The notes beneath the pieces were generated by a model. That model was not told the origin of the DNA. It did not search any database and saw only the letters and a program-made list of their open reading frames with translations. A stretch of 64,000 nucleotides of DNA from Bradyrhizobium genomosp. I (2014). GTDB taxonomy: Bacteria > Pseudomonadota > Alphaproteobacteria > Rhizobiales > Xanthobacteraceae. Location of the stretch: assembly GCF_000261685.1 (NCBI RefSeq), contig NZ_AJQE01000141.1, forward strand, positions 1 through 64,000, in the 5' to 3' direction. The stretch's first letter is position 1. Every line of letters starts with the position of its first letter. Positions 1 to 64,000 of the stretch are shown piece by piece. The translations under genes were made by a program, and so were the position numbers.

Positions 1-1207
1 GACGGCCTATCGTTCCGGGCGGCACGTCGCGCCCCTCATCATCGACGATCTTGGCCTCATAGCCCGGCACGGGCTTGCCGGTGGCGCCGGGGCGGATGTC
101 GTCCTCGGTCGCACTGATGAAGATGTGGAGCAGTTCGGTCGAACCGATGCCGTCCATCAGCTTGATTCCGGTCGCCTTGAGCCAGGCATCGAATGTCGGC
201 TTGGGCAGCGTCTCGCCGGCCGAGACGCATTTGCGAAGCGAGGAGATGTCGCGGCCCGAAAGCTTGCCGAGCATGGCGCGGTACGCGGTCGGCGCCGTGA
301 AGCAGACCGTGGTCTTGTATTGCTCGATCGCCAACAGCAGGTCGTCAGGCGTCGTCTTCTCCAGCACGACGAAGGAGGCGCCGATATGCATCGGAAACAG
401 CACTCCGCCGAAGCCGAACGTGAACGCGAGCGGCGCCGAGCCGATGAAGCGATCGTTCTGCTCGGCCCGCAGGATGTTGCGCGCGTAACCGTCGCAGACC
501 GCGAGCATGTCGCGGTGGAAATGCATGGTGCCCTTGGGATCGCCTGTCGTGCCCGAGGTGAAAGCGATCAGGCAGATGTCGTCGGACGCGGTATCGACAG
601 CCCTGAACTCAGGACTGGCATCCGCGATCAGCGCCTCGAGCGAATCGGCGGCGCCATTGCCCCAATAGACGACGCGCTCGAGACCGGGCGCTGCGGCCCT
701 CGCCTTCTCCATCTCCTCGGAGAGTTTTCCATCGCACAGTGCCAGCGTGATCGCCGCTTTCTGGATCGGATAGGACAGCTCCTTGGCGCGAAGCAGCGGC
801 ATCGTCGCCACGACGATGCCGCCAGCCTTGATCACTGCGAGATAGGTCGCAACCATCATGGGATTGTTGGCAGAGCGCAGCAGCACGCGGCCGCCGGGGA
901 CGAGACCAAGCTTGCCGACCAGCACGTTGGCGATGCGGTTCACGAGCGCCTGCAACTCGCGATAGGTGTAGCTGATGGCAGGGCTGATGACACAGGGTGC
1001 CTCGCCATGACCCTGCTCGACCCACCGATCGAGGAAATAGCTGACGCAGTTCAGCCGCGGGGCGTAGTGCAGCTCCGGCCGCGTGAAAACGAATTCGGGC
1101 CAGAGCTCGCGCGGCGGCAGATGCTGCCGCGCGAACGTATCGATATGGGCCGTCGCGGCGTTGCCGTCATGCGAGCCCGTCACTTGAACCTTGGCGGCGT
1201 TGGCCAT
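1..1207 (-). CDS. Benzoate/2-aminobenzoate-type CoA ligase (3' end outside window)
   Basis: ATP-dependent acyl-CoA synthetase of the ANL superfamily that would activate an aromatic carboxylate to its CoA thioester in the cytoplasm. About 402 residues from the N-terminus are visible. The AMP-binding P-loop reads FTSGTTGDPKGT, and a later DGIGSTELLHIF motif fits the benzoate/2-aminobenzoate-CoA ligase branch. The C-terminal lid domain lies beyond base 1. The start ATG at 1207 is preceded by AGGAGCG. The nearby fused monooxygenase/reductase (5221-7572) acts on 2-aminobenzoyl-CoA-type substrates in its family, so 2-aminobenzoate is the best substrate guess and salicylate or benzoate are alternatives. 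A MarR-type operator lies 51 bases upstream of the start. Confidence 0.85.
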   Translation of the reverse strand, partial: MANAAKVQVTGSHDGNAATAHIDTFARQHLPPRELWPEFVFTRPELHYAPRLNCVSYFLDRWVEQGHGEAPCVISPAISYTYRELQALVNRIANVLVGKLGLVPGGRVLLRSANNPMMVATYLAVIKAGGIVVATMPLLRAKELSYPIQKAAITLALCDGKLSEEMEKARAAAPGLERVVYWGNGAADSLEALIADASPEFRAVDTASDDICLIAFTSGTTGDPKGTMHFHRDMLAVCDGYARNILRAEQNDRFIGSAPLAFTFGFGGVLFPMHIGASFVVLEKTTPDDLLLAIEQYKTTVCFTAPTAYRAMLGKLSGRDISSLRKCVSAGETLPKPTFDAWLKATGIKLMDGIGSTELLHIFISATEDDIRPGATGKPVPGYEAKIVDDEGRDVPPGTIGR

Positions 1208-1258
1208 CGCACGCTCCTTTCAGCATGGATTGCACCCGGCAGCACGATCTGGAAAACA

Positions 1259-1272
1259 TTTTAGGCTTAAAA
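1259..1272. promoter_or_regulatory. Predicted MarR operator 1 (CoA ligase promoter)
   Basis: TTTTAGGCTTAAAA, a near-palindrome that is the exact reverse complement of the site at 7608-7621. It lies 51 bases upstream of the ligase start. The AT-rich site stands out in GC-rich surroundings and recurs before every transcription unit of this locus. Confidence 0.7.
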
Positions 1273-1355
1273 CAATTTGGCGCAATAGCGGATTTTGGGC
1301 ATGCCGTGCTTTTTCCTGCGGCAAAGGGGATTTGCGGCCTGCTCGGCCGACCTGC

Positions 1356-1886
1356 TTATGGCCGGCGGCGCGCGGCCGACTTCTGCGCCGACGCCTTGGT
1401 CTTGGCCAGCAGCCGCATCAATTCGCGCACGTCCTTCGGCGTCAGATCGGCGAAGAGATCGGCGATCCAGGTTTCGTGCTCCGCAGCCATCCTGCGAAAC
1501 TCGGCCCGCCCGAGCTTCGTGAGGCGGATCACCTGGACGCGGCGGTCCGTCTCCGACGTTCGCCGGTCGAGATGACCGGAGTCCACCAGCCGCTCCACGA
1601 GGCCGGTCACATTGCCGTTCGACACCATCATGCGCTTGGAGACGTCGGACAGCGTCATGCCATCGGGCGCCTTGTCGAGCTGCGCCATCAGATCGAAGCG
1701 CGGCAGCGTGACGTCGAACCGCTGCCGCAGCCGGCCGCGCACCTCGCCCTCGATCAACGTCGTGCAGGTCAGGAGCCGCAGCCACAACCGAAGCTCTTCG
1801 GCGTGGTCCTCCGGCGTTTCGACGGCCTTGGTCTCGGAATCGAGCATATTGATGCAGTCACTCACGGCCGGCATTGGCGCCCGCAC
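1356..1886 (-). CDS. MarR-family transcriptional regulator
   Basis: Winged-helix regulator of 176 residues, a typical MarR length. The central part (LPRFDLMAQLDKAPDGMTL, then SKRMMVSNGNVTGLVERL as recognition region, then RRTSETDRRVQVIRLT as wing) carries the signature of the family. Rhizobial relatives such as BadR and CouR control aromatic CoA pathways and respond to CoA thioesters. A matching operator overlaps its own upstream region (1900-1913), so autoregulation is likely. The start is uncertain: GTG at 1886 has GGGGA close by, and ATG at 1874 or 1847 are alternatives. It is most likely the local repressor of the catabolic genes on both sides, because the same palindrome precedes all of them. 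Confidence 0.9.
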   Translation of the reverse strand: MRAPMPAVSDCINMLDSETKAVETPEDHAEELRLWLRLLTCTTLIEGEVRGRLRQRFDVTLPRFDLMAQLDKAPDGMTLSDVSKRMMVSNGNVTGLVERLVDSGHLDRRTSETDRRVQVIRLTKLGRAEFRRMAAEHETWIADLFADLTPKDVRELMRLLAKTKASAQKSAARRRP

Positions 1887-1899
1887 GGATTCCCCAACG

Positions 1900-1913
1900 T
1901 TTTGAGCTTCAAA
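1900..1913. promoter_or_regulatory. Predicted MarR operator 2 (marR promoter)
   Basis: TTTTGAGCTTCAAA, a variant of the locus palindrome, 13 bases upstream of the marR start. Its position fits autorepression. Confidence 0.65.
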
Positions 1914-1969
1914 TAAATCGGAGCCGGCTGCAAGTCCAAAGCTGCAACAATCGACCGCACGTGAATTTC

Positions 1970-1983
1970 TTTAGGCTTCAAAT
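1970..1983. promoter_or_regulatory. Predicted MarR operator 3 (binding-protein promoter)
   Basis: TTTAGGCTTCAAAT followed by AATTGGCGCG. The same downstream context (AATTTGGCGC) follows operator 1. It serves the rightward unit starting with the periplasmic binding protein. Confidence 0.65.
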
Positions 1984-2124
1984 AATTGGCGCGCCGCTTG
2001 CATGCGCGCTACCCGCTTGGATGGCGACGCCTTGAGCTTGCTTGCCGCGGCAGCCGTCATCGGCATAAGCTTGGATTGGAGTACGCGGCTTGCAGCGCTC
2101 GCCGATAGTCACGAGGGACAGATC

Positions 2125-3300
2125 ATGAAGATGCAAATGACCTTGGCCGCAGCCACCGTGCTGCTTGGCACCGCGATGACCCCTGCCCTCGCCCAGGAGA
2201 AGATCAAGCTGGGCGTGATCGTGACCCTGTCGGGGCCCGCGGCCGCGCTCGGCCAACAGGTTCGCGACGGCTTTGCACTTGCGGTCAAGGATCTCGGCAG
2301 CAAGATGGGCGGCCGCGATGTCGAGGTCGTCGTGGTCGACGACGAGCTCAAGCCGGACGCGGCGGTGACCAAGGTCAAGGGTCTTCTGGAGCGCGAGAAG
2401 GTCGACTTCGTGGTCGGGCCAATCTTCTCCAACATTCTCCAGGCGATCCATCGGCCCGTCACGGAATCAAAAGTGTTCCTGATCAGCCCCAATGCCGGCC
2501 CGTCGACATTCGCCGGCAAAGACTGCAATCCGTTCTTCTTTGTGACGTCGTATCAGAACGATCAGGTGCACGAGATCCTCGGCAAGGTCGCGCAGGATCG
2601 CGGCTACAAGCGCATGTACCTGATGGTGCCGAACTATCAGGCCGGCAAGGATTCGGCGGCGGGATTCAAGCTCGACTACAAGGGCGAGATTGTCGAGGAA
2701 TCCTACATGCCGCTGAACACGCTGGACTTCCAGCCCGAGTTGTCCAAGATTTCCTCGCAGAAGCCCGATGCGCTGTTCACGTTCATGCCCGGCGGCCTCG
2801 GCGTCAATCTCGTCAAGCAGTACCGGCAAGCAGGCCTCGCCGACACCATTCCGGTGCTCTCGGCCTTCACGGTCGATGAGTCGACCTTACCGGCGCAGCA
2901 GGATGCGGCCGTCGGCATGTTCGGCGGCGCGAACTGGGCGCCCAATCTCGACAATCCCCAGAACAAGAAGTTCGTCGCAGCCTATGAAGCCGCCTACAAC
3001 ATCGTGCCCGGCACCTATGCTTTCCAGGCGTACGACGCCGCGATGCTGATCGACAGTGCCGTCAAGGCCGTGAAGGGCGACCTCTCGAACAAGGATGCTG
3101 TACGAGCTGCGCTGAAGAAGGCGGATTTCACCTCGCTTCGTGGTGCCTTCAAGTTCAACACCAACGGCTATCCGATCCAGGATTTTTACCTGACCAAGGT
3201 CGCCAAGCGTCCGGACGGCAAGTTCCAGACCGAGATCGTGCAGAAGGTGTTCGAGAACTACGGCGACCGCTATGCCAAGGACTGCAAGGCGGCGAACTAA
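2125..3300 (+). CDS. Branched-chain amino acid-type ABC substrate-binding protein
   Basis: Periplasmic type I binding protein (Peripla_BP_6 family, 391 residues). The N-terminus MKMQMTLAAATVLLGTAM is a signal peptide, with cleavage predicted after ALAQ. The mature start EKIKLGVIVTLSGPAA is typical of the LivK-like family, whose members include aromatic-acid binding proteins in rhizobia. Start ATG at 2125 is favoured by GAGGGA six bases upstream; a longer frame from 2002 would bury the signal peptide. No permease or ATPase genes are adjacent, so it is an orphan receptor or pairs with a transporter elsewhere. Under the predicted MarR operator 3, it probably binds the aromatic substrate of the locus. 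Confidence 0.9.
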   Translation: MKMQMTLAAATVLLGTAMTPALAQEKIKLGVIVTLSGPAAALGQQVRDGFALAVKDLGSKMGGRDVEVVVVDDELKPDAAVTKVKGLLEREKVDFVVGPIFSNILQAIHRPVTESKVFLISPNAGPSTFAGKDCNPFFFVTSYQNDQVHEILGKVAQDRGYKRMYLMVPNYQAGKDSAAGFKLDYKGEIVEESYMPLNTLDFQPELSKISSQKPDALFTFMPGGLGVNLVKQYRQAGLADTIPVLSAFTVDESTLPAQQDAAVGMFGGANWAPNLDNPQNKKFVAAYEAAYNIVPGTYAFQAYDAAMLIDSAVKAVKGDLSNKDAVRAALKKADFTSLRGAFKFNTNGYPIQDFYLTKVAKRPDGKFQTEIVQKVFENYGDRYAKDCKAAN

Positions 3301-3428
3301 AGCGCGATGCGATTAGGATGAATCGTCATCGCGCTTCAAGTTGTTGTTTAAGCATGATCTCCGCGCAAACGCGTTCCGCGTTTGTCGCGAGGGAAAACCG
3401 CTGCGCACTTTTCCGGATCATGCTTTAA
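3301..3428. repeat. Rhizobial intergenic palindromic element
   Basis: A compound palindrome directly after the binding-protein stop codon. The first hairpin has arms AGCGCGATG and CATCGCGCT. A larger hairpin follows, with arms TTTAAGCATGATC and GATCATGCTTTAAA enclosing an inner GCAAACGCG / CGCGTTTG stem. Closely similar sequences are abundant between genes in Bradyrhizobium (known from general experience, not searched here). It may attenuate or process the transcript between binding protein and cupin. Confidence 0.75.
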
Positions 3429-3453
3429 AGGGCGCGTATCGCGGAGGATTGCA

Positions 3454-3909
3454 ATGAAGAGCGAAATCACCGGCATCACCCGGGCCAATGAAGGCATCCA
3501 GGGCATCTCCTGGAACATCCTCGGCCAGACCTATGTGCCGAAGAGCTACGCCGAACACAGCTTCTCCTGGCATGCGACACTGCCGCCGGGCACGTTCGTG
3601 CCGCCGCACATTCATCCCGACCAGGATGAGTATCTCTACATGCTGGAGGGCAAGCTCGATTTCATGCTCGGCAACTCGGAGGCGCAGGCAACCGCCGGCG
3701 ACCTGATCCGGCTCGGCATGGGCGTGCCCCACGGCATCTTCAACAAGTCGGATCAGACCGCGAAGGTGCTGTTCTGGGTCTCGCCGAGCCGCAAGCTGTT
3801 CGACCTGTTCTGGGGCCTTCACAACATGAAGGAGCAGAAACCCGAGGACGTGGTGGCGATGGCCGCCGAGTTCAACATCCACTTCCTGCCGCCGCCTCCC
3901 GGCGGCTAG
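3454..3909 (+). CDS. Cupin-domain protein
   Basis: Single-domain cupin of 151 residues. Motif 1 (HIHPDQDEYLYMLEGKLDF) supplies two His and a Glu, and motif 2 (GDLIRLGMGVPHGIFN) supplies the last His, so a full metal site is present. GGAGGATTGCA precedes ATG 3454. Small cupins of this kind may be dioxygenases, isomerases or ligand sensors. Its position between the binding protein and the convergent flavin hydroxylase suggests a role in the same aromatic pathway, but the reaction cannot be named. Confidence 0.85.
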   Translation: MKSEITGITRANEGIQGISWNILGQTYVPKSYAEHSFSWHATLPPGTFVPPHIHPDQDEYLYMLEGKLDFMLGNSEAQATAGDLIRLGMGVPHGIFNKSDQTAKVLFWVSPSRKLFDLFWGLHNMKEQKPEDVVAMAAEFNIHFLPPPPGG

Positions 3910-3918
3910 CAGCGTATC

Positions 3919-5169
3919 TTAAGCGCGCACCGCGGCAAGGCCTGGCACTGCGGCGAAGCCGGCCTTGGTGGCGTAGCCGCGCACGATTGCCTCGCGCTGG
4001 GAATAGCTCAGGACGTTGTCGACATTGTCGAAGCCGTCGGGCGCGAGCTGCTCGACGGCGTCGATGACGCCCTCGGGGCCGCCGCGCCGGTTGGAGCGGA
4101 CAATGTCCGCCGTCATCGGCAGGCGCTTCCTCTCGTATTCGAGCAGCGCCTGGCGCGGATGCTCGGCACGCACCAGCGCATCCGCAAGGCAGCGCGCGTC
4201 GAGGATCGCCTGCGAGGCGCCGTTCGATCCCACCGGATACATGGGATGCGCGGCATCACCGAGCAGCGTGACGCGCCCGGACGACCAATACGGCAACGGA
4301 TCGCGGTCGCAGGTCGGATATTCGTAGAATTCGGGCGTCGCCGAGATCAGGCTCTTCACGTCGATATAGGGCACCGAGAAACGTGCGACATGCGGCATCA
4401 GCTCTTCGCGCCGGCCCGGCCGCGACCAGTCCTCCTTCCGCGGCGGCGGAGCGTTACCCTCGCCGACCTTCACCAGCACGGCCCAATTGGTGAGGCGGCT
4501 CGCCGGGCTTGATCCCTCCGCGATCGGATAGATCACCACCTTGGCATTGAGTCCGCCGGCCACGATCATCGATTTGCCGGTGAGGAACAACGGCCAGTCG
4601 CGCGCACCACGCCACAGCATCAGGCCGTTCCAGCATGGCGGCCCCTCGTCCGGAAACAGCGTCTCTCGGACGCGCGAATGGATGCCGTCGGCGCCGATCA
4701 GGATGTCGCCGCGCGCGGTGTGGACATGCGCGCCGGCACGATCGAAGAAGTAAGCGGTAACGCCGCCCTCGTCCTGCGTGAACGCACCAAGCCTGCAGCC
4801 GGTGTGAATTGCTTCCTGCCCGAGCCGCTCCTCGACCGCACGATGGATGACGCCCTGAAGACGGCCACGATGGATCGAGAATTGCGGCACGTCGTGGCCG
4901 GCGTCGATGCCCCGGGCTTCGCGCCAGACCTCCTGGCCGTGGCGGTTGAGGTAATAGAGCTGGTCGGTGCGGATCGCGACCTCGTCGAGCTTCTGGAGCA
5001 GGCCGAGCCCTGCAAGCTCGCGCATGGCGTGCGGCAGGGTGTTGATGCCGACCCCAAGCTCGCGAATCGTGTCGGCCTGTTCGTAAATCTCGCAATCCAG
5101 ACCGCGCGAGCGGAACATCAATGCCGTCGTGAGACCACCGATACCGCCACCGACGATAATCGCTTTCAT
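3919..5169 (-). CDS. FAD-dependent aromatic hydroxylase (salicylate hydroxylase/PhzS-like)
   Basis: Group A flavoprotein monooxygenase, 416 residues. The N-terminal dinucleotide fold is MKAIIVGGGIGGLTTALMF with an acidic residue in CEIYEQA. The middle DG motif is GADGIHSRVRE, and the GD motif is GDAAHPMYPVGSNGASQAI. These features fit NAD(P)H-dependent ring hydroxylases related to salicylate hydroxylase and PhzS-like enzymes. It lies 51 bases downstream of the fused monooxygenase/reductase and is probably co-transcribed with it. It may hydroxylate a side substrate or a free aromatic acid of the pathway. Confidence 0.88.
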   Translation of the reverse strand: MKAIIVGGGIGGLTTALMFRSRGLDCEIYEQADTIRELGVGINTLPHAMRELAGLGLLQKLDEVAIRTDQLYYLNRHGQEVWREARGIDAGHDVPQFSIHRGRLQGVIHRAVEERLGQEAIHTGCRLGAFTQDEGGVTAYFFDRAGAHVHTARGDILIGADGIHSRVRETLFPDEGPPCWNGLMLWRGARDWPLFLTGKSMIVAGGLNAKVVIYPIAEGSSPASRLTNWAVLVKVGEGNAPPPRKEDWSRPGRREELMPHVARFSVPYIDVKSLISATPEFYEYPTCDRDPLPYWSSGRVTLLGDAAHPMYPVGSNGASQAILDARCLADALVRAEHPRQALLEYERKRLPMTADIVRSNRRGGPEGVIDAVEQLAPDGFDNVDNVLSYSQREAIVRGYATKAGFAAVPGLAAVRA

Positions 5170-5220
5170 CGCCCTTACTCCACTCGAAACACAGGCAATG
5201 GGTTAACGTCGCACGGGCGG

Positions 5221-7572
5221 TCACTCCGCTGCAAGCGGCTTTGTCGCCTCCGCCTTGAGCTCGGCCCGCGTCTTCGGCTTAGCCTTAATTCTCAGCTCCT
5301 CGAGATCCTGCCGGTCGCGCACGCTGTTGCGGAAAATCTGATCTTTTCCGGGCAGATATTGCGGCGGGCAGAACGCGTCGTTTGCCCCGTACCAGGCGGC
5401 CGCCTTCATGGTGAAGAACGGGTCGACCAGATGCGGACGGCCGAGCGCGACGAGATCCGCCCGGCCGGCGGCCAAAATGGTATTGGCCTGATCCGCCGTC
5501 GTGATGTTGCCGACACACATGGTGGCCACGCGCGCCTCGTTGCGAACCTGGTCCGAAAATGGCGTCTGGAACATACGCCCGTACACCGGCAGCGTATCGC
5601 GCACGGTCTGCCCCGTCGAGACGTCGACGAGATCGACACCCGCTTCGGCGAAGGCGCGCGCGACGGCGACAGCGTCGTCGCCGGTGATGCCACCCTCCGC
5701 CCAGTCGGTTGCGGAAATACGCACCGACATCGGCTTGTGCGACGGCCACACCGCACGTAGCGCCTCGAAGATCTCGAGCGGGAATCGCAGCCGGTTGGCG
5801 AGCGTCCCCCCATACTCATCCGTGCGGGTATTGGTCAGCGGGGAGATGAAGCTGGCGAGCAGATAGCCGTGAGCACAGTGCAATTCGAGCATGTCGAAAC
5901 CGCAGCGCTCGCCGCGCTCGGCCGCCGCGACGAAAGCATCCCTCACCGCATTCATGCCGGCGCGATCGAGCTCGCGCGGCACCTGGCTATCGGGGAAATA
6001 GGGCAGCGGCGATGCCGAAAACACCTCCCAGCCGCCCTGCTCCAGGGGACGGTCCATGCCGTCCCACATCAGCTTGGTTGCGCCCTTGCGGCCGGCGTGG
6101 CCCAATTGAAGGCAGATTTTTGCGGCCGAGTTGCCGTGGACGAAATCCACGATGCGCCGCCATGCGGCTTCCTGCTCGTCGTTCCACAGGCCAGCGCAGC
6201 CGGGCGTGATCCGGGCGTCGCGGCTGACACAGGTCATCTCGGTGAAGATCAATCCGGCGCCGCCGATCGCGCGCGAGCCGTAATGCACGAGGTGGAAGTC
6301 TGTCGGCGCACCTTCCTTCGCCGAATACATGCACATCGGCGACATCACGGCGCGGTTGGCGATCTCCATCTCACGCAGCCGGAACGGCTGGAACAGCGGC
6401 ACCATCGGCCGATCGGTGTCGACATCGAAGCCGCTGCTGCGCACCTGCCTTGCAAACGACTTCTCGACCTCCGCCACGAAATCCGGGGCGCGGAGTTTCA
6501 GATTATCATAAGTGATCGCCTTCGAGCGCGTCATGACGCCGAAGGCGAACTGCACCGGATCGAAATCCCAGAAGCGGTCGACATGCTCGAACCAGACCAG
6601 CGAGACGTCGGCGGCATGCTGCGTCTTCTCTACCTCCTCGCGGCGGCCGTGCTCATAAATTTCCAGCGCCGCCGCGATGCTGGGCGCCTTCTCCATCGCT
6701 TCGGCCAGCGCAATCGCGTCTTCCATCGCGAGCTTGGTGCCCGAGCCGATCGAGAAATGCGCGCTCGCCTTGGCGTCGCCGAGCAGGACCATGTTGTCCT
6801 TGACCCAGCGCTTGCTGCGGATCATCGGGAAATTGCGCCACATCGAGCGGTTGGTCAGCAATCGATGCTCGCCGAGGAACCAGCCGAAGATATCAGCCAT
6901 CCGTGCGGCGGACTGGGCTTCATCCAGCCCCGTCAGGCCCGCCCGCTCGAACGTCTCCGGATCGGTCTCGAAGATCCAAGTCGAATGCCCGGCTTCATAC
7001 TGATAGGCATGGGCAATGAACGGCCCCCACTCGGTCTCCTGGAAGATGAAGGTGAAGGCATCGAGCGGCCTGGTCGAGCCCATCCAGGCGAACTTGTTGG
7101 AGCGGATGTCGACCTCCGGCTGGAAATGATCGACGTATTTCTCGCGGAAGCGGCTGTTGATGCCGTCGGCGATCAGGACGAGATCGGCATCGGCGAAGCG
7201 GGATTCGTCCTCGATGTCCACCTCGAAATGGAGGACGACGCCAAGCTCGCGGGCGCGCTCCTGAAGGATCAGAAGCAGCTTTCGGCGTGAGCAGCCGCAA
7301 AAGCCGTTGCCGCCGACCCGGTGCACCGTGCCGCGGAAATGCACGGCAATGTCGTCCCAATAGGCGAATTCCTGGGTGATACGCCGGTAGCTCGGAAGAT
7401 CGTGCTTTTCGAAATTGTCCAGCGTGGCATCCGAAAATACCACGCCGAAGCCGAAAGTGTCATCGGCCCGGTTGCGCTCATACACCGTGACGTCGGCGCC
7501 CGGGCGCTGCTTCTTGAGCAGGATCGCAGCGTAGAGACCCGCAGGTCCGCCACCGATGATCGCGACTTTCAT
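5221..7572 (-). CDS. Fused flavin monooxygenase / OYE-type reductase (2-aminobenzoyl-CoA or salicylyl-CoA type)
   Basis: A 783-residue two-domain enzyme. Residues 1 to about 400 form a FAD monooxygenase ([50 protein letters not shown]). From about residue 407 an Old Yellow Enzyme FMN barrel follows ([53 protein letters not shown]). This architecture is known from 2-aminobenzoyl-CoA monooxygenase/reductase of Azoarcus evansii, which hydroxylates and then reduces the ring without oxygenolytic cleavage. The name salicylyl-CoA 5-hydroxylase/oxidoreductase is also used for such proteins. ATG at 7572 has GAGG seven bases upstream. It is the committed enzyme of the locus and has its own MarR operator. 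Confidence 0.92.
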
Positions 7573-7607
7573 GGGAGCCTCGCCAATTCACCCGGCCACG
7601 AAAACTA

Positions 7608-7621
7608 TTTTAAGCCTAAAA
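7608..7621. promoter_or_regulatory. Predicted MarR operator 4 (monooxygenase/reductase promoter)
   Basis: TTTTAAGCCTAAAA, the best-formed palindrome of the set, 36 bases upstream of the fusion-enzyme ATG and downstream of the enoyl-CoA hydratase stop. This shows the monooxygenase unit has a promoter separate from the gene pair upstream. Confidence 0.7.
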
Positions 7622-7673
7622 TAATTTCGCGCAAGTCCCTGTTGCCGGTGCGGCCGCCGCCAAGGCGATCGGC

Positions 7674-8510
7674 CTAGTCGCCCCTGAAGACCGGCTTGAC
7701 CTTGTTGGCGAAAGCCTCGAAGGCGCGCTCGAAATCGGCCGTTGTCATGCACAGGGCTTGAGCCACGGCTTCCGCCTCGATCGCCTCCTCCACCGACATC
7801 GCCCATTCCATGGCCAGCATCCGCTTGGTCATGGTGTTGGCGAAGGTCGGTCCTTCAGCGACTTGCCTGGCCAGCAATTGCGCCTGGGGCAACACTTGCT
7901 CCGGCGTGACGATGCGGCTGAAGAAGCCCCAGCGCTCGCCCTCTTCCGCGGTCATGAACCGGCCGGTGTAGAGCAATTCCGAGGCGCGCGACTGCCCGAT
8001 GATCCGCGGCAGGATTGCGCAGGCGCCCATGTCGCAGCCGGCCAGCCCCACCTTGTTGAACAGGAACGCCACCTTGGCCCCGCTCGCCGCGAGGCGCATG
8101 TCCGAGGCCATGGCGACGATCGCCCCCGCCCCGGCGCAGATGCCCTGGACCGCGGCCACGATCGGCTGAGGGCACGCCCGCATCGCCTTGACGAGGTCGC
8201 CCGTCATCCGCGTGAAGGCGGTCAGCCCCTTGGTGTCCATCTTCACGAGCGGGCCGATGATCTCGAACACGTCGCCGCCCGACGAGAAATTGCCGCCGGC
8301 GCCGGTGACCACGATGGATTTGACCGCGTCGTCGAACGCGCAGGCGCGGAAGAAATCGGTCAGTTCCCGGTAGCTTTCGAACGTCAGCGGATTCTTTCGT
8401 TCAGGGCGGTTGAGCGTGACCGTCGCGACACCGTCGACCACGGCCAGCAGGAAGTGCTGCGGCGAGTAATCGGCAAGCGGGACGGTGACGGGATTGGCTG
8501 GTCTGCTCAT
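7674..8510 (-). CDS. Enoyl-CoA hydratase/isomerase family protein
   Basis: Crotonase-fold enzyme of 278 residues. The oxyanion-hole regions are [14 protein letters not shown] and [19 protein letters not shown], and [18 protein letters not shown] covers the usual active-site loop. ATG 8510 is chosen because GAGGAGATCGC precedes it; the frame stays open further upstream into the neighbouring gene. It would hydrate or open an unsaturated CoA thioester after dearomatisation of the ring. It lies 31 bases after the SDR and forms a two-gene unit with it. Confidence 0.92.
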
Positions 8511-8541
8511 GCGATCTCCTCGGTATGTTTGTTCCGCGCCG

Positions 8542-9303
8542 CTAAATCTCGCCGCCGGCGACTGCAATCGCCTGTCCGGTGATCGCACCAGCGCCCTCGC
8601 CGCACAACCAAAGCACAGCGTCCGCCACCTCTCGAGGTGTGATCAGCCGTCCCTGCGGATTATGCTTGGCGAGCTCGGCGATCGCCTGCTCGCGGCTCCG
8701 TCCCGTCTTCTTCATGATGTTTTCGATGCTGCTGGCGACCAGATCGGTATCAGTGAACCCCGGGCAAACCGCATTCACGGTCACATTGCTGCCGGCCACC
8801 TCGAGGGCAAGCGAACGAACGAGACCAACCACAGCGTGCTTCGCCGCGCTGTATGCGCTGACATAAGCATAGCCCTTGAGCCCCGCCGTCGACGCAATCA
8901 CGACGATGCGGCCATAGGGACGATCCTTCATGCCCGGCAGCACGCCGTGGATGGCATGGACCACGCCCATGAAATTGATGTCCATCATGCGAGCAAACAG
9001 AGCGCTGTCCGATTTCGCAAATGGCGCGGATTCGGCACTCCCCGCATTGGCGATCAGGAAATCGATCGGCTTTCGCGCATGGGCCTCTGCGATGGCGGCT
9101 TTCAGAGCGATCTCGTTCGAGACGTCGGCGACAGCCGCGAAGTGCGCGGCGCCTGCCTTGACCGCCTCTTCGAGGGTGGCAGCATTCCGGCCAAGTACCG
9201 TCACAGTCGCGCCGGCACCGACGAGAGCCGCCGCGATTGCACGGCCGATGCCTTTACCGCCACCGGTCACCAGCGCGTGCGGCGAGTGCGGCAATCCGGA
9301 CAT
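8542..9303 (-). CDS. Short-chain dehydrogenase/reductase (3-hydroxyacyl-CoA dehydrogenase-like)
   Basis: Classical SDR of 253 residues. The cofactor motif is [20 protein letters not shown], the NAG equivalent is LIANAGS, and the catalytic region runs from the Ser in [22 protein letters not shown] to its YxxxK. NAD(P)H-dependent oxidation of a hydroxy-CoA intermediate is the likely role. It is the first gene of a leftward pair with the enoyl-CoA hydratase, with a predicted MarR operator 41 bases upstream. Confidence 0.9.
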
Positions 9304-9344
9304 GCGCTGGCTCCCTCAGATCTGCGGATCGTTCTTTCGATATA

Positions 9345-9358
9345 TTTTAACCTTCAAG
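9345..9358. promoter_or_regulatory. Predicted MarR operator 5 (SDR promoter)
   Basis: TTTTAACCTTCAAG, the weakest match of the set (arms TTTAA and TTCAA), 41 bases upstream of the SDR ATG in a divergent intergenic region. Confidence 0.5.
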
Positions 9359-9422
9359 CTTTTGCAACGAAAGCGCAGACCGACCATCGCGAGCGCGTGC
9401 ACGATACTCGGCCCGAAAATTG

Positions 9423-9436
9423 CTTTAAGTATAAAA
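9423..9436. promoter_or_regulatory. Predicted MarR operator 6 (rightward beta-oxidation operon)
   Basis: CTTTAAGTATAAAA followed by TTATCGC, resembling operator 4 and its AATTTCGC context. It lies 61 bases upstream of the alpha/beta hydrolase start and would control the five-gene rightward operon. Confidence 0.6.
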
Positions 9437-9497
9437 TTATCGCTTCCCATCGCCCGCAGGCCTGTTAGCATCAAAGGGCCCAGCAAGAGGATGTCGC

Positions 9498-10313
9498 GTG
9501 TCGCAGCCTGTGCCAATGATAACAAGGGACGGACGCTTCGCCTATGAAGCCGCGGGCGATCCGGGCGCGATACCTCTGATCTTCCTGCATGGCATCGGCG
9601 GCGCGGCACGAGCCTGGCGGCGGCAGCTTGCCACATTCGGCAGCCGCTTCCGCGCGATCGCATGGGACATGCCGGGCTATGGCGGATCGGCACCACTGAC
9701 CAGCGTCAGTATCGCTGCCCTGGCCGATGCGCTTCAGCAATTCATCGAGCAGCTTGGTGCGGCCAAGCCTATTCTGGTCGGCCATTCCATTGGCGGCATG
9801 ATCGTCCAGAAATGGCTGGTGCAGTCCCCCAAACTGGCGCGTGCGGTCGTACTGGCACAGACCAGCCCGGCCTTCGGCAAGGCCGACGGCGATTGGCAGA
9901 AATCATTCATCGCTGCACGGCTCGGGCCGCTCGATCGCGGGGAGACCATGAAGTCGCTGGCGCCATCGCTGGTGAAGGAGCTCGTCGGTGACGATCCCGA
10001 TCCGAACGGGATGGAGCTTGCACGCGAGTGCATGGGAAGCGTGCCCGAGGCAAGCTATCGCGCCATGATGCTGGCTCTCATCGGCTTCGATCAGCGCAGC
10101 ACGCTTGGGGATATTTCCGTCCCCACACTGCTGCTGTCCGGCTCCAGGGACAACAATGCGCCCGCGCCAATGATGGCAAAGACGGCGACCTATATCCCCG
10201 GAGCTGAATATGTCGAGCTCGCCGGCGTCGGCCATCTCGCCAATCTTGAAGGCCCCGGTGCCTTTGACGAAGCTCTCGGCCGGTTTCTAAACTCTCTCGC
10301 GATCAAAGCCTAA
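9498..10313 (+). CDS. Alpha/beta hydrolase
   Basis: Alpha/beta-hydrolase fold, 271 residues. The oxyanion motif is FLHGIGGAARAW, the nucleophile elbow GHSIGGM, the acid is in LLSGSRDNN, and the His is in VELAGVGHLANLE. GTG at 9498 follows AAGAGG at a good distance; ATG 9516 is an alternative start. In aromatic pathways such enzymes hydrolyse ring-opened diketones, enol lactones or thioesters. It begins the rightward operon, 12 bases before the acyl-CoA dehydrogenase, and may open the alicyclic ring or release CoA. Confidence 0.88.
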   Translation: MSQPVPMITRDGRFAYEAAGDPGAIPLIFLHGIGGAARAWRRQLATFGSRFRAIAWDMPGYGGSAPLTSVSIAALADALQQFIEQLGAAKPILVGHSIGGMIVQKWLVQSPKLARAVVLAQTSPAFGKADGDWQKSFIAARLGPLDRGETMKSLAPSLVKELVGDDPDPNGMELARECMGSVPEASYRAMMLALIGFDQRSTLGDISVPTLLLSGSRDNNAPAPMMAKTATYIPGAEYVELAGVGHLANLEGPGAFDEALGRFLNSLAIKA

Positions 10314-10325
10314 GGTAACTGCGCG

Positions 10326-11615
10326 ATGACCATGCAAGTCAGCAAGACGATTGGCACGACCAACAAGGTCGCGCTTGATGCGCCGATCTTCGATCCCGTC
10401 GCGTTCCGCTTGAGCGACGAGCAGGCCGGCATCGTTGCGCGCGCCCGCGAGATCGGCCAGAGCGTGTTCGCCGCTCGCGCCGCGAGCTACGATCGCGAGG
10501 CGACTTTCCCGACGGAGAATTATCGCGACCTGCATCGCGTCGGCCTGCTCGGCATTGCCGTCCCCAAGAAGCACGGCGGCCTCGGCGCGAACTACCAGAC
10601 CTATGCTTTGGCAGCCGCCGAGATCGGCCGTTATTGCGGAGCAACCGCGCTGACCTGGAACATGCATGTCTGCTCGACCCTGTGGTCGGGTCCCCTCGCC
10701 GACGATCTGGACATGGATACAGAAACCCGCGCGGAACACGAGCGACGCCGCGCGGTCCACTACAAACGCATCGTCGCGGACGGTGCGATCTATTCGCAGC
10801 CCTTCTCCGAAGGGGGCGCCGCGGCGGCAGGCGGCGTCGCCTTTGGTACGGAAGCAAGGCCGGTCGCGGGTGGCTGGATCGTCAACGGCAAGAAGATCTT
10901 TGCATCGCTTTCCGGTCATGCCGACTATTACGGCGTGCTCTGCACCGAGATCGAGGAAGGCGAGAAGGCATCGCGCCGCAACACCCTTTACCTCGCAATT
11001 CCCGCAAAATCAGAAGGCATCTCGGTCGTCGGTGACTGGGATCCGCTCGGAATGCGCGGCACGGTCTCGCGGACGCTGCTGTTCAAGGACGTGTTCGTGC
11101 CGGAGGATTCCGCGCTGATGCCGCGCGGCGTCTATTTCCAGGCAGCTCAGCGCTGGCCGCACATGTTTCTGACGCTGTCGCCGACCTATATGGGCCTCGC
11201 GCAAGCCGCCTATGATTTCACCGTACGTTACTTGCGCGGCGAGGTTCCGGGCATGCCGCCGGTCAAGCGGCGGATGTATCCGACCAAGCAGATCGCGGTC
11301 GCGCAGATGCAGATCAAGCTGGAGCAGATCAAGTCGATCTGGTTCCAGGCGGTCACCGAGGCGCGCGCCAACCCGAGCAAGGAGCAGGTGTTGCGGGCCT
11401 ATGCCGCGCAATACTCGGTGATGGAAGGCGCCAATGAGCTCGCCGCGCTCGCGATCCGCACCTGCGGCGGTCAGGCCATGCTCAGGTCGCTGCCGCTGGA
11501 GCGGATCTATCGCGACAGCCGTTGCGGCTCGCTGATGCTGCCCTGGACCGCCGAGCTCTGCCTCGATCGGATCGGGCGCGAAGCGCTGTACGAGGCCGGC
11601 GAAACGGACGACTGA
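10326..11615 (+). CDS. Acyl-CoA dehydrogenase
   Basis: FAD-dependent acyl-CoA dehydrogenase fold, 429 residues. It shows the N-terminal helical domain (LHRVGLLGIAVPKKHGGLGA), the beta-domain (AIYSQPFSEGGAAAAGG, WIVNGKKIFAS) and the C-terminal helical domain (EGANELAALAIRTCGGQAML). The tail LMLPWTAELCLDRIGREAL is typical of aromatic-pathway relatives. It would desaturate an alicyclic or dicarboxylic CoA thioester and pass electrons to ETF. The spacing to the next gene is two bases, so translation is probably coupled. Confidence 0.9.
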   Translation: MTMQVSKTIGTTNKVALDAPIFDPVAFRLSDEQAGIVARAREIGQSVFAARAASYDREATFPTENYRDLHRVGLLGIAVPKKHGGLGANYQTYALAAAEIGRYCGATALTWNMHVCSTLWSGPLADDLDMDTETRAEHERRRAVHYKRIVADGAIYSQPFSEGGAAAAGGVAFGTEARPVAGGWIVNGKKIFASLSGHADYYGVLCTEIEEGEKASRRNTLYLAIPAKSEGISVVGDWDPLGMRGTVSRTLLFKDVFVPEDSALMPRGVYFQAAQRWPHMFLTLSPTYMGLAQAAYDFTVRYLRGEVPGMPPVKRRMYPTKQIAVAQMQIKLEQIKSIWFQAVTEARANPSKEQVLRAYAAQYSVMEGANELAALAIRTCGGQAMLRSLPLERIYRDSRCGSLMLPWTAELCLDRIGREALYEAGETDD

Positions 11616-11617
11616 CC

Positions 11618-13153
11618 GTGGACCTCTGCAGCCTGATCGACCGCAACGCGGCGTTCGCGCCACACAAGACGGCTATTGCCTTCGAAGGGAAGCGGCTGAG
11701 CTATGCCGCGTTCGCCGCGCGCATCGAGCGGACTGCGACCGCCTTGAAGCAGGAGCTCGGCGTCGGCCAAGGCGACCGTATCGCGATCCTGAGCCTGAAC
11801 CAGCCGGATTATCTGGTTCTGCTCTACGCGTGCGCGCGGCTCGGGGCGATGCTGGTGCCGCTGAACTGGCGGCTGGCTGTCGCCGAGCAGTTGTTCATCC
11901 TCGGCGATGCCGGCGCCAAGGTTCTCGTGCTTGAGCAGGCCTTTGAGGGCGTTCTTCACGAGCTTGCGCAGTCCGCGCCGGGGACTGCCGTTGTCGGCCT
12001 CGACTTCGCGCCGCCCTGCGGCACAAGATTCGAAGATCTGCTGGCTGGAAGCGGCGGCACCAGCCGAAATCCGCACACCGATCTCTCATGCCCGCTGCTG
12101 ATCGTCTACACGTCGGGAACGACCGGGCGTCCGAAAGGCGCGGTGCTGCGCCAGGAGGCGCTGTTCTGGAACGGCGTCATGAGCCAGCACATGCACAACA
12201 TGACGTCCGACGACCATGTGCTGACCGTGCTGCCATTCTTCCACGTCGGCGGCCTCAACATCCAGACCACGCCGGCGCTCCAGCTGGGCGCGACGGTCAC
12301 GGTCCATGCGCGCTTTGCGCCGGATACCGCGCTTGCGGCCATCGCACGGGAACGGCCGACGCTCACGGTGATGGTGCCCGCGATCATCCAGGCCGTAAGC
12401 GAGCATCCCGCCTGGGCGACCGCTGATCTTTCGTCACTCAAGGCCGTCGCCACCGGCTCGACCATCGTGCCTCCGCACCTGATCGAGCGTTTTGTCGCGC
12501 GCGACGTCCCGGTTCTTCAGGTCTACGGCTCGACCGAGACTTGCCCGATCGCAATCTACACAAGGCTCGGCGGCGATCTTTCGCGCGTGGGATCGACCGG
12601 CCTTGCCGGCCTGTGCTGTGAGGCGAAGGTGATCGATCAGGCTGGCAATGAGATGCCGGCGGGCACGCCGGGCGAGATCGCGGTGCGCGGTCCCAACGTG
12701 TTCTTCGAATATTGGGGCAACGACGCCGCAACGCGCGACGCCTTGCATGACGGCTGGTACCGCACCGGCGATATCGGCCTGTGCGATGCAGACGGCTATT
12801 TCTGGGTCCGCGACCGCAAGAAGAACATGATCATATCCGGCGGGGAAAACGTCTATCCGGCCGAGGTCGAGCGCGTCCTGCTCGAACACCCCGATGTCAG
12901 CGAATGCGCCGTGATCGGCCGGCCGGACCCGCGCTGGGACGAGGTGCCGATCGCCTATGTCATTGCGAGATCCGGCTGCCGGCTCGAAGCGGACGAATTG
13001 AGGGCGCATCTTCAGGCGCAACTCGCGCGCTACAAGGTTCCACGCGAGATCGTCTTCGTTACCGATCTGCCGCGGACGGCGCTGGGCAAGGTCCAGCATT
13101 TCCTGCTGAAGCAGCTTGATGTGCAATCACGCAGGCAAGGAGAAGCGTCTTGA
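11618..13153 (+). CDS. Acyl-CoA synthetase (AMP-forming)
   Basis: ANL-superfamily ligase of 511 residues. P-loop IVYTSGTTGRPKGAVL, A5 motif YGSTETCPI, A7/A8 motif YRTGDIGLCDADGYFWVRDR with KKNMIISGGENVYPAEVE, and the catalytic Lys in ALGKVQHF are all present, so it should be active. The GTG start at 11618 is two bases after the dehydrogenase stop; a longer frame from 11522 overlaps that gene and is unlikely. It may activate a second aromatic acid or a ring-cleavage product. It resembles fatty-acid/cinnamate-type ligases more than the ligase at the window start. Confidence 0.9.
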   Translation: MDLCSLIDRNAAFAPHKTAIAFEGKRLSYAAFAARIERTATALKQELGVGQGDRIAILSLNQPDYLVLLYACARLGAMLVPLNWRLAVAEQLFILGDAGAKVLVLEQAFEGVLHELAQSAPGTAVVGLDFAPPCGTRFEDLLAGSGGTSRNPHTDLSCPLLIVYTSGTTGRPKGAVLRQEALFWNGVMSQHMHNMTSDDHVLTVLPFFHVGGLNIQTTPALQLGATVTVHARFAPDTALAAIARERPTLTVMVPAIIQAVSEHPAWATADLSSLKAVATGSTIVPPHLIERFVARDVPVLQVYGSTETCPIAIYTRLGGDLSRVGSTGLAGLCCEAKVIDQAGNEMPAGTPGEIAVRGPNVFFEYWGNDAATRDALHDGWYRTGDIGLCDADGYFWVRDRKKNMIISGGENVYPAEVERVLLEHPDVSECAVIGRPDPRWDEVPIAYVIARSGCRLEADELRAHLQAQLARYKVPREIVFVTDLPRTALGKVQHFLLKQLDVQSRRQGEAS

Positions 13154-14238
13154 AGATTGCAGTTCTGGGTGGGGGCAACGGCTCTTTCGCGGCCGCGGGT
13201 GATTTTGCGCTGTCGGGGAATGAGGTGCGGCTTTGGCGCCGCGATGCCGATCAGGTCGCGGCACATCGGGCCGCGGGGGCGAACATCCTGGTCAAGGATC
13301 ACAACGGCCGCCACGACGTGAAGCTCGCGCTGGTCACGACCGATATCGCCCAAGCCGTCGATGGCTCTGAGTTGATCCTCTGCCCCGCTCCCGCCTTCGC
13401 GCAAGCAGATATTGCCCGCCTGCTCGCCTCGCATCTGCGAGACGGCCAGGTCGTTTTTCTGCCGCCGGCGACATTCGGCTCGATGATCTTCGCCAAGGCT
13501 GCGCAGGATGCTGGGAACCTTGCGAAGGCTAGCTTTGCCGAGACCGGCACCCTGCCCTGGCTCACCCGCAAGCACGGGCCATTCGAGGTCGCGATCACCA
13601 TCCGCGCCAAGCGGCTTCCGGTCGGCGTGTTCCCGCTCGATCGGGCGCCCCACGCACTCGAAATCATCGGACGCGCTTTCCCGGGCGTGATCGAACCATG
13701 CGGAGATGCGCTGTCGGGGGCGCTGATGAATGCAGGCCCCATCATCCATCCGCCGTTGATCGTGATGAACGCAGGGCCGATCGAACATTTCGAACGCTGG
13801 GACATCCACAAGGAAGGCACCCAAGCCGCGATACGGCGGGTCACCGACGCGCTCGATGCCGAGCGAATCGCGGTGCGCGAGGCATTCGGCTATGGCGCAC
13901 CGCATTTCCCGCTTGCTCACCACTATGCGAAGGAAGGCGAGATCTGGATGTATGGCCGGGGCTCGCACGACCGGCTGACCGATTCCGGCGACTGGCGCGA
14001 ACGGATCGTGCTAACCGAGCACCGCTACATGCGCGAGGATCTGCGGCTCGGGCTGTCGTTGCTGGCTTCTGTCGCCGATCTGGCTGGCGTGGTCACGCCG
14101 CTGGCCAAAGCGTTCCTGTCGATCGGCGGCGCGCTTTGCGGCGAGGATTTTGCGCAAGGCGGCCGAACGCTCGAGACGCTGGGGCTCGGCAATCTCAGCA
14201 AGGCTGAATTGCAGACGCTGCTTCGCAATGGATTCTGA
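13150..14238 (+). CDS. NAD/NADP octopine/nopaline dehydrogenase-family protein
   Basis: A 362-residue protein with N-terminal Rossmann motif KIAVLGGGNGSFAAAGDFAL and a C-terminal region containing NAGPIIHPPLIVMNAGPIEH, characteristic of the opine dehydrogenase family. Those enzymes couple an amino acid to a 2-oxo acid, or perform related reductions. It starts with TTG at 13150, overlapping the stop of the ligase (TTGA). Its place inside a CoA-dependent aromatic operon is unusual. It could handle an amino-substituted intermediate, but this is inference. Confidence 0.85.
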   Translation: MKIAVLGGGNGSFAAAGDFALSGNEVRLWRRDADQVAAHRAAGANILVKDHNGRHDVKLALVTTDIAQAVDGSELILCPAPAFAQADIARLLASHLRDGQVVFLPPATFGSMIFAKAAQDAGNLAKASFAETGTLPWLTRKHGPFEVAITIRAKRLPVGVFPLDRAPHALEIIGRAFPGVIEPCGDALSGALMNAGPIIHPPLIVMNAGPIEHFERWDIHKEGTQAAIRRVTDALDAERIAVREAFGYGAPHFPLAHHYAKEGEIWMYGRGSHDRLTDSGDWRERIVLTEHRYMREDLRLGLSLLASVADLAGVVTPLAKAFLSIGGALCGEDFAQGGRTLETLGLGNLSKAELQTLLRNGF

Positions 14239-14241
14239 TCG

Positions 14242-15234
14242 ATGACCAATCGCGTCAATATCGCCTGCCTCGGTGCTGGCCGCATGGGACGCGGCATCGC
14301 CGTCGCGTTCGCCTATGCGGGCCACAGCGTCACGATGATCGACGTCAAGGCGCGCTCCGCGGAGGAATTTGCCAGGCTGGAAGCGGACGCACGCGGCGAG
14401 GTCAGGAAGACCTTTGCCAGCCTGTCGAAGCTGGGGCTCTTGACCGAGGCGGATGTCGAGCCGCTCATCGCGCGGGTCTCGGTGGTCGCGGCCGGCGGAA
14501 GCGGTTCAGCGCTCTCTGAGGCCGGCATGGTGTTCGAGGGCGTTCCCGAGGTCGTCGAACTCAAGCGGGAGGTGCTGGCGGCCGCCTCAAGGCAAGTCGG
14601 CCCGGACACGATCATGGCATCGACGACATCGACCATTCTCGTCGATGATCTCTCCGGCGCGATCGTGAACCCTCGTCGCTTTCTCAACGTGCATTGGCTC
14701 AATCCAGCCTACCTGATCCCGCTGGTCGAAGTTTCCCCCGGCAAGTCCACCGACCCCGCCATCATCGAGGAAGTCAAAGCTCTGCTCGAAGGCATCGGCA
14801 AGGTGCCCGTTGTCTGCGCGGCGACGCCCGGCTTCATCGTCCCGCGCATCCAGGCACTCGCGATGAACGAGGCCGCACGCATGGTCGAGGAAGGCGTCGC
14901 CAGCGCGGAGGAGATCGACAAGGCGATCCGCTACGGCTTCGGTTTCCGCTATGCCGTGCTCGGACTGCTCGAATTCATCGATTGGGGCGGTGGCGACATT
15001 CTCTACTACGCGAGCCAGTATCTGGAAGGCGCGCTCGGCAGCGAGCGCTATCGGGCGCCGGACGTCATTTTTCACAACATGCATGAAGGCCGGATCGGCC
15101 TGCGCACTGGCGCAGGATTTCTCGATTATTCCGGGCTCGACGTCGACGCCTATCGCGCGAAGCGGCTCCAAGCCATGGTCGACCTGCTCCGGCACTTCGG
15201 ACTGGCGCGCCCCCCGGTGCTCGACCGCAACTAG
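14242..15234 (+). CDS. 3-hydroxyacyl-CoA dehydrogenase
   Basis: Bacterial 3HCDH of 330 residues. The NAD-binding motif is IACLGAGRMGRGIAVAFAYAG, the catalytic region reads RFLNVHWLNPAYLIPLVEV with its His, and the C-terminal dimerisation domain holds TPGFIVPRIQALAMNEAARM. Oxidation of a 3-hydroxyacyl-CoA to the oxo form is the expected reaction. It is the last gene of the rightward operon, and its stop codon overlaps the stop of the convergent NicX-like gene within the tetranucleotide CTAG. Confidence 0.93.
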   Translation: MTNRVNIACLGAGRMGRGIAVAFAYAGHSVTMIDVKARSAEEFARLEADARGEVRKTFASLSKLGLLTEADVEPLIARVSVVAAGGSGSALSEAGMVFEGVPEVVELKREVLAAASRQVGPDTIMASTTSTILVDDLSGAIVNPRRFLNVHWLNPAYLIPLVEVSPGKSTDPAIIEEVKALLEGIGKVPVVCAATPGFIVPRIQALAMNEAARMVEEGVASAEEIDKAIRYGFGFRYAVLGLLEFIDWGGGDILYYASQYLEGALGSERYRAPDVIFHNMHEGRIGLRTGAGFLDYSGLDVDAYRAKRLQAMVDLLRHFGLARPPVLDRN

Positions 15235-16277
15235 CCGAAGACGTCCTGGAGCACGCCCTCCCGGACCACCGCAACGCCGTCGAGTTCGATCGTCGTTCCC
15301 ATCATCGGCAGGTCGAAATGTCCTGCCGTGTAGCGCCCTGCGAATTCATTCGCTCCGGTCGAGAACAGGAAATTGCCGGAGACGGCCCGAATCTCGGTGC
15401 CGTTGGTATCGCGCTGATCGTACATCGACAGCGCCTCATAGCGCGCGCCCGGATTCATGCCGAAGCCGACATGCGAGACGGCGTAGGCTTCGCGATCGCC
15501 CCAGGCGGCGAGATAGGCGCGCATCATTGCGGCGTCGGTGCCCTCACCTTCCAGCTCGACGACATAGTCGTCCTTCAACGTCATCTTCACAGGAGACGTC
15601 AGGTAGCGCTTGAAAGTGAGATTGATGTCGCCGGGCGCCATCACCAGTGTGCCGTTGATGGTTCCGCTCTTGGGGAAGCTGACGACGATTCCGCCGGGCC
15701 AGTGCGCCAGCGTGCCGGGTTTATCGGTCCAACCCCACACCCCAGCCGTGGACGCGCCGACCATATCAACATCGAGCGCCGTGCCGGCCTTCGACGTCAC
15801 CCGCATCCGCTTGGTCCCACGCAACATCTTGGCCGCGGCTCGAACGCGTCTCTCGAGCGCGGGATCCGGCGCCATCCGTTCTAGCGCCTCGGGATGCTCA
15901 TTCGAAATTACCAGGATCCGCGCCCCGGCCTTCAATATCTCTGGCGTCTCCACCGCGTGCATCAGACCCTCGATGGTGCAATCCACCACGAAGCCGGCCT
16001 GCTGAAGTGCAGTGACGACCGGGCCAAGCCGTTGGATCGCCTCGCTGGCCCCAGTCGAGCGCACCGGAACGATATGCCGGTTGCGCGGTGTCGGCATCAC
16101 GACGTGAAACGGCCGCGCTCCCATCCGCAGCAGCGCGAGCTCCGCCAGATGCACGTTCAACGCGCGCGATTGGGTTTCCGAGAGGATCGCCGCAGTATCT
16201 CCGGCCTTGACGGCGCATCGCTCAAAGATCTCGCAGAATGCGTCGATCCATTTTGCCTCGATGCGATCAGCCAGCAT
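15231..16277 (-). CDS. NicX-like 2,5-dihydroxypyridine 5,6-dioxygenase family protein
   Basis: A 348-residue protein of the NicX/M29-like fold. NicX is a non-heme Fe(II) extradiol-type dioxygenase that opens 2,5-dihydroxypyridine to N-formylmaleamate. The sequence carries SHVGFGMNP with His269 and GHFDLPM with His320 and Asp322. These match the known NicX iron ligands (His265, His318, Asp320) in motif and spacing. AHWPGG and GNFLFSTGANE are also family-like. Start ATG 16277 has GGGAGAG upstream and gives the usual length of about 350; a longer frame lacks homology. It is the last gene of the importer operon. General annotation pipelines tend to call it leucyl aminopeptidase. Confidence 0.8.
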   Translation of the reverse strand: MLADRIEAKWIDAFCEIFERCAVKAGDTAAILSETQSRALNVHLAELALLRMGARPFHVVMPTPRNRHIVPVRSTGASEAIQRLGPVVTALQQAGFVVDCTIEGLMHAVETPEILKAGARILVISNEHPEALERMAPDPALERRVRAAAKMLRGTKRMRVTSKAGTALDVDMVGASTAGVWGWTDKPGTLAHWPGGIVVSFPKSGTINGTLVMAPGDINLTFKRYLTSPVKMTLKDDYVVELEGEGTDAAMMRAYLAAWGDREAYAVSHVGFGMNPGARYEALSMYDQRDTNGTEIRAVSGNFLFSTGANEFAGRYTAGHFDLPMMGTTIELDGVAVVREGVLQDVFG

Positions 16278-16309
16278 GGTTCTCTCCCGCTTTTCAGGAT
16301 TCTTGTTTG

Positions 16310-17077
16310 TTACGCTTCGGGGAAGCCCCGGAGCAAGTACGAGCGCACGGCCCCCAACAGGCCGTTCAGGATCAACCCCAGCAGCGAGATCGTGATCAGC
16401 GGCACGAACATGTCCACGGCCTGAAACGTTCGGGCCGCCGTCACCAGGGAGTGCCCCAGTCCGTCCGTCGACGTGATCATCTCGGCCAGAAACACCACGA
16501 TGCAGGAAATGACAAGGCCGATCCGGCATCCGGTCAGGATCGACGGCATCGCGGCCGGCAGCACCACTTTGAAGAGGACTTCATAGCGCTGGGTTCCTGC
16601 CGCCATGGCTGACCAAATCAGCTTCTGCTCGACGGTCGATGCACCGTAGTAGGTCGAGAGCAGAATGGGAAAGAGCGCGTCCGCGGCTACCAATGTGATC
16701 TTCGATCCGTGGCCGAACCCGAGCAAGAGCAGGAGCGCCGGATAGAGCGCGACCTTGGGCAACGGCGCCAATACACGGACGATCGGACGGACCACGGCGT
16801 CGATCGCGGGACTGGCGGCAGCCGCGATACCGATGCTCACGCCAAGCACGACCGCAATCGAAAATCCGGCAAACAGCCGCATCAGCGTTGCCGCGATCTC
16901 CTGCTGAAAGGCGAACGTCACGAGCTGTTGAAGGAGCCGGCCGAAGACGAAGCCCGGTGGCGGCAGCAAGACCGCGGGCGCAAAGCCGAATGACACCAAG
17001 CCCTGCCACACCGCGATCACCAGCACGATCGGGGCGATTCCGAGAACGACGTTCGGGGAGAGAAAGCGCGACATCAT
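16310..17077 (-). CDS. ABC transporter permease (SsuC/TauC type)
   Basis: Inner-membrane permease of 255 residues with about six transmembrane segments. The EAA-type loop AGTQRYEVLFKVVLPAAMPSILTGCRIGL marks the site that contacts the ATPase. The start ATG at 17077 overlaps the stop of the preceding permease (ATGA), indicating coupling. A longer frame reaching 17974 is an overlapping read of the upstream gene. It belongs to the nitrate/sulfonate/taurine-type family, which also imports pyrimidines and aromatic acids. Confidence 0.92.
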   Translation of the reverse strand: MMSRFLSPNVVLGIAPIVLVIAVWQGLVSFGFAPAVLLPPPGFVFGRLLQQLVTFAFQQEIAATLMRLFAGFSIAVVLGVSIGIAAAASPAIDAVVRPIVRVLAPLPKVALYPALLLLLGFGHGSKITLVAADALFPILLSTYYGASTVEQKLIWSAMAAGTQRYEVLFKVVLPAAMPSILTGCRIGLVISCIVVFLAEMITSTDGLGHSLVTAARTFQAVDMFVPLITISLLGLILNGLLGAVRSYLLRGFPEA

Positions 17078-17859
17078 GAGAAGCTCAGCGGCATGTCGAA
17101 CTGCGGCTCGGACCAACGCACGAGTCTGGCACGTACCTTTTCGAAGATCGCATCGAGGCAAATTCCCATTGCCCCGACGATGATGATCATCGCAAAGACG
17201 GTGTCGTATTGACCCATGTCGAGCGCATTGAACAGGATGTTGCCGGCCCCCGATTGACGGGCGATCATCTCGCTGGTGATCATCGTGATCAGCGCCAGCA
17301 CCAATCCTGTGCGGCATCCGGTCAGGATTTCCGGCAGCGCCGCGGGCAGCACGATCCGTACCAGGCGTTGTGCGGGCAAAAGCCCCATCGCGGCACCCGA
17401 CCATAGCATCTTCTCTTCGACGGCTTTGGCACCCTCGAAGCTGTGATAGATCACAGGGAGGCTGACGCCCAGAAAGATCACCAGTGTTTTGGTGATGTCC
17501 CCGACGCCCAGCCAAAGCATGATGATCGGCATCAAGGCAGCTTTGGGTACCGGATAGATCACCATCAGAAGTGGATTGAAGAAGGCTGCAACGCCGCGGC
17601 TGCGTCCCATCAACAGCCCCAGTGGAATCGAAACCAGCACCGCCACACCGAACCCGATCGCCATGCGGCGAAGCGAAGCGAGGATGTTGATCAGGGATTC
17701 CTTGTCGCCGAGAATGTCCGGAACTGCCCGGATCGCCTCGATCGCCGTCGGGAAGCTGTCGTTCTTCAGCGCGAGCGCGGCAAGCTGCCACACGGCCAGC
17801 AATCCGATGCAGGCCAGCACCGGAGCGGCCCGCCTGATCAAGGCAGCCTGCGCCATCAT
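17074..17859 (-). CDS. ABC transporter permease (SsuC/TauC type)
   Basis: Second permease, 261 residues, with N-terminal hydrophobic segment APVLACIGLLAVWQLAALAL and the ATPase-contacting loop GLLPAQRLVRIVLPAALPEILTGCRTGL. Two permease genes suggest a heterodimeric channel, which is less common in this family than a homodimer. The start overlaps the ATPase stop (ATGA at 17856-17859), so ATPase and both permeases are translationally coupled. Confidence 0.92.
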   Translation of the reverse strand: MMAQAALIRRAAPVLACIGLLAVWQLAALALKNDSFPTAIEAIRAVPDILGDKESLINILASLRRMAIGFGVAVLVSIPLGLLMGRSRGVAAFFNPLLMVIYPVPKAALMPIIMLWLGVGDITKTLVIFLGVSLPVIYHSFEGAKAVEEKMLWSGAAMGLLPAQRLVRIVLPAALPEILTGCRTGLVLALITMITSEMIARQSGAGNILFNALDMGQYDTVFAMIIIVGAMGICLDAIFEKVRARLVRWSEPQFDMPLSFS

Positions 17860-18701
17860 GAGACAGACCCGGCTTCGTCGCTCTCATCGAACATGCGCTC
17901 GATATCGACGACGTACTTCTGATAGCGCGGGTCGAGCAATAGCTCATTGCGGCGGCGTGGCCGCGGCAGATCAATGTCGATGACCTGCCGGATGCGGCCG
18001 GGCGATTTCGACATCATGACGACTTTGTCCGACAGGAAGACAGCCTCATCGACCGAATGAGTGACGAACAGCACCGTCTTGCGGTCACGCTCCCAGATGT
18101 TCAGAAGATCGTTCTGCAGGCGTGTCCGGGTGTGCGCGTCGAGCGCGCCGAACGGCTCGTCCATCAGAAGCACTTCGGGATGGTAGGCGAGCGTGCGCGC
18201 CAGCGCCACGCGCTGCTTCATGCCACCCGACAATTCCTTGGGGTAGAAATTCTCGTACCCCTTGAGGCCGACCATCTCGATCAAGGCCCGGCTCTGCGCT
18301 TCGGCCTCGGCGGCGTGCACCCCTTGCTGGCGCGGACCATACATCACATTGCCCAGCACGGTCTTCCAGGGAAACAGCGCGAACTCCTGAAACACCGGTC
18401 CGCGATCCGGACCTGGCCCTGCGATCGCATGTCCCTTGATCGTCGCTGTGCCGCTGGTCGGGCGGACAAAACCACCGACGATATAGAGCAATGTCGACTT
18501 GCCGCAGCCGGACGGACCAAGGATGGAGACGAAGGCTCCCTCCTCGATCGTCAGCGAGATCTCCGATAGCGCCAAATGATCCTTGCGCGCCGAGGTCTGA
18601 AAGACCTGCGAGACGCGATCGATCTCGATGATTGCAGAAGCCGGCTCTTGTGATGTCACCGGTCTCACCCATTCGCTCGATCTCGCAGGCACCACCGTCA
18701 T
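17856..18701 (-). CDS. ABC transporter ATP-binding protein (SsuB/TauB type)
   Basis: ATPase of 281 residues. Walker A is GPSGCGKSTLLYIVGG, the Q-loop lies in VFQEFALFPWKTV, the signature is LSGGMKQRVALARTLA, Walker B is VLLMDEPFGALD, and the switch His is in FVTHSVDEA. All catalytic motifs are intact. It energises the two downstream permeases with the binding protein at 20594-21577. Confidence 0.95.
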   Translation of the reverse strand: MTVVPARSSEWVRPVTSQEPASAIIEIDRVSQVFQTSARKDHLALSEISLTIEEGAFVSILGPSGCGKSTLLYIVGGFVRPTSGTATIKGHAIAGPGPDRGPVFQEFALFPWKTVLGNVMYGPRQQGVHAAEAEAQSRALIEMVGLKGYENFYPKELSGGMKQRVALARTLAYHPEVLLMDEPFGALDAHTRTRLQNDLLNIWERDRKTVLFVTHSVDEAVFLSDKVVMMSKSPGRIRQVIDIDLPRPRRRNELLLDPRYQKYVVDIERMFDESDEAGSVS

Positions 18702-18824
18702 CCCGTCTCTCGTCTCACTCGCGCGAACATTCCTCGATAAACCTGCTGAACGTCTTCCGTCAGCGGCACAAGCTTAGCAAGAAGCCTGCCAGACAGGCGG
18801 CCGTTTTCGCACCCGTGGGGTGCG

Positions 18825-20519
18825 TCATTCGAACCACGGCCACTCTGCCGGGCCTTCATGCGTGACGGCGCCGCCCGGCGCCTGGCCGACCAGTCGCGCA
18901 TATTTTGCGAGCGCACCTGCACGGTGACGCGGCGGGCGTTGATTCCAATTGCGTCGCCGCGCGGCGAGTTCCTGCTCGTCGAGCAGCACATCCATCCGCC
19001 GGTTTGCGGCATCAATCCGGATCCTGTCGCCGTCGCGAACCAGCGCCAGAGGACCGCCGACAAATGCTTCGGGGGCCACGTAGCCGATGCACATGCCGCG
19101 GGTCGCGCCGGAGAACCGGCCATCGGTGATCAGCGCCACCTTTTCGCCCATGCCCTGCCCGTAGATCAGAGCGGTGACGCCGAGCATCTCACGCATGCCG
19201 GGCCCGCCGACCGGCCCCTCGTTGCGGATCACGAGAACGTCGCCCGCCTTGTAAGTGCGATCCCGAACCGCTTTGACACAGCCCTCCTCGTCTTCGAACA
19301 CGCGCGCCACGCCCTCGAAGAATTGACTCTTCAGGCCCGCGACCTTGATCACCGCACCGTCGGGGCAGAGATTCCCCTTCAGCACCGCCACGCCGCCGTC
19401 AGGCATGATCGGGGCACGAGACGCGTAAACCACCTCGCCGTCCGGCGCATTGGCCGCGCCGTATTCTTCAGCAAGCGTGCGGCCTGTGATGGTGATGCAA
19501 CTGCCCTCGATGTGACCGCTCTGGATCAGCTCGCGGATCACGACCGCTGCGCCGCCGATGTCGTAGACATCCTTTGCCGTGTACTTGCCTCCGGGACGCA
19601 GATTCCCAATCAACGGCGTCCTGGCGAATACCTCGCCCACGTCATCGATCGTGAATGCAATGCCTGCCTCGTTCGCAATCGCCGGCAGATGCAGCGCAGC
19701 GTTGGTCGAGCCCCCCGTTGCCGCAACGATCGCCGCGCCGTTTTCCAGGGATTTCCGCGTCACGATGTCGCGCGGCAGCGGTCCGCCGCGCTCCAGCATC
19801 TCCATGATCAGGCGTCCAGCGCGGCGCGAAATCTGCGCACGCTCGGCATACACGCCGGGCACCATCGAGACGTTGGGAATGGTCAGCCCCATCGCCTCGG
19901 AGACCATTCCCATGGTGTTCGCGGTGAACTGGCCGGCGCACGCGCCGATCGTCGGCAAGCAGGCACGCTCGATCCGCTCGAGCGTGGCGCCGTCGATCTC
20001 GCCGGTCATGAAGCCGCCGACAGCCTCATAGGAGTCGAGCACTGTGAGCGTACGCCCATCCACGCGGCCCGGCAGTGAGCTGCCTCCATAGATGAAAATG
20101 GATGGTACGTTGCAGCGCACCATTCCCATCATCACGCCGGGAAGCGTCTTGTCGCATCCGCCGTATCCGATCAGCGCATCGTAGGCCAGCCCATGCACGA
20201 CGGCCTCGATCGAGTCGGCGATCAGTTCACGCGAAAACAGCGAGAACTTCATTCCCTCGTGATTCATGCTGATACCATCGGAAACCGAGACGGTCGAGAA
20301 CTCACGCGGTGTGCCGCCAGCTTCCTCGATTCCGGTTTTAGCAGCGGCCACCTGGAAGTCGTGGGTCATGTTGCAGGGCGTCTGCTCGCCCTTCATGCTG
20401 ACGATGCCTACCATCGGCTTGGCAATCGCAGCGTCGTCGAGCCCCATGGCGCGCATGAATGCACGATGCGGGGCCCGGTCGAGCCCATCCGTCGTGACTC
20501 GTGAACGCAACTTCTTCAT
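18825..20519 (-). CDS. IlvD/Edd-family dehydratase
   Basis: Fe-S dehydratase of 564 residues, the normal length for dihydroxy-acid dehydratases. Three cluster-ligand Cys are visible in [21 protein letters not shown] and [13 protein letters not shown]. The C-terminal [19 protein letters not shown] replaces the usual GHVSPEA. ATG 20519 is supported by GAAGA upstream. It lies inside a catabolic operon between importer genes, away from any branched-chain amino acid genes. Dehydration of a hydroxylated acid from the ring-cleavage pathway is therefore more likely than isoleucine/valine synthesis. Confidence 0.88.
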
Positions 20520-20593
20520 ATCTGCATCTTCTTCATGCAGCGTCCCGGATGATCCGGGACGCCACGATCTTACGCTCGACAATTCCCCCGCTG

Positions 20594-21577
20594 CTATTGC
20601 AGCGGAGCGACGATCGTCTGATGCTTGAACTGTGCGACATCCAACTTGGGCAGCATTCCTGTCTCTGCATAGATGTCCAGCATCTTCTGGATCGCGGGGA
20701 AGTTTGGTGCTGCACCAGGATCACGACCGAAATCATTGTCCTTGAGCAGGTAGGTGTCGAGCACCGGAATGGGCGCCTTGAGCACCTCGGATACGACCTT
20801 CAAGGTCTCTTCACGGTTGGCCAGCGCCTTCTTCATGCCCGACGTGATGTCACGGACGTAGGCCTTCACCAACTCGGGGTTCTTGTCCACGAAATCGGCA
20901 CGGCACGCTTCCAGAATGTGCACGATGTTCGGCATCGCCTGGGACAGCGAAAACAGCTTCCTTGTGCCGCCCTTTGCCTCCGCGCGCGCGGCAAACGGCT
21001 GGTTCATGTTGACCGCATCGACGCGGCCCTGGCGGAGCGCATCTTCGGAGACGGCAAAGCCGACCTCGACCAGCTTGATGTCCTTGGCCGGATCGACGCC
21101 ATTCTGCTTCAGAAGCAGGTTGAACGGCCCTTGCGTGCCGCCACCGATCACGGAAATGCCGACCGTCTTGCCCTTGAGATCGGCGATTGTCTTGATGGGC
21201 GAGTTATCCATGACCGCCCAGTAGACCGAGAAACCGCCAGGCTTCTCGAAGACGTGCTGCGCCACGATGTAGGCCTTGAGATTGCCGCCGACCACGCCGT
21301 TGGCGAGCGATAGCGGCGCCTGCGTCGCGCAATCCAGCGCACCGGCTGCAAGGGCCTGCGTCATCGGCGCGGTGCCCTGGAATTGGGTCCATTCGATATT
21401 GTAGGCCTTACCAATATTGGGAAATTCGGTTGGCCTGCGCATCATCCAGTACTTGGATTCCTCTGCCGGGATCGTCCAGCCGACGCGGATCGTCTGCTGC
21501 CCCCATGACGGGCCTGCCCCCGCGCTCACGGCTGCAGCCGCTCCCAGAGCCAGGACCCACTTCGAAACGGTTCGCAT
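20594..21577 (-). CDS. ABC transporter substrate-binding protein (NMT1/SsuA type)
   Basis: Type II periplasmic binding protein, 327 residues. The signal peptide is [20 protein letters not shown] with cleavage likely after SWG, followed by [20 protein letters not shown]. The domain continues with [20 protein letters not shown] and [20 protein letters not shown], typical of the sulfonate/taurine/pyrimidine-precursor group. ATG 21577 is chosen as the signal-peptide start. It is the first gene of the six-gene leftward operon and defines uptake specificity, which cannot be read from sequence. Confidence 0.92.
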
Positions 21578-21741
21578 CGTGCCACTCCGCTGCTCCGGCG
21601 CCGACCGGCGCTCCCAACCCGACCGCCTCAAATGTTTCATGGTTCAAACAATCAGGCAAGCCATGCAAGCCAGGCGGTTTTGCCGTCCGATGCGCAATGT
21701 ATGGTAAAGCGGCGTCGCATTGCGACAGAAGGAGGCAACCT

Positions 21742-22659
21742 ATGGCTGATGAGAGCAAGGCAAACCCGCAAGCCACCGAGAGGCTCGGCTACCTGGGCCT
21801 TGGACTCATGGGAACGCCGATGAGCCGACGCCTGCTCAAGGCCGGCTATCGGGTTGCGGTCTGGAACCGGTCGGAGGGCAAGGTGGCTCCGCTCGCCGAG
21901 GCCGGCGCCAAGCGCGCGGTCACGCCTCGTGATCTCCTGGCAAACTCGGACATCGTCTTCATGTGCGTGACCGATGCGGCGGCGGTCGAGAAGGTGATCT
22001 TCGGACCAGAGGGTCTGGCAGCGGCGCCTGGCGCAGGCAAGCTTGTCGTCGATTTCTCGTCGATCCATCCTGACGCCGCGCGCGACCTTGCGGCGCGACT
22101 GAAAAACGCAAACGGCGCGCGCTGGATCGATGCGCCAGTGTCCGGGGGCACCAAGGGCGCCGAGGAAGGCACACTCGCCATCATGGCGGGCGGAGAAGCT
22201 GGCGACATCGAGAGGGTGCGGCCTTATGTGCTGACCATGGCGCGCAGGTTCACTCACATGGGCCCAATCGGCGCCGGCCAGACCACAAAGCTGTGTAACC
22301 AGGTGATCGTCGGATGCGCAATGGCGGTGCTCGCGGAAGCAACGCGCCTTGCCGTGAACGCCGGGATTGACGCGAACCGATTGCCGGAAGCGCTCGCCGG
22401 CGGCTTTGCGGATTCCATTCCGCTCCAGCTGTTCGTGCCGCGGATGGTGCAGGGCATTCACACCCCGCCGCTCGGCCACATCGCCACGATGCTCAAGGAT
22501 CTCGATACGGTCGCCGATGTCGCACAGGCGACGTCGACGCCGGTGCCGATGGCCTCGCTTGCCGGACAGCTTTTCAGGCTGGCCAAGGCCGCTCGCGGCG
22601 CGGAAGCGGACGCGCTGGAGATCTACAGGCTTTCAGCGGCAGAGCGCGAGGCTGTCTAG
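21742..22659 (+). CDS. 3-hydroxyisobutyrate / 2-hydroxy-3-oxopropionate dehydrogenase-like reductase
   Basis: Beta-hydroxyacid dehydrogenase of 305 residues. The Rossmann motif is LGYLGLGLMGTPMSRRLL, the substrate motif is DAPVSGGTKGAEEGTLAIM, and the catalytic Lys is in GAGQTTKLCNQ. GGAGG seven bases before ATG 21742 fixes the start; a longer open frame upstream is ignored. It is transcribed divergently from the importer operon, sharing a 164-base control region. It may reduce a semialdehyde arising from the pathway. Confidence 0.93.
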   Translation: MADESKANPQATERLGYLGLGLMGTPMSRRLLKAGYRVAVWNRSEGKVAPLAEAGAKRAVTPRDLLANSDIVFMCVTDAAAVEKVIFGPEGLAAAPGAGKLVVDFSSIHPDAARDLAARLKNANGARWIDAPVSGGTKGAEEGTLAIMAGGEAGDIERVRPYVLTMARRFTHMGPIGAGQTTKLCNQVIVGCAMAVLAEATRLAVNAGIDANRLPEALAGGFADSIPLQLFVPRMVQGIHTPPLGHIATMLKDLDTVADVAQATSTPVPMASLAGQLFRLAKAARGAEADALEIYRLSAAEREAV

Positions 22660-22675
22660 GGCGACCTGAAGCGCG

Positions 22676-23239
22676 TTACGGCGCCTTCTTGCGTTCATCG
22701 TCGGCCATGAAGCGGCCGAACGCCCCTTGCGCGAAGAGCAGCGGCTCCTTCGCATTGTAGGCGTAGGCCTCGACCGCCCCGAGAAAGATCACGTGATCGC
22801 CGCCATAGTAGCGATTCACGGAGCGGCATTGGAAGTTGGCAACGCTCTCGCCGAGTACTGGCGCGTTGCCGAGGCCAGGGGTCCAGTCCACGCCCGTGAA
22901 CTTGTCGTCCGACGATCTTGCGAACTTGTTCGCAAGCGCCTGTTGCGAAGCGCCGAGGACGTTGACGGTGAAATGGCTGGCGTTCTGGAAGATGGTCAGA
23001 CTTGAGGAATAGACGACGAGGCTCCACAGAACCAACGGCGGATTCAGCGAGACCGACGCGAACGAATTGCATGTCAGCCCGTAGGGCTTGCCGTCAGGCG
23101 CTGCCGCCGTGATGATCGTCACGCCCGTTGCATAGGTTCCGAGCGCGTTGCGAAAGTCGCGAGGATCGATCTGAGAGTTGTCGCTCGCGAACTCGTTGGC
23201 GGGATCGGGAGCGCGGGGCTGCTTCGGCAGATCATTCAT
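22676..23239 (-). CDS. Flavin reductase family protein
   Basis: Flavin reductase-like FMN/FAD-binding fold, 187 residues. DFRNALGTYATGVTIITA, GLTCNSFASVSLNPPLV and HFTVNVLGASQQALANKFA are characteristic of the HpaC/HsaB-type small component. It supplies reduced flavin to the monooxygenase encoded nine bases upstream in the same operon. Confidence 0.93.
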   Translation of the reverse strand: MNDLPKQPRAPDPANEFASDNSQIDPRDFRNALGTYATGVTIITAAAPDGKPYGLTCNSFASVSLNPPLVLWSLVVYSSSLTIFQNASHFTVNVLGASQQALANKFARSSDDKFTGVDWTPGLGNAPVLGESVANFQCRSVNRYYGGDHVIFLGAVEAYAYNAKEPLLFAQGAFGRFMADDERKKAP

Positions 23240-23248
23240 CGGCCGACC

Positions 23249-24454
23249 TCACAGCGTGAGATTCTCGGACGGCAGGCCGAGCGCCACCCGTCCATAGTTG
23301 GTCCCGGCCGCATCGAAGTTGAACGCGAGATGTGAATTGATCGCGTGCGCATCACGGAACTGCCGCTGCAACACGCCGCTCGTGAACAGACCGCGCGCGC
23401 CGCTCGCGGCAAACAGCATCGAGACTGCGTCCGTGCACAAGTTCACTGAAAAAGATCCGTCGCGCCGATATCTGGTCTTGGTCGCCATGTCAGGGATGTG
23501 ACCGCGCCGCGCGTGCTCCATGGCTTCGAGGCAGGCCGACCGCATGATCAGGCGTGCGGCGTCGATCTTCGCCGAGGCCTCCGCAATCTTGATCTGCGTG
23601 CTTTGAAAATCACTCAGCTTGGCGCGGTTGTAGGTTGAAATTCGATGACGTGCGACCTCCGTATAATCGTCGAGACACGCCTGCGCATTTCCCAGCGCGA
23701 CACCGGAGAGGACGTACGGGAACAGCGAGAACACGGGAAGCGCATACAGCGGATTCGGATTGACCTTGCTTCCCGGCGTCGGACCACCGGCAAGGTCCCC
23801 GACGGCGACCGTCATATGGTCAGCCACGAAGGCGTCCCTGACCTCCACGTCGCAAGATCCCGTCCCGCGTAGCCCGGCGACATTCCAGGTGTCCAGCACC
23901 TTATAATCGCCTTTCGGCAGCAGAAAGATTCGATACTCGATGCCATCAGCCTCGTCGTCGGAGTAGACCACGCTTGCAAGCATGTTCCATCCGCAGGAGG
24001 CAACGCCGGAGGAGAATGGCCAGCTACCATGCAGCTGGTATCCGCCCGCGACCCGCGTGGCGCGTCCGGCTGGAAAAATGAACGAGGATGCGATCAGCGC
24101 ATCCGGATCACGGCCCCAGACCAGATCCTGCGCCTTCTGCTCGAACATGCCGAGCATCCAGTGATGGCTCGCCAGATTGGCGAGATTCCAGGCCACCGAC
24201 GCATCCGCCTGCCCGAGCAGCTCAGCGCAATCGACGAGGGCGACATAGTCGAGCTCAGCGCCGCCGATCCGGGCCGGCTGAAGCATCCGGAACAGGCCGG
24301 CGTCGTGGAGATCCCTTTCGGTTTCCGTCGGAAGATGCCGCAGTTCCTCAGTCCGCGCCGCCCGCTCGCGAAGTCGCGGCAGAAGTGCCCGGCCCTTCGC
24401 AATCATCGACGTATAGACCTCTCCACGGGCTTGCTGGCCTGTGGGCTGGGTCAT
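23249..24454 (-). CDS. Group D flavin-dependent monooxygenase, oxygenase component (HsaA-like)
   Basis: A 401-residue protein with acyl-CoA dehydrogenase fold. Motifs include EELRHLPTETERDLHDAGLF, DASVAWNLANLASHHWMLGMF, GSWPFSSGVASCGWNML and VAGLRGTGSCDVEVRDAFV. The last two are typical of two-component hydroxylases such as HsaA rather than true dehydrogenases. Pairing with a flavin reductase supports this. ATG 24454 has AGGAG seven bases upstream; an in-frame ATG at 24478 is possible. It would hydroxylate the aromatic substrate before ring cleavage. Confidence 0.88.
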   Translation of the reverse strand: MTQPTGQQARGEVYTSMIAKGRALLPRLRERAARTEELRHLPTETERDLHDAGLFRMLQPARIGGAELDYVALVDCAELLGQADASVAWNLANLASHHWMLGMFEQKAQDLVWGRDPDALIASSFIFPAGRATRVAGGYQLHGSWPFSSGVASCGWNMLASVVYSDDEADGIEYRIFLLPKGDYKVLDTWNVAGLRGTGSCDVEVRDAFVADHMTVAVGDLAGGPTPGSKVNPNPLYALPVFSLFPYVLSGVALGNAQACLDDYTEVARHRISTYNRAKLSDFQSTQIKIAEASAKIDAARLIMRSACLEAMEHARRGHIPDMATKTRYRRDGSFSVNLCTDAVSMLFAASGARGLFTSGVLQRQFRDAHAINSHLAFNFDAAGTNYGRVALGLPSENLTL

Positions 24455-24543
24455 GCTCGGCTCCTGGCCAGGTGCCATTCGTGTCCCTCGCTTTCACACA
24501 TTTATGCGGCGGGACCTTCGTCAAATCAAGCCGAGGGAATGAG

Positions 24544-25812
24544 TCAAGCCGACGTTGGAGGCTTGACCGAGCCGAAGGCGCCCTTCTCGGCAAAATTCGC
24601 GATCCGACGTTCGTCGTAGCCGAGCGTATCATCCAGGACCTGCTTCGTATGCTCGCCCAACAGAGGTGCCGCAACGGGATCAATCGCGCCGGTCAGGCTC
24701 ATGGTGATCGGCGGCTCGATATTCGGCACCCATTCCGCTGTAGGGTGCGGAATCCGGTTCAAGCGATGACGCTCGCGAGCCTCGGGCGCATTGAACCCCT
24801 CCTCGACCGTCCGGAGATAGCCGACCGGGATATTGGCCGCCTTCATCTTCGCCATCCAGTTTTCGAGAGTATCGCTTGCAAAGACTTCCGCAATGGCAGC
24901 CCGCAAGAGCTCCTTGTTCTCCGAACGGGCTTTGCGCGTGGCAAACTGCGGATCGGTGATGAGATCAGGCCGATTCAACACTTCGACCACGAGCCGGCGG
25001 TAGAGCCGGTCGTTGGCGCAGGCCATGTAGAACGGCCCGTCGGAGGCTTCGTAGACGCCGACGGTGGGAGACCCGCTGGGCGAATTGCCGAACCGGCCGG
25101 GGTTTTCGCCATTGATGAGATAGGCCATGCCATAGAAGCCGGTCAGCCCCATCGCGATGTCGAACAGGGCGACTTCGACGTGCTGGCCGCGGCCGAGCCG
25201 ATCGCGGGCCAGCAGAGCCAGCAGGATGGCATTGCAGGCAGACATCCCCGTCGCCATGTCCACGATGGGCGGACCGGTACGAACCGCCGGGCCGTCGGCA
25301 AATCCGTTGAGCGACATGAAGCCGCTTTCCGCCTGCGTGATGGGATCGAAGCCGGGCCGCGCGGCGAACGGTCCGGTGCGACCGTAGGCGGAGATCGAGC
25401 AATAGACCAGCCGCGGGTTGAGCGGCGCGACCGACTCATAGTCTAGCCCGAACTTCTTCATCACCCCGCTCGAAAAATTCTCCACGACCACATCTGCCTT
25501 GCGGATCAGATCCAGCGCGATCTCTCGGGCCGCCGGCACGGCAAGGTCGAGCGCAATGCCGCGCTTGTTGCGGTTCAGGCTGAGATAGGCGGCGCTTTCG
25601 CCGCCAATCTCGGCGTGCTCATAGGCGCGCGTGTCGTCGCCACCCTCGGGATTCTCGATCTTGATGACGTGCGCGCCAAAATCGGCGAGCGTCTGGGTGC
25701 AGGCCGGGCCGGCGACCACACGCGTGAAATCGACGACCAAAAGACCATCGAGCGCAGTCGGCCCTCCCGTCCCTCGTGACGAACGTACCGGCAGTTGAGG
25801 CTTGGTGGGCAT
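24544..25812 (-). CDS. CaiB/BaiF CoA-transferase family protein
   Basis: Class III CoA-transferase, 422 residues. It starts LDGLLVVDFTRVVAGPACTQTLADFGAHVIKIENPEGGD, the canonical N-terminus, with LNRNKRGIALDL and a VDMATGMSA segment holding the likely catalytic Asp. ATG 25812 has GGGAG eight bases upstream; the longer frame from 25944 lacks homology. It lies upstream of the monooxygenase pair in the same direction, suggesting that the substrate or product is handled as a CoA thioester. Confidence 0.93.
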   Translation of the reverse strand: MPTKPQLPVRSSRGTGGPTALDGLLVVDFTRVVAGPACTQTLADFGAHVIKIENPEGGDDTRAYEHAEIGGESAAYLSLNRNKRGIALDLAVPAAREIALDLIRKADVVVENFSSGVMKKFGLDYESVAPLNPRLVYCSISAYGRTGPFAARPGFDPITQAESGFMSLNGFADGPAVRTGPPIVDMATGMSACNAILLALLARDRLGRGQHVEVALFDIAMGLTGFYGMAYLINGENPGRFGNSPSGSPTVGVYEASDGPFYMACANDRLYRRLVVEVLNRPDLITDPQFATRKARSENKELLRAAIAEVFASDTLENWMAKMKAANIPVGYLRTVEEGFNAPEARERHRLNRIPHPTAEWVPNIEPPITMSLTGAIDPVAAPLLGEHTKQVLDDTLGYDERRIANFAEKGAFGSVKPPTSA

Positions 25813-25921
25813 CGATAGCGCTCCCTTATCGGCTTGTGGCCGCCGAATTTCTCGCAGGAACAAACTTAAAGCCCGGCGCCGCCAGCTTCGCAAGTGCTTC
25901 ACCCGCATCGCTTCAATACGC

Positions 25922-25956
25922 AAAAAGGACCCGGCAGCCCCCAAGCTGCCGGATCC
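25922..25956 (-). terminator. Rho-independent terminator of the prophage-side leftward genes
   Basis: On the minus strand GGATCCGGCAGC and GCTGCCGGGTCC form a 12-base stem with one mismatch, followed by TTTTT. It ends leftward transcription coming from the GNAT gene before it reaches the CoA-transferase promoter. Confidence 0.8.
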
Positions 25957-26047
25957 TCGGACATTTCAGGCATACGAAGTCGCGCTACAACTCGTACCGG
26001 CCGTTCAACGCTATAGGAGGCACGTTCCGTGCGGTGGGAAACCCTGC

Positions 26048-26476
26048 TCAACGAAGCCACTTTCGCCAATAGAGCGTATGCGCCCAGGCCCAGGGCGCCT
26101 CGGGCTCGAAGAGCCGATAGCCCGCCTGGATGAAGTTGTTCGCAGATACGGGATTGTCCGTCGTATCAGAGACGATGCTGTCCCATCCGATACGCCTTCC
26201 GCTCGCCTCCGCCACACGCATCAATCTTCGCTGAAGGCCGCGTCCCCAATGCCGTTGCAGCACGCCAACTCTGGAGAAATAGCCGCCATTTCTTACGTGC
26301 GTGGATGGAACGACGCCGGCAAAAGCGACCGCATCATCACCGTGATAGGCCAACCACCACGCGCCCAATTCGAATTGCGGCATGGCGGCCGAATCGAGGA
26401 ATGTCGACTGATGCAGATCGGACAATGCATCGGCGATGTCGTCGTCGGATGCATCGACAATGCGAATTCTGTACAT
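26048..26476 (-). CDS. GNAT-family N-acetyltransferase
   Basis: Single GNAT domain, 142 residues. The acetyl-CoA region reads YFSRVGVLQRHWGRGLQRRLMR, with an R/Q-x-x-G-x-G/A-like turn, and NPVSANNFIQAGYRLFEPE forms motif B. ATG 26476 gives a normal length; the ribosome-binding site is weak and a GTG further upstream is possible. It is the leftmost gene of the phage-derived block and may be cargo. The substrate is unknown. Confidence 0.8.
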   Translation of the reverse strand: MYRIRIVDASDDDIADALSDLHQSTFLDSAAMPQFELGAWWLAYHGDDAVAFAGVVPSTHVRNGGYFSRVGVLQRHWGRGLQRRLMRVAEASGRRIGWDSIVSDTTDNPVSANNFIQAGYRLFEPEAPWAWAHTLYWRKWLR

Positions 26477-26538
26477 GGGATGGCCGTCCGCAAGGAATAA
26501 CGTGACTGCTGGTGCAGCGCTGTCGCCGCCGTGAAGGT

Positions 26539-26832
26539 TCACTTGCCCAGCACGACCTTGACACCAAGCCAGACGGCCCCCATCAGGCCGCTGGCGATCA
26601 CCGTGATCACGGCTTTGAAGGTGTAGCTCTGCGCCTGCTCCACGCTCTTTCGCCACCTCCGCAGGTGCTGGAAATCAGCCCTCAGCTCCCTTCGGTCATC
26701 ATCTTCGATTCCAAAAGAGGCCAGCACCGACGCCACCGCCTTCAATACGATTGCATCAACGCTTTCCTGCTGGAGCTTGTGCTGCTCAGCCAGGGTTTCG
26801 GTAACAATGGCCCCGATTTCGTCGTCTGGCAT
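26539..26832 (-). CDS. Small phage-type membrane protein
   Basis: A 97-residue protein with a charged N-terminal half (MPDDEIGAIVTETLAEQHK, then RRELRADFQHLRRWRKSVEQ) and one C-terminal transmembrane segment (FKAVITVIASGLMGAVWLGV). It starts two bases after the stop of the holin-like gene at 26835. Its position in the lysis module suggests a holin partner or spanin-like accessory. Confidence 0.7.
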   Translation of the reverse strand: MPDDEIGAIVTETLAEQHKLQQESVDAIVLKAVASVLASFGIEDDDRRELRADFQHLRRWRKSVEQAQSYTFKAVITVIASGLMGAVWLGVKVVLGK

Positions 26833-26834
26833 CT

Positions 26835-27218
26835 TCACCGCTTGATGATCCTTGCAACATTCTCGAAGCCGCGCTTGGCGAAATAAAACGAGACCACAAG
26901 ATTGGCTGTGATTGCCGCAAAGCCCGCCAGAGCGTCCGTCGAGCCAAGTCCAAGGACCTTGTCCCAGACCAGGAGCTTTGCGAAATAGAGCGCCACGCAA
27001 TAGCCCATCAGCTTGTCCGGCTCGTACCAGTGCCCGATCTCGGCGATGCGGTACTGCATGACGGCGTTGGCTTCCGCCGTCTGCGACGCGATCTCGCTCG
27101 CCGCGAGATCTGCCGCGATTTTGCTATCAACATTGCCGGCCTTGAGCTTGGCCTGGTAGGCGTCGATCAGTCCCTTGATGACCGGACCGCCGAGGAAACT
27201 GAGGATGGTCATCCACAT
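26835..27218 (-). CDS. Holin-like protein (3TM gene-transfer-release type)
   Basis: A 127-residue protein resembling the three-transmembrane holin family described for gene transfer agents: MWMTILSFLGGPVIKGLIDAY, an alanine-rich helix, MQYRIAEIGHWYEPDKLMGY, and the hydrophobic segments CVALYFAKLLVW and AITANLVVSFYFAKRGF. It is next to an endolysin-like gene. It would form the membrane lesion that releases particles. Confidence 0.75.
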   Translation of the reverse strand: MWMTILSFLGGPVIKGLIDAYQAKLKAGNVDSKIAADLAASEIASQTAEANAVMQYRIAEIGHWYEPDKLMGYCVALYFAKLLVWDKVLGLGSTDALAGFAAITANLVVSFYFAKRGFENVARIIKR

Positions 27219-27219
27219 C

Positions 27220-27450
27220 CTAGAGCGTCCGGCGCCGTGCGATTTCGGTCAACACGCCAGCGGTCGCAACCGCGAGCAGCATCTTGAACGCAGATCTTGC
27301 GTCCATGCTCGTGAGCTGCGTGAAATCGTAGCCGGAAAACGCCGCGATCAGGCCGGCGCCGAGCACTCCCAGGATGTACTGAATGCGCGCCCACAGGATC
27401 GTCACGGAATCCTTGAACCAGACCTTGACCTTATCGAACGACGTGGTCAT
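27220..27450 (-). CDS. Small membrane protein of the lysis module
   Basis: A 76-residue protein with one or two hydrophobic stretches (ARIQYILGVLGAGLIAAFSG and FKMLLAVATAGVLTEIARR). Its start overlaps the stop of the endolysin-like gene (27447-27450), and it ends one base before the holin-like gene. It may be a second holin or antiholin. Confidence 0.7.
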   Translation of the reverse strand: MTTSFDKVKVWFKDSVTILWARIQYILGVLGAGLIAAFSGYDFTQLTSMDARSAFKMLLAVATAGVLTEIARRRTL

Positions 27451-28136
27451 GACTTCCTCCTGAAGATGGCGTTGAAGATGTTGGCGATAAATGCTCCGAT
27501 GGAGCCCTTGGAGGGGTTGGCGACAGAAGGAGGCCGGTGCGGTGCTTGCGGCACCGACGGCGCGGCCTTGGTGCCCGTGAATTCAATCGTGGGATCGGTC
27601 GCCATCATCGAGAGCAGCATCGCCACGCAGCCGAGCTGCTGGTCGACGTGGTTCGGATCGTACCGCCCATCGGCGACATATTTTCCGGACTTGTATTGAT
27701 TGGTACCCGCCCACAGGTACGGGCTCGGAATGCCTTTGCTGGCGTAGCCAAGACCATTGTACATCTCCAGCGCGATCAGAACGCCGGCAAGAGACCAGTC
27801 TTTGCGCTTCGCAAGATGCGGGTGGCAGTTGAGCAGCGCGTCGATCGCCGCCTCTTCCCACGAATTGAACGGACCTCGGCCCGCCGGCACGTGGACCGAG
27901 ACCTTGTTCCAGGGATCACCTTGGGCCAACGAGCGGCCCCAATTCTGAGACGATTCCCGCTGGTGGATGACGGCCATCACGGCCCACGGGACGCCGGTCT
28001 CTGCCTCGACGGCCTGGTAGCGCTTCTTGGCCGCCACAAGCGATTTGGCGACGCTGTCGCTCAGCGTCTTCCGGGTGGGCTTGGCTTGCTGCCAGCGCCG
28101 TAGGTTCGCCCGAGTGAGGGCGTCGAAGTCTACCAT
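27447..28136 (-). CDS. Phage endolysin-like lysozyme-family protein
   Basis: A 229-residue protein containing GVPWAVMAVIHQRESSQNW with a candidate catalytic Glu, then ALEMYNGLGYASKGIPSPYL, which is typical of phage muramidase-like proteins in rhizobial prophages. The C-terminal tail is proline-rich and ends in a hydrophobic-basic segment. No signal peptide is seen, so release through the adjacent holin fits. Confidence 0.78.
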   Translation of the reverse strand: MVDFDALTRANLRRWQQAKPTRKTLSDSVAKSLVAAKKRYQAVEAETGVPWAVMAVIHQRESSQNWGRSLAQGDPWNKVSVHVPAGRGPFNSWEEAAIDALLNCHPHLAKRKDWSLAGVLIALEMYNGLGYASKGIPSPYLWAGTNQYKSGKYVADGRYDPNHVDQQLGCVAMLLSMMATDPTIEFTGTKAAPSVPQAPHRPPSVANPSKGSIGAFIANIFNAIFRRKS

Positions 28137-28174
28137 GAATGCTCCAATGAAAAGGCCGCCCGAAGGCGGCCTAG

Positions 28175-28981
28175 TTAGGCGGCGACGATGCGCCCCTTTA
28201 TTGCGAATAGATCCGACGGATCGTATCGCCTGAATTGCTCGGCTATCTCTAGATCGGGCGGTGGCTCACCAGCCACCGAGCTTTCTTCCAGGATCGTGAA
28301 GCCGGCTTCCCTAAACATCCGCACATAGTCACTATGACGGAGTCGATTTACATACTGCTTACCGCTATTGAACGGGCACCACTCCTTATCCGAGTAGCGC
28401 AGGAAGTTTAAACGCGAAATTGACTTGTCCGACCGAGCATAGTGATCGCTGTAGTCGATCGAGTGCGTCGTGATGCCATTTGTGACCGACCGCAACCCCT
28501 TGAGGAGAGCCGCAAGTTGGTCAGCCGGCACATGTTCAAGAACTTCATTCGAACAGGAGCAATCAACTTGCGTCCCATCATCGATCACATGGTACGGAGC
28601 GCGGTACTCGATGCCGTATTCTGCGAGAGCGTCCCAGCTATCGATCCTGCCGCCCAGACGGGCCGCCGCGTGTTGGATCAGATCCAGTTTCGCCAGCCGC
28701 TCAACATCGCAGGCGATGACCTTCCGCACTCCTAGTGCTCGGAGCGCCAACGGCACCGCCAAATCTCGGCCAGCACCGATCTCCATAGCCGAAGTCGGGG
28801 CAGAGCCAAGTACCGCGCTGTAGTCGGCAACGACACGCCTCGCGATACCAGCTAGAGCGTCAAGTGTCACATTCTTCCGCGGCCAATTCCTCGTCACATG
28901 CCGCTGCAAGAAGTAATGAGCGCGAGTCCCGCCAGGGAGCTCTAGCGCTCGGAACGCCAACGCTTTGAGACGCCAATCCAT
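28175..28981 (-). CDS. SAM-dependent methyltransferase, prophage cargo
   Basis: Class I methyltransferase, 268 residues. Motif I is AMEIGAGRDLAVPLALRALG, motif II is VIACDVERLAKLDLIQ, and CSNEVLEHVPADQLAALL is the usual post-II segment of small-molecule methyltransferases. Base composition is visibly less GC-rich than neighbours and it sits between the endolysin and tail-fibre genes, so it looks like a transferred cargo gene, perhaps modifying surface sugars. Confidence 0.82.
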   Translation of the reverse strand: MDWRLKALAFRALELPGGTRAHYFLQRHVTRNWPRKNVTLDALAGIARRVVADYSAVLGSAPTSAMEIGAGRDLAVPLALRALGVRKVIACDVERLAKLDLIQHAAARLGGRIDSWDALAEYGIEYRAPYHVIDDGTQVDCSCSNEVLEHVPADQLAALLKGLRSVTNGITTHSIDYSDHYARSDKSISRLNFLRYSDKEWCPFNSGKQYVNRLRHSDYVRMFREAGFTILEESSVAGEPPPDLEIAEQFRRYDPSDLFAIKGRIVAA

Positions 28982-29029
28982 GGTTTCTTTTAACTCGCGA
29001 AGCAGCTTAAATGCAACCGGAAGCCGACC

Positions 29030-30028
29030 TTAGATGATCCGCAGCAACTTGTTAGAGATGATCGTCGGCTGACAGCGTGAAAACGCCGTGCTGGAGCCGC
29101 CCTGCGCAGTGCCGGTAAAGGTCGGTTGGGTAAAATTGGTGTTCATGACCACACCACCGCCAGAATTTGAAATTGTGGTGATAATATTCTGTGAACCGCC
29201 GGTCCCTCCAACACTGATCTGACTGAATTGGAAATTGGATGCACCGCCTATGTTCGTACCAGACGGCGTATAAGGTGGAAGATTCGAGGTTTGTAGCTGA
29301 TACGACTCGGTAGCGCCGGCATTGCCGAGGATCGCGCCGCTTACACCGAGCCCGACGCTAGTCAGGCGGGAGGCTGCGGACCCTCCCATATCATCCTTGC
29401 CGGCGGTGACACGGCCTCGCAGGTCAGGAACATTGAACGTGGTCGATCCATCTCCGCTTCCATAGGCCGTGCTAACCATTGAGAACAGCGTCGAATACGT
29501 CGTTCGCGAGATCGCCTGCCCATACATCAGCACGAACGAGCTGTTCGGAGCGGTCGATCCCCAGAAATCAATGCTGCCGCCGATCGGGATGGAGTATGGG
29601 TTGGCAAAGAACCCATGAAGATAGAACGCTGCATCGCTCGCATTGTAAAGCGCGGCATAAGGCGTGCCCTGCACCAGAACGCCAGCAGGCAATTCAACAG
29701 AGGGCGCCGACCAAAGCGGCTTTGCACCAAGACCGTCTACATTGAGCGTCACGGTCGCTCCATTCGTCGCATGCGGCGTGAACGCGATCACTTGACCGTT
29801 CAGCTGCGAGACCGACTGAAACACCTGATAGGTATTGGCCGCATAGGCCGTGCTGGTGCCGGTCGTCACGATCGCACCAGCGACGTCATCACGGTACTTG
29901 GCAATCGCCGCCATCATCGCGCGCGCCGAGTCGTTGACACTGGAAGGGGCCTGCCCCTCCGACCAGTTGATCGTCGAATCTGCCGTGGCGTCGGCCGACG
30001 CCGTTTGAGACCATTTGTAGAGAGTCAT
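29030..30028 (-). CDS. Phage tail-collar (tail fibre) protein
   Basis: A 332-residue protein. After an N-terminal fibre-like part (SSVNDSARAMMAAIAKYRDD) comes the tail-collar domain: IPIGGSIDFWGSTAPNSSFV, YGQAISRTTYSTLFSMVSTA, and FNVPDLRGRVTAGKDDMGG. The Gly/Ser/Thr-rich C-terminus ends in a hydrophobic ISNKLLRII, typical of trimerising fibres. It would recognise the host receptor. Confidence 0.9.
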   Translation of the reverse strand: MTLYKWSQTASADATADSTINWSEGQAPSSVNDSARAMMAAIAKYRDDVAGAIVTTGTSTAYAANTYQVFQSVSQLNGQVIAFTPHATNGATVTLNVDGLGAKPLWSAPSVELPAGVLVQGTPYAALYNASDAAFYLHGFFANPYSIPIGGSIDFWGSTAPNSSFVLMYGQAISRTTYSTLFSMVSTAYGSGDGSTTFNVPDLRGRVTAGKDDMGGSAASRLTSVGLGVSGAILGNAGATESYQLQTSNLPPYTPSGTNIGGASNFQFSQISVGGTGGSQNIITTISNSGGGVVMNTNFTQPTFTGTAQGGSSTAFSRCQPTIISNKLLRII

Positions 30029-30097
30029 CCTGTATCCTTGATGTGGAGTGCGATGCCGTGGCTCGCGATCGCCTGGTTCGATGAGTCGCTGCTGCCG

Positions 30098-30319
30098 TCA
30101 GTCCGGCGTTTTCGTCTCTCGGCTGTGGAGCTCGAGGTACTGGGCGCAGCGACACGACGGTGCCCGGGCTGTCAGGAGGTTGCGGATCACGCCTGCGGGG
30201 ACGCCGGGGCTTTCGCTTGCGATCCGGGCCACGCGCGCGTCGATGATCCCGTCGATTTCGGCTCGCAGCTCCTCAATGCGATCTTCGATCCTGGTCACGC
30301 GTTGCAGCTTGGTTGCCAT
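30098..30319 (-). CDS. Small prophage protein
   Basis: A 73-residue protein (MATKLQRVTRIEDRIEELRA start) with a predicted helical, charged N-terminus, possibly a coiled coil. It overlaps the 3' end of the 30273-30773 gene in another frame. No family is recognised. Confidence 0.6.
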   Translation of the reverse strand: MATKLQRVTRIEDRIEELRAEIDGIIDARVARIASESPGVPAGVIRNLLTARAPSCRCAQYLELHSRETKTPD

Positions 30320-30773
30320 TGGTCTTTTCGTCCTTTGTTTCGGCCTGAAATGCCGCCAGCTTCTGGCGAACGGAGGCGGCATCGTTCTGTGCACGTCGGA
30401 GCGCGCGTTCGCGCTGTGCCTCGTGTGAGGCGAGATGAACCTGGATGTCATAGGGTAATGCGGCGAACCGTTGCTTGAACGGTCCCGGCCAAGATCGAGG
30501 CGGCGGGATGGCCGCAATCGCATTCATCGCGCTGGCCGCCGGACCTCCCAGCGTAGGATCCGCCAAGCCGAGGGCGACGTGCATCCGCGATATGTCCTGT
30601 ACCGCCGGCCAGAGCCGGTCCATGCCGAGCGCCGCACAGTCGGTCACAAAGCGCGCCACCGACGCAGGCGTCGCCGGACAGGCCGACACACTGTTCAGCT
30701 CACACCATCTGACGAACATCGGCGCGTCGCGCAGGCGCGCCTGCGCAAGCGCCGTCAGCAGCGGATGGGTCAT
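30273..30773 (-). CDS. Prophage protein with integrase core-binding-like segment
   Basis: A 166-residue protein. The region CPATPASVARFVTDCAALGM, with LWPAVQDISRMHVALGLADP after it, resembles the SAM-like core-binding domain that precedes the catalytic part of tyrosine recombinases. No R-H-R-Y catalytic domain follows; instead a charged helix occurs (SHEAQRERALRRAQNDAASV). It overlaps the next gene start at 30770-30773. It is either a genuine phage structural protein or a recombinase-derived fragment. Confidence 0.65.
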   Translation of the reverse strand: MTHPLLTALAQARLRDAPMFVRWCELNSVSACPATPASVARFVTDCAALGMDRLWPAVQDISRMHVALGLADPTLGGPAASAMNAIAAIPPPRSWPGPFKQRFAALPYDIQVHLASHEAQRERALRRAQNDAASVRQKLAAFQAETKDEKTNGNQAATRDQDRRSH

Positions 30774-31036
30774 CGCTTGGCCTTGCGCAGTGCCTCATGG
30801 AGGCTGCCCATGCGTCGGCGCAGATCGACGAGCTGAACACGCTTTCGCAAGCTGTGGGGGCTGGAATCAATATCGCCACCCAATTCGGCATCGAACCTCT
30901 CGAGCGCGGCCACGCGCTTCTTCAACCCATAGAGCGCGAAGTTCTCCGCGATCCGCTCCGCTGACATTGGCTCGCCGTAGAGATTGCCGGTGATGGACTC
31001 GGCGCGTTCGATGAAGTTTCGATTATCTTCGCTCAT
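30770..31036 (-). CDS. Small prophage protein
   Basis: An 88-residue charged protein (MSEDNRNFIERAESITGNLY, then RVAALERFDAELGGDID). It overlaps both neighbours by a few bases, a compact phage-style arrangement. No family is recognised. Confidence 0.65.
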   Translation of the reverse strand: MSEDNRNFIERAESITGNLYGEPMSAERIAENFALYGLKKRVAALERFDAELGGDIDSSPHSLRKRVQLVDLRRRMGSLHEALRKAKR

Positions 31037-31616
31037 GGTGTGCTTTCCTGCCGCGAATTCGATTGATCGGATACGGTGAGACGACTGCGGCTTCTAGAAG
31101 GGGAAGAATATTGGTGGCGCGAGGCGCCGCTCCGGCCTGTTCGCCCCGCCTATGGGCCGATCGGGAGGAGGTCGAGATTGACCATTCCTGGCGCGGAACG
31201 GGGGCATCCTTCATCGGAGGAGCAAACGGATTTGGATCCACGTACAGCTCATTCCTGTCTCGGGTTGTGGGCGACAACCCGGGCGGGAGCTCGATCGGGT
31301 CGGAAGGCCCTACGCCCTCCATTCTGTCGCGGAAGTTTTTGGCGTGTGCGCGGAGGTACCTGACCACGTCTCCGAGGATATCCGCCGGATCATTGACTTG
31401 TCCCTGCGAACTCCTGAACGATTTGATGTAGCCGTCCAGATCATCGGCCCGGGCCTGCCAGTCCTTCTGGACGCCATCCGGATAGTAGGACCGATTGCCT
31501 TCCAGCAGATCGCCCAGTTGCTTGCGAACGGCATCGTAAATACGCGGACGGTCCGCCTCCGCGATCGTCGTCTCGTAATCCGGGGGAGGCAGATACTGTT
31601 GCTCGATGGTAGCCAT
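31023..31616 (-). CDS. Hypothetical prophage protein
   Basis: A 197-residue hydrophilic protein starting MATIEQQYLPPPDYETTIAE, with DWQARADDLDGYIKSFRSSQ and DVVRYLRAHAKNFRDRME as helical segments and a disordered C-terminal half. ATG 31616 is preferred over 31637. Its 3' end overlaps the next phage gene, suggesting one transcript. Function is unknown. Confidence 0.65.
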   Translation of the reverse strand: MATIEQQYLPPPDYETTIAEADRPRIYDAVRKQLGDLLEGNRSYYPDGVQKDWQARADDLDGYIKSFRSSQGQVNDPADILGDVVRYLRAHAKNFRDRMEGVGPSDPIELPPGLSPTTRDRNELYVDPNPFAPPMKDAPVPRQEWSISTSSRSAHRRGEQAGAAPRATNILPLLEAAVVSPYPINRIRGRKAHHERR

Positions 31617-31732
31617 GACGAACTCCTGTCGAATCATGCCGAAGCGATCCCGCGACCAACAAAGGATCGCAGAATGATTCGGCTGACGAATAAGGGGGAA
31701 AGACGGGGCTGGCGGCGCGCCCGGGCGCCGAA

Positions 31733-32215
31733 CTAATTGAAGTCCGAGAACTGCAGATACAGAAGCCCTAAGGGCAGATTTTCAACGTATTCGTTTCTCT
31801 TGCGAGCTTGCCCTTCGTAGATCCAAAGGCGAAGCAATGGCTCGGTAAGCTCCTTTGAAACCAGGCGATCGCCACCGAAAAAATAGCAACAACCGTCGCT
31901 GCGGCTGCGGCCGCCGTCGGCAAAGACCGTCACCTTGTGGGACCACCCTGAACGCTCAACGTGGAACGATATCGTCAGATCCGATTTTGTCAGCTCGATC
32001 GTGCAACGTTGCCCGTACCGACATTCTTTCGCGATCCCCACTTCGTTGGACGCGCCTGTCGCGCCTCTGGCGACGTCCGCCCTCGTCGTACCGTCGAAGG
32101 CATAGGAAACGGTGTAGTCTCCAGCAATCGCACAAGACGGCAGCTCAAGAGCTGTCACGATGACGGCCACAGCCAAAGCCCGATTCAGCAACCATATCCA
32201 GCTTGGCCGAAACAT
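31733..32215 (-). CDS. Secreted hypothetical protein
   Basis: A 160-residue protein with a signal peptide (WLLNRALAVAVIVTALELPS, cleavage likely after AIAG) and several Cys in the mature part (KECRYGQRCTIE, DGCCYFFGGD). ATG 32215 is the start that places the signal peptide at the N-terminus. Base composition is lower in GC than the surroundings. It may be phage-carried cargo. No family is recognised. Confidence 0.65.
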   Translation of the reverse strand: MFRPSWIWLLNRALAVAVIVTALELPSCAIAGDYTVSYAFDGTTRADVARGATGASNEVGIAKECRYGQRCTIELTKSDLTISFHVERSGWSHKVTVFADGGRSRSDGCCYFFGGDRLVSKELTEPLLRLWIYEGQARKRNEYVENLPLGLLYLQFSDFN

Positions 32216-32432
32216 CCTGTAACTATCCCCCCGCGAACTCGAGAGCTTGATTTGCTGCCGCCGCCACCAATACCCAAATGAGCTCGGTCGCAAGGGAGGC
32301 TTTGCCAAACCAACTCGCCTCACCTGAGCATCTAGTCCTGCTCTAAGCCGTACGGGGGGCTCAAATTTGGCGATTAACCTCCATAGAACAAACAAAGAAC
32401 AATGTCAATGTGGAATCGACGAAGGCCTCCAC

Positions 32433-32954
32433 TTATTCTCCACGCGTTCTCCGGGCCTTATAAAGAGCGACCGCGTCATTGAGATTTCCGGTGTTTGAAA
32501 GCCGCGCGCTCAACGTCCTCAAGTCATGCTGGTTAAGTTCACCCCGGCTTGTCGCCATACCAGGCCGTTGCACCGGTGGAACAGCCTTTGCCGAAACGGC
32601 GTCCCTCGCCTTCATCATCAGTCTGTATTTTCCGGCGTCGTCCTGAAGCCCGCGGAAGATGATCAGCCCATCCCCAGGCGTCTCGATCTTGTCGCTGAAC
32701 AGCTTGAAGCCGTGGCCGAGGCGAAGGCTTGCGATCTTGGCTTCGATCAGACGTTTCGAGGACTGCGCCAGCGTGCGCTGCGCCTCGCGAATGCAGACCG
32801 CGAGCGTGCCGCGCTCGGCCTGGCAGGTCTCGACCAGGAGTTCGCCGAAGAAATGCGATTTCCCCGAGCCGCGCCCGCCGTAAACGCCCTTGTAGCGCGC
32901 AGGCTTCAGCAGAGGCTCGAAGATCTTGGCCGTCGGAATTTTCAGGATGGACAA
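32433..32954 (-). pseudogene. Terminase large subunit remnant fused to another phage reading frame
   Basis: The first 100 residues or so match the ATPase domain start of phage terminase large subunits: KIPTAKIFEPLLKPARYKGV, the Walker A YGGRGSGKSHFFGELLVETC, and GDGLIIFRGLQDD. After that point the Walker B (VEEA) and nuclease domain are missing. The remaining 70 residues (KYRLMMKARDAVSAKAVPPV, then RLSNTGNLNDAVALYKARRT) resemble the end of a different phage protein. Length is 173 against more than 400 expected, so an internal deletion is inferred. The start would be TTG. Confidence 0.75.
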
Positions 32955-33111
32955 TGGATGCGCTCACCCTAGGGCAGGCCGGTGCGCCTGCGCAACATTG
33001 CGGACCAGTCTTCGTCGTCTGGAGTTTCAGGTCGCCCTTGCCGAGCTTGATTGACACCAGCGAGAACGCCGCCTCCGGAAGCCGAAGGCCAAGAGCGCTC
33101 ATCCGCGAGAT

Positions 33112-33504
33112 GGTGTTTACGCCGCGGCGGGTGCCGATTTCGAGGAACGTTGCTCGAAATTCAGCGACACCATCATTGCGTTCGCCAGGAAATCGATCAT
33201 TACGGCCTCGAACAAGTGCGAGGTCTTCCGCACTCGGGTTCAGCTTCCCGACACCGTCAGGATCGGCGCCGATTGCACATTGCAGCCGGCTTCAGACAAG
33301 GACGCCGTCAGCGTACAGAATGTGGATACCACTCCAGACCGCGAGAACCTGATGTTCAAGAAGATCGACGACAAGACCGTCATCCTCTGGATCATCAAGG
33401 ACCGGCACTTCACCGGCGAGGGCCGAAAGCTGTCCTATTGCAGCGACCAGGTGCAGCGCGCCTATGCCGGGCAGCGCCGGGCCGGCAAGCAAACCAGGCG
33501 CTAA
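33112..33504 (+). pseudogene. N-terminally truncated hypothetical protein
   Basis: A continuous frame reads ADFEERCSKFSDTIIAFARK, then ASNKCEVFRTRVQLPDTVRI, and ends in FTGEGRKLSYCSDQVQRAYA. It looks like a real protein with paired Cys but has no ATG. An in-frame stop lies at 33052-33054, and the only late start is TTG 33280. The 5' end was probably lost in the rearrangement that broke the adjacent terminase. Confidence 0.45.
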
Positions 33505-33521
33505 GGATCGCCGAAACGAAA

Positions 33522-33610
33522 AACCCGCGGCGGATTGCTTCCGCGCGGGCTGAAATCAAACTATTTCGATGATGCTATTCTGCCAGCGTTTTGCCCGACG
33601 TGTCAAACGA
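33522..33610. repeat. Dispersed repeat copy A (hairpin plus tail)
   Basis: An ACCCGCGG / CCGCGCGGG hairpin is followed by a tail from 33568 containing ATTCTGCCAGCG, then TTTTGCCCGACGTGTCAAACG. The same hairpin-tail order occurs at copies B and D. The hairpin probably acts as a terminator. Confidence 0.75.
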
Positions 33611-33661
33611 TCAATCCGAATCTCAATTCGAGATGCGCGGTAGAGCAAGCATCGCGCGCAG

Positions 33662-33747
33662 TGCCGCGTCCGCCATAGACGCCCTTGTAGCGCGCGTCCT
33701 CGGCAACCGCTCGAGGATCCTGGCCGTCGGAATTTTCAGGATGGACC
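33662..33747 (-). pseudogene. Duplicated 5' fragment of the terminase gene
   Basis: About 85 bases align closely with 32868-32957, the start of the terminase remnant. Both contain GCCCTTGTAGCGCGC and TTGGCCGTCGGAATTTTCAG-like stretches (CTGGCC here), with a divergent segment between them. The frame is broken between the KIPTA-type start and the RYKGVYGGRG segment. It is a non-coding relic. Confidence 0.7.
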
Positions 33748-34184
33748 GCCAACGTCGAAAGACCGAAAATGATGCCTAGGGACAGGACAAGTGTATAAGT
33801 CCTAGGCTGACAAGGAAGTATGTTGGAAGCACGCATACGATTGAAGCGACCGTCGAGAAATTATTGATCGCAGCGCTCGCCTCAAGAATTGGCTCGATGT
33901 CCATGATCGATCTCCGTGGACGAATTTCTCCCGCGCTTGGCTCGTGCAATCAGCGGCTCTGCCAATACCGATTTTTCTTCTGTCAGATCGGCGGGATCGC
34001 GTCGTCGGCCGCGATAGCAGCGCCAGCGGCTCTCGTTCATCCACATTGAGAGTCCCCTCGCAACGTCGGACGGTCTTCCTTGAATCACGAACAATATCGA
34101 CGATCCAGGGGCCGCACTTGTGCAGAATTTGATGAAAGACGCCAATCCCGTCTCTGATGAGGTTTGATCGTTGCCCCCTCGCCC

Positions 34185-34538
34185 TCAAGCCTTGGGACCA
34201 GCATCGCCATCGACGGCCTCTTCCGGGCGCACGATGATGCGCTCGACCCGGTGGACCGTTTCCAGGGTGCCCTCTTCGCCGCTCTCGATCGGCTGCGCCG
34301 ACTTGCCCCAGCCGCGATCGAGAATGGCGTTGGCTGCCGAGAGGCGCACGGCCGGCGTCGCATCGTCGCTGCGCATGACGCCGACGAGAACCTTCAGGGC
34401 CGTCCTGGTGTGGCTGCGCGCCAGCGAGCGGATTTCGGTCAGCGCGCGCGCCCTGGACCTTGCCTTCGTCGCCGGCGGCCGGGACGGCTCGCTTGCGAGC
34501 CCGCATTCGACCTCCTCACTCACGACAACATCTCCCAC
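34185..34538 (-). CDS. Phage packaging-associated protein (terminase small-subunit-like)
   Basis: A 117-residue protein with SHTRTALKVLVGVMRSDDAT and AVRLSAANAILDRGWGKSAQ, a segment common in proteins encoded just before terminase genes in alphaproteobacterial prophages. It probably helps recognise phage DNA. Its start overlaps the end of the tiny membrane protein gene at 34520-34594. Confidence 0.7.
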   Translation of the reverse strand: MGDVVVSEEVECGLASEPSRPPATKARSRARALTEIRSLARSHTRTALKVLVGVMRSDDATPAVRLSAANAILDRGWGKSAQPIESGEEGTLETVHRVERIIVRPEEAVDGDAGPKA

Positions 34539-34594
34539 AGCACGATTGCGACGAGGCCCGCGAGCGCGAGCGATATCAGATAGGCGGTCATCAT
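34520..34594 (-). CDS. 24-residue single-pass membrane peptide
   Basis: The frame encodes MMTAYLISLALAGLVAIVLW plus four residues: a single hydrophobic helix with almost no soluble part. GGGAGG lies immediately upstream of the two ATGs (34594, 34591), and the stop overlaps the downstream phage gene by 19 bases, which favours translation. Such mini-proteins accompany phage and stress loci. Function is unknown. Confidence 0.5.
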   Translation of the reverse strand: MMTAYLISLALAGLVAIVLWEMLS

Positions 34595-34847
34595 CCCTCC
34601 CGGAGAAGAAAATGCGCGGCAGATCGCGTCAGGCGAAGCGCGATCGTTTCGGGCGCGAACCCTATCTCCGTGTCTGCCGGAGACCGCAGCGGCGCGGGCA
34701 ATTGGCCCTGCGCCGCGGGCCGGCACGTTCGCGCGTGCACGGCCAGCAATGGTTCGGACGGCGGCACGCCGATCGGCGCTCCAAGTTTGACGAGTGCGTG
34801 GCCGCAATGCGCCACCGCCGTCCGATTCCGAAATCGAGAACGAAAAA

Positions 34848-34932
34848 ACCCGCGGCGGATTGCTCCGCGCGGGTGAACCAAACTCGTTTCGATGATGGCA
34901 TTCTGCCAGTGTTTTGCCCGACGTGTCAAACG
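34848..34932. repeat. Dispersed repeat copy B (hairpin plus tail)
   Basis: ACCCGCG / CGCGGGT hairpin (34848-34874), then the tail from 34891 with GATGATGGCATTCTGCCAG and TTTTGCCCGACGTGTCAAACG. The arrangement is the same as in copies A and D. Confidence 0.8.
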
Positions 34933-34953
34933 AACTTACGGGCCCGACGAGAG

Positions 34954-34978
34954 TTGGCCGATCAGGAGGATCGGCCAA
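34954..34978 (+). promoter_or_regulatory. Perfect hairpin with Shine-Dalgarno in its loop
   Basis: TTGGCCGATC, AGGAG, GATCGGCCAA: ten-base arms pair perfectly around a five-base loop that holds the ribosome-binding sequence. The last arm base is the A of the ATG at 34978. The stem therefore includes the start codon edge and could gate translation of the small gene that follows. Confidence 0.65.
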
Positions 34979-35178
34979 TGACACTTAAGACGACGTCACG
35001 AGAGACATCGCGAAACCTGCGCGGAGTCAAGCTGCGCATCGACGAGCCGCGCATCGACAAGGCGCGCAACGCGCAAAAACCGATCATTGAAGACGCGAGA
35101 CAAAGGAGAGATCGCGCAGCCTCGTGCGCGGCGATGGCGGCACCATCAACCTTCCCACGAAACCCGGCGATTTTTTGA
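34978..35178 (+). CDS. Small basic protein, possibly frameshifted
   Basis: A 66-residue, Arg/Lys-rich protein (MTLKTTSRETSRNLRGVKLR, then KARNAQKPIIEDARQRRDRA). AGGAGG lies eight bases before the ATG, inside a hairpin loop. In the last third another frame reads RGDGGTINLPTKPGDFLKDD, which looks more protein-like than the annotated end, so a one-base frameshift near 35120 is suspected. No family is recognised. Confidence 0.5.
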   Translation: MTLKTTSRETSRNLRGVKLRIDEPRIDKARNAQKPIIEDARQRRDRAASCAAMAAPSTFPRNPAIF

Positions 35179-35217
35179 AGGACGATTAGGCGCGGGCCGG
35201 CGGGCGGCGCGCATCTC

Positions 35218-35258
35218 GATGATGCCAACATACCGGTGTTTTGCCCGACGTGTCAACG
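35218..35258. repeat. Dispersed repeat copy C (tail only)
   Basis: GATGATGCCAACATACCGGTG followed by TTTTGCCCGACGTGTCAAC. The tail is preceded by a GC-rich run without the clear hairpin of copies A, B and D. It lies upstream of the TfdB-type hydroxylase. Confidence 0.7.
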
Positions 35259-35390
35259 CGGCGAGCGTGGAAGAAGGGTCGCTCCTCCCAGCTCTATATG
35301 TGGTTCGCAAGGGACTTGCTTCAAGTCCCCGCCCTTGCCGTAGAACCCCGACCCAAGGAACATCCAAAGCAACCAGCCGAGGGTCACAAC

Positions 35391-36917
35391 ATGCCTGTCC
35401 TGCTTCCGAAGTCGCGATCGCGCGTGCGCTTCCAGAGCGCCGCCGCGCCCCGCAGGCGCGACCATGCCGTCGTGATCGCCGGCGGCGGTCCAACCGGCTT
35501 GATGCTGGCCGCAGAGCTCGCGCTCGTGCAGGTCGACGTTGCCGTCGTCGAACGACGCCCGAACCAGGCGCTGGTCGAGACGCGCGCCGGCGGATTGCAT
35601 GCGCGCAGCATCGAGATCCTCGATCAGCGCGGCGTTGCGGACCGCTTCCTGCGCGAAGGACAAATCACCCAGCTTGCAGGCTTTGCATGGACGCGACTCG
35701 ATATCAGCGACCTTCCCACCCGACACGCATACGGGCTCGCGCTACGACAGAACCACATCGAGCGCATCCTGGCCGACTGGGTCGCGGAGCTCGCGGTCCC
35801 GATCTATCGCAATAGCGCAGTGACGAGCTTCTCGCAGGACGAGACCGGCGTCGACGTCATCCAGTCCGACGGTGGCACGCTGCGCGCAAAATATCTCGTC
35901 GGCTGCGATGGCGGTCGCAGCGTCGTGCGCAAGGCCGCCGGCATCGAATTCGCCGGCTTCGATCCGACGCTCAGCAATCTCGTGGCCGAGGTCGATATGC
36001 GCGACGAGCCCACCTTGGGCCTCCGTCACGATGCGCTCGGCTTTCACGGCCTCAGCAAGACGGAGAGCGGGCGCGTGCTGGTCGTCCTGACGGAAGCGAC
36101 GCTCGCGCGCACCGGCGCGCCCACCTTGCGCGATCTCGGCGATGCGCTGATCGCCGTGTACGGTACCGACTTCGGACTCCAAAATCCCGCCTGGATATCC
36201 CGCTTCACCGATGCGGCACGGCAGGCCGTGTCCTATCGCAAAGGCCGCGTGCTGCTCGCCGGCGATGCCGCGCATGTCCATCACTCCGTCGGCGGGCAAG
36301 GCCTCAACACCGGCCTGCAGGACGCCGTCAATCTCGGCTGGAAGCTGGCGCTGGTCGTCAAGGGCATTTCGCCCGACAGCCTGCTCGACAGCTATCACGC
36401 CGAGCGCCATCCCGTCGCCGCGCGCGTCCTGCGCAACACCATGGCGCAGATCGCCCTGCTCCGCCGCGGCGACGACGGCCGCAAGGCCGCACGCGACGTC
36501 GTCTCGGAGCTGCTCGGCATGGATGAGCCGCGCAAGCGCTTTGGCGCGATGATGAGCGGCCTCGATATCCGCTATGATCTCGGCGAAGGCCACGCGCTGC
36601 TCGGGAGGCGCATGCCTGATCTCTATCTGACCGTCGACGGACAGAAGCTGAGACTATTCACGCTTCTGCACGGCGCACGCGGCGTGCTGCTCAATTTCGG
36701 CAAGTCCAGTGCCGTCGACATCACACACTGGGCAGATCACATCGAGATGGTCAATGCCGAGTGCGACAGCGCATGGGAACTTCCGGCCATCGGACCGGTC
36801 GCCGCACCAAGCGCGGTGCTGGTGCGGCCCGATGGCCATGTGGCCTGGGTGGGAGACGAGAGCCGATATGGACTGGAGGGCGCATTGACGAAGTGGTTCG
36901 GAGCAGCCGCTACGTAG
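35391..36917 (+). CDS. FAD-dependent aromatic monooxygenase (TfdB/PheA-like)
   Basis: Group A hydroxylase of 508 residues. FAD-binding motif AVVIAGGGPTGLMLAAELAL, DG motif LVGCDGGRSVVRKAAGIEF, GD motif LLAGDAAHVHHSVGGQGLNT and the tail LVRPDGHVAWVGDES typify phenol/resorcinol/polyketide hydroxylases with a thioredoxin-like C-terminal domain. ATG 35391 follows GAGGG; the longer frame from 35241 runs through repeat copy C and is rejected. It stands alone, with repeats on both sides, and probably has its own promoter. Confidence 0.9.
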   Translation: MPVLLPKSRSRVRFQSAAAPRRRDHAVVIAGGGPTGLMLAAELALVQVDVAVVERRPNQALVETRAGGLHARSIEILDQRGVADRFLREGQITQLAGFAWTRLDISDLPTRHAYGLALRQNHIERILADWVAELAVPIYRNSAVTSFSQDETGVDVIQSDGGTLRAKYLVGCDGGRSVVRKAAGIEFAGFDPTLSNLVAEVDMRDEPTLGLRHDALGFHGLSKTESGRVLVVLTEATLARTGAPTLRDLGDALIAVYGTDFGLQNPAWISRFTDAARQAVSYRKGRVLLAGDAAHVHHSVGGQGLNTGLQDAVNLGWKLALVVKGISPDSLLDSYHAERHPVAARVLRNTMAQIALLRRGDDGRKAARDVVSELLGMDEPRKRFGAMMSGLDIRYDLGEGHALLGRRMPDLYLTVDGQKLRLFTLLHGARGVLLNFGKSSAVDITHWADHIEMVNAECDSAWELPAIGPVAAPSAVLVRPDGHVAWVGDESRYGLEGALTKWFGAAAT

Positions 36918-36950
36918 CGCACGAACGTCGCAGCTCTTCAAAATATGAAC

Positions 36951-37030
36951 GCCCGCGGCATCCCGCGGGCTTGATCCAAACTCCTTGGATGATGCCATTC
37001 TGCCAGTGTTTTGCCCGACGTGTCAAACGA
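36951..37030. repeat. Dispersed repeat copy D (hairpin plus tail)
   Basis: GCCCGCGG / CCGCGGGC hairpin (36951-36970), then a tail from 36988 with ATGCCATTCTGCCAGTG and TTTTGCCCGACGTGTCAAACG. It follows the hydroxylase and likely terminates it. Confidence 0.8.
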
Positions 37031-37086
37031 TCGATCTCGAGCAATGAACCTGACCGCAAGTACCGACCGGAAGTCGCTCGTCGACA

Positions 37087-37539
37087 TCAGTGTCTGAACT
37101 CATCAATACAGCAAAACACCAGCAGCCATCCAAAAACATCAGAATTCCTGTAGCGGACCGCAATCCGCTCGCTCGCACTTGCCCAGATCGTGTCGCCGTC
37201 CTTCACCACGTTTCGGTGCTCGATCAGATACACGGAAAGTCCTGCCACCTTGTCGAACAACGCCGGAAGCGCGAGCTTACCGGTCACGAACTCGATCTCT
37301 CGGCCGACGAAGGTGGACAGTCCCATCGTGATCGCACCGATCTTCGCACCTGACCGGAACGGAAGAATGTCGACCCATAGCCTGAAGGGGTAGTCGGGAT
37401 ATGGAGCGAACGACCAGGACGACCTACCGTCTACGTCGCCCAACTCCGGATGTCGGACGTGAAGGACCTTGGCGACTGCTGACATGTCCGGCGTCACCGG
37501 CTTATTCAATAGGACCAAAGCGACAGGCGATTTACTCAT
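37087..37539 (-). CDS. Hypothetical protein (DUF4261-like)
   Basis: A 150-residue soluble protein. It begins MSKSPVALVLLNKPVTPDMS and contains YPFRLWVDILPFRSGAKIGA and VKDGDTIWASASERIAVRYR. The pattern of an N-terminal VLL strand, a tryptophan/proline core and a later V-K-D-G-D turn recalls DUF4261-type proteins, but the match is only by eye. ATG 37539 is chosen over an adjacent TTG. Confidence 0.6.
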   Translation of the reverse strand: MSKSPVALVLLNKPVTPDMSAVAKVLHVRHPELGDVDGRSSWSFAPYPDYPFRLWVDILPFRSGAKIGAITMGLSTFVGREIEFVTGKLALPALFDKVAGLSVYLIEHRNVVKDGDTIWASASERIAVRYRNSDVFGWLLVFCCIDEFRH

Positions 37540-38068
37540 CAACTACCCGCAGAAAATTCCAGCGTGAGGCTCCGGCTCTTCGCTCACTCCGGCTCTTCGC
37601 TTAAAGGTCGGTACATAGGCACTCATTAGAGAGAACATGGTCAACCGTTGCGTCTCGCGCAAGCGAGCGCACGATGGCTCTAGGTCTCGGACTGATGCAG
37701 CAATCGAAGCGAAGACGCGTGTGCTGAGCACCAAGTGTGGGGTGGAGGTCGAGCAGGACGCCATACCGCGAGCGCGTTCGACAATAGCGGGCATTCGCCA
37801 TGACGGGCCGAACGCCTTCAATCAATTCCCGGCTTCAATCCGGCCCCAATGTTCAAAAGTGAACTCAGGAATTGCGACGCAGCAAGGTGAGTAAGTGGCT
37901 CAAACGGCTGGACTTGCGCCTGAAAATTTAATCCGCGCAACATATCAAATGATGTGACTCGCCGCCGCCAGAGGCATAAGGTCGACCGATCATCGCAGGG
38001 CCCGTGGCATTCATCGGTGATGAGAACGCCAGTTGCGCTCCCGCCCACCTCCAACGAGGAGCAGCGCC
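37540..38068. other. Intergenic stretch without convincing genes
   Basis: About 530 bases. The only structure seen is a 15-base direct repeat CTCCGGCTCTTCGCT at 37570-37584 and 37587-37601. Open frames here lack ribosome-binding sites and protein-like composition. Confidence 0.5.
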
Positions 38069-38269
38069 ATGCTGAAGCGGCGTCGTTTCAAACAGAGCAC
38101 GACACTGAACGAAAGACTCGCGGACGAGGCCGCTCGCTGCCGCGAGGAGGCGCGCACGTTGGCGCCGGGGCATCGCCGCGAGATGTTGCTGCGCCAGGCG
38201 CGGCAGGACGAGACGGCCATCCAGATCGAGGCCTGGCTGCGTTCGCCCGGCCTGAGGGCGCCGACATGA
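38069..38269 (+). CDS. Small basic hypothetical protein
   Basis: A 66-residue helical protein (MLKRRRFKQSTTLNERLADE, then CREEARTLAPGHRREMLLRQ). GAGGA lies nine bases before the ATG. The stop overlaps the next start (ATGA), so the two small genes are co-translated. This kind of protein is common in Bradyrhizobium. Function is unknown. Confidence 0.75.
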   Translation: MLKRRRFKQSTTLNERLADEAARCREEARTLAPGHRREMLLRQARQDETAIQIEAWLRSPGLRAPT

Positions 38270-38493
38270 CGCAGCAATATCGCGCTTATCTCGTCGGCGA
38301 GAACGGTGTCTTCCGCTCCGCCGAAGCGTTCGAAGCCCCGTCCGATTCCTCCGCCTTGACCTACGCGCGGCAGTTCACGCGTCACGGCAAAGTCGAGCTT
38401 TGGCAGCTCGGCCGAAAGATCGCCGTGCTGGAGTCCGAGCAGTCCCGGCCGCCGCTTCCCGAGCGATCCCGACCGACACTGACGCGTCAATGA
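38266..38493 (+). CDS. Small hypothetical protein
   Basis: A 75-residue protein (MTQQYRAYLVGENGVFRSAE, then FTRHGKVELWQLGRKIAVLE). It is coupled to the preceding gene through an ATGA overlap and converges with the broken DUF6894 gene, overlapping its end by seven bases. Function is unknown. Confidence 0.75.
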   Translation: MTQQYRAYLVGENGVFRSAEAFEAPSDSSALTYARQFTRHGKVELWQLGRKIAVLESEQSRPPLPERSRPTLTRQ

Positions 38494-38755
38494 TCGCGTG
38501 AGCGCGATCGCGACGTGAGATCTTCGATCTCGACGTAGAACGTCACCTGCATGACGGGACCGCCGGCGTCGCGAACGTTGATCACCATCTCCTGCCGGTC
38601 ACCGGTGAGCGGCGCGGAGAGCACCGCATCGCGCGCCATTTCGGCGACCGACCTGGCGGCCTCGGCCTGAACCGCGCGTGCCCGGACGATTCCAGTCCTT
38701 CCTCGTCCAGCGCAATTCCGTTGTCATCGCGAAGGTCGGAGTCATATCGGGGCAT
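38487..38755 (-). pseudogene. Frameshifted DUF6894-type protein
   Basis: The N-terminal frame reads MPRYDSDLRDDNGIALDEEG, the hallmark of DUF6894 proteins. In a different frame the rest follows: RAVQAEAARSVAEMARDAVL, then EMVINVRDAGGPVMQVTFYV. The break is near 38680-38695, so a single indel separates the two halves. Intact members are about 80-90 residues, matching the combined length. Confidence 0.75.
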
Positions 38756-38899
38756 TGCGGCATCCTTTGCCGCAACAGCTCAGGGAGCGAACAAAGGTTT
38801 CCAGCCGGACGGAGGAATTCCGTCGATATCAACGGGGTCCGGGAACGCGGCACGGAGCCGCGATCCGGGCGGTGTGCGCGAGCTTACTCCTGCGCGAGC

Positions 38900-39148
38900 C
38901 TACTCCTCCGCGAGCTTGCGCTCGATATAGGCATCCACCGTCTCGGCGAACGAGCGCTGCACGCCGACCGCGACATCGTGCTGGTCGAGTGCGTCGCGCT
39001 GGAGCACGCGCAGGCCGCGGCCACGGGCGCTGAGCGGCGACGTGTTCAAAAACTGATCGATGGCGCCCTTGGCAAGGGGAATGGCCTTGGGATCGCCCCT
39101 GGCGATCAGGAGCCGCAACAGGCTCTGGCATTCGGCCAATCCGGGCAT
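38900..39148 (-). CDS. Small hypothetical protein
   Basis: An 82-residue protein (MPGLAECQSLLRLLIARGDP, then GAIDQFLNTSPLSARGRGLR) with a charged C-terminus. GAGAGG precedes ATG 39148. It follows a 34-residue frame by eight bases. No family is recognised. Confidence 0.6.
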   Translation of the reverse strand: MPGLAECQSLLRLLIARGDPKAIPLAKGAIDQFLNTSPLSARGRGLRVLQRDALDQHDVAVGVQRSFAETVDAYIERKLAEE

Positions 39149-39156
39149 GGCCTCTC

Positions 39157-39261
39157 TCACCTTTGCTGCGATTTCGGCTTCGGCCGCTTGACCGGCTGGG
39201 CGTGGGTGCCGAACAGCGCCAGCAAGAACGCGACTTCTTCCTTCGAACCGATCTGGATCAT
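39157..39261 (-). CDS. 34-residue peptide
   Basis: MIQIGSKEEVAFLLALFGTH followed by a Pro/Lys-rich tail. It is in an operon-like position eight bases before the 82-residue gene, so it may be a leader or a separate small protein. Only the context and composition support it. Confidence 0.4.
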   Translation of the reverse strand: MIQIGSKEEVAFLLALFGTHAQPVKRPKPKSQQR

Positions 39262-39652
39262 GATTGTCTCTCCTGTTCGCTCCATTGGTCGAAGGCCCGA
39301 GCCGAGCAGTTCGAGACAATCGGGTTTCAGCACTGTTTCAGGGTTTCAGGCGTGTTTCGTCAGGTCATCCGCATCGCCCCGCCTGCTTCCATCGCGGCCT
39401 TGCCTGGCCGACCGGTCGCAGCCCGAGAATACAGCGGCTCGCCTCTTCAGAATCAAAGCCCGCGACGGATTGCTCCGCGCGGGCTTTCATCGATCGATCG
39501 CCTGCGCCGAGCCCGTGACGGAAGGCGACGGAGCCCGTGGCACGCTCCACAGCGCCTTCCTGTCTCAGTGCCTGTGACCGGTCAGGTGGACGCCGCTGCC
39601 GAGAACGATCACATCCCGGAGCGGCCCAAGGCAAAGAACAGGTCTCGTTCTC
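39262..39652. other. Intergenic stretch with a bidirectional terminator
   Basis: About 390 bases. A terminator-like hairpin is present at 39455-39487. No gene could be supported elsewhere in the stretch. Confidence 0.5.
39455..39487. terminator. Bidirectional terminator hairpin
   Basis: AAAGCCCGCG and CGCGGGCTTT form a perfect ten-base stem with A/T ends on both sides. The sequence between them (ACGGATTGCTC) is like the loop of repeat copies A and B, so it is related to that family but lacks the tail. Confidence 0.7.
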
Positions 39653-39880
39653 TTAGTGCGAGGTGCAGACCTTGACGGTCTTTATGCCGGCCTCGGCTTC
39701 CGCCCTGGTCTTGTACACGGTATCACCACTCACCACCGTCGTTTCCGTGGTGGTGGGCTTCGACTCCGTGATGGTGCACTTCTTGGTCTTGACGTCCTGC
39801 ACCACGTAGAACGATTGCGCGAACGCGGGAGCCGCAACTGACGTCAGCACGGCAGCGGCAACAATTGCTTTGATATTCAT
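39653..39880 (-). CDS. Small periplasmic protein
   Basis: A 75-residue protein with signal peptide MNIKAIVAAAVLTSVAAPAF (cleavage after AFAQ) and a mature part SFYVVQDVKTKKCTITESKP ending in VKVCTSH. Two Cys may form a disulfide. ATG 39880 is preceded by GAGGA. Homologous small secreted proteins are common in Bradyrhizobium. Function is unknown. Confidence 0.8.
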   Translation of the reverse strand: MNIKAIVAAAVLTSVAAPAFAQSFYVVQDVKTKKCTITESKPTTTETTVVSGDTVYKTRAEAEAGIKTVKVCTSH

Positions 39881-40010
39881 CGTGTCCTCCTCCAGGAGCC
39901 TGGTCATCCAGGCCTTCTACAAACATCACAGATTGCCACTTGTTCCCGGTCATGCAGCCGAACCAACTCCTACGGGCTGCGTTGGTGGGCAACGCAAACA
40001 GGAGGCTTCG

Positions 40011-40208
40011 ATGATGGACGTGCGGCTTGCGACGACTTCTCTGGCGATGCTGGTTGCACTGGCGGCCGTCGCACAGGCCGAGCCAGTCAAGGATCAAGCT
40101 GCGCCCGCCGTTCAAAGCTCCGCCGAAGCTCGCCCCATTCGCGTGATACTTCCAGCGCCTTGGGAGCCCACCAGGAGTCAGGGCGAAGCTGTGCAGCCTT
40201 CGAAGTAG
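40011..40208 (+). CDS. Small secreted protein
   Basis: A 65-residue protein with signal peptide (MDVRLATTSLAMLVALAAVA, cleavage after AQAE) and a Pro-rich mature part. GGAGG precedes ATG 40011, with ATG 40014 as alternative. Function is unknown. Confidence 0.7.
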   Translation: MMDVRLATTSLAMLVALAAVAQAEPVKDQAAPAVQSSAEARPIRVILPAPWEPTRSQGEAVQPSK

Positions 40209-40367
40209 CAGACGCCGGGACGAATGCCCTGCGGCCGAAGAGCGACGTTCGCAGCTCGCCCAACGCTGCCGCGACAAAAGAGGCGCAGCAAACTCGTTCA
40301 AAACGAAAGCAACCAATTCGAATCTGACTTGTTGTCGCCGGCACATTCACTTGCTGGAGGACAAAGC

Positions 40368-40688
40368 ATGTCACGTCTAACTCTGCTGGCCGCAACGTTG
40401 TTGCTGCTGGGCTCGGTGCCTGCAGGCGCCCAATCGCAGCCGGCGCAAAGCGGGCCGGGAAACAACGCAGTCAACAGCTCCGACCAGAACAACTCCAACG
40501 CACCGGTCGCGGGCCGCAACAGCTTCACCGAGGGCCAGGCGAAATCGCGGATCGAGGACGCGGGCTATTCCAACGTCTCCGGCCTGCAGAAGGACAACGA
40601 GGGCGTCTGGCGCGGCAAGGCCGACAAGGCCGGCACCAAGACCGACGTCAGCGTCGACTTCCAGGGCAACGTCAATCCCGCCAAGTAA
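40368..40688 (+). CDS. Secreted PepSY-like protein
   Basis: A 106-residue protein with signal peptide MSRLTLLAATLLLLGSVPAG and an Asn/Ser-rich linker. A PepSY-like domain follows: FTEGQAKSRIEDAGYSNVSG, then DVSVDFQGNVNPAK. GGAGGA precedes the ATG. It is 12 bases before the stress-protein gene and probably co-transcribed with it. It likely acts in the periplasm. Confidence 0.8.
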   Translation: MSRLTLLAATLLLLGSVPAGAQSQPAQSGPGNNAVNSSDQNNSNAPVAGRNSFTEGQAKSRIEDAGYSNVSGLQKDNEGVWRGKADKAGTKTDVSVDFQGNVNPAK

Positions 40689-40700
40689 GGAGATCCAGAC

Positions 40701-41339
40701 ATGACGACCACCATCTCTCGCCTGTACGACAACTATGCCGACGCCGAGCGTGCAGTGACGCGGCTGGAGAGCGCCGGCGTGCCGCACTCCGACATCAGCA
40801 TCGTCGCCAACAATTCGGACGATTGGTACGGCACCTCGCGCGGCAAGGCCGGCGGCAAGGTCGACCGTGACCGCGACGGCGTGGACGACCGCGCCGAAGG
40901 TGCCGGAACGGGCGCCGGCATCGGCGCCGGGCTTGGCGGCGCGGCAGGCCTGCTCGCCGGACTCGGCCTGCTGGCCATCCCCGGTCTCGGCCCGGTGGTC
41001 GCGGCAGGATGGCTCGCCTCGACCGCCGTCGGCGCCGCAGCCGGCGCGGCCACCGGCGGGATCGTCGGCGCCCTGACGGAGGCAGGCGTCTCCAGGGAAG
41101 ACGCCTCGCGTTATGCCGAGGGTGTCCGCCGCGGCGGCACGCTGGTGTCGGCGAAGGTGCCCGACCAGGACCGCGCACGCCTCGATGCGCTTCTGCACGA
41201 GAACTCCGTGAACCTCGGGGAGCGCAGCGTCGCCTGGCAGAAATCCGGCTGGAGCGACTTCGACGCCGCAAGCCCGCCGCTGTCTCCGGAGGATATCGGC
41301 CGCGAGCGCGAGCTGTATGGCGTCGGCACGCGGCGATAG
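40701..41339 (+). CDS. General stress protein-like protein with glycine-zipper membrane segment
   Basis: A 212-residue protein. The N-terminal domain (YDNYADAERAVTRLESAGVP, SDISIVANNSD) is ferredoxin-like and typical of the 17M-type stress proteins. A long Gly/Ala-rich hydrophobic part follows (GAGLGGAAGLLAGLGLLAIP, then VGAAAGAATGGIVGALTEAG), and a second alpha-beta repeat comes after it (RGGTLVSAKVPDQDRARLDA). Probably membrane-associated and induced by stress. Confidence 0.8.
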   Translation: MTTTISRLYDNYADAERAVTRLESAGVPHSDISIVANNSDDWYGTSRGKAGGKVDRDRDGVDDRAEGAGTGAGIGAGLGGAAGLLAGLGLLAIPGLGPVVAAGWLASTAVGAAAGAATGGIVGALTEAGVSREDASRYAEGVRRGGTLVSAKVPDQDRARLDALLHENSVNLGERSVAWQKSGWSDFDAASPPLSPEDIGRERELYGVGTRR

Positions 41340-41396
41340 GTCGCCAGGCGCCGCGACGACAAGGGCACTCCACGACAAGTTTGCCCCACGACAAGA

Positions 41397-41420
41397 GGCC
41401 CCGCGATGCGGGGCCTTTTT
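41397..41420 (+). terminator. Rho-independent terminator
   Basis: GGCCCCGC, GAT, GCGGGGCC and then TTTTT: a perfect eight-base stem with T-run, 57 bases after the stress-protein stop. Confidence 0.9.
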
Positions 41421-41463
41421 GATGTCGAACGCCGGTCACGATCGCGACGCCGGCACTCACCTA

Positions 41464-41502
41464 TGGTGTCATCCTGCCAGTGTTTTTCCGGATGGATCAA
41501 AC
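41464..41502. repeat. Dispersed repeat copy E (divergent tail)
   Basis: ATCCTGCCAGTGTTTTTCCG followed by GATGGATCAAAC. The tail core differs (TTTTTCCGGATGGATCAA) but aligns with the family. Confidence 0.6.
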
Positions 41503-41599
41503 TTTATCTCAAATGCAGCAAAGCGGATTCGGCGAAACGAAATCTCTTCGCACCATGCTGGGACATGTCGCCTGGACGGGGCAAGCCGGGAGATCGTCA

Positions 41600-41785
41600 A
41601 TGTACTACGTCGCCGCTGCGTTGCTGGTGCTGTCGGGACTGTTCTATTCCGCGAGCCGTCATGAGCTCGGCCAATTCGGAGCAGACGTGTGCAGCTATGG
41701 CGGCACGTTCTGCGACAATCCGGTGGTCCTCTTCACCGGCGCCGCGCTGGCCGCCGCCTGGGGCATGTTCGTCAGCGTGAAGTAG
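41600..41785 (+). CDS. Small membrane protein
   Basis: A 61-residue protein with two hydrophobic segments (MYYVAAALLVLSGLFYSASR and VVLFTGAALAAAWGMFVSVK) and a Cys pair in VCSYGGTFCDNP on the non-cytoplasmic loop. It stands alone between repeat copies E and F. Function is unknown. Confidence 0.7.
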   Translation: MYYVAAALLVLSGLFYSASRHELGQFGADVCSYGGTFCDNPVVLFTGAALAAAWGMFVSVK

Positions 41786-41874
41786 GTCGCGCGCGCAACA
41801 CCTTCGTCCCGGCATCCACGATCCGCCTGGGGACGCGAAGCTCGCGGACGACGCCGAGATCGGGAATTGCGGGA

Positions 41875-41918
41875 TGATGGCAATCTACACCTGTTTTGCC
41901 CGACGGATCAAGCAGGAT
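41875..41918. repeat. Dispersed repeat copy F
   Basis: GATGATGGCAATCTACACCTG followed by TTTTGCCCGACGGATCAAGC, just upstream of the NRAMP-like gene. Confidence 0.65.
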
Positions 41919-42018
41919 TAGCATTATCAGAAACGAGTTGCCGGCCTGGCGGCGGGAACTTATGTTTCCTCGTTTGCATTGCCAAGAAGCCGCCTGCACC
42001 TTGACCGAGATCCCCTTC

Positions 42019-43305
42019 ATGAGCGACCGAGCCCTCACCCCGTCGAAATCCGCGCCGACGCTGTTGCAGAGATTGGGACCGGGCCTCGTCACCGGAGCTG
42101 CCGACGACGATCCCTCGGGCATCGCCACCTATTCGCAGGCCGGCGCGCAATTCGGCTATGGCCTGCTGTGGACCGTGTTTCTGACCACGCCGTTCATGAT
42201 CGCGATCCAGCTCGTCAGCGCGCAGATCGGCCGCGTCACCGGCAAGGGGCTCGCCGCCAACGTCATGCAGGTCGCGCCGCGCTGGGCGGTTCTGACGCTG
42301 ATCGCCATGCTCGTTGCCGCAAACACGTTCAACATCGCCGCCGACATCGCCGCGATGGCTCAGGCGCTCTCGCTCGTCATCGGCGGGCTCAACCACGAAC
42401 ACGCGCTGATCTTCGCGGCCGGCTCGACCCTGCTCCAGGTGTTCCTGCCCTACCGTCGCTATTCGCCGGTGCTGAAATTCCTCACGCTGGCGCTGTTCGC
42501 CTATGTCGCGACCGCCTTCACCGTCAATATCCCGTGGAGCACGGCGCTGCTCGCTGCGGTGTGGCCGAAGGCGAACGTCAGCGCCCAGTATTTCATGATG
42601 GTCGTCGCCGTGCTAGGCACCACCATCAGCCCTTATCTGTTCTTCTGGCAGGCCTCGCAGGAGGTCGAGGAAATGAACCAGGGCAAGCATGACAAGCCGC
42701 TTCGCGAGCTCAAGCGCGGCGGCAATCCGGAGCTCGCGCGCATCAGGGCTGACACCATCTCCGGCATGCTGCTGTCCAACGGCATCGCCTTCTTCATCAT
42801 CCTCACCACGGCCTCAGTCCTTCATGCCAACGGCGTCACCAACATCAATTCGGCAACGGAAGCGGCCGAAGCGCTGCGGCCGCTCGCTGGGGATTTCACC
42901 TTCGCCCTGTTTGCGATCGGCATCATCGGCACGGGCCTGCTCGCCATCCCGGTGCTGGCGGGCTCGGCCGCTTACGGCGTTGCGGAGATCTTCGGCTGGC
43001 GTGCCACGCTGGAGGCGAAGCCCGACGAAGCGGTCGGCTTCTACACCATCATCGCGGCGGCGACCCTCATCGGCTTCGGCCTCGGCTTCACCGGGATCGA
43101 CTCGATCCACATGCTGGTGTGGAGCGCGGTGCTCAACGGCATCGTCGCCGTCCCCATCATGGCAACGATGATGCTGATCGTATCGAGCCGCGCGATCATG
43201 GGCCGCTTCAGGGCCCGCTCCTGGCTGATCGCGCTGGGTTGGCTCGGCACCGCGCTGATGGCGCTGGCCGTCCTCGCTCTGCTCGGCTCGTCGGTAATTG
43301 GCTGA
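42019..43305 (+). CDS. NRAMP-family metal ion transporter with non-canonical site residues
   Basis: Inner-membrane transporter of 428 residues with about eleven hydrophobic segments. The first helix reads GPGLVTGAADDDPSGIATYS, where classical NRAMPs have DPGN. The sixth-helix region reads GTTISPYLFFWQASQEVEE where MPHN is expected. The metal-selecting Met is therefore absent. Import of a divalent cation is likely, but manganese/iron specificity cannot be assumed. ATG 42019 is chosen; the frame is open upstream to 41896 across repeat copy F. Confidence 0.88.
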   Translation: MSDRALTPSKSAPTLLQRLGPGLVTGAADDDPSGIATYSQAGAQFGYGLLWTVFLTTPFMIAIQLVSAQIGRVTGKGLAANVMQVAPRWAVLTLIAMLVAANTFNIAADIAAMAQALSLVIGGLNHEHALIFAAGSTLLQVFLPYRRYSPVLKFLTLALFAYVATAFTVNIPWSTALLAAVWPKANVSAQYFMMVVAVLGTTISPYLFFWQASQEVEEMNQGKHDKPLRELKRGGNPELARIRADTISGMLLSNGIAFFIILTTASVLHANGVTNINSATEAAEALRPLAGDFTFALFAIGIIGTGLLAIPVLAGSAAYGVAEIFGWRATLEAKPDEAVGFYTIIAAATLIGFGLGFTGIDSIHMLVWSAVLNGIVAVPIMATMMLIVSSRAIMGRFRARSWLIALGWLGTALMALAVLALLGSSVIG

Positions 43306-43389
43306 CGAGAGCCGCGCACCATCTCCGCGCGCTCATCCGCCGAAGACGAGCGGGGGTCTTCTTAATTGCCACCGCAGCAGCTGACGAGG

Positions 43390-43674
43390 CTATGGCGTCA
43401 CGGGATTGACGATCGGGGACGTCTTGGGCCCCGGCCGCGCCGGCTCGATCGGGGACTTCGGTTTGGTCGGGAGCACCTCGGCGCCGGCGGCCCGTGCCGC
43501 TTCTCCCGTGGTCGCATACATCGCAACATGGGCCGGCTGGGACTTGGCACGGCTCCAGGGCCCGTGGTCGACGATCAGCATCGCCGCAATCGTCACACCC
43601 GCGACGATCAGCGCGATCACGCCGGGATGGCGGAGGGCAGTGGTGATGGAGTTCGCGAAACGACCATTTGTCAT
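43390..43674 (-). CDS. Single-pass membrane hypothetical protein
   Basis: A 94-residue protein with one transmembrane helix (HPGVIALIVAGVTIAAMLIV) near the N-terminus and a Pro-rich tail ending KTSPIVNPVTP. It converges with the NRAMP-like gene. Function is unknown. Confidence 0.65.
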   Translation of the reverse strand: MTNGRFANSITTALRHPGVIALIVAGVTIAAMLIVDHGPWSRAKSQPAHVAMYATTGEAARAAGAEVLPTKPKSPIEPARPGPKTSPIVNPVTP

Positions 43675-43850
43675 CGAAGGATCCGCTATTGTCCCTATCG
43701 CAGGTTAATTCAATTGCGCCCCAGCCGGTTCCCCGCTTCGACTAAGCAAGTTCCAGGCCAACCCGGATTACGTGCTGTTGCGGCCGAATTCTGCGCCGGG
43801 AACACGCCTACGACCGCTGCGCCTTCAGCGGACGAATGCCGTCTGCCTAA

Positions 43851-44828
43851 TCACTCACCCGGAGCGATTGCGTTGCTCGGCGTCGGCCGGTCTGCGATCT
43901 GCTGGCCGAATAGGCTGCCGATCAGCTCGACTGCAGTACGCGCCGTCCGACCACGTTCGTCCAGGAAGGGATTCAGCTCGACGATGTCGACCGACCCCAC
44001 CACGCCTGAATCGTGCAGCAGCTCCATGATCAGGTGCGCCTCGCGATAGGTAGCACCACCCGGCACCGTGGTGCCGACACCGGGTGCCAAGCAGGGGTCG
44101 AGGAAATCGACGTCGAAGCTGACATGCAGCACCCCATTGCTCGCCTTGACCCGATCGATCACACGCCGGATCAAGACGGCGACGCCGAACTCGTCGATCT
44201 GGCGCATGTCGACGATCCTGATCCGACGCAAGCGCATCAACTCCTTTTCGAGCTTGTCGATCGAACGCGCGCCAAACAGATCCAGCCTGTCCGGGTCGAT
44301 CGAAGCGCGCGGATCGTCGCCGAGCAGGCCGTCGAGGCCGGGCTCGCCGCACAAGAAGGCGGCTGACATGCCGTGCATGTTCGCGGTGATCGTCGTCTCC
44401 GGCGTGTTGTAGTCGGCGTGGGCATCGAGCCAGAGCACGAAGAGTTCGCGTCCACGTTCCTGCCAATGACGCGCCATCGCATTGACCGACCCCATCGACA
44501 GCGTGTGATCACCGCCCAGGAAGATCGGCAGCGCACCGGTTTTCGCCATCTCATAGCCTTTGCGGCTCAGGACGCGTGTCCAGCGCTGGATCTCGCGATA
44601 GTGATTGGCTCTTTCCGGCGGCCTGTCGGTGAGGTCCTGGACTTCGCTTGCCGACAGATCGCCATAGTCGACGACCTCGAAATCCAAGCTCTCGAGCAGT
44701 GTCGTTAGGCCGGCAGTGCGCAGCGCCGCGGGACCCATCAAGGTACCGCGCTGCGAAGCTCCCATGTCGATGGGTGCGCCGAGCAAGGCGATGCGCCGGG
44801 CTCGATCCGTCATGGTCCGATCGGTCAC
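43851..44828 (-). CDS. rocF: Arginase
   Basis: Ureohydrolase of 325 residues converting arginine to ornithine and urea. Manganese ligands appear in GGDHTLSMGSV, LWLDAHADYNTPE and VSFDVDFLDPCLAPGVGT. GALPIFLGGDHTLSMG and HGMSAAFL follow the arginase rather than the agmatinase pattern. GTG 44828 has GGAGG six bases upstream and is preferred to ATG 44813. It is a single-gene unit supplying ornithine and nitrogen. Confidence 0.92.
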   Translation of the reverse strand: MTDRTMTDRARRIALLGAPIDMGASQRGTLMGPAALRTAGLTTLLESLDFEVVDYGDLSASEVQDLTDRPPERANHYREIQRWTRVLSRKGYEMAKTGALPIFLGGDHTLSMGSVNAMARHWQERGRELFVLWLDAHADYNTPETTITANMHGMSAAFLCGEPGLDGLLGDDPRASIDPDRLDLFGARSIDKLEKELMRLRRIRIVDMRQIDEFGVAVLIRRVIDRVKASNGVLHVSFDVDFLDPCLAPGVGTTVPGGATYREAHLIMELLHDSGVVGSVDIVELNPFLDERGRTARTAVELIGSLFGQQIADRPTPSNAIAPGE

Positions 44829-44975
44829 GACTGCCTCCTGACGTCAACAAGGTTGTGCCAGCCTAACAGAGATTCGCATCCGTCGTTTGCCGGGGGCTCG
44901 TCTTAGCCGGAACAAAATCCCGCGCGCCGAATTGCCCATCCAAGGCCGGCACCCGCCGTTAACTACGGCGCCTGT

Positions 44976-45040
44976 CGCGGATAGCCAAAGGTCATCGGAC
45001 CCGCTGTTCAAAACGAGCGCTCGCGCGGATAGCCAAAGGT
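44976..45040. repeat. Pair of 17-base direct repeats
   Basis: CGCGGATAGCCAAAGGT occurs at 44976-44992 and 45024-45040, 48 bases apart. Both precede the small gene at 45076 and follow the arginase start divergently. They could be regulator sites or a local duplication. Confidence 0.6.
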
Positions 45041-45075
45041 GCCGGTCTTCATCATCAGGCCTGGAGGTCACGCGC

Positions 45076-45336
45076 TTGAGCACGGAGGTACCGCAATCCA
45101 CGTCCCAACCCGGCGTCGCCGAACGCGCCATCGATGCGGCGACCGACGTGTCCCGAACGATCGGTGAAGTCGCCGGAGGCCTGCAGGCAGCCGTCGACCG
45201 TCTGACCTCAGCAGTCGAGGAATCTCGGAAACCTGGCGGGACTCTCGCGACCATCGCAGCGATCACGCGCGAAGCGCCGCTTGCCAGCCTGTTCGTCGCT
45301 TTTCTCTTTGGCGTGGCGGTCGCTCGCCGGCGGTAG
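45076..45336 (+). CDS. Small membrane-anchored protein (DUF883-like)
   Basis: An 86-residue protein with an amphipathic N-terminal part (AERAIDAATDVSRTIGEVAG, then GLQAAVDRLTSAVEESRKPG) and a C-terminal hydrophobic helix ending in VAVARRR. This layout recalls ElaB/DUF883 ribosome-associated membrane proteins. TTG 45076 is preferred because GGAGG lies eight bases upstream. Confidence 0.6.
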   Translation: MSTEVPQSTSQPGVAERAIDAATDVSRTIGEVAGGLQAAVDRLTSAVEESRKPGGTLATIAAITREAPLASLFVAFLFGVAVARRR

Positions 45337-45353
45337 CGGGGAAGCCCCCCTCT

Positions 45354-46650
45354 TCAGGCCGCGCCGACCGCGTTGAACTCAGCCGCCAGGAACTGCTTTT
45401 CGAATGCCTCGGCCGGCATCGGACGGCCGAAGAAATATCCCTGCCCTTCCTCGCATCCCATGCTGAGCAGGAAGTCGGCAGTTGAGCGGTTCTCGATACC
45501 TTCGGCCACGACCGTGAAACCGAGCTGCTTGCTGAGGCCGATCGTCGAGCCGACGATTGCAGCATCGTCGGAATCCGCGAGAAGACCAAATACGAACGAC
45601 CGGTCGATCTTGAGGCCGTCGAGCGGAAACTTCTTGAGATAGCTCAGGTTCGCATAACCGGTGCCGAAATCATCGAACAGGATTCGGACGCCGAGATCCT
45701 GAATTCGCTTGAACATGGCGAGCACATGGCGTTCGTCATGGAGGAGGATGTCTTCCGTGACTTCGATTTCGAGAAGCGATGGCTTTAGCCCTGTCGCTTC
45801 GAGCGATGCCGCAACCGAATGCGCGAGGTCGCCGGATTGAAGCTGCGAGGGTGAGAGGTTGATCGCGACGCGCACGTTGTTGCCGGACGATTCCCAGGCC
45901 CGCGCCGACGGCAGGCGGTCTCCATCACCCAGTTCGCGATCCGCTCCGATAGGGCCGAGGTGTTAACCACCGGCATGAACTCTCCGGGCGAGACGTAGCC
46001 GCGCACCGGATGTCGCCAGCGGATGAGTGCTTCGGTCCCGATCAGGCTGCCGTCGATCAGACGAACCTGCGGCTGGTAGAATAGTTCGCCGCGGTCCGCG
46101 GCGAGCGCGAACTCGCTTTCCAGCATAAGTCGGTTCTCGAGTTCCTGCCTGATCGCACTTTCGAAGATTACATGGCAACCGCGCCGCGTCGCCTTTGCGC
46201 GGCTCAGCGCGAGATGGCCGTTGCTCAGGAGACCGTCAGCCTTTTGCCCGCCTTCCGGATAGACGGCAACGCCGACGCTGATCCTGACGCGGTGTTGCCG
46301 CGTGTTTCGAATGGGCGGCCGATAATCTCGGCCGGCATGTAGCCGAAGATGGCGCTCGCGCCGGGATTCCAAACCGTAATCCGGTGATCCTCGTCGGTGC
46401 AGACGAGCCCGTCGCCGAGCGACATCGCAATGCGATGAAAGCGGCTCTCGGCGATGCGTCCGAGCAGACTACGGAAATCGGCTTCGTCCAGCGCAATTGC
46501 CGTCAGATATGCGATGATAGCGATGTGGAACAGCGATGTATCGATGACGAGGGGCCATCTTGCCTGTACGAGGGCCGCGACCAGTTCGATGCCCGCTCCG
46601 GCCGCGACGAGGATAGCGACGCGAGTTCCTGGCGCGAAGCGGCGTCACGA
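45354..46650 (-). pseudogene. Broken PAS-GGDEF-EAL cyclic-di-GMP protein
   Basis: Fragments in different frames belong to one gene. From the 5' side, a hydrophobic segment (ILVAAGAGIELVAALVQARW) leads into a PAS domain (GDGLVCTDEDHRITVWNPGA) ending at IIGRPFE. A frame change near 46300 then enters only the end of a GGDEF domain (VRISVGVAVYPEGGQ), so most of that domain and its GGDEF site are missing. An EAL domain follows (EFALAADRGELFYQPQVRLI). A one-base deletion near 45908 shifts it to the rest (VRVAINLSPSQLQSGDLAHS, ILFDDFGTGYANLSYLKKFP, VVAEGIENRSTADFL). It cannot make an intact enzyme. Confidence 0.85.
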
Positions 46651-46660
46651 ATACATCATC

Positions 46661-47037
46661 AGCAGGCATTGGCGTCCTGCCCCGCCCGCACGGCGGTCAT
46701 CGAAGGCATCAAGGCATCGCCGAGCTTCTCGCCGAACGGATCTCCAGGCCGATCTCGGTGTGGCTGTCCCCCTGAGCTATCGGGCGCCGGACAACGAGCG
46801 CCGCCGCGCACGCTTCCATTTCACACTGTCGAGCACGCTCCGGACCTGCTCCGAACATGACAAGGCCGGCTGTCTCTAGGCTAGCCGCCCGCTCCTTCGG
46901 GCGATCGACCCGACTCGCGGCCCTTTTGCGGCCTTGCTCACAGGATTGCCTAAATTTAATCCCGTAACCTGCTCACGATCGCTCGACCAAGAGTTCCCAA
47001 TGACCATGTTCAGGTAAAGGTGATTTGAGACAGAACC
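46661..47037. other. Intergenic stretch, nothing supported
   Basis: About 380 bases between the broken signalling gene and the secreted hydrolase. No gene or clear structure was seen; it probably contains the hydrolase promoter and more decayed sequence. Confidence 0.4.
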
Positions 47038-47868
47038 ATGAAGAAGGTGTTTGCAATCCTGGCGTTTCTCTGCGTCCTCGGCGTCGGGCAGTATTTCGTC
47101 GTCAGCCATTTCGCAATTCGCCATGAGACCTTGAACCTCTTCGACGCTTCGCGCCAGCGACCGATCTCGGTCGAGGTCGCCGTGCGGCGCGACTATGAGA
47201 CGAAGGCCAATCTCGGCCTCTGGAAGCTCCCGCTCGCCATCATCAGCAACGGCAACACTGTCAAGGCTACCGAATATTCCTTCCTCGCCAACGTGTTGGC
47301 CGCGCGAGGCTATCTGGTTGCCAGCATCCAGCAGGACTTGCCGAGCGATCCGCCGCTGATGACCCATGTCGGTCAGCAATATGTCGGCCGGCGTGAAGTC
47401 TACATCCGCTGCGAAGCAAACATTCTCTTCGTGCTGGGCGAACTGAAGCGGCGGCAGGAGAACGTCGAATACGACCACATCACCCTCGTCGGCCACTCCA
47501 ACGGCGGCGATGTCTCCATGTATGTCGCCCACCAGCACCCGGAGTTGGTCTCGAAGGTGATCACGCTCGACAATCTGCGGGTGCCTTTCGTGCTCAGCGA
47601 CCGCTTGAAGATCCTGTCGTTCCGCTCGAAGGACCCGCATTTCGTGACAGATCCCGGCGTGCTGCCGACGCCGGAAGAGGCCAAGGCGCGCGGTATTGAT
47701 ATCATCCACACCGGCGCGCAGCACACGGAGATGAGCGATCGCGGTCCCAACTCGGTCAAGGAGAAGATCCAGGAGACGCTCGACCGCTTCCTGCGTGACA
47801 GCGCCAGTAGCGCGCTCGCGCCGGCAGATACGAAGAGCCCGATGATCATGAACCCAGGAGACTATTAG
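47038..47868 (+). CDS. Membrane-anchored or secreted alpha/beta hydrolase
   Basis: A 276-residue protein with an uncleaved anchor or signal (MKKVFAILAFLCVLGVGQYF). The hydrolase core has ISNGNTVKATEYSFLANVLA, a nucleophile elbow GHSNGGDVSMYVA and a late His in GAQHTEMSDRG. The fold resembles dienelactone-hydrolase-like esterases. It acts outside the cytoplasm. The substrate is unknown. Confidence 0.85.
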   Translation: MKKVFAILAFLCVLGVGQYFVVSHFAIRHETLNLFDASRQRPISVEVAVRRDYETKANLGLWKLPLAIISNGNTVKATEYSFLANVLAARGYLVASIQQDLPSDPPLMTHVGQQYVGRREVYIRCEANILFVLGELKRRQENVEYDHITLVGHSNGGDVSMYVAHQHPELVSKVITLDNLRVPFVLSDRLKILSFRSKDPHFVTDPGVLPTPEEAKARGIDIIHTGAQHTEMSDRGPNSVKEKIQETLDRFLRDSASSALAPADTKSPMIMNPGDY

Positions 47869-48161
47869 CCGGCAGCGCTTTGCGGCAGATCAAAGGCGGC
47901 TCCGAAGCGGCAGGATATGAAGAGCGATATGGCGTCGGAGAGACACGTGTCGCACTATACCGAGAGTCTTGCTACGAAAAGCCTTGATACCAAAAGTCTT
48001 GGCCTGCCCGCGGCAGGAATGCCGGGATTCGTCCGGCATTTCTATCGCTCGACCCGCAGGTTGTTACGGTCGATCATCGCCCGCATTGATCTCTCGCAGT
48101 TTCCAGGATCATGCTGCGGATGAGCGCGACGGCCGCAAGCGAATGCAGAAAGATTATCCTT

Positions 48162-48479
48162 ATGCCCCGGGATGTGAGACGGATTTGCCTGCTGCTTGGC
48201 GCAATCTCCAGCCTCGGCACGTCGTCCGCTCTCGCCGCTGACGCCGATCACGGCGCCGACCTCGCCAGGCGCTGGTGCGCGAGCTGCCATGTCGTGGCGA
48301 ACGGACAGACCCAGGCGAGCGCCGACGTCCCCTCCTTTGCATCCGTGGCGCGCAGGCCGGACTTCAGTCCGGAAAGACTCGCCTTCTTCCTGCTCGATCC
48401 GCATCCGAAGATGCCGAATTTTCCCTTGAGCAGGACGGAAGCCAGCGATATCGCGGCCTATATCGCATCGCTGCGTTAG
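48162..48479 (+). CDS. Periplasmic c-type cytochrome
   Basis: A 105-residue monoheme cytochrome c. The signal peptide is RRICLLLGAISSLGTSSALA, the heme site WCASCHVV, and the distal Met lies in HPKMPNF, with a final helix ASDIAAYIASLR. This is class I organisation. ATG 48162 gives the best signal peptide, although its ribosome-binding site is weak; ATG 48111 is an in-frame alternative. It carries electrons in the periplasm. Its partner is not evident. Confidence 0.85.
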   Translation: MPRDVRRICLLLGAISSLGTSSALAADADHGADLARRWCASCHVVANGQTQASADVPSFASVARRPDFSPERLAFFLLDPHPKMPNFPLSRTEASDIAAYIASLR

Positions 48480-48516
48480 CCGCCGCCGGACGATCACGAC
48501 CTGCTGCAAATGCAAA

Positions 48517-48540
48517 TCCCTGCCGGGGAACCGGCAGGGA
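48517..48540. terminator. Hairpin after the cytochrome gene
   Basis: TCCCTGCCGG, GGAA, CCGGCAGGGA: a perfect ten-base stem with a stable GGAA loop, 37 bases after the cytochrome stop. No T-run follows, so termination efficiency is uncertain. Confidence 0.6.
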
Positions 48541-48669
48541 TCAGCAGAAAAGACAACGGACGGCGAATGGATTCATTCGGTGGCCCGTCATGGACCTGCT
48601 CGGTCATCGAAGCGCGGATCTCCACGCCACACAAGATCAATTTGTGGGCACGCTGTAGATGCGCCGAAA

Positions 48670-49011
48670 TCAGGACTTGCCCTTGCCTGGTTGCATGAGA
48701 CTGCCGGTCATCTGGCGCATGTGGTCTCCGGCGCTGGTGAACTGACTGCGCAAGAAATCGGACTGGATTCGCATCGCTTCCTGGAGGTCGGTGGCATGCA
48801 CCAGCTTGCGCGCATGCTCAAAGGCCGACTTCATGTTCTGCTCGGTGAAAGCCAACGCCTGCTTGGACACATCCGTCCCCGCGCCCGGAACGGACGACAT
48901 CGATTTGGTGGCGGCTTCGAAAAACATCCCGAATGCCTTTTCCGCCTGGTCAATCGTCTTCTCGGCCAAGTCGCGCAGTTCGGCCGGAACTTCGAGCTTC
49001 GGTTCGATCAT
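48670..49011 (-). CDS. Phasin family protein
   Basis: A 113-residue helical protein (MIEPKLEVPAELRDLAEKTI, EKAFGMFFEAATKSMSSVPG, EQNMKSAFEHARKLVHATDL, SQFTSAGDHMRQMTGSLMQP). This is the phasin pattern of proteins that coat polyhydroxybutyrate granules. GGGAGGAGTGCGACC precedes ATG 49011. A single-gene unit. Confidence 0.9.
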   Translation of the reverse strand: MIEPKLEVPAELRDLAEKTIDQAEKAFGMFFEAATKSMSSVPGAGTDVSKQALAFTEQNMKSAFEHARKLVHATDLQEAMRIQSDFLRSQFTSAGDHMRQMTGSLMQPGKGKS

Positions 49012-49151
49012 GGTCGCACTCCTCCCTTTTTCCCAACTGAATACCACCTTGCCGGACCGCCTTCCAGCGGCCAGCCTCGGGGAACGACGCCGGCCTGCCG
49101 GCTGTGGCAGAAAAGCAAGGAGACGGCACTGGGCCGGCGCGCGGCCGGATT

Positions 49152-49337
49152 TCAGGACAAGGGATGCTCGGGGAGAACTTCTTCGGCGGCGAGATCTTCG
49201 ACCAGCTTGATTACTTCGAAACGCTGTCGAGGCGCGAGCTTCAGGAACGCACGGAGCAAACGCAGACTTTCGACAGTGCTGCTTGCAGGAACACCGAGCT
49301 TGAGATGCAGCTCAGCCGCGAAATTGAGGTTTTTCAT
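49152..49337 (-). CDS. Small hypothetical protein
   Basis: A 61-residue protein (MKNLNFAAELHLKLGVPASS, then LKLAPRQRFEVIKLVEDLAA), acidic at the end. Predicted to be helical and soluble. Similar small proteins are seen in rhizobia by general experience. Function is unknown. Confidence 0.6.
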   Translation of the reverse strand: MKNLNFAAELHLKLGVPASSTVESLRLLRAFLKLAPRQRFEVIKLVEDLAAEEVLPEHPLS

Positions 49338-49960
49338 CTCGCACCTATGACAAGCATCGGCCTTCGTGATCCAGTCGAGAAGCGGGCACCACAACAGAAG
49401 CTATCGCGACGAACTGTCGGCCAGTGGTGGAACCGCCAGGGCGGCATGCCGAACTGCATCCCAGTAACGGCGCCCCAATCGCACGGTTGTAACTATGGCA
49501 AGGAACAACCCTTCCGGCAAGCCCAACCGTGGGTGTAGCGATGCTTGGCCTGCATCGCACCATGGCGATTCCGGATAACAGGAATATCGACCGCCGTCAC
49601 CCACCTGCGTCAAGAAGCGGCATCAATCGCGCACACTGCCCTGATCGCTATCAATCCACGCAGCGTTTCGCTTGTTTCCGATGTGAATGCACATTGGCAC
49701 TCACGAATTGGCGATCCTTCAGCATGTACACGTAATTGTTGAGTCCGATCTCGCCGGTTGTATCACCAGCATGAAAGCCGATCTTGCTGCCAGCCCCGAT
49801 CCTGGCGGGCTGTTCGCAGCAGGATCATCGGTCTGATTCTGCCGTGAACCGTTGTCCGCGAGCGAGCGACCAAGCCGTTGCGGCACGGCCACGCAGATAC
49901 GGGCGCCATGGCTGAAAGCTCCTCGATCCGGGCGCGCGCCAGCACCAAAAGGACGACGGC
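49338..49960. other. Long intergenic stretch without supported genes
   Basis: About 620 bases. Open frames on both strands are short, lack ribosome-binding sites and give Arg/Pro-rich translations. No tRNA, repeat or strong hairpin was seen. It probably contains the promoter of the secreted protein at 49961. Confidence 0.4.
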
Positions 49961-50317
49961 ATGCTTTCTCGCTGCGATCTCATCAAAGGCGCCGCGGTCG
50001 CGCTTCTCACGCTCTCGATACAAGGCGCATGGGCGCAGGACACCAAGATGAACCTGTTCAAGATCGTCACCATCAAGGACGAAATCGTCGTCGGATTGTC
50101 GGCAGAGGAGCTTCAGGCGCTCGGCGGCAATGATGCGAGCGCCGTTGCACACGCGCTGGCACAGAAGGGCGATCTCACTGTCTGGCAATACAATGTGCAT
50201 CGTGGCCCCAACGGCGAACTACAGCAGGCGCCGACCGCCAAGATCGGTCTTCTGGCGAACGCCTCCCTTCGCGTCGAGCCCTACGCCACACCCTACCAGA
50301 TTGTCCCTCATCCGTAG
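49961..50317 (+). CDS. Small secreted protein
   Basis: A 118-residue protein with signal peptide (MLSRCDLIKGAAVALLTLSI, cleavage after AWAQ) and a mature domain with NLFKIVTIKDEIVVGLSAEE and LTVWQYNVHRGPNGELQQAP. This resembles a family of short periplasmic proteins in Bradyrhizobiaceae. Function is unknown. Confidence 0.75.
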   Translation: MLSRCDLIKGAAVALLTLSIQGAWAQDTKMNLFKIVTIKDEIVVGLSAEELQALGGNDASAVAHALAQKGDLTVWQYNVHRGPNGELQQAPTAKIGLLANASLRVEPYATPYQIVPHP

Positions 50318-50363
50318 GCAACAGGCCGGCACGCCGGCGGCCAGAACCGCCGGCGTGCCGCAA

Positions 50364-50939
50364 TCATCCGCGTCGGTCCGCACGCTGTGTCCCGGCCTCC
50401 GTTGCAAAGCCATAGACCAGTGCCAGCCGATCCAGGCATTCGCGAAAACGCCGTGCAAAATAATCGTTCCAGCGCTGCGTACGGACGGCACGACGCTGCC
50501 CGATCTGATCCATGGTCAGACCCAGCACCAGCACGTCGTGCACCAGCGCGGCGCCGTCTGTGCCTAGTTCGCGCTCGACCCTGTTCAGCCGCAGCACCGC
50601 CTGTCGTTGGCTCTCGGTGACCGGCTCGCGCGTGCCGGTACCATCGACATATTCGCGGGTCGTATCCACCGCCTGTGGGCCCCGCTCAGCCCGCTCCCAA
50701 TCGTTCTGGAAGGCGCGCCCGCCGCGGTATTGCGCCTCGTCGATCTGGTGGTGCGCGTGCAGCCGGCCGAGCGGATCGCTGCGGATCGACCGGATAGCCA
50801 GAATCTTCTCGCCCGAATCGAGCGCGAGCGGATTGTCGACCTCCACCTCCGCCACCTCGGCATTGAACGGTACCTCCCTCGACCGTCGGTCGTAGACCTT
50901 CGCCAATCTGTAGGACTTGTTGCGTCGGGCACGTGCCAC
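50364..50939 (-). CDS. DUF6456-like helix-rich protein, phage-associated
   Basis: A 191-residue protein. DPLGRLHAHHQIDEAQYRGG, DWERAERGPQAVDTTREYVD and AVLRLNRVERELGTDGAALV follow the pattern of DUF6456-like proteins, encoded near GcrA-type genes and phage control regions. The N-terminus is basic. It is 46 bases downstream of the GcrA-like gene in the same direction. Its function may be DNA-related. Confidence 0.6.
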   Translation of the reverse strand: MARARRNKSYRLAKVYDRRSREVPFNAEVAEVEVDNPLALDSGEKILAIRSIRSDPLGRLHAHHQIDEAQYRGGRAFQNDWERAERGPQAVDTTREYVDGTGTREPVTESQRQAVLRLNRVERELGTDGAALVHDVLVLGLTMDQIGQRRAVRTQRWNDYFARRFRECLDRLALVYGFATEAGTQRADRRG

Positions 50940-50985
50940 TCGGATACTCCTTGCAAGTCTGACAATTGAACGGACGGCTGCACCT

Positions 50986-51519
50986 TCAAGCGGCGCTGAC
51001 CAGCCTCAGCGCGACGGGGCCGACGACACGGGCGGACGCCGCTCCAGAGCGACGCGTCAGGCGAGCGTGCGGCGCGCAATAGCTGGACCCCGGCTGACGC
51101 GGGTGACCGCAGAAGGCAATCTCCTCCCCGTCCTTGTCGCCGCCATAGGGATAGCGGCAGTCGGCCGGCTCGAGTTCGACGAGTTGGATCAAGCGCGGCT
51201 GGACGCCGACACAGCGCAACTTCACCCGCGCCGCAGGCTTCATTGCGGACTTCGGCGGCAGATTCAGGTTCGGCAAGGCCGCCCTCCGCGGCGAAAGCAC
51301 GCTGGCCTCGCCCGGCAAGCACGGCACGATCGACGGGCTCGTCGTCCACTCCGGCACGACGAGTCCAAGCCGCTTGGCGCGGCCGACCACCGCATTGCGC
51401 GTGTAAGCCGTTCCGAATCTTGCGTTAATCTGTCTGCCGATCTCCGCGTAAGACATGCCTTTGAGAAAATAGTCGCGAAGCGCGTCGGAGTGCTCCGACG
51501 GCCAATGGCCCGGTTCCAT
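50986..51519 (-). CDS. GcrA-like cell-cycle regulator paralogue
   Basis: A 177-residue protein. The N-terminal helix-turn-helix reads ALRDYFLKGMSYAEIGRQIN followed by TRNAVVGRAKRLGLVVPEW, as in GcrA, which binds methylated promoters with sigma-70. The C-terminus has a Cys/His cluster (DCRYPYGG, FCGHPRQPGSSYCAPHARL) matching the GcrA end. Its linkage to an S24 repressor and a DUF6456-like gene suggests a phage-derived paralogue rather than the core gcrA. Confidence 0.85.
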   Translation of the reverse strand: MEPGHWPSEHSDALRDYFLKGMSYAEIGRQINARFGTAYTRNAVVGRAKRLGLVVPEWTTSPSIVPCLPGEASVLSPRRAALPNLNLPPKSAMKPAARVKLRCVGVQPRLIQLVELEPADCRYPYGGDKDGEEIAFCGHPRQPGSSYCAPHARLTRRSGAASARVVGPVALRLVSAA

Positions 51520-51574
51520 GATGCTGCCCTGTGATGCGCCCCTCCGATCACGCGACCGGGAAGCGGGATAGACA

Positions 51575-51589
51575 TTCCGTTATTCCGAA
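51575..51589. promoter_or_regulatory. Repressor operator 1 (gcrA-like promoter)
   Basis: TTCCG, TTATT, CCGAA: matches the TTCCG-N5-CGGAA motif with one mismatch. On the minus strand a TTGACA (51595-51600) with 17-base spacing to GAATGT overlaps it, so it would repress the GcrA-like gene. Confidence 0.65.
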
Positions 51590-51632
51590 GCTGGTGTCAA
51601 GCCCATAATTCTGATATTCATAATTGCATCAA

Positions 51633-51647
51633 TTCCGAATTTCGGAT
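51633..51647. promoter_or_regulatory. Repressor operator 2 (repressor promoter)
   Basis: TTCCG, AATTT, CGGAT: one mismatch to the motif, 38 bases before the repressor ATG, which fits autoregulation. Confidence 0.7.
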
Positions 51648-51685
51648 TACAAGAGGCAAGACGGTGCGCAATCGAGGGAATCACC

Positions 51686-52294
51686 ATGTTGGACGTTGCA
51701 ATGATCGAGCGGGGCCTGGAAAAGACGGGCAAGAGCAAGGGCGGCCTGGCGGCGGCCATGGGCGTGCGGCCCGGCGCGGTCTCGGAGATCCTCGGCGGCG
51801 AGCGTCTGGTGAAGGCTTCGGAGATCATTCCGATCATGGAATATCTTGAGCTCAATCTCGCGCCGATCATGGGCCGCGTCGGCGCCGGTGCCGTGATCGA
51901 GCCGGACTACGAGCAGGTTCCGCCGGAGGGACTGGGCGACATCACGCTGCCCTTCCCGATCATGGAAGAGACCGTCGCCTTCGAGATCGTGGGTGATTCG
52001 ATGCTGCCTAAATACGAAAGCGGCGACGTGATCGTGGTCTACAAGGACCAGCGCCACCCACTATCGAGCTTCTACGGCGAAGAGGCTGTGGTCCGGCTCA
52101 AGACCGGCGAGCGCTATCTGAAGACCATCGAGCGGGGAAAATCACCCTCCGTCGTCAATCTCACGAGCTTCAATGCCAAGCCGATCGTCGGCGTCAAGCT
52201 CGACTGGGTCGGGGAGATCTGCCTGTCGATGCCCAAGGGGCAGCTCGAGCGGCTGCGTGCGAAATCGGCGCGTCCCCGCAAGAAAGGCAAGTAA
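51686..52294 (+). CDS. S24-family phage-type repressor
   Basis: A 202-residue repressor. The N-terminal helix-turn-helix reads KTGKSKGGLAAAMGVRPGAV with SEILGGERLVKASEIIPIME. The linker VGAGAVIEPDYEQ contains an Ala-Gly that could be the self-cleavage bond. The C-terminal S24 domain has the Ser in FEIVGDSMLPKYESGDVIVV and the Lys region in EEAVVRLKTGERYLKTI. Thus DNA-damage-triggered autocleavage is plausible. It is flanked on both sides by TTCCG-N5-CGGAA operators. Confidence 0.88.
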   Translation: MLDVAMIERGLEKTGKSKGGLAAAMGVRPGAVSEILGGERLVKASEIIPIMEYLELNLAPIMGRVGAGAVIEPDYEQVPPEGLGDITLPFPIMEETVAFEIVGDSMLPKYESGDVIVVYKDQRHPLSSFYGEEAVVRLKTGERYLKTIERGKSPSVVNLTSFNAKPIVGVKLDWVGEICLSMPKGQLERLRAKSARPRKKGK

Positions 52295-52310
52295 GAGATC
52301 GGCGAGCAAT

Positions 52311-52325
52311 TTCCGATTTTTAGAA
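52311..52325. promoter_or_regulatory. Repressor operator 3
   Basis: TTCCG, ATTTT, TAGAA: a weaker half on the right. It lies 31 bases before operator 4, centre to centre, a possible cooperative pair. Confidence 0.6.
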
Positions 52326-52332
52326 ATATCGA

Positions 52333-52361
52333 TTGACAACATTCCGTTTTTCGGAAATATT
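52333..52361 (+). promoter_or_regulatory. Sigma-70-type promoter overlapping operator 4
   Basis: TTGACA (52333-52338), a 17-base spacer and AATATT (52356-52361). The operator at 52342-52356 covers the spacer, so repressor binding would block polymerase. It drives the small gene at 52401. Confidence 0.75.
52342..52356. promoter_or_regulatory. Repressor operator 4 (perfect palindrome)
   Basis: TTCCG, TTTTT, CGGAA: perfect arms. The best site of the four and the basis of the motif. Confidence 0.8.
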
Positions 52362-52400
52362 CTGCCGCACTCCCGACACGAGGCGCGGCAGGATCGTTTT

Positions 52401-52676
52401 ATGCAATACTTCGTCGTGATGATCGACTATGGGCGGCGGGGCCGCGAGGCGGTCGTCGATCCCGAAATCACGAGGTGCGAGGTCATCTCCCGCATCGCTT
52501 CGGGCGAGTACCGGAACATCTCGTTCATCCACGAAATCGTGGAGAGTGCGGTCGAGGACGTGACTGAGGCCATCCTGACCGAGGCCGCCCTGCCCCAGAT
52601 CCCGCCGGAAGACGTCGACCTCCAGGCGATCGGCCTTGATCGCATCCGCGATCTGCGCAAGCACGAACGGACGTGA
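52401..52676 (+). CDS. Small protein under the S24 repressor
   Basis: A 91-residue protein (MQYFVVMIDYGRRGREAVVD, then SRIASGEYRNISFIHEIVES), acidic with a helical C-terminal half. It is the only gene following the strong promoter and two operators downstream of the repressor. No family is recognised. By position it is the first effector of the module. Confidence 0.75.
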   Translation: MQYFVVMIDYGRRGREAVVDPEITRCEVISRIASGEYRNISFIHEIVESAVEDVTEAILTEAALPQIPPEDVDLQAIGLDRIRDLRKHERT

Positions 52677-52714
52677 CGCAGGCCAGGTAGCTTGCGTCAC
52701 CGTCCAGCCGAGCA

Positions 52715-53689
52715 TTAGACCAGGAGAACCGTTGATCCCGTGGTCTTGCGCGCCGCAAGATCGGCATGCGCCTTGGCGGCGTCCTTCAGCGGATAGGTCT
52801 GGTGCACCTCGATCTTGACCGCGCCGGACTTTACGACGTCGAACAGTTCGTTTGCCATCGCGACCAGATTTTCGCGTTTGGCGGCATAGGTGAACAGCGT
52901 CGGACGGGTAACGTAGAGCGAGCCCTTCTGGGCCAGCAGGCCGAGATTGAGCGGCTCAACCGCGCCCGAAGACTGGCCGAACAGCGCGGCGACGCCGAGC
53001 GGCGCGAGGCAATCTAGCGATTTGAGGAACGTGTCCTTGCCGACGGAGTCGTAAACCACCGGCACCTTCTTGCCGCCGGTGATTTCGTCGACCCGCTTCA
53101 CGAAATCTTCCCGTGTGTAGATGATCACATGGTCACAGCCATGCGCCTTGGCGAGCTTGGCCTTCTCGTCGTTGCTGACCGTGCCGATCACGGTTGCGCC
53201 GAGGTGTTTGGCCCACTGGCTCAGGATCAGACCGACACCGCCGGCCGCGGCGTGGAGCAGGATGGTGTCGCCGGCCTTCACCCGATAGGTCTGACGGATC
53301 AGATATTGCGTGGTCAGACCCTTGAGCATCATCGCCGCCGCGGTCTTGTCGTCGACGCCATCGGGCAACTTCAGCAGACGGTCCGCGGGGATCAGCCGCG
53401 CCTCGGAATAGGCCCCGAGCGGCGAGGCGCCATAGGCGACGCGATCGCCCGGCTTCAGATCGGTGACACCGGGCCCGACCTCCTCGACGACACCGGCCGC
53501 CTCGCTGCCGAGCCCGCTCGGCAGTTGCGCCGGATAGAGGCCCGAACGGTTATAGATGTCGACGAAGTTGAGGCCGACAGCAGTGTGGCGGATGCGCGCT
53601 TCGCCCGGTCCGGGCTTGCCGACACCGACCTCCTCCCAGACCAGAACTTCCGGGCCACCGGTCTTGTGAAAGCGAATAGCATGGGTCAT
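52715..53689 (-). CDS. NADPH:quinone oxidoreductase (zinc-independent MDR family)
   Basis: A 324-residue medium-chain reductase. Cofactor region GDTILLHAAAGGVGLILSQW, N-terminal PGEARIRHTAVGLNFVDIYN and SGLGSEAAGVVEEVGPGVTD are typical of QOR1. No structural-zinc Cys cluster is seen. ATG 53689 is chosen. It reduces quinones in the cytoplasm; a single-gene unit. Confidence 0.93.
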   Translation of the reverse strand: MTHAIRFHKTGGPEVLVWEEVGVGKPGPGEARIRHTAVGLNFVDIYNRSGLYPAQLPSGLGSEAAGVVEEVGPGVTDLKPGDRVAYGASPLGAYSEARLIPADRLLKLPDGVDDKTAAAMMLKGLTTQYLIRQTYRVKAGDTILLHAAAGGVGLILSQWAKHLGATVIGTVSNDEKAKLAKAHGCDHVIIYTREDFVKRVDEITGGKKVPVVYDSVGKDTFLKSLDCLAPLGVAALFGQSSGAVEPLNLGLLAQKGSLYVTRPTLFTYAAKRENLVAMANELFDVVKSGAVKIEVHQTYPLKDAAKAHADLAARKTTGSTVLLV

Positions 53690-53912
53690 GGGCGTTGCTC
53701 CCTGATCGTTGATGTGAAGTCCGAGTACCTGATCGGCCTGTGAAATAGGCATTTGGACGGCCCAGTACAGTACAGAGCCGTAGCAAGAATGTCACAGCGA
53801 ACGACAAACACCCGCCGTTCCGCCTCTGTTCGAAAGAGTTGATGAGGGCTCCGGGGTAACCGGCAGTAGCCTTCGGGCGGGGTTTGGTGGTCGCCTGCGA
53901 AGGAGAGCCGAG

Positions 53913-54113
53913 ATGCCAGCTTACGTTCAGCATCATCAGGACATCGAAATCGCGCCTGTGATTTGTCCCACCTGCTTGGGGTTCCTGCCAATGTATGTGC
54001 GCGAGGTCGAACCACATTGGAGCCTCGCCAAGATCGACTTCGTCTATGAATGCGCCGATTGCGGCGCCGAGGTCAGACAGACGATCCGCAAGCCGGAGCT
54101 GCTGCAGCACTGA
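53913..54113 (+). CDS. Small zinc-ribbon-like protein
   Basis: A 66-residue protein with two Cys pairs (VICPTCLGF and YECADCGAE) able to bind zinc, starting MPAYVQHHQDIEIAPVICPT. Often found as a stand-alone small protein in Bradyrhizobium. Function is unknown. Confidence 0.75.
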   Translation: MPAYVQHHQDIEIAPVICPTCLGFLPMYVREVEPHWSLAKIDFVYECADCGAEVRQTIRKPELLQH

Positions 54114-54260
54114 CCGCGCGAACGGTAGGCCTCCCAACTATTTGCGCTCAGCGGAAAAAAGGCCGTTCACGCGGATCTGATGTCTCCCAAACGAGGCTTG
54201 TTCTTTGCCTGGAACGCAGGCAGAACAAGCCTCAATCAGGATCTTTGGGAGCGCCCATTC

Positions 54261-55208
54261 GTGGCTGATCAGAAGGCCTCGACGTCGATCGAGGCAGTGG
54301 AGAACGGCCTCGCCGCGCAAGGTTATATTGCGAGCCGGCAGATCGCGACCGCCGTCTATTTGTCGCAGCAGATTGAGAAGCCGATCCTGGTCGAGGGCCC
54401 CGCGGGCGTCGGCAAGACCGAGCTCGCCAAGGCGATCGCGGCCTGGCGCGGCATGAAGATGATCCGCCTGCAATGCTACGAGGGCCTCGACGAGGCCAAG
54501 GCGCTCTATGAGTGGAAATACGCCAAGCAGCTTCTCTATACGCAGATCCTGAAGGACAAGCTCGGCGAGGTTCTCGGCGGCGCGCAGACATTGCATGCCG
54601 CGCTCGACCAGCTCCACGATTTCGGCGACGTGTTCTTCTCCAAGGAGTTCGTCGAGCCCCGTCCCCTGCTCCAGGCGCTGGAGCAGCCGGGCGGCTGCGT
54701 GCTGCTGATCGACGAGATCGACAAATCGGATGCGGAGTTCGAATCGCTGCTGCTGGAAATCCTGTCCGACTTCCAGGTCACGATCCCCGAGCTTGGAACC
54801 GTCTCGGCCATCACGCCGCCGACCGTGATCCTCACCTCCAACAGCGAGCGCGACCTCGGCGACGCCCTGAAGCGGCGCTGCCTGCATCTGCATATCGGCT
54901 TCCCCGAGCAGCGACTCGAGGAGCGCATCGTCGAAAGCCGCGTCCCCGGCATCTCGCAGACACTGCGTCGGCAGATGGTCGGCTTCATCCACGAGATCCG
55001 CTCGCTGGATCTGAAGAAGCTGCCGTCGGTCAGCGAGACCATCGACTGGGCGCGCGTGCTGGTGCTGCTCCAGGCTTCCGAGCTCGACACCGAGATCGTC
55101 AAGGACACGCTCAATGTTCTCCTGAAATACGAAGCCGACATCGAGGCAGCAACGCCGCAAGTAACGACCTTCATTGCCAAGGCGGCGCGGTCCAACGTCT
55201 TCGGTTGA
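54261..55208 (+). CDS. MoxR-type AAA ATPase (CoxD-like)
   Basis: A 315-residue AAA+ protein. Walker A is VEGPAGVGKTELAKAIAAW, Walker B VLLIDEIDKSDAEFE, sensor 1 PTVILTSNSERDL, and the arginine finger region GDALKRRCLHLHI. GTG 54261 follows GGGAG; an ATG at 54180 gives an unlikely extension. Followed five bases later by a VWA protein gene, the classic MoxR/VWA chaperone pair that inserts metals or remodels enzyme complexes. Confidence 0.92.
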   Translation: MADQKASTSIEAVENGLAAQGYIASRQIATAVYLSQQIEKPILVEGPAGVGKTELAKAIAAWRGMKMIRLQCYEGLDEAKALYEWKYAKQLLYTQILKDKLGEVLGGAQTLHAALDQLHDFGDVFFSKEFVEPRPLLQALEQPGGCVLLIDEIDKSDAEFESLLLEILSDFQVTIPELGTVSAITPPTVILTSNSERDLGDALKRRCLHLHIGFPEQRLEERIVESRVPGISQTLRRQMVGFIHEIRSLDLKKLPSVSETIDWARVLVLLQASELDTEIVKDTLNVLLKYEADIEAATPQVTTFIAKAARSNVFG

Positions 55209-55213
55209 CGCCG

Positions 55214-56581
55214 ATGCGCGAGAATCTCCATCGTTTCTTTCGAGCGGCGCGCGGCGTCGGCGTACACGTCTCGCCGGCCGAAAGCATCGATGCGATGCGA
55301 GCAGTCGCACAGGTCGGCATCTCCGACCGCGCCGTCCTGCGCGACGCGCTGCTCCTGACGCTTGCCAAGTCGAAGGACGAGAAGCTCGCGCTCGGCGACT
55401 GCTTTGATCTCTTCTTCAGTCAGCCGGAACCGCGGCAGGACCAGCCCGAGACCGACAACGACGACACTCCGCAGGACGCAGATCAGCCGCCCTCCTCCAG
55501 CGATGGCGGCGAAAGTCAGTCTCCCGAAGGTTTAGGTGCGCTCGCGCAGATGCTGCTGTCGCAGGACCGCAATGCGATCGCAGCCGCCATCGCCAGCGCC
55601 TCCGGGGCGGCCTCCCTGTCCGACATCCGCTACTCCACTCAGCGCGGCATCTTCTCCAGCCGCATCCTCGACGCCATGGGCCTCCAGCGGCTGCGCGACG
55701 ACCTCGACGAGCTGACCGCGACCAACCCGGCACTGGCCGAGCGTCTGCGCGCCGCGCTCGACGCTTTACGCGAAGCCGTTCGCGATACGGTCTCGCAGGG
55801 GCTTGCACTCTATGCGCGGGAGGAGGCCGAGAATCTCCGCAACGAGATTCTGCGCAACGCGCCGCTTGCCCGCATCGAGCGGCGCCAGGTCGCCGAGATG
55901 CGCTCCCTCATCCGCCAGATCGCGCGCCGGCTGCGCGAGCGCTACTCGAAGCCGCGCAAGCGCCAGCGCCGCGGCCATCTCGACGTCCGTCGCACGCTCC
56001 GCCGCAATGCGGCCTGGGGCGGCGTGCCCTTCCTAACGGCATGGAAGCGCAAGCATCGCGACCGACCGAAGATCGTGGCGCTGTGCGACGTCTCGGGTTC
56101 CGTCGCGCAAGTGTCCGATTTCTTTCTGCTGCTGATCCACTCCCTGCACGAGGTGGTCGACGATGTCCGCTCCTTCGCCTTCTCCTCGCACCTGATCGAG
56201 GTCAGCGAGATCCTGGAATCGAACTCGCCGGAGGAGGCGATGTCCGAGATCATGTCCAAGGTCGGTTTCGGCTCGTCGGACTACGGCTCTTCGCTGGTCG
56301 ATTTCGAGAAGGAGTTCATGAGTACGCTGACGCCGCAGACCACGGTGATCGTGCTCGGCGATGCCCGCAGCAACAATCTCGATCCGCGCGCCGACATTTT
56401 GCGCCGGATCTCCGACCGCTCCAAGCGACTTGTCTGGCTCAATCCCGAGGGGCGGCTCGCCTGGGGCTTCGGCGATTCCGAGATGCCGCGCTACGCGACC
56501 TTTTGCAGCGTCGTGCGCCAATGCGCCACCGCGCAGCAGCTCGAGCGCGCCGTTTCCGATATCGTGGCGACTTATCAGTAA
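55214..56581 (+). CDS. VWA-domain protein (CoxE-like)
   Basis: A 455-residue partner of the MoxR ATPase. An acidic low-complexity linker (residues about 75-110), Arg-rich helices (RQIARRLRERYSKPRKRQRR), and a C-terminal von Willebrand A domain with MIDAS motif LCDVSGSVAQVSDF are present. FGSSDYGSSLVDFEKEF and VIVLGDARSNNLDP complete the metal site. It recruits a substrate complex to the ATPase; the client is not encoded nearby. Confidence 0.92.
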   Translation: MRENLHRFFRAARGVGVHVSPAESIDAMRAVAQVGISDRAVLRDALLLTLAKSKDEKLALGDCFDLFFSQPEPRQDQPETDNDDTPQDADQPPSSSDGGESQSPEGLGALAQMLLSQDRNAIAAAIASASGAASLSDIRYSTQRGIFSSRILDAMGLQRLRDDLDELTATNPALAERLRAALDALREAVRDTVSQGLALYAREEAENLRNEILRNAPLARIERRQVAEMRSLIRQIARRLRERYSKPRKRQRRGHLDVRRTLRRNAAWGGVPFLTAWKRKHRDRPKIVALCDVSGSVAQVSDFFLLLIHSLHEVVDDVRSFAFSSHLIEVSEILESNSPEEAMSEIMSKVGFGSSDYGSSLVDFEKEFMSTLTPQTTVIVLGDARSNNLDPRADILRRISDRSKRLVWLNPEGRLAWGFGDSEMPRYATFCSVVRQCATAQQLERAVSDIVATYQ

Positions 56582-56600
56582 GCAATATTAGCCACCTGCG

Positions 56601-56783
56601 TCAGGCGGCGTGCAGCTCGGACTGCGCGAGATTGCACTCTCGAAAGTGATACGCGATTTCGTCGAGCGCCCGCTGCTCCCATTCCTGGGCCTGCGCGAGC
56701 CAGAACACCCGACGTTCCGAATCGAGCGCTGCGCGCTCACGGCACAAAAATTCCTGATTACGAATTTCAACCAATCTCATCAT
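56601..56783 (-). CDS. Small hypothetical protein
   Basis: A 60-residue helical, acidic protein (MMRLVEIRNQEFLCRERAAL, then LAQAQEWEQRALDEIAYHFR). Two consecutive ATGs (56783, 56780) are possible starts. Composition looks coding. No family is recognised. Confidence 0.6.
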   Translation of the reverse strand: MMRLVEIRNQEFLCRERAALDSERRVFWLAQAQEWEQRALDEIAYHFRECNLAQSELHAA

Positions 56784-56853
56784 GCACTCACACCCCTGTC
56801 GTGTGAAGCCAGTCCCCGTGAAACAGGCTTAGCAGAGTCCCGAACAACTCGTC

Positions 56854-57066
56854 TCACCATTTCTGTGCATATCGCGACGCAAAATAGGACAGCGACGCTT
56901 CTCGTGCACCGCGGCAGTCGCACTGCAGCATCAAGCGCAGATCATCAATTAGTGATCGGAGATCGGGACGATATTCGAGCGCGAACGATCTTAACTCTTG
57001 TGGCGCAACGAAGTGCGGCAATTTGTGAAGAGACGTTCTAAACATCTCACCGAATTCCGGACTCAT
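56854..57066 (-). CDS. Small hypothetical protein
   Basis: A 70-residue frame (MSPEFGEMFRTSLHKLPHFV, then LRSLIDDLRLMLQCDCRGAR). Base composition is less GC-rich than its neighbours. It may be a real small gene. Evidence is weak. Confidence 0.4.
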   Translation of the reverse strand: MSPEFGEMFRTSLHKLPHFVAPQELRSFALEYRPDLRSLIDDLRLMLQCDCRGAREASLSYFASRYAQKW

Positions 57067-57134
57067 TGTCGTCGCATGGTCTTCATGCAGCGCCGGTAAC
57101 AGGGCGCGCGGATGTTATGATCGCCTGAGGCAAC

Positions 57135-57353
57135 ATGACCGACGATTTCGACTTGGATCTTTCACCGGATCAATGGGCAGCCCTGCGCACACTTCGCAAC
57201 CCGCTGTCGAACGGCCGTCTCAAGGCCCATCTCGTCGAGAGCCTCGTCACACTCGGCCTTGCCGTCATTGACGATGGTGTGCCGGCCATCACAACGACCG
57301 GACGAAAGGTGCTCGTGCGCGGATCGTGCCGGCTGCTGGATCTCGTGGCGTGA
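57135..57353 (+). CDS. Small hypothetical protein
   Basis: A 72-residue protein (MTDDFDLDLSPDQWAALRTL, then LVESLVTLGLAVIDDGVPAI) with a layout reminiscent of a small winged-helix-like domain ending in a GRKVLVRG hairpin. Convergent with the glycosidase-like gene. Function is unknown. Confidence 0.65.
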   Translation: MTDDFDLDLSPDQWAALRTLRNPLSNGRLKAHLVESLVTLGLAVIDDGVPAITTTGRKVLVRGSCRLLDLVA

Positions 57354-57361
57354 GTGGTACG

Positions 57362-58747
57362 TTACCGAGTGGATCCGTCCATCCACCGGAGGAGCGGCGT
57401 TCCATATGCCCTCCTCCAGACGGACAGGAAGCGAGGAAACCAGGAGTGGGCCACGGCGCCCTTATAGGCCCAGGTGCGATACGTCAGCCCCTGTTCTGAG
57501 ATCAGCTCCTGATAGCCGCCGTGAACCTCGGTCGCCGCCCGAATATCCTTCAATATTCCTTGGGCGCAGGCCTGATAGGCATCGCTGCCAGTGAATTCAT
57601 CATAGTCCAGCATGCGATCCGCGAACTCGACGTTGAACGTCGGCCAGCAGGAACGTCCCTGGTAGGCGGGAGCCGCAATCCTGTGAATCATCTTGTTCCG
57701 CGGATTATCCGCAGACACCAGGAAGTGGAAGGTGCCGGGGATGCGAAACCGCGGCTCCCCAATGATCAGATCCGTCGTGGCCGCGAACAGCGCCCGCTCG
57801 CTCGCATCGCTCATATTCCAGAATCCGCGATGCACGCCGACGAAATCCAGCGCGATCGATGATGCAGGCGAGCTCGCCGGACCTTCCAGGGAATGCCTGA
57901 TATGGCCGTCCTTGCCGAACAGGCGGAGCAGGTCCTTCTTGTACTGCACGAGGTCACGCCCGAGCAGCCGCTTCAGCTCGTTCTCGCCGACGATCCCGAG
58001 CCTCACGCCCCACACGAAGGTCGTGTAGACGGAAGCATTGGTCACGAAGCGCCTGCGTTCGGCACGGGTGTCTGTTGCGGCGGAGCGAGGTGCGTGGACA
58101 TCGCAAAGCAAATACCTGGTACCGTCATCATTGAACGGCTCGAGCTCGCCTGCGAGCTGGAGGATCGCCCGCTTCAGGTCACCGCCATATTCGGCCAGCA
58201 GCAGGCGGCCTGCATGCGCGCATTGTGACATCGCCAGATGGGACGACGTCCTCTCCTCGGCAGAGATCATCTGCTGGAGACCGGCGAGAATCCCGAGCAG
58301 CGTATCCGAGGGCCGCGAGAAATAATTCACTCCGAGATACCGGCCGCGTCCCGCGGGCACGATGGTCGTGGTGACGACGTCGGCGCGGACCGCCTCCAGC
58401 AGCAGGCGCATGCTCCTCTCGAGCAGGCGCACCCGCCGCACCGCGTCCTGAGCATCCATGATGGTTTCGGGGGCGAGAACGTCGGGATAGAACCACGCGA
58501 AGTCCCGGGGGTAATAGGCGGATGCGTGCGGCGCGCCTGTGACGAGGAAAGCCTCAGTCACCGAGAACGCGCTGTCCATCGAATGCCGATAGAGGTCCTC
58601 GATAGCCGACGACGGATGATGCGACTTTCTCAGGAGCCGATCACCGAGAAAATTGACCGCCTGAAGGGCGTTGGCGACAAAGGTCGCAGCCCTGCCCTGG
58701 TAGAACCGGTTTCCACGATGTGATGGCAGGGGAATGTCGCTGTTCAT
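57362..58747 (-). CDS. Putative six-hairpin glycosidase-like protein
   Basis: A 461-residue protein. Aromatic-rich segments (SAYYPRDFAWFYPDVLAPET, YLGVNYFSRPSDTLLGILAG, SCWPTFNVEFADRMLDYDEF, VHGGYQELISEQGLTYRTWA) resemble (alpha/alpha)6-barrel glycosidases and their metabolic relatives. No exact catalytic acids could be assigned. No signal peptide is seen, so a cytoplasmic role is likely. ATG 58747 is preferred to an upstream GTG. Confidence 0.55.
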   Translation of the reverse strand: MNSDIPLPSHRGNRFYQGRAATFVANALQAVNFLGDRLLRKSHHPSSAIEDLYRHSMDSAFSVTEAFLVTGAPHASAYYPRDFAWFYPDVLAPETIMDAQDAVRRVRLLERSMRLLLEAVRADVVTTTIVPAGRGRYLGVNYFSRPSDTLLGILAGLQQMISAEERTSSHLAMSQCAHAGRLLLAEYGGDLKRAILQLAGELEPFNDDGTRYLLCDVHAPRSAATDTRAERRRFVTNASVYTTFVWGVRLGIVGENELKRLLGRDLVQYKKDLLRLFGKDGHIRHSLEGPASSPASSIALDFVGVHRGFWNMSDASERALFAATTDLIIGEPRFRIPGTFHFLVSADNPRNKMIHRIAAPAYQGRSCWPTFNVEFADRMLDYDEFTGSDAYQACAQGILKDIRAATEVHGGYQELISEQGLTYRTWAYKGAVAHSWFPRFLSVWRRAYGTPLLRWMDGSTR

Positions 58748-58844
58748 ATGCACCTGGTGTCTCGCGATCCCGGCGATGGCCGGTCACCATTCCAAGCGTG
58801 ACCGATTCGTGTCTCGCCCCGATGACGAACGGCCATCCGGTTGT

Positions 58845-60119
58845 TCAGCTCGCTGCGGCACGGCTCTCCCGCGTCTGAAAGTTCTCGATCACACGCAGCA
58901 GTACCCGCGCGCCGGCGTCGGCATCCGCGAGCTCGACATGCTCGTCCGGGTGATGGCTGACACCGCCGCGGCAGCGGACGAAGATCATACCGACATCTGC
59001 GATGTCGATCATGGCCATGCCGTCGTGCCCAGCCCCGCTGGGCAACTCGAACACGGACAAGCCTTCCGCGGCGATCGCCTCCGCGATCTGCACCTTCAGC
59101 CAGGGCGCGCACGGCGCGGTGCGATTTTCGTGGGTGACGTCGAGCTGGAGTGCCAATTGCCTCCGCTTTGCGATCGCCTCGATCTGGCGGACGACGTCGG
59201 CCACCGCGCGCTTGCGGTGCATGTCGGTGGGCGCGCGCATATCGATGGTGAAGGACACGTCGCCCGGAATCACATTGGTCGCGCCGGGCCTCGCCTGGAT
59301 GTAGCCGACAGTGCCGACCAGGCCGCCCTCGTCGGTGCGGCAAAACTGCTCGATCGCACCGATGCATTCGGCCGCGCCGGCAAGCGCGTCGCGCCGAAGC
59401 CCCATCGGCACGGTGCCGGCGTGTCCCGCCATGCCGGTCAGCCGTGCGGCCAGGCGCGTGGCGCCGGCGATCGCGGTGACGACACCTACGGGCAGGTTCT
59501 GCGCTTCCAGCACCGGTCCCTGCTCGATGTGCAATTCGAGGTAGGCAAGTAGCTCCCGCCGCGCCCGCGCGGCCGCACCGATATCGGCGGGATCGAGGCC
59601 GAACTGCACGAGCGCATCGCGCATCGATACGCCATCGCGGTCGCAAACATTCAAGACACTCTCGTCAAAGGTGCCGGCCACCGCGCGGCTGCCGAGCAAG
59701 GTCGACGCGAAGCGCACCCCCTCCTCATCGGCAAAACCGACCACCTCGATCGCAAACGGCAGGCGCTTGCCGCGGCGGTTGAGATCGGCGACGCAAGCGA
59801 TCGCCGTGATCACACCCAGCGGTCCATCCCATTTGCCGGCATCGCGCACAGTGTCGTAGTGCGAGCCGAGCATCAGGCAGGGCGCACCCGGCCGGTCGCC
59901 TTCATAGCGGCCGCAGACGTTGCCGATCGCGTCGAGGCGCGCGCTCATGCCGGCTTCGCGCATCCAGCTCAGGATGAGGTCCGCTGCCTCGCGCAGCTCC
60001 TTGGTGAGATAGATGCGGGTGAGGTTGTCTCCTCCCTCCGAGATCGCGGCCAGATCGTTGATCCGACGCGCGATCATTTCGCCGAGCGACGCATTTTGAA
60101 CGGCGTTGACGGACCCCAT
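58845..60119 (-). CDS. allC: Allantoate amidohydrolase / N-carbamoyl amino-acid hydrolase (M20 family)
   Basis: A 424-residue metal-dependent amidohydrolase that would release ammonia from allantoate or a related ureide. Metal ligands sit in LGSHYDTVRDAGKWDGPLGV, GFADEEGVRF, LELHIEQGP and RGGVSHHPDEH, all intact. GHAGTVPMGLRRDALAGAAE is the family dimer-domain motif. It is divergent to a guanine-deaminase-like gene, and the shared region has a clear inverted repeat. Ureidoglycolate or beta-ureidopropionate are alternative substrates. Confidence 0.88.
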   Translation of the reverse strand: MGSVNAVQNASLGEMIARRINDLAAISEGGDNLTRIYLTKELREAADLILSWMREAGMSARLDAIGNVCGRYEGDRPGAPCLMLGSHYDTVRDAGKWDGPLGVITAIACVADLNRRGKRLPFAIEVVGFADEEGVRFASTLLGSRAVAGTFDESVLNVCDRDGVSMRDALVQFGLDPADIGAAARARRELLAYLELHIEQGPVLEAQNLPVGVVTAIAGATRLAARLTGMAGHAGTVPMGLRRDALAGAAECIGAIEQFCRTDEGGLVGTVGYIQARPGATNVIPGDVSFTIDMRAPTDMHRKRAVADVVRQIEAIAKRRQLALQLDVTHENRTAPCAPWLKVQIAEAIAAEGLSVFELPSGAGHDGMAMIDIADVGMIFVRCRGGVSHHPDEHVELADADAGARVLLRVIENFQTRESRAAAS

Positions 60120-60324
60120 CTCGACAAATTTCCTCTTCTCTGGACCGCGGGAGTTGCTGTCCCGGCGACAAACGGTACGAGCTCGGTGCCAGCAAGATCA
60201 CGCACCGGCCGGCCCGACGGGCGCGTGATTAGCATGGATGCGAGTGCGCGCGAGACTGCCTCGCGCCGGTCAGGCACGCGGGCGGCCCACGCCTGTAATT
60301 CCTTATCAGGATCTGACGGGCCGC

Positions 60325-60350
60325 ATAATCGATATTTTTCAATCGGTTAT
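60325..60350. promoter_or_regulatory. Inverted repeat operator in the purine-gene divergent region
   Basis: ATAATCGAT (60325-60333) and ATCGGTTAT (60342-60350) form nine-base arms with one mismatch around an AT-rich eight-base spacer. It lies between the amidohydrolase and deaminase genes in a 365-base gap (60120-60484) where nothing else was recognised. Probably bound by a dimeric purine-responsive regulator. Confidence 0.65.
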
Positions 60351-60484
60351 TCGGAAAATGCCATCGACGACGACCGTCCGGGCTGGCTGGTGATGTTCCA
60401 CGGCAGATTGTGTATGAAGCATGGACGAGCGAAGCCGACCACCGTGGTCGCCGGCGCATGGCAGGCACTGACCGGGGAGCAGCG

Positions 60485-60970
60485 ATGGACGGCGCGTCCG
60501 AACGTGACGAACACTTCCTGCGCCTGTCGTTCGCGGTCGCCCGCCGCTCACTCAGTCATGGCAATCATCCCTTCGGCTGCATCGTTGTCGGGGCCGACGG
60601 CAAGATCCTCATCGAGAGCGAGAACGGTTACATGCCGGATCATGACGGCACCGCGCATGCCGAACGTCTGGCGGCCACCCGCGCCTGCCGCACCCTCGGA
60701 CGCGAGGTGCTGGCGAAGGCCACGCTCTATTCGTCAGCCGAACCCTGCGCGATGTGTGCGGGCGCGATCTACTGGGCCGGCATCGGCCGCGTCGTCTTTG
60801 GCCTCAGCGAGCATCGCCTGCGCAGCATCACCGGCAACCATCCGGAGAACCCGACCCTCGCCCTGCCCTGCCGCGAGGTCTTCGCCAGTGGCCAGCGGCC
60901 GACAGAGGTCATCGGCCCGCTGCTGGAAAAGGAGGCTGAGGCGCTGCACGTCGGCATTTGGACCAAGTAG
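60485..60970 (+). CDS. Nucleoside/guanine deaminase family protein
   Basis: A 161-residue cytidine-deaminase-fold enzyme. The zinc site comprises TAHAERLAATRACR (His-x-Glu) and EPCAMCAGAIYWAGIGRVVF (PCxxC). The length and C-terminal part (LPCREVFASGQRPTEVIGPL) resemble GuaD-like guanine deaminases more than TadA. GGGGAGCAGC precedes ATG 60485. With the amidohydrolase and the ABC importer it forms a purine-salvage block. Confidence 0.88.
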   Translation: MDGASERDEHFLRLSFAVARRSLSHGNHPFGCIVVGADGKILIESENGYMPDHDGTAHAERLAATRACRTLGREVLAKATLYSSAEPCAMCAGAIYWAGIGRVVFGLSEHRLRSITGNHPENPTLALPCREVFASGQRPTEVIGPLLEKEAEALHVGIWTK

Positions 60971-61106
60971 CAGCACATTCAAAAGGAGATGACGCCGTTT
61001 GTCTGATCGCGCGCCATGCGACGCCGCCGAAGCGTTGAGCAAGGGTTGACGCTTTTCACATCTTACGCCGCGGTTCAAACTGGCCCACTATTGAGACACT
61101 TCACGC

Positions 61107-62696
61107 ATGCAAGCGCATCAGCGAACGTTAGATCCGATGTCCAATGGCCAGCATTCCGGCGATTCTCCGCTCCTGAGGACGATCGGCCTCACCAAGCGTT
61201 ATGGCGGTTTCCTCGCCAACGATTCCATCGACGTCGACATCTGGCCGAGGGAAATCCACGCCCTGCTTGGCGAGAACGGCGCCGGCAAGTCGACGCTGGT
61301 CAAGGCCATCTACGGGCTGATCCAGCCCAGCGCCGGCGAGATCCGCTGGCAGGGCCAACGAATCGTGCTGTCCGGTCCCTCGGAAGCACGCAGCCTTGGC
61401 ATCGGTATGGTATTCCAGCATTTCTCGCTGTTCGACAATCTTACCGTTGCCGAGAACGTGGCGCTCGGCCTCGATGGCAAGGAATCCTTCAAGGACATGT
61501 CGGCGCGGCTGGAGCAGGTGTCGAAGACCTATGGACTGCCGCTCGATCCTCATCGCGAGGTCTGGCAACTATCCGTCGGCGAGCGCCAGCGCATCGAGAT
61601 CGTCCGCGCCTTGATGCAGGATCCGAAATTCCTGATCCTGGACGAGCCCACCGCGGTGCTGACGCCGCAGGAGGCAGATCAGCTCTTCATCGTGCTGGAG
61701 CGGCTCAAGGCCGAAGGCCGCGCCATCCTCTATATCAGCCACAAACTGGAGGAGGTGAAACGGCTTTGCGACACCGCGACGATCCTCCGCGGCGGCAGGA
61801 AGGTCGAGACCTGCAACCCTCGGCTCGAGACTGCGGCCTCGCTCGCGCGGATGATGGTCGGCGGAGAGATCAAGGAAGTGAAGGCCGCATCCCGCCGCAA
61901 GACCACTGTGCCGCGGCTCGTCGTCGATGATCTCTCGCTCGCCCCCGCAGAGGCGCATGGCGTACGGCTCGAGCACATCTCGTTCGAGCTGAAGGGCGGC
62001 GAAATATTCGGCATCGCCGGCGTCGCCGGCAATGGCCAGGACGAATTGTTCGCCGCGCTTTCCGGCGAGCGCCTCTCGAAGGATCCTGGTACGGTGCTGA
62101 TCGAAGGCATCGCCGCCGGCCACCTCTCGATCACCCAGCGGCGCAAGCTGGGCGCCGCTTTCGTGCCCGAGGAGCGGCTCGGCCACGGCACCGCGCCGCG
62201 CATGAAGCTGTCGGAGAACGCGCTGCTCACCGGCCACGCCGCCAGCGGCATGGTCCATCACGGCTTCATCCACACTGCGGCCACGCTGAAGGCGGTCGAT
62301 CGTGCGACCGAGGCGTTCGACGTCCGCAAGGCCAAACGCGATCCGGAAGCCGCGAGCCTGTCCGGCGGGAATTTGCAGAAGTTCATCGTGGGACGCGAGA
62401 TCCTGCGCGCTCCTGCGGTGCTGGTGGTGAGCCAGCCGACCTGGGGTGTCGACGCCGGTGCTGCGGCTGTCATCCGTCAGGCGCTGCTTGATCTCGCAAC
62501 CGCAGGCGCCGCCGTCCTCGTGACCAGCCAGGATTTGGACGAGCTCGCGGAGATCGCCGACCGTATCGCCGTGATGTTCCACGGCAGGTTGTCAGCGCCG
62601 CTCGCCACCAGCGGGGCGACACGTGAAAAGCTCGGCCTGCTGATGGGCGGCAGCAGCCTGGAGCCGAAGGAGGCCGCGCATGCAGTTGGCGCTTGA
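61107..62696 (+). CDS. Nucleoside-type ABC transporter ATP-binding protein (two ATPase domains)
   Basis: A 529-residue duplicated ATPase as used by BMP/nucleoside and ribose-type importers. Domain 1: Walker A GENGAGKSTLVKAIYGL, signature LSVGERQRIEIVRALM, Walker B LILDEPTAVLTPQE. Domain 2: degenerate Walker A GVAGNGQDELFAALSG, signature LSGGNLQKFIVGREIL. An internal ATG at 61137 is an alternative start. Overlaps the permease gene by 17 bases. Confidence 0.93.
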   Translation: MQAHQRTLDPMSNGQHSGDSPLLRTIGLTKRYGGFLANDSIDVDIWPREIHALLGENGAGKSTLVKAIYGLIQPSAGEIRWQGQRIVLSGPSEARSLGIGMVFQHFSLFDNLTVAENVALGLDGKESFKDMSARLEQVSKTYGLPLDPHREVWQLSVGERQRIEIVRALMQDPKFLILDEPTAVLTPQEADQLFIVLERLKAEGRAILYISHKLEEVKRLCDTATILRGGRKVETCNPRLETAASLARMMVGGEIKEVKAASRRKTTVPRLVVDDLSLAPAEAHGVRLEHISFELKGGEIFGIAGVAGNGQDELFAALSGERLSKDPGTVLIEGIAAGHLSITQRRKLGAAFVPEERLGHGTAPRMKLSENALLTGHAASGMVHHGFIHTAATLKAVDRATEAFDVRKAKRDPEAASLSGGNLQKFIVGREILRAPAVLVVSQPTWGVDAGAAAVIRQALLDLATAGAAVLVTSQDLDELAEIADRIAVMFHGRLSAPLATSGATREKLGLLMGGSSLEPKEAAHAVGA

Positions 62697-63771
62697 GAAG
62701 CGCGCCGAGCGCTCGGGCACGATCGCGCTGGTCTCGCCGCTGATCGCGGTCGGCCTCACGACCGCGACCATGATCATCCTGTTCACGATTCTCGGCAAGA
62801 ATCCGCTGCTCGCCTTGCACGCCTATTTCATCGCACCTTTGACCGACGGCTATTCGCTCCAGGAGATCGCGGTGAAGGCAACGCCGCTGGTGATGATCGC
62901 CATCGGGCTGTCGCTCTGCTATCTCGCCAATGCCTGGAACATCGGCGCTGAAGGACAATTCCTGATCGGCGCCGTGGCCGGAAGCTGGATCGCGGTGAAG
63001 ACACAAGGCACCGACGCCGGCGCCTGGGTGCTGCCGGCCATGCTCGTCCTCGCCGCCGTCGCGGGCGCGCTCTATGCGCTGATCCCGGCGATCTGCAAGG
63101 TCAAGTTCGGCGCCAGCGAGATCCTGACCAGCCTGATGCTGGTCTATGTCGCCGACCTCTTCCTCGACTATCTCGTGCGCGGGCCATGGCGCGACCCGCA
63201 GGGATTCAATTTCCCGACCACGGCGGAGTTTGATCCGGTGGCAACAGTCCCTCTCCTGATTGAAGGTGGCCGGCTGCATCTCGGCTCCGTCATCGCCCTC
63301 CTCGTCGTCGCAGCAGCGGCGATCCTGCTCGGGCGAACCATCAGGGGATTCGGGATCCGCGTGGTTGGAGCTGCGCCCCGTGCGGCGCGGTTCGGCGGCT
63401 TCAAGGCCAATCAGCTGATCATCCTGACCTTTGCGGTATCAGGCGCACTGGCGGGCCTCGCCGGAATCATCGAGGTTGCAGGTCCGGTTGGGCATCTCCA
63501 GCCTGGCATCTCGCCTGGTTACGGATTTACCGCGATCATGGTGGCCTTCCTCGGCCGTCTGAACCCGCTTGGAATTCTGGTTGCAGGCCTCTTCCTCGCA
63601 TTGACCTTTATCGGCGGTGAACAGGCGCAGATCGCGATGAAGATCCCGCTGGACGTCACCAAGGTGTTTCAGGGCATTCTGCTGTTCTACGTGCTCGCCT
63701 GCGATTCCCTCATCCTCTACCGCTTCAAGCTGGTCTTCCCGAGCCGACAGGTGGCCCGTGGAGATGGTTGA
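62680..63771 (+). CDS. Nucleoside-type ABC transporter permease
   Basis: A 363-residue membrane protein with eight or more helices. ATPLVMIAIGLSLCYLANAW, NIGAEGQFLIGAVAGSWIAV and PAICKVKFGASEILTSLMLV are typical of the BmpB/YufP-type permeases. It is the first of two permease subunits. Substrates of this family are nucleosides or purine-derived compounds, matching the neighbours. Confidence 0.93.
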   Translation: MQLALEKRAERSGTIALVSPLIAVGLTTATMIILFTILGKNPLLALHAYFIAPLTDGYSLQEIAVKATPLVMIAIGLSLCYLANAWNIGAEGQFLIGAVAGSWIAVKTQGTDAGAWVLPAMLVLAAVAGALYALIPAICKVKFGASEILTSLMLVYVADLFLDYLVRGPWRDPQGFNFPTTAEFDPVATVPLLIEGGRLHLGSVIALLVVAAAAILLGRTIRGFGIRVVGAAPRAARFGGFKANQLIILTFAVSGALAGLAGIIEVAGPVGHLQPGISPGYGFTAIMVAFLGRLNPLGILVAGLFLALTFIGGEQAQIAMKIPLDVTKVFQGILLFYVLACDSLILYRFKLVFPSRQVARGDG

Positions 63772-64000
63772 AGCCATCATCCTGGCGGTGCTCGCCGCAT
63801 CCACGCCGCTGCTGATCGCTGCGACCGGCGAGCTCGTGACCGAGCGCTCCGGCGTGCTCAATCTCGGCGTCGAGGGCATGATGATCGTCGGCGCCGTCTG
63901 CGGCTTTGCCGGCGCCTGGCTGACCGGATCGATCTTCATCGGCGCACTGTTCGGCATCGTCGCGGGCACGCTGATGTCACTGATCTTTGCATTGATGGCT
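63764..64000 (+). CDS. Second nucleoside-type ABC permease (3' end outside window)
   Basis: 79 residues visible: MVEAIILAVLAASTPLLIAA, then GELVTERSGVLNLGVEGMMI, the conserved start of the YufQ-type permease. It overlaps the preceding permease by eight bases. GTG 63758 is an in-frame alternative start. The BMP-type binding protein is expected further right or elsewhere. Confidence 0.9.
   Translation, partial: MVEAIILAVLAASTPLLIAATGELVTERSGVLNLGVEGMMIVGAVCGFAGAWLTGSIFIGALFGIVAGTLMSLIFALMA

Follow-up and report, generated by a model that had tools for sequence, protein, structure and literature searches.

Genes of the cluster

The window, which here means the whole 64,000-nucleotide stretch of DNA analysed, comes from a soil bacterium related to the root-nodule rhizobia and contains a cluster of genes for the CoA-dependent degradation of anthranilate (2-aminobenzoate), organized in six units. 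LIG1 (positions 2–1207, complementary strand), identified from its reading frame and orthologues, belongs to the benzoate-CoA ligase family and is a probable 2-aminobenzoate-CoA ligase. It is truncated by the edge of the contig and window; its full-length orthologue from a related locus (L265:5874-7565) passes the model TIGR02262. The neighboring marR gene (1356–1886, complementary strand; Pfam MarR_2/MarR) encodes a regulator and starts with the GTG at 1886 or further in. The next unit, on the forward strand, encodes a periplasmic binding protein of the branched-chain-amino-acid type (SBP, 2125–3300, Pfam Peripla_BP_6) and a cupin protein (3454–3909, Pfam Cupin_2).

ACMR (5221–7572, complementary strand) is a two-domain protein composed of a flavin monooxygenase and an old-yellow-enzyme domain, each with a match of its own; the protein scores above the cut-off of the model NF006101 and is the probable 2-aminobenzoyl-CoA monooxygenase/reductase. 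An FAD monooxygenase (3919–5169, complementary strand; NF005720 above cut-off) lies downstream in the same unit. The short-chain dehydrogenase SDR (8542–9303, complementary strand; Pfam adh_short) heads a unit with ECH, a member of the enoyl-CoA hydratase family (7674–8510, complementary strand; NF006107 above cut-off). The β-oxidation unit, on the forward strand, comprises the α/β hydrolase ABH (9498–10313) and the acyl-CoA dehydrogenase ACD (10326–11615), both assigned by Pfam, a second AMP-forming CoA ligase, LIG2 (11612–13153, NF004837 above cut-off), and two open frames with orthologues, judged by eye to be an opine-dehydrogenase-like NAD-dependent dehydrogenase (13150–14238) and, as the final gene, a 3-hydroxyacyl-CoA-dehydrogenase-like protein (14242–15234).

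The NCBIfam title of the ACMR model, salicylyl-CoA 5-hydroxylase/oxidoreductase, would suit a cluster degrading salicylate via salicylyl-CoA rather than anthranilate. This is improbable, as a kynurenine operon sharing the operator described below would yield anthranilate, and the domain architecture fits the 2-aminobenzoyl-CoA monooxygenase/reductase of Azoarcus evansii as described in the accessible part of its report (PMC4539516).

Six palindromes and their conservation

The earlier note had described six TTTTAAGCYTAAAA-like palindromes, one upstream of each unit. All six are present, five at the positions it gave, while the third begins at 1969 and not at 1970. Operator 1 (TTTTAGGCTTAAAA, 1259–1272) is placed upstream of LIG1 and operator 2 (TTTTGAGCTTCAAA, 1900–1913) upstream of marR, through which the regulator may control its own gene. 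Operator 3 (CTTTAGGCTTCAAA, 1969–1982) is located between marR and the SBP gene, in the divergent region that it shares with operator 2, and these two are palindromic sites near the regulator's own gene, as expected of the MarR family. Operator 4 (TTTTAAGCCTAAAA, 7608–7621) lies 35 bp upstream of ACMR. Operators 5 (TTTTAACCTTCAAG, 9345–9358), upstream of SDR, and 6 (CTTTAAGTATAAAA, 9423–9436), upstream of the hydrolase/β-oxidation unit, share the SDR/hydrolase region and are weak by sequence. Sites 1 and 4 are indeed exact reverse complements, and the flank said to recur is the same only in part, being AATTTGGCGC at site 1, AATTTCGCGC at site 4 and AATTGGCGC at site 3.

A pattern search of the window allowing up to three mismatches gives 8 strand-matches, compared with 0.47 ± 0.66 in 100 shuffled sequences (largest 2); site 5 has more than three mismatches to the consensus and is absent from this list. 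With a symmetric matrix the six sites score 20.0–25.0, values that are not independent as the matrix was built from these sites. Elsewhere in the 64 kb the highest score is 14.8 (at 21635), with no seventh site at 15 or more, and when the window was shuffled 100 times by dinucleotides, a single shuffle produced any match of 18 or more. In the 7.92-Mb genome of the organism the exact sequence YTTTRRGCYTMAAA occurs at five places, four within the cluster and the fifth upstream of an unlinked kynurenine operon. With up to two mismatches there are 165 strand-matches as against 317 for a backward control, so that sites 5 and 6 are indistinguishable by sequence alone, and it is their conservation that makes them putative operators.

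The comparison with related marR loci that the earlier note called for covered 80 loci of Bradyrhizobium and its near kin, and almost all of them retain the sites, counted with the window-only matrix at a threshold of 15 or more. The LIG1 site is found in all 50 loci readable there, also at 18 or more, and the ACMR site in 74 of 80. For the shared regions, a site is present upstream of marR and of the SBP gene in 73/73 loci each, upstream of SDR in 75/75 and upstream of ABH in 55/59. Of the 73 marR/SBP regions, 51 contain a pair of sites scoring at least 15 and 22 a single one; of the 59 SDR/ABH regions, 49 have two separate sites and 10 have one. The placement in the window fits the units, but among the relatives a unit does not always have a site to itself.

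The ACMR site tracks the boundary of its unit. Among the 76 loci having both ECH and ACMR, it is present in 71 of the 73 with an ECH–ACMR gap of at least 76 bp and absent from all three where closure has left only 12–13 bp; in L085 and L098 the gap is open, yet no site upstream of ACMR reaches 15. The hydrolase-side site was likewise considered to follow the hydrolase operon. Loci lacking the hydrolase have one site in 16 of 16 cases, but so do 10 of the 59 hydrolase-bearing regions, and the idea was rejected, since loss of the second site is not strictly tied to loss of the operon.

Strict matches number 36 across 12 other Bradyrhizobium genomes, and all but two of these, 34, are LIG1, ACMR or kynurenine sites (the backward control gives 6). 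Further afield, 33 marR loci from other alphaproteobacteria were scanned with the matrix made from the window alone, and 24 have a match of 18 or more upstream of pathway genes. The density is 25 matches in 25.4 kb of upstream regions (0.98/kb) as against 3 in 538 kb elsewhere (0.0056/kb), and 300 symmetric column permutations of the matrix give a mean of 0.4 matches, the largest being 24, compared with the 25 observed.

On the gene strand, sites 1 and 4 read TTGCGC-16-TAAAAT and may include a −10 element, which would be expected if the repeats were AT-rich promoter cores of co-expressed genes and not regulator sites. The permuted matrices of the same composition average 0.4 matches instead of 25, strict matches in the 12 genomes are nearly confined to regulon sites, and consensus promoter scans gave no match, all of which renders this explanation extremely improbable. 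The TTGCGC of the recurring flank is retained as a possible −35 box only, as the promoter scans gave none, and the overlap of operator and promoter elements that marks CouR/FerC-type regulators is likewise a possibility here.

The regulator and the reach of its proposed operator

The window MarR matches PF12802 and PF01047 above the gathering score. Its closest solved chain, among solved structures only, is 3boq (E 1.7e-20). BadR and CouR had been put forward as precedents, and the comparison holds for the way of working only. By sequence CouR is not the closest relative: 6c28, the solved chain annotated as CouR, matches with E 0.0034 and is outranked by over 50 other distinct chains. As with CouR/FerC-type regulators, the operators precede units of a CoA-dependent aromatic pathway, which the window MarR would therefore be expected to regulate.

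Recognition-helix type and operator agree across loci. A site is found in 24 of the 32 R91 loci (8/32 lack one of 18 or more) and in none of the 13 Q91 loci, although this agreement is confounded by descent because the Q91 rows form one clade. Outside the alphaproteobacteria, 13 of 17 loci have a different recognition helix.

The palindromes could be genuine operators of another transcription factor, given that the link between operator and protein is predicted by comparison and that in other genomes the operator also occurs with a related clade of regulators. However, the organism has one MarR of this kind, with the next matches in its genome only 27–32% identical, the regulator and the operator occupy one locus in other alphaproteobacteria, and loci with the different helix lack the operator; a different factor is thus very improbable. 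The 80 related loci, the class-wide conservation, the near-exclusivity in 12 genomes and the helix agreement support the dedicated MarR regulon proposed earlier, and on these comparative grounds the operator and its predicted regulon are well supported.

The scope first given to the regulon was too narrow, as an unlinked kynurenine operon and a related regulator clade share the operator. Inclusion of this operon, which converts tryptophan to anthranilate, is well supported by comparative sequence evidence: the predicted operator is found in 50 of 50 copies examined (65 were found), in 19 of 21 copies of a second arrangement and, where a formamidase-like gene lies directly behind marR, in 19 of 19 examined out of 31. 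Within arrangement (b), some of the copies that are not close to marR have weaker sites or none (13.0 in G084, 10.6 in G065, 15.2 in G012 and 16.0 in G108). Of 117 Bradyrhizobium genomes, 112 contain both the MarR and the formamidase-like gene and 3 neither; G016, which is 89% complete, has the kynurenine site and no MarR match.

A livHMGF operon in G094 with a perfect operator ~200 bp upstream was considered as the missing permease for the orphan SBP of the cluster. It was dropped as chance or a local copy, the site being found in none of the 30 other genomes read (59 with the gene, 60 searched; best score 12.6), and the liv genes serve as a negative control. Another operator-like site in the organism's own genome (C46:15014) is located upstream of a rare flavin-monooxygenase-like operon, a gene of which occurs in 3 of 40 genomes, all three keeping a site of 17.7–19.9; the divergent regulator there appears by eye to be of the LuxR type.

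In 20 of 22 loci, the gene for a MarR paralogue is preceded by the same palindrome. The paralogue is found 20–39 kb from IadR on the same contig in 20 genomes and on separate contigs in 5 more, and from this position it is probably the Bradyrhizobium IadR2 (MarR_50), the second MarR of indole-3-acetate (IAA) degradation loci. Its clade groups beside the window MarR with a branch support of 91/83, below the starred level. The window genome (G000) contains neither an IadR match nor an IadR2-type paralogue, and the window MarR itself does not sit at an IadR2-type locus. According to the accessible part of Conway et al. (PMC9613470), loss of IadR2 speeds IAA degradation; that part identifies neither a ligand nor a DNA site for it. 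The first MarR of locus L259 was rejected as an IadR, its best solved match being 3cjn with 7KYM second; at E 1e-25 it gave nothing in 150 genomes belonging to one family outside the class, an empty answer that is uninformative. L259 and L271 were called indole-type and not iad loci.

We lean somewhat towards the view that one regulator family and its operator TTTTAAGCTTAAAA link the tryptophan/kynurenine and IAA/iad routes to CoA-dependent anthranilate breakdown. IadR2 would bind the palindrome that precedes its gene, where a gene for 2-aminobenzoyl-CoA monooxygenase/reductase often diverges on the other side. Its signal would be the anthranilate end product, as 2-aminobenzoyl-CoA, and not IAA.

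Proposed mechanism and relation to known systems

The window MarR is very probably a dedicated local repressor acting at the cluster and the kynurenine operon; an intermediate of the pathway would release it, with 2-aminobenzoyl-CoA the likeliest candidate. We infer from sequence comparison the binding by this protein, its action as a repressor rather than an activator, and the ligand. The homodimer would bind the 14-bp palindrome, with TTTTAAGCTTAAAA as its best form, at each promoter of the cluster, including its own, and at the unlinked operon for converting tryptophan to anthranilate. Once anthranilate is present, basal ligase would convert it to 2-aminobenzoyl-CoA; this thioester, or less likely anthranilate itself, would bind MarR and release it from DNA, so that uptake, activation, ring attack, β-oxidation and the supply of anthranilate from tryptophan would be turned on together.

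Both 2-aminobenzoyl-CoA and anthranilate may fit the present data as ligands. Induction of the same regulon by free anthranilate, or by kynurenine, is consistent with the membership of the kynurenine operon, which acts upstream of anthranilate, and with the binding of the free acid IAA by IadR-type MarRs (PMC9613470, accessible part). On the other hand, the available text of PMC5487221 describes induction by CoA thioesters as an emerging shared property of the MarRs of lignin-derivative pathways, and the signal that releases CouR is p-coumaroyl-CoA and not p-coumarate (PMC4737184, accessible part). Moreover, 11 of the 17 non-alphaproteobacterial loci contain the regulator with ACMR, ECH and LIG1 but, over the stretch read, lack kynurenine genes, which makes kynurenine unlikely as the common signal. 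A free-acid inducer is therefore a real but less likely candidate, and 2-aminobenzoyl-CoA is preferred.

KynR of Pseudomonas, a kynurenine-responsive regulator of the Lrp/AsnC type and not a MarR, controls kynurenine-pathway genes. The system in the window would resemble it in this control but differs in the type of regulator; the Pfam search of the window MarR gave only MarR-type winged-helix models and none for Lrp/AsnC. CouR, from Rhodococcus jostii and also R. palustris, represses p-hydroxycinnamate catabolism. It is similar in being a MarR protein that governs an aromatic pathway running through CoA thioesters and in having an inverted repeat as operator close to the gene that encodes it (PMC4737184 and PMC5487221, accessible parts), whereas the window system has six local sites and an unlinked operon. 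IadR, the IAA-responsive MarR of B. japonicum (7KYM), has in common with the window MarR the fold and the predicted repressor role, but the match between them is weak (E 0.0019), and the genes of IadR start with IAA while those of the window start with anthranilate. IadR2 is nearer, its probable Bradyrhizobium clade adjoining the window MarR and having the same palindrome. The 2-aminobenzoate-CoA pathway of Azoarcus evansii proceeds in the same order, from a CoA ligase to a flavin monooxygenase/reductase and then β-oxidation, but the accessible part of its description names no regulator (PMC4539516). A literature search covering few subscription journals found no paper on a MarR regulator of 2-aminobenzoyl-CoA or kynurenine genes.

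For the CoA-dependent anthranilate pathway of soil alphaproteobacteria, the analysis names a regulator, an exact operator and a candidate ligand, and the tryptophan–kynurenine genes are marked by the same operator as the anthranilate cluster. The predicted site and ligand bear directly on IadR2 in auxin-degrading root bacteria.

Predicted operators of a probable anthranilate gene cluster

The six palindromes that the earlier note had placed ahead of the units of the CoA-aromatic cluster are all present, at positions 1259, 1900, 1969, 7608, 9345 and 9423, with the third starting one base before the position assigned to it. Site 1 faces a benzoate-CoA-ligase-family gene (LIG1), truncated by the edge of contig C141, where the window (bases 1–64000) begins. 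Sites 2 and 3 occupy the region that separates marR from the binding protein (SBP)-cupin unit, and site 4 is found 35 bp ahead of ACMR, a two-domain flavin monooxygenase/old-yellow-enzyme, with the gene for an FAD monooxygenase coming next. Site 5 precedes the short-chain dehydrogenase (SDR)-hydratase unit, and site 6 the genes for a hydrolase (ABH), an acyl-CoA dehydrogenase, a second ligase and two dehydrogenases. This gene set matches the 2-aminobenzoyl-CoA route of Azoarcus evansii as outlined in the accessible text of PMC4539516. The NCBIfam model matched by the oxygenase carries the name salicylyl-CoA 5-hydroxylase/oxidoreductase, so 2-aminobenzoyl-CoA is a presumed substrate.

A symmetric 14-column matrix, built from the six window sites alone, scores 20.0–25.0 at these sites and at most 14.8 elsewhere in the window, and 1 of 100 dinucleotide shuffles of the window contained any match of at least 18. 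The source is placed in Bradyrhizobium by its relatives, and its genome comprises 7.92 Mb in 508 contigs. The exact sequence YTTTRRGCYTMAAA has five occurrences there; four belong to the cluster, and the fifth is at C65:8530. With two mismatches allowed, 165 strand-matches were obtained versus 317 for the backward control, so that sequence by itself lends no weight to sites 5 and 6.

The cluster is adjoined on the minus strand (15231–21640) by genes that by eye encode an aminopeptidase-like protein, an ABC transporter (two permeases, ATPase and binding protein) and a dihydroxyacid-dehydratase-like protein, with no operator scoring at least 15. The top non-regulon match in the window, TTTCATGGTTCAAA at 21635 (14.8), lies at the start of a transporter binding-protein gene and is probably due to chance.

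Conservation and specificity in Bradyrhizobium

Related loci were collected with the oxygenase as query (best 80 of 591), and matches of at least 15 within 260 bp upstream were counted. Such a site precedes LIG1 in 50/50 loci with readable upstream sequence, marR in 73/73, SBP in 73/73, ACMR in 74/80, SDR in 75/75 and ABH in 55/59. The marR/SBP and SDR/ABH pairs have common upstream regions and separate sites were therefore counted per region: the former holds two in 51/73 loci and one in 22/73, the latter two in 49/59 and one in 10/59, and a single site is found in 16/16 loci with SDR but no ABH. ABH is without a site in L090, L094, L101 and L102, and ACMR in L085, L088, L092, L095 (at a contig end), L098 and L105. 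Hydratase and ACMR occur together in 76 loci. Where the gap between them is at least 76 bp (73 loci), the ACMR site is present in 71, L085 and L098 lacking it despite the open gap; in all three loci with a gap closed to 12–13 bp (L088, L092, L105), in which ACMR seems to have become part of the SDR-hydratase unit, it is absent. Upstream alignments of the nearest 44–46 relatives show, on visual inspection, operator columns that rank among the most conserved, although close kin alone are no proof of function.

A search of 12 other Bradyrhizobium genomes with the strict pattern YTTTARGCYTAAAR gave 36 occurrences, versus 6 for the backward pattern. Thirty-four of the 36 are LIG1, ACMR or kynurenine sites, as assigned by the marR and hydrolase coordinates and, in the case of ACMR, by a distance of 6 kb to marR. 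One of the other two is a perfect TTTTAAGCTTAAAA in G036 (L271:13101), 18 bp ahead of a second ACMR-SDR-hydratase operon. The second, in G094 (L274:9520), is a perfect operator ahead of a livHMGF operon, and is absent from that position in 30/30 other genomes read.

The L271 locus is of an indole type: in addition to a cyclase and FAD enzymes, it encodes a MarR of a second kind and an indolepyruvate-oxidoreductase-like protein (named by eye except ACMR). The flank of L274:9520 (AATTG..TGTTTTC) is similar to the LIG1 promoter region and gives the impression of a copy. The source genome also has an operator-like site, TTTTAAGCCTATAA, at C46:15014 (L270:15014; also in L268 and L269), upstream of a rare operon that by eye encodes a flavin monooxygenase, FMN reductase, hydrolase, cupin and MFS transporter; it is kept in 3/3 genomes with the gene, and an apparent LuxR-type regulator is divergent.

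An unlinked kynurenine operon

The site at C65:8530, CTTTAAGCTTAAAA, begins 90 bp ahead of an operon encoding an alpha/beta hydrolase, tryptophan 2,3-dioxygenase (TIGR03036) and kynureninase (TIGR01814), the latter two above cut-off. The hydrolase (L141:8620–9432) passes an NCBIfam model that bears the name hormone-sensitive lipase; its position beside the other two genes makes it likely that the name is misleading and that the enzyme is kynurenine formamidase.

Among 117 Bradyrhizobium genomes, the hydrolase or a homologue is found in 113 and the MarR in 113, both together in 112 and neither in three (G041, G096, G114); G016 has the hydrolase without the MarR, and G089 the reverse. The 117 hydrolase matches fall into three arrangements. 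In the first (65 found, 50 examined; hydrolase 77–100% identical), the operon is apart from marR and a site of at least 20.7 starts at −79 to −91 in 50/50. In the second (21 found and examined; 51–55% identical), a site of at least 15 is present in 19/21: all 15 located 7.5–9 kb from marR have one (15.5–22.3), and the six farther away or on another contig score 18.1 (G070), 17.6 (G023), 16.0 (G108), 15.2 (G012), 13.0 (G084) and 10.6 (G065). In the third (31 found, 19 examined; 37–42% identical), marR is followed directly by the hydrolase gene in the same orientation, and 19/19 have a site of at least 15.7 upstream of marR. Distinct gene versions and positions thus fall under one operator.

Wider distribution, mechanism and the IadR2 paralogue

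Of 289 alphaproteobacterial genomes sampled, 48 carry MarR relatives (E ≤1e-30), the source included. We read 33 loci, 30 from the 47 other MarR-bearing genomes and three of the same order from a phylum search. In these the regulator is commonly found within SDR-marR-hydratase-...-ligase arrays, together with kynurenine genes in L232, L233, L237, L240 and L241. With the window-only matrix, 24/33 have a match of at least 18 no farther than 300 bp ahead of a pathway gene. The density is 25 matches in 25.4 kb of upstream sequence versus 3 in 538 kb elsewhere; 300 symmetric column permutations gave a mean of 0.4 matches, the largest count (24) coming from permutations that mostly exchange near-equal columns. 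The best operator form, TTTTAAGCTTAAAA, occurs in L216, L224, L231 and L260. In non-alphaproteobacterial loci (17 of 18 read), matches of at least 18 were found in 3 and of at least 15 in 7.

MarR residues 82 and 91 presumably sit in the recognition helix. In 50 loci outside Bradyrhizobium (L212–L261), an operator of at least 18 accompanies Arg91 in 24/32, Gln91 in 0/13 and other residues in 3/5; in non-alphaproteobacterial loci alone the figures are 3/4 for Arg versus 0/13 for Gln. The 13 Gln proteins form a single clade, so the agreement reflects about one evolutionary change, and the tracking of operator presence by helix type is suggestive rather than statistical proof. At L242:12051 and L248:12020, in non-alphaproteobacterial loci whose MarR differs in its recognition helix, palindromes resembling GTTTAGGCTTAAAC near the ACMR start are possibly a shifted operator with an altered outer base pair.

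The MarR would most likely act as a repressor on all cluster promoters, its own included, and be freed by a pathway intermediate. On the gene strand, sites 1 and 4 read TTGCGC-16-TAAAAT, which would place the operator across the promoter core; a consensus promoter scan gave no support for a core at these two sites. The oxygenase, hydratase and ligase form the cross-class core of the locus (12/17 non-alphaproteobacterial loci), 11 of these 12 without kynurenine genes, which makes 2-aminobenzoyl-CoA or anthranilate a better candidate ligand than kynurenine. According to the accessible parts of the respective papers, CouR is released by p-coumaroyl-CoA and not by p-coumarate or CoA (PMC4737184), and induction by CoA-thioesters is emerging as a common trait of the MarRs that govern lignin-derivative pathways (PMC5487221). 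That MarRs control CoA-dependent aromatic pathways is already known; a literature search of partial coverage returned no paper describing a MarR regulon of 2-aminobenzoyl-CoA or kynurenine genes.

The iad auxin-degradation loci contain a second MarR, IadR2, which according to the accessible text of Conway et al. 2022 (PMC9613470) does not bind IAA and for which that study identified neither ligand nor DNA site. The IAA-responsive IadR of B. japonicum is PDB 7KYM, as given in the part of PMC11630574 available. Matches to a stretch of 7KYM (E ≤1e-40) were obtained in 25 of 117 Bradyrhizobium genomes, all of which also carry a paralogue of the window MarR, 44–53% identical, 20–39 kb from IadR on the same contig in 20 genomes and on separate contigs in five drafts. 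At E <1e-40 the paralogue is found in 26 genomes; genome searches of the source returned no match to IadR or to an IadR2-type paralogue. Of the 26 paralogue loci 22 were read, and 20 of these have a site of at least 17.5 no more than about 250 bp ahead of the paralogue gene (the exceptions being L324 and L326). The divergent neighbour of the paralogue gene is another ACMR in 12/22 and an SDR or SDR piece in four. In the tree, the paralogue clade adjoins the window clade with a support of 91/83, below the starred level. The paralogue is probably IadR2 and the palindrome its predicted operator, and this prediction adds interest to the regulon.
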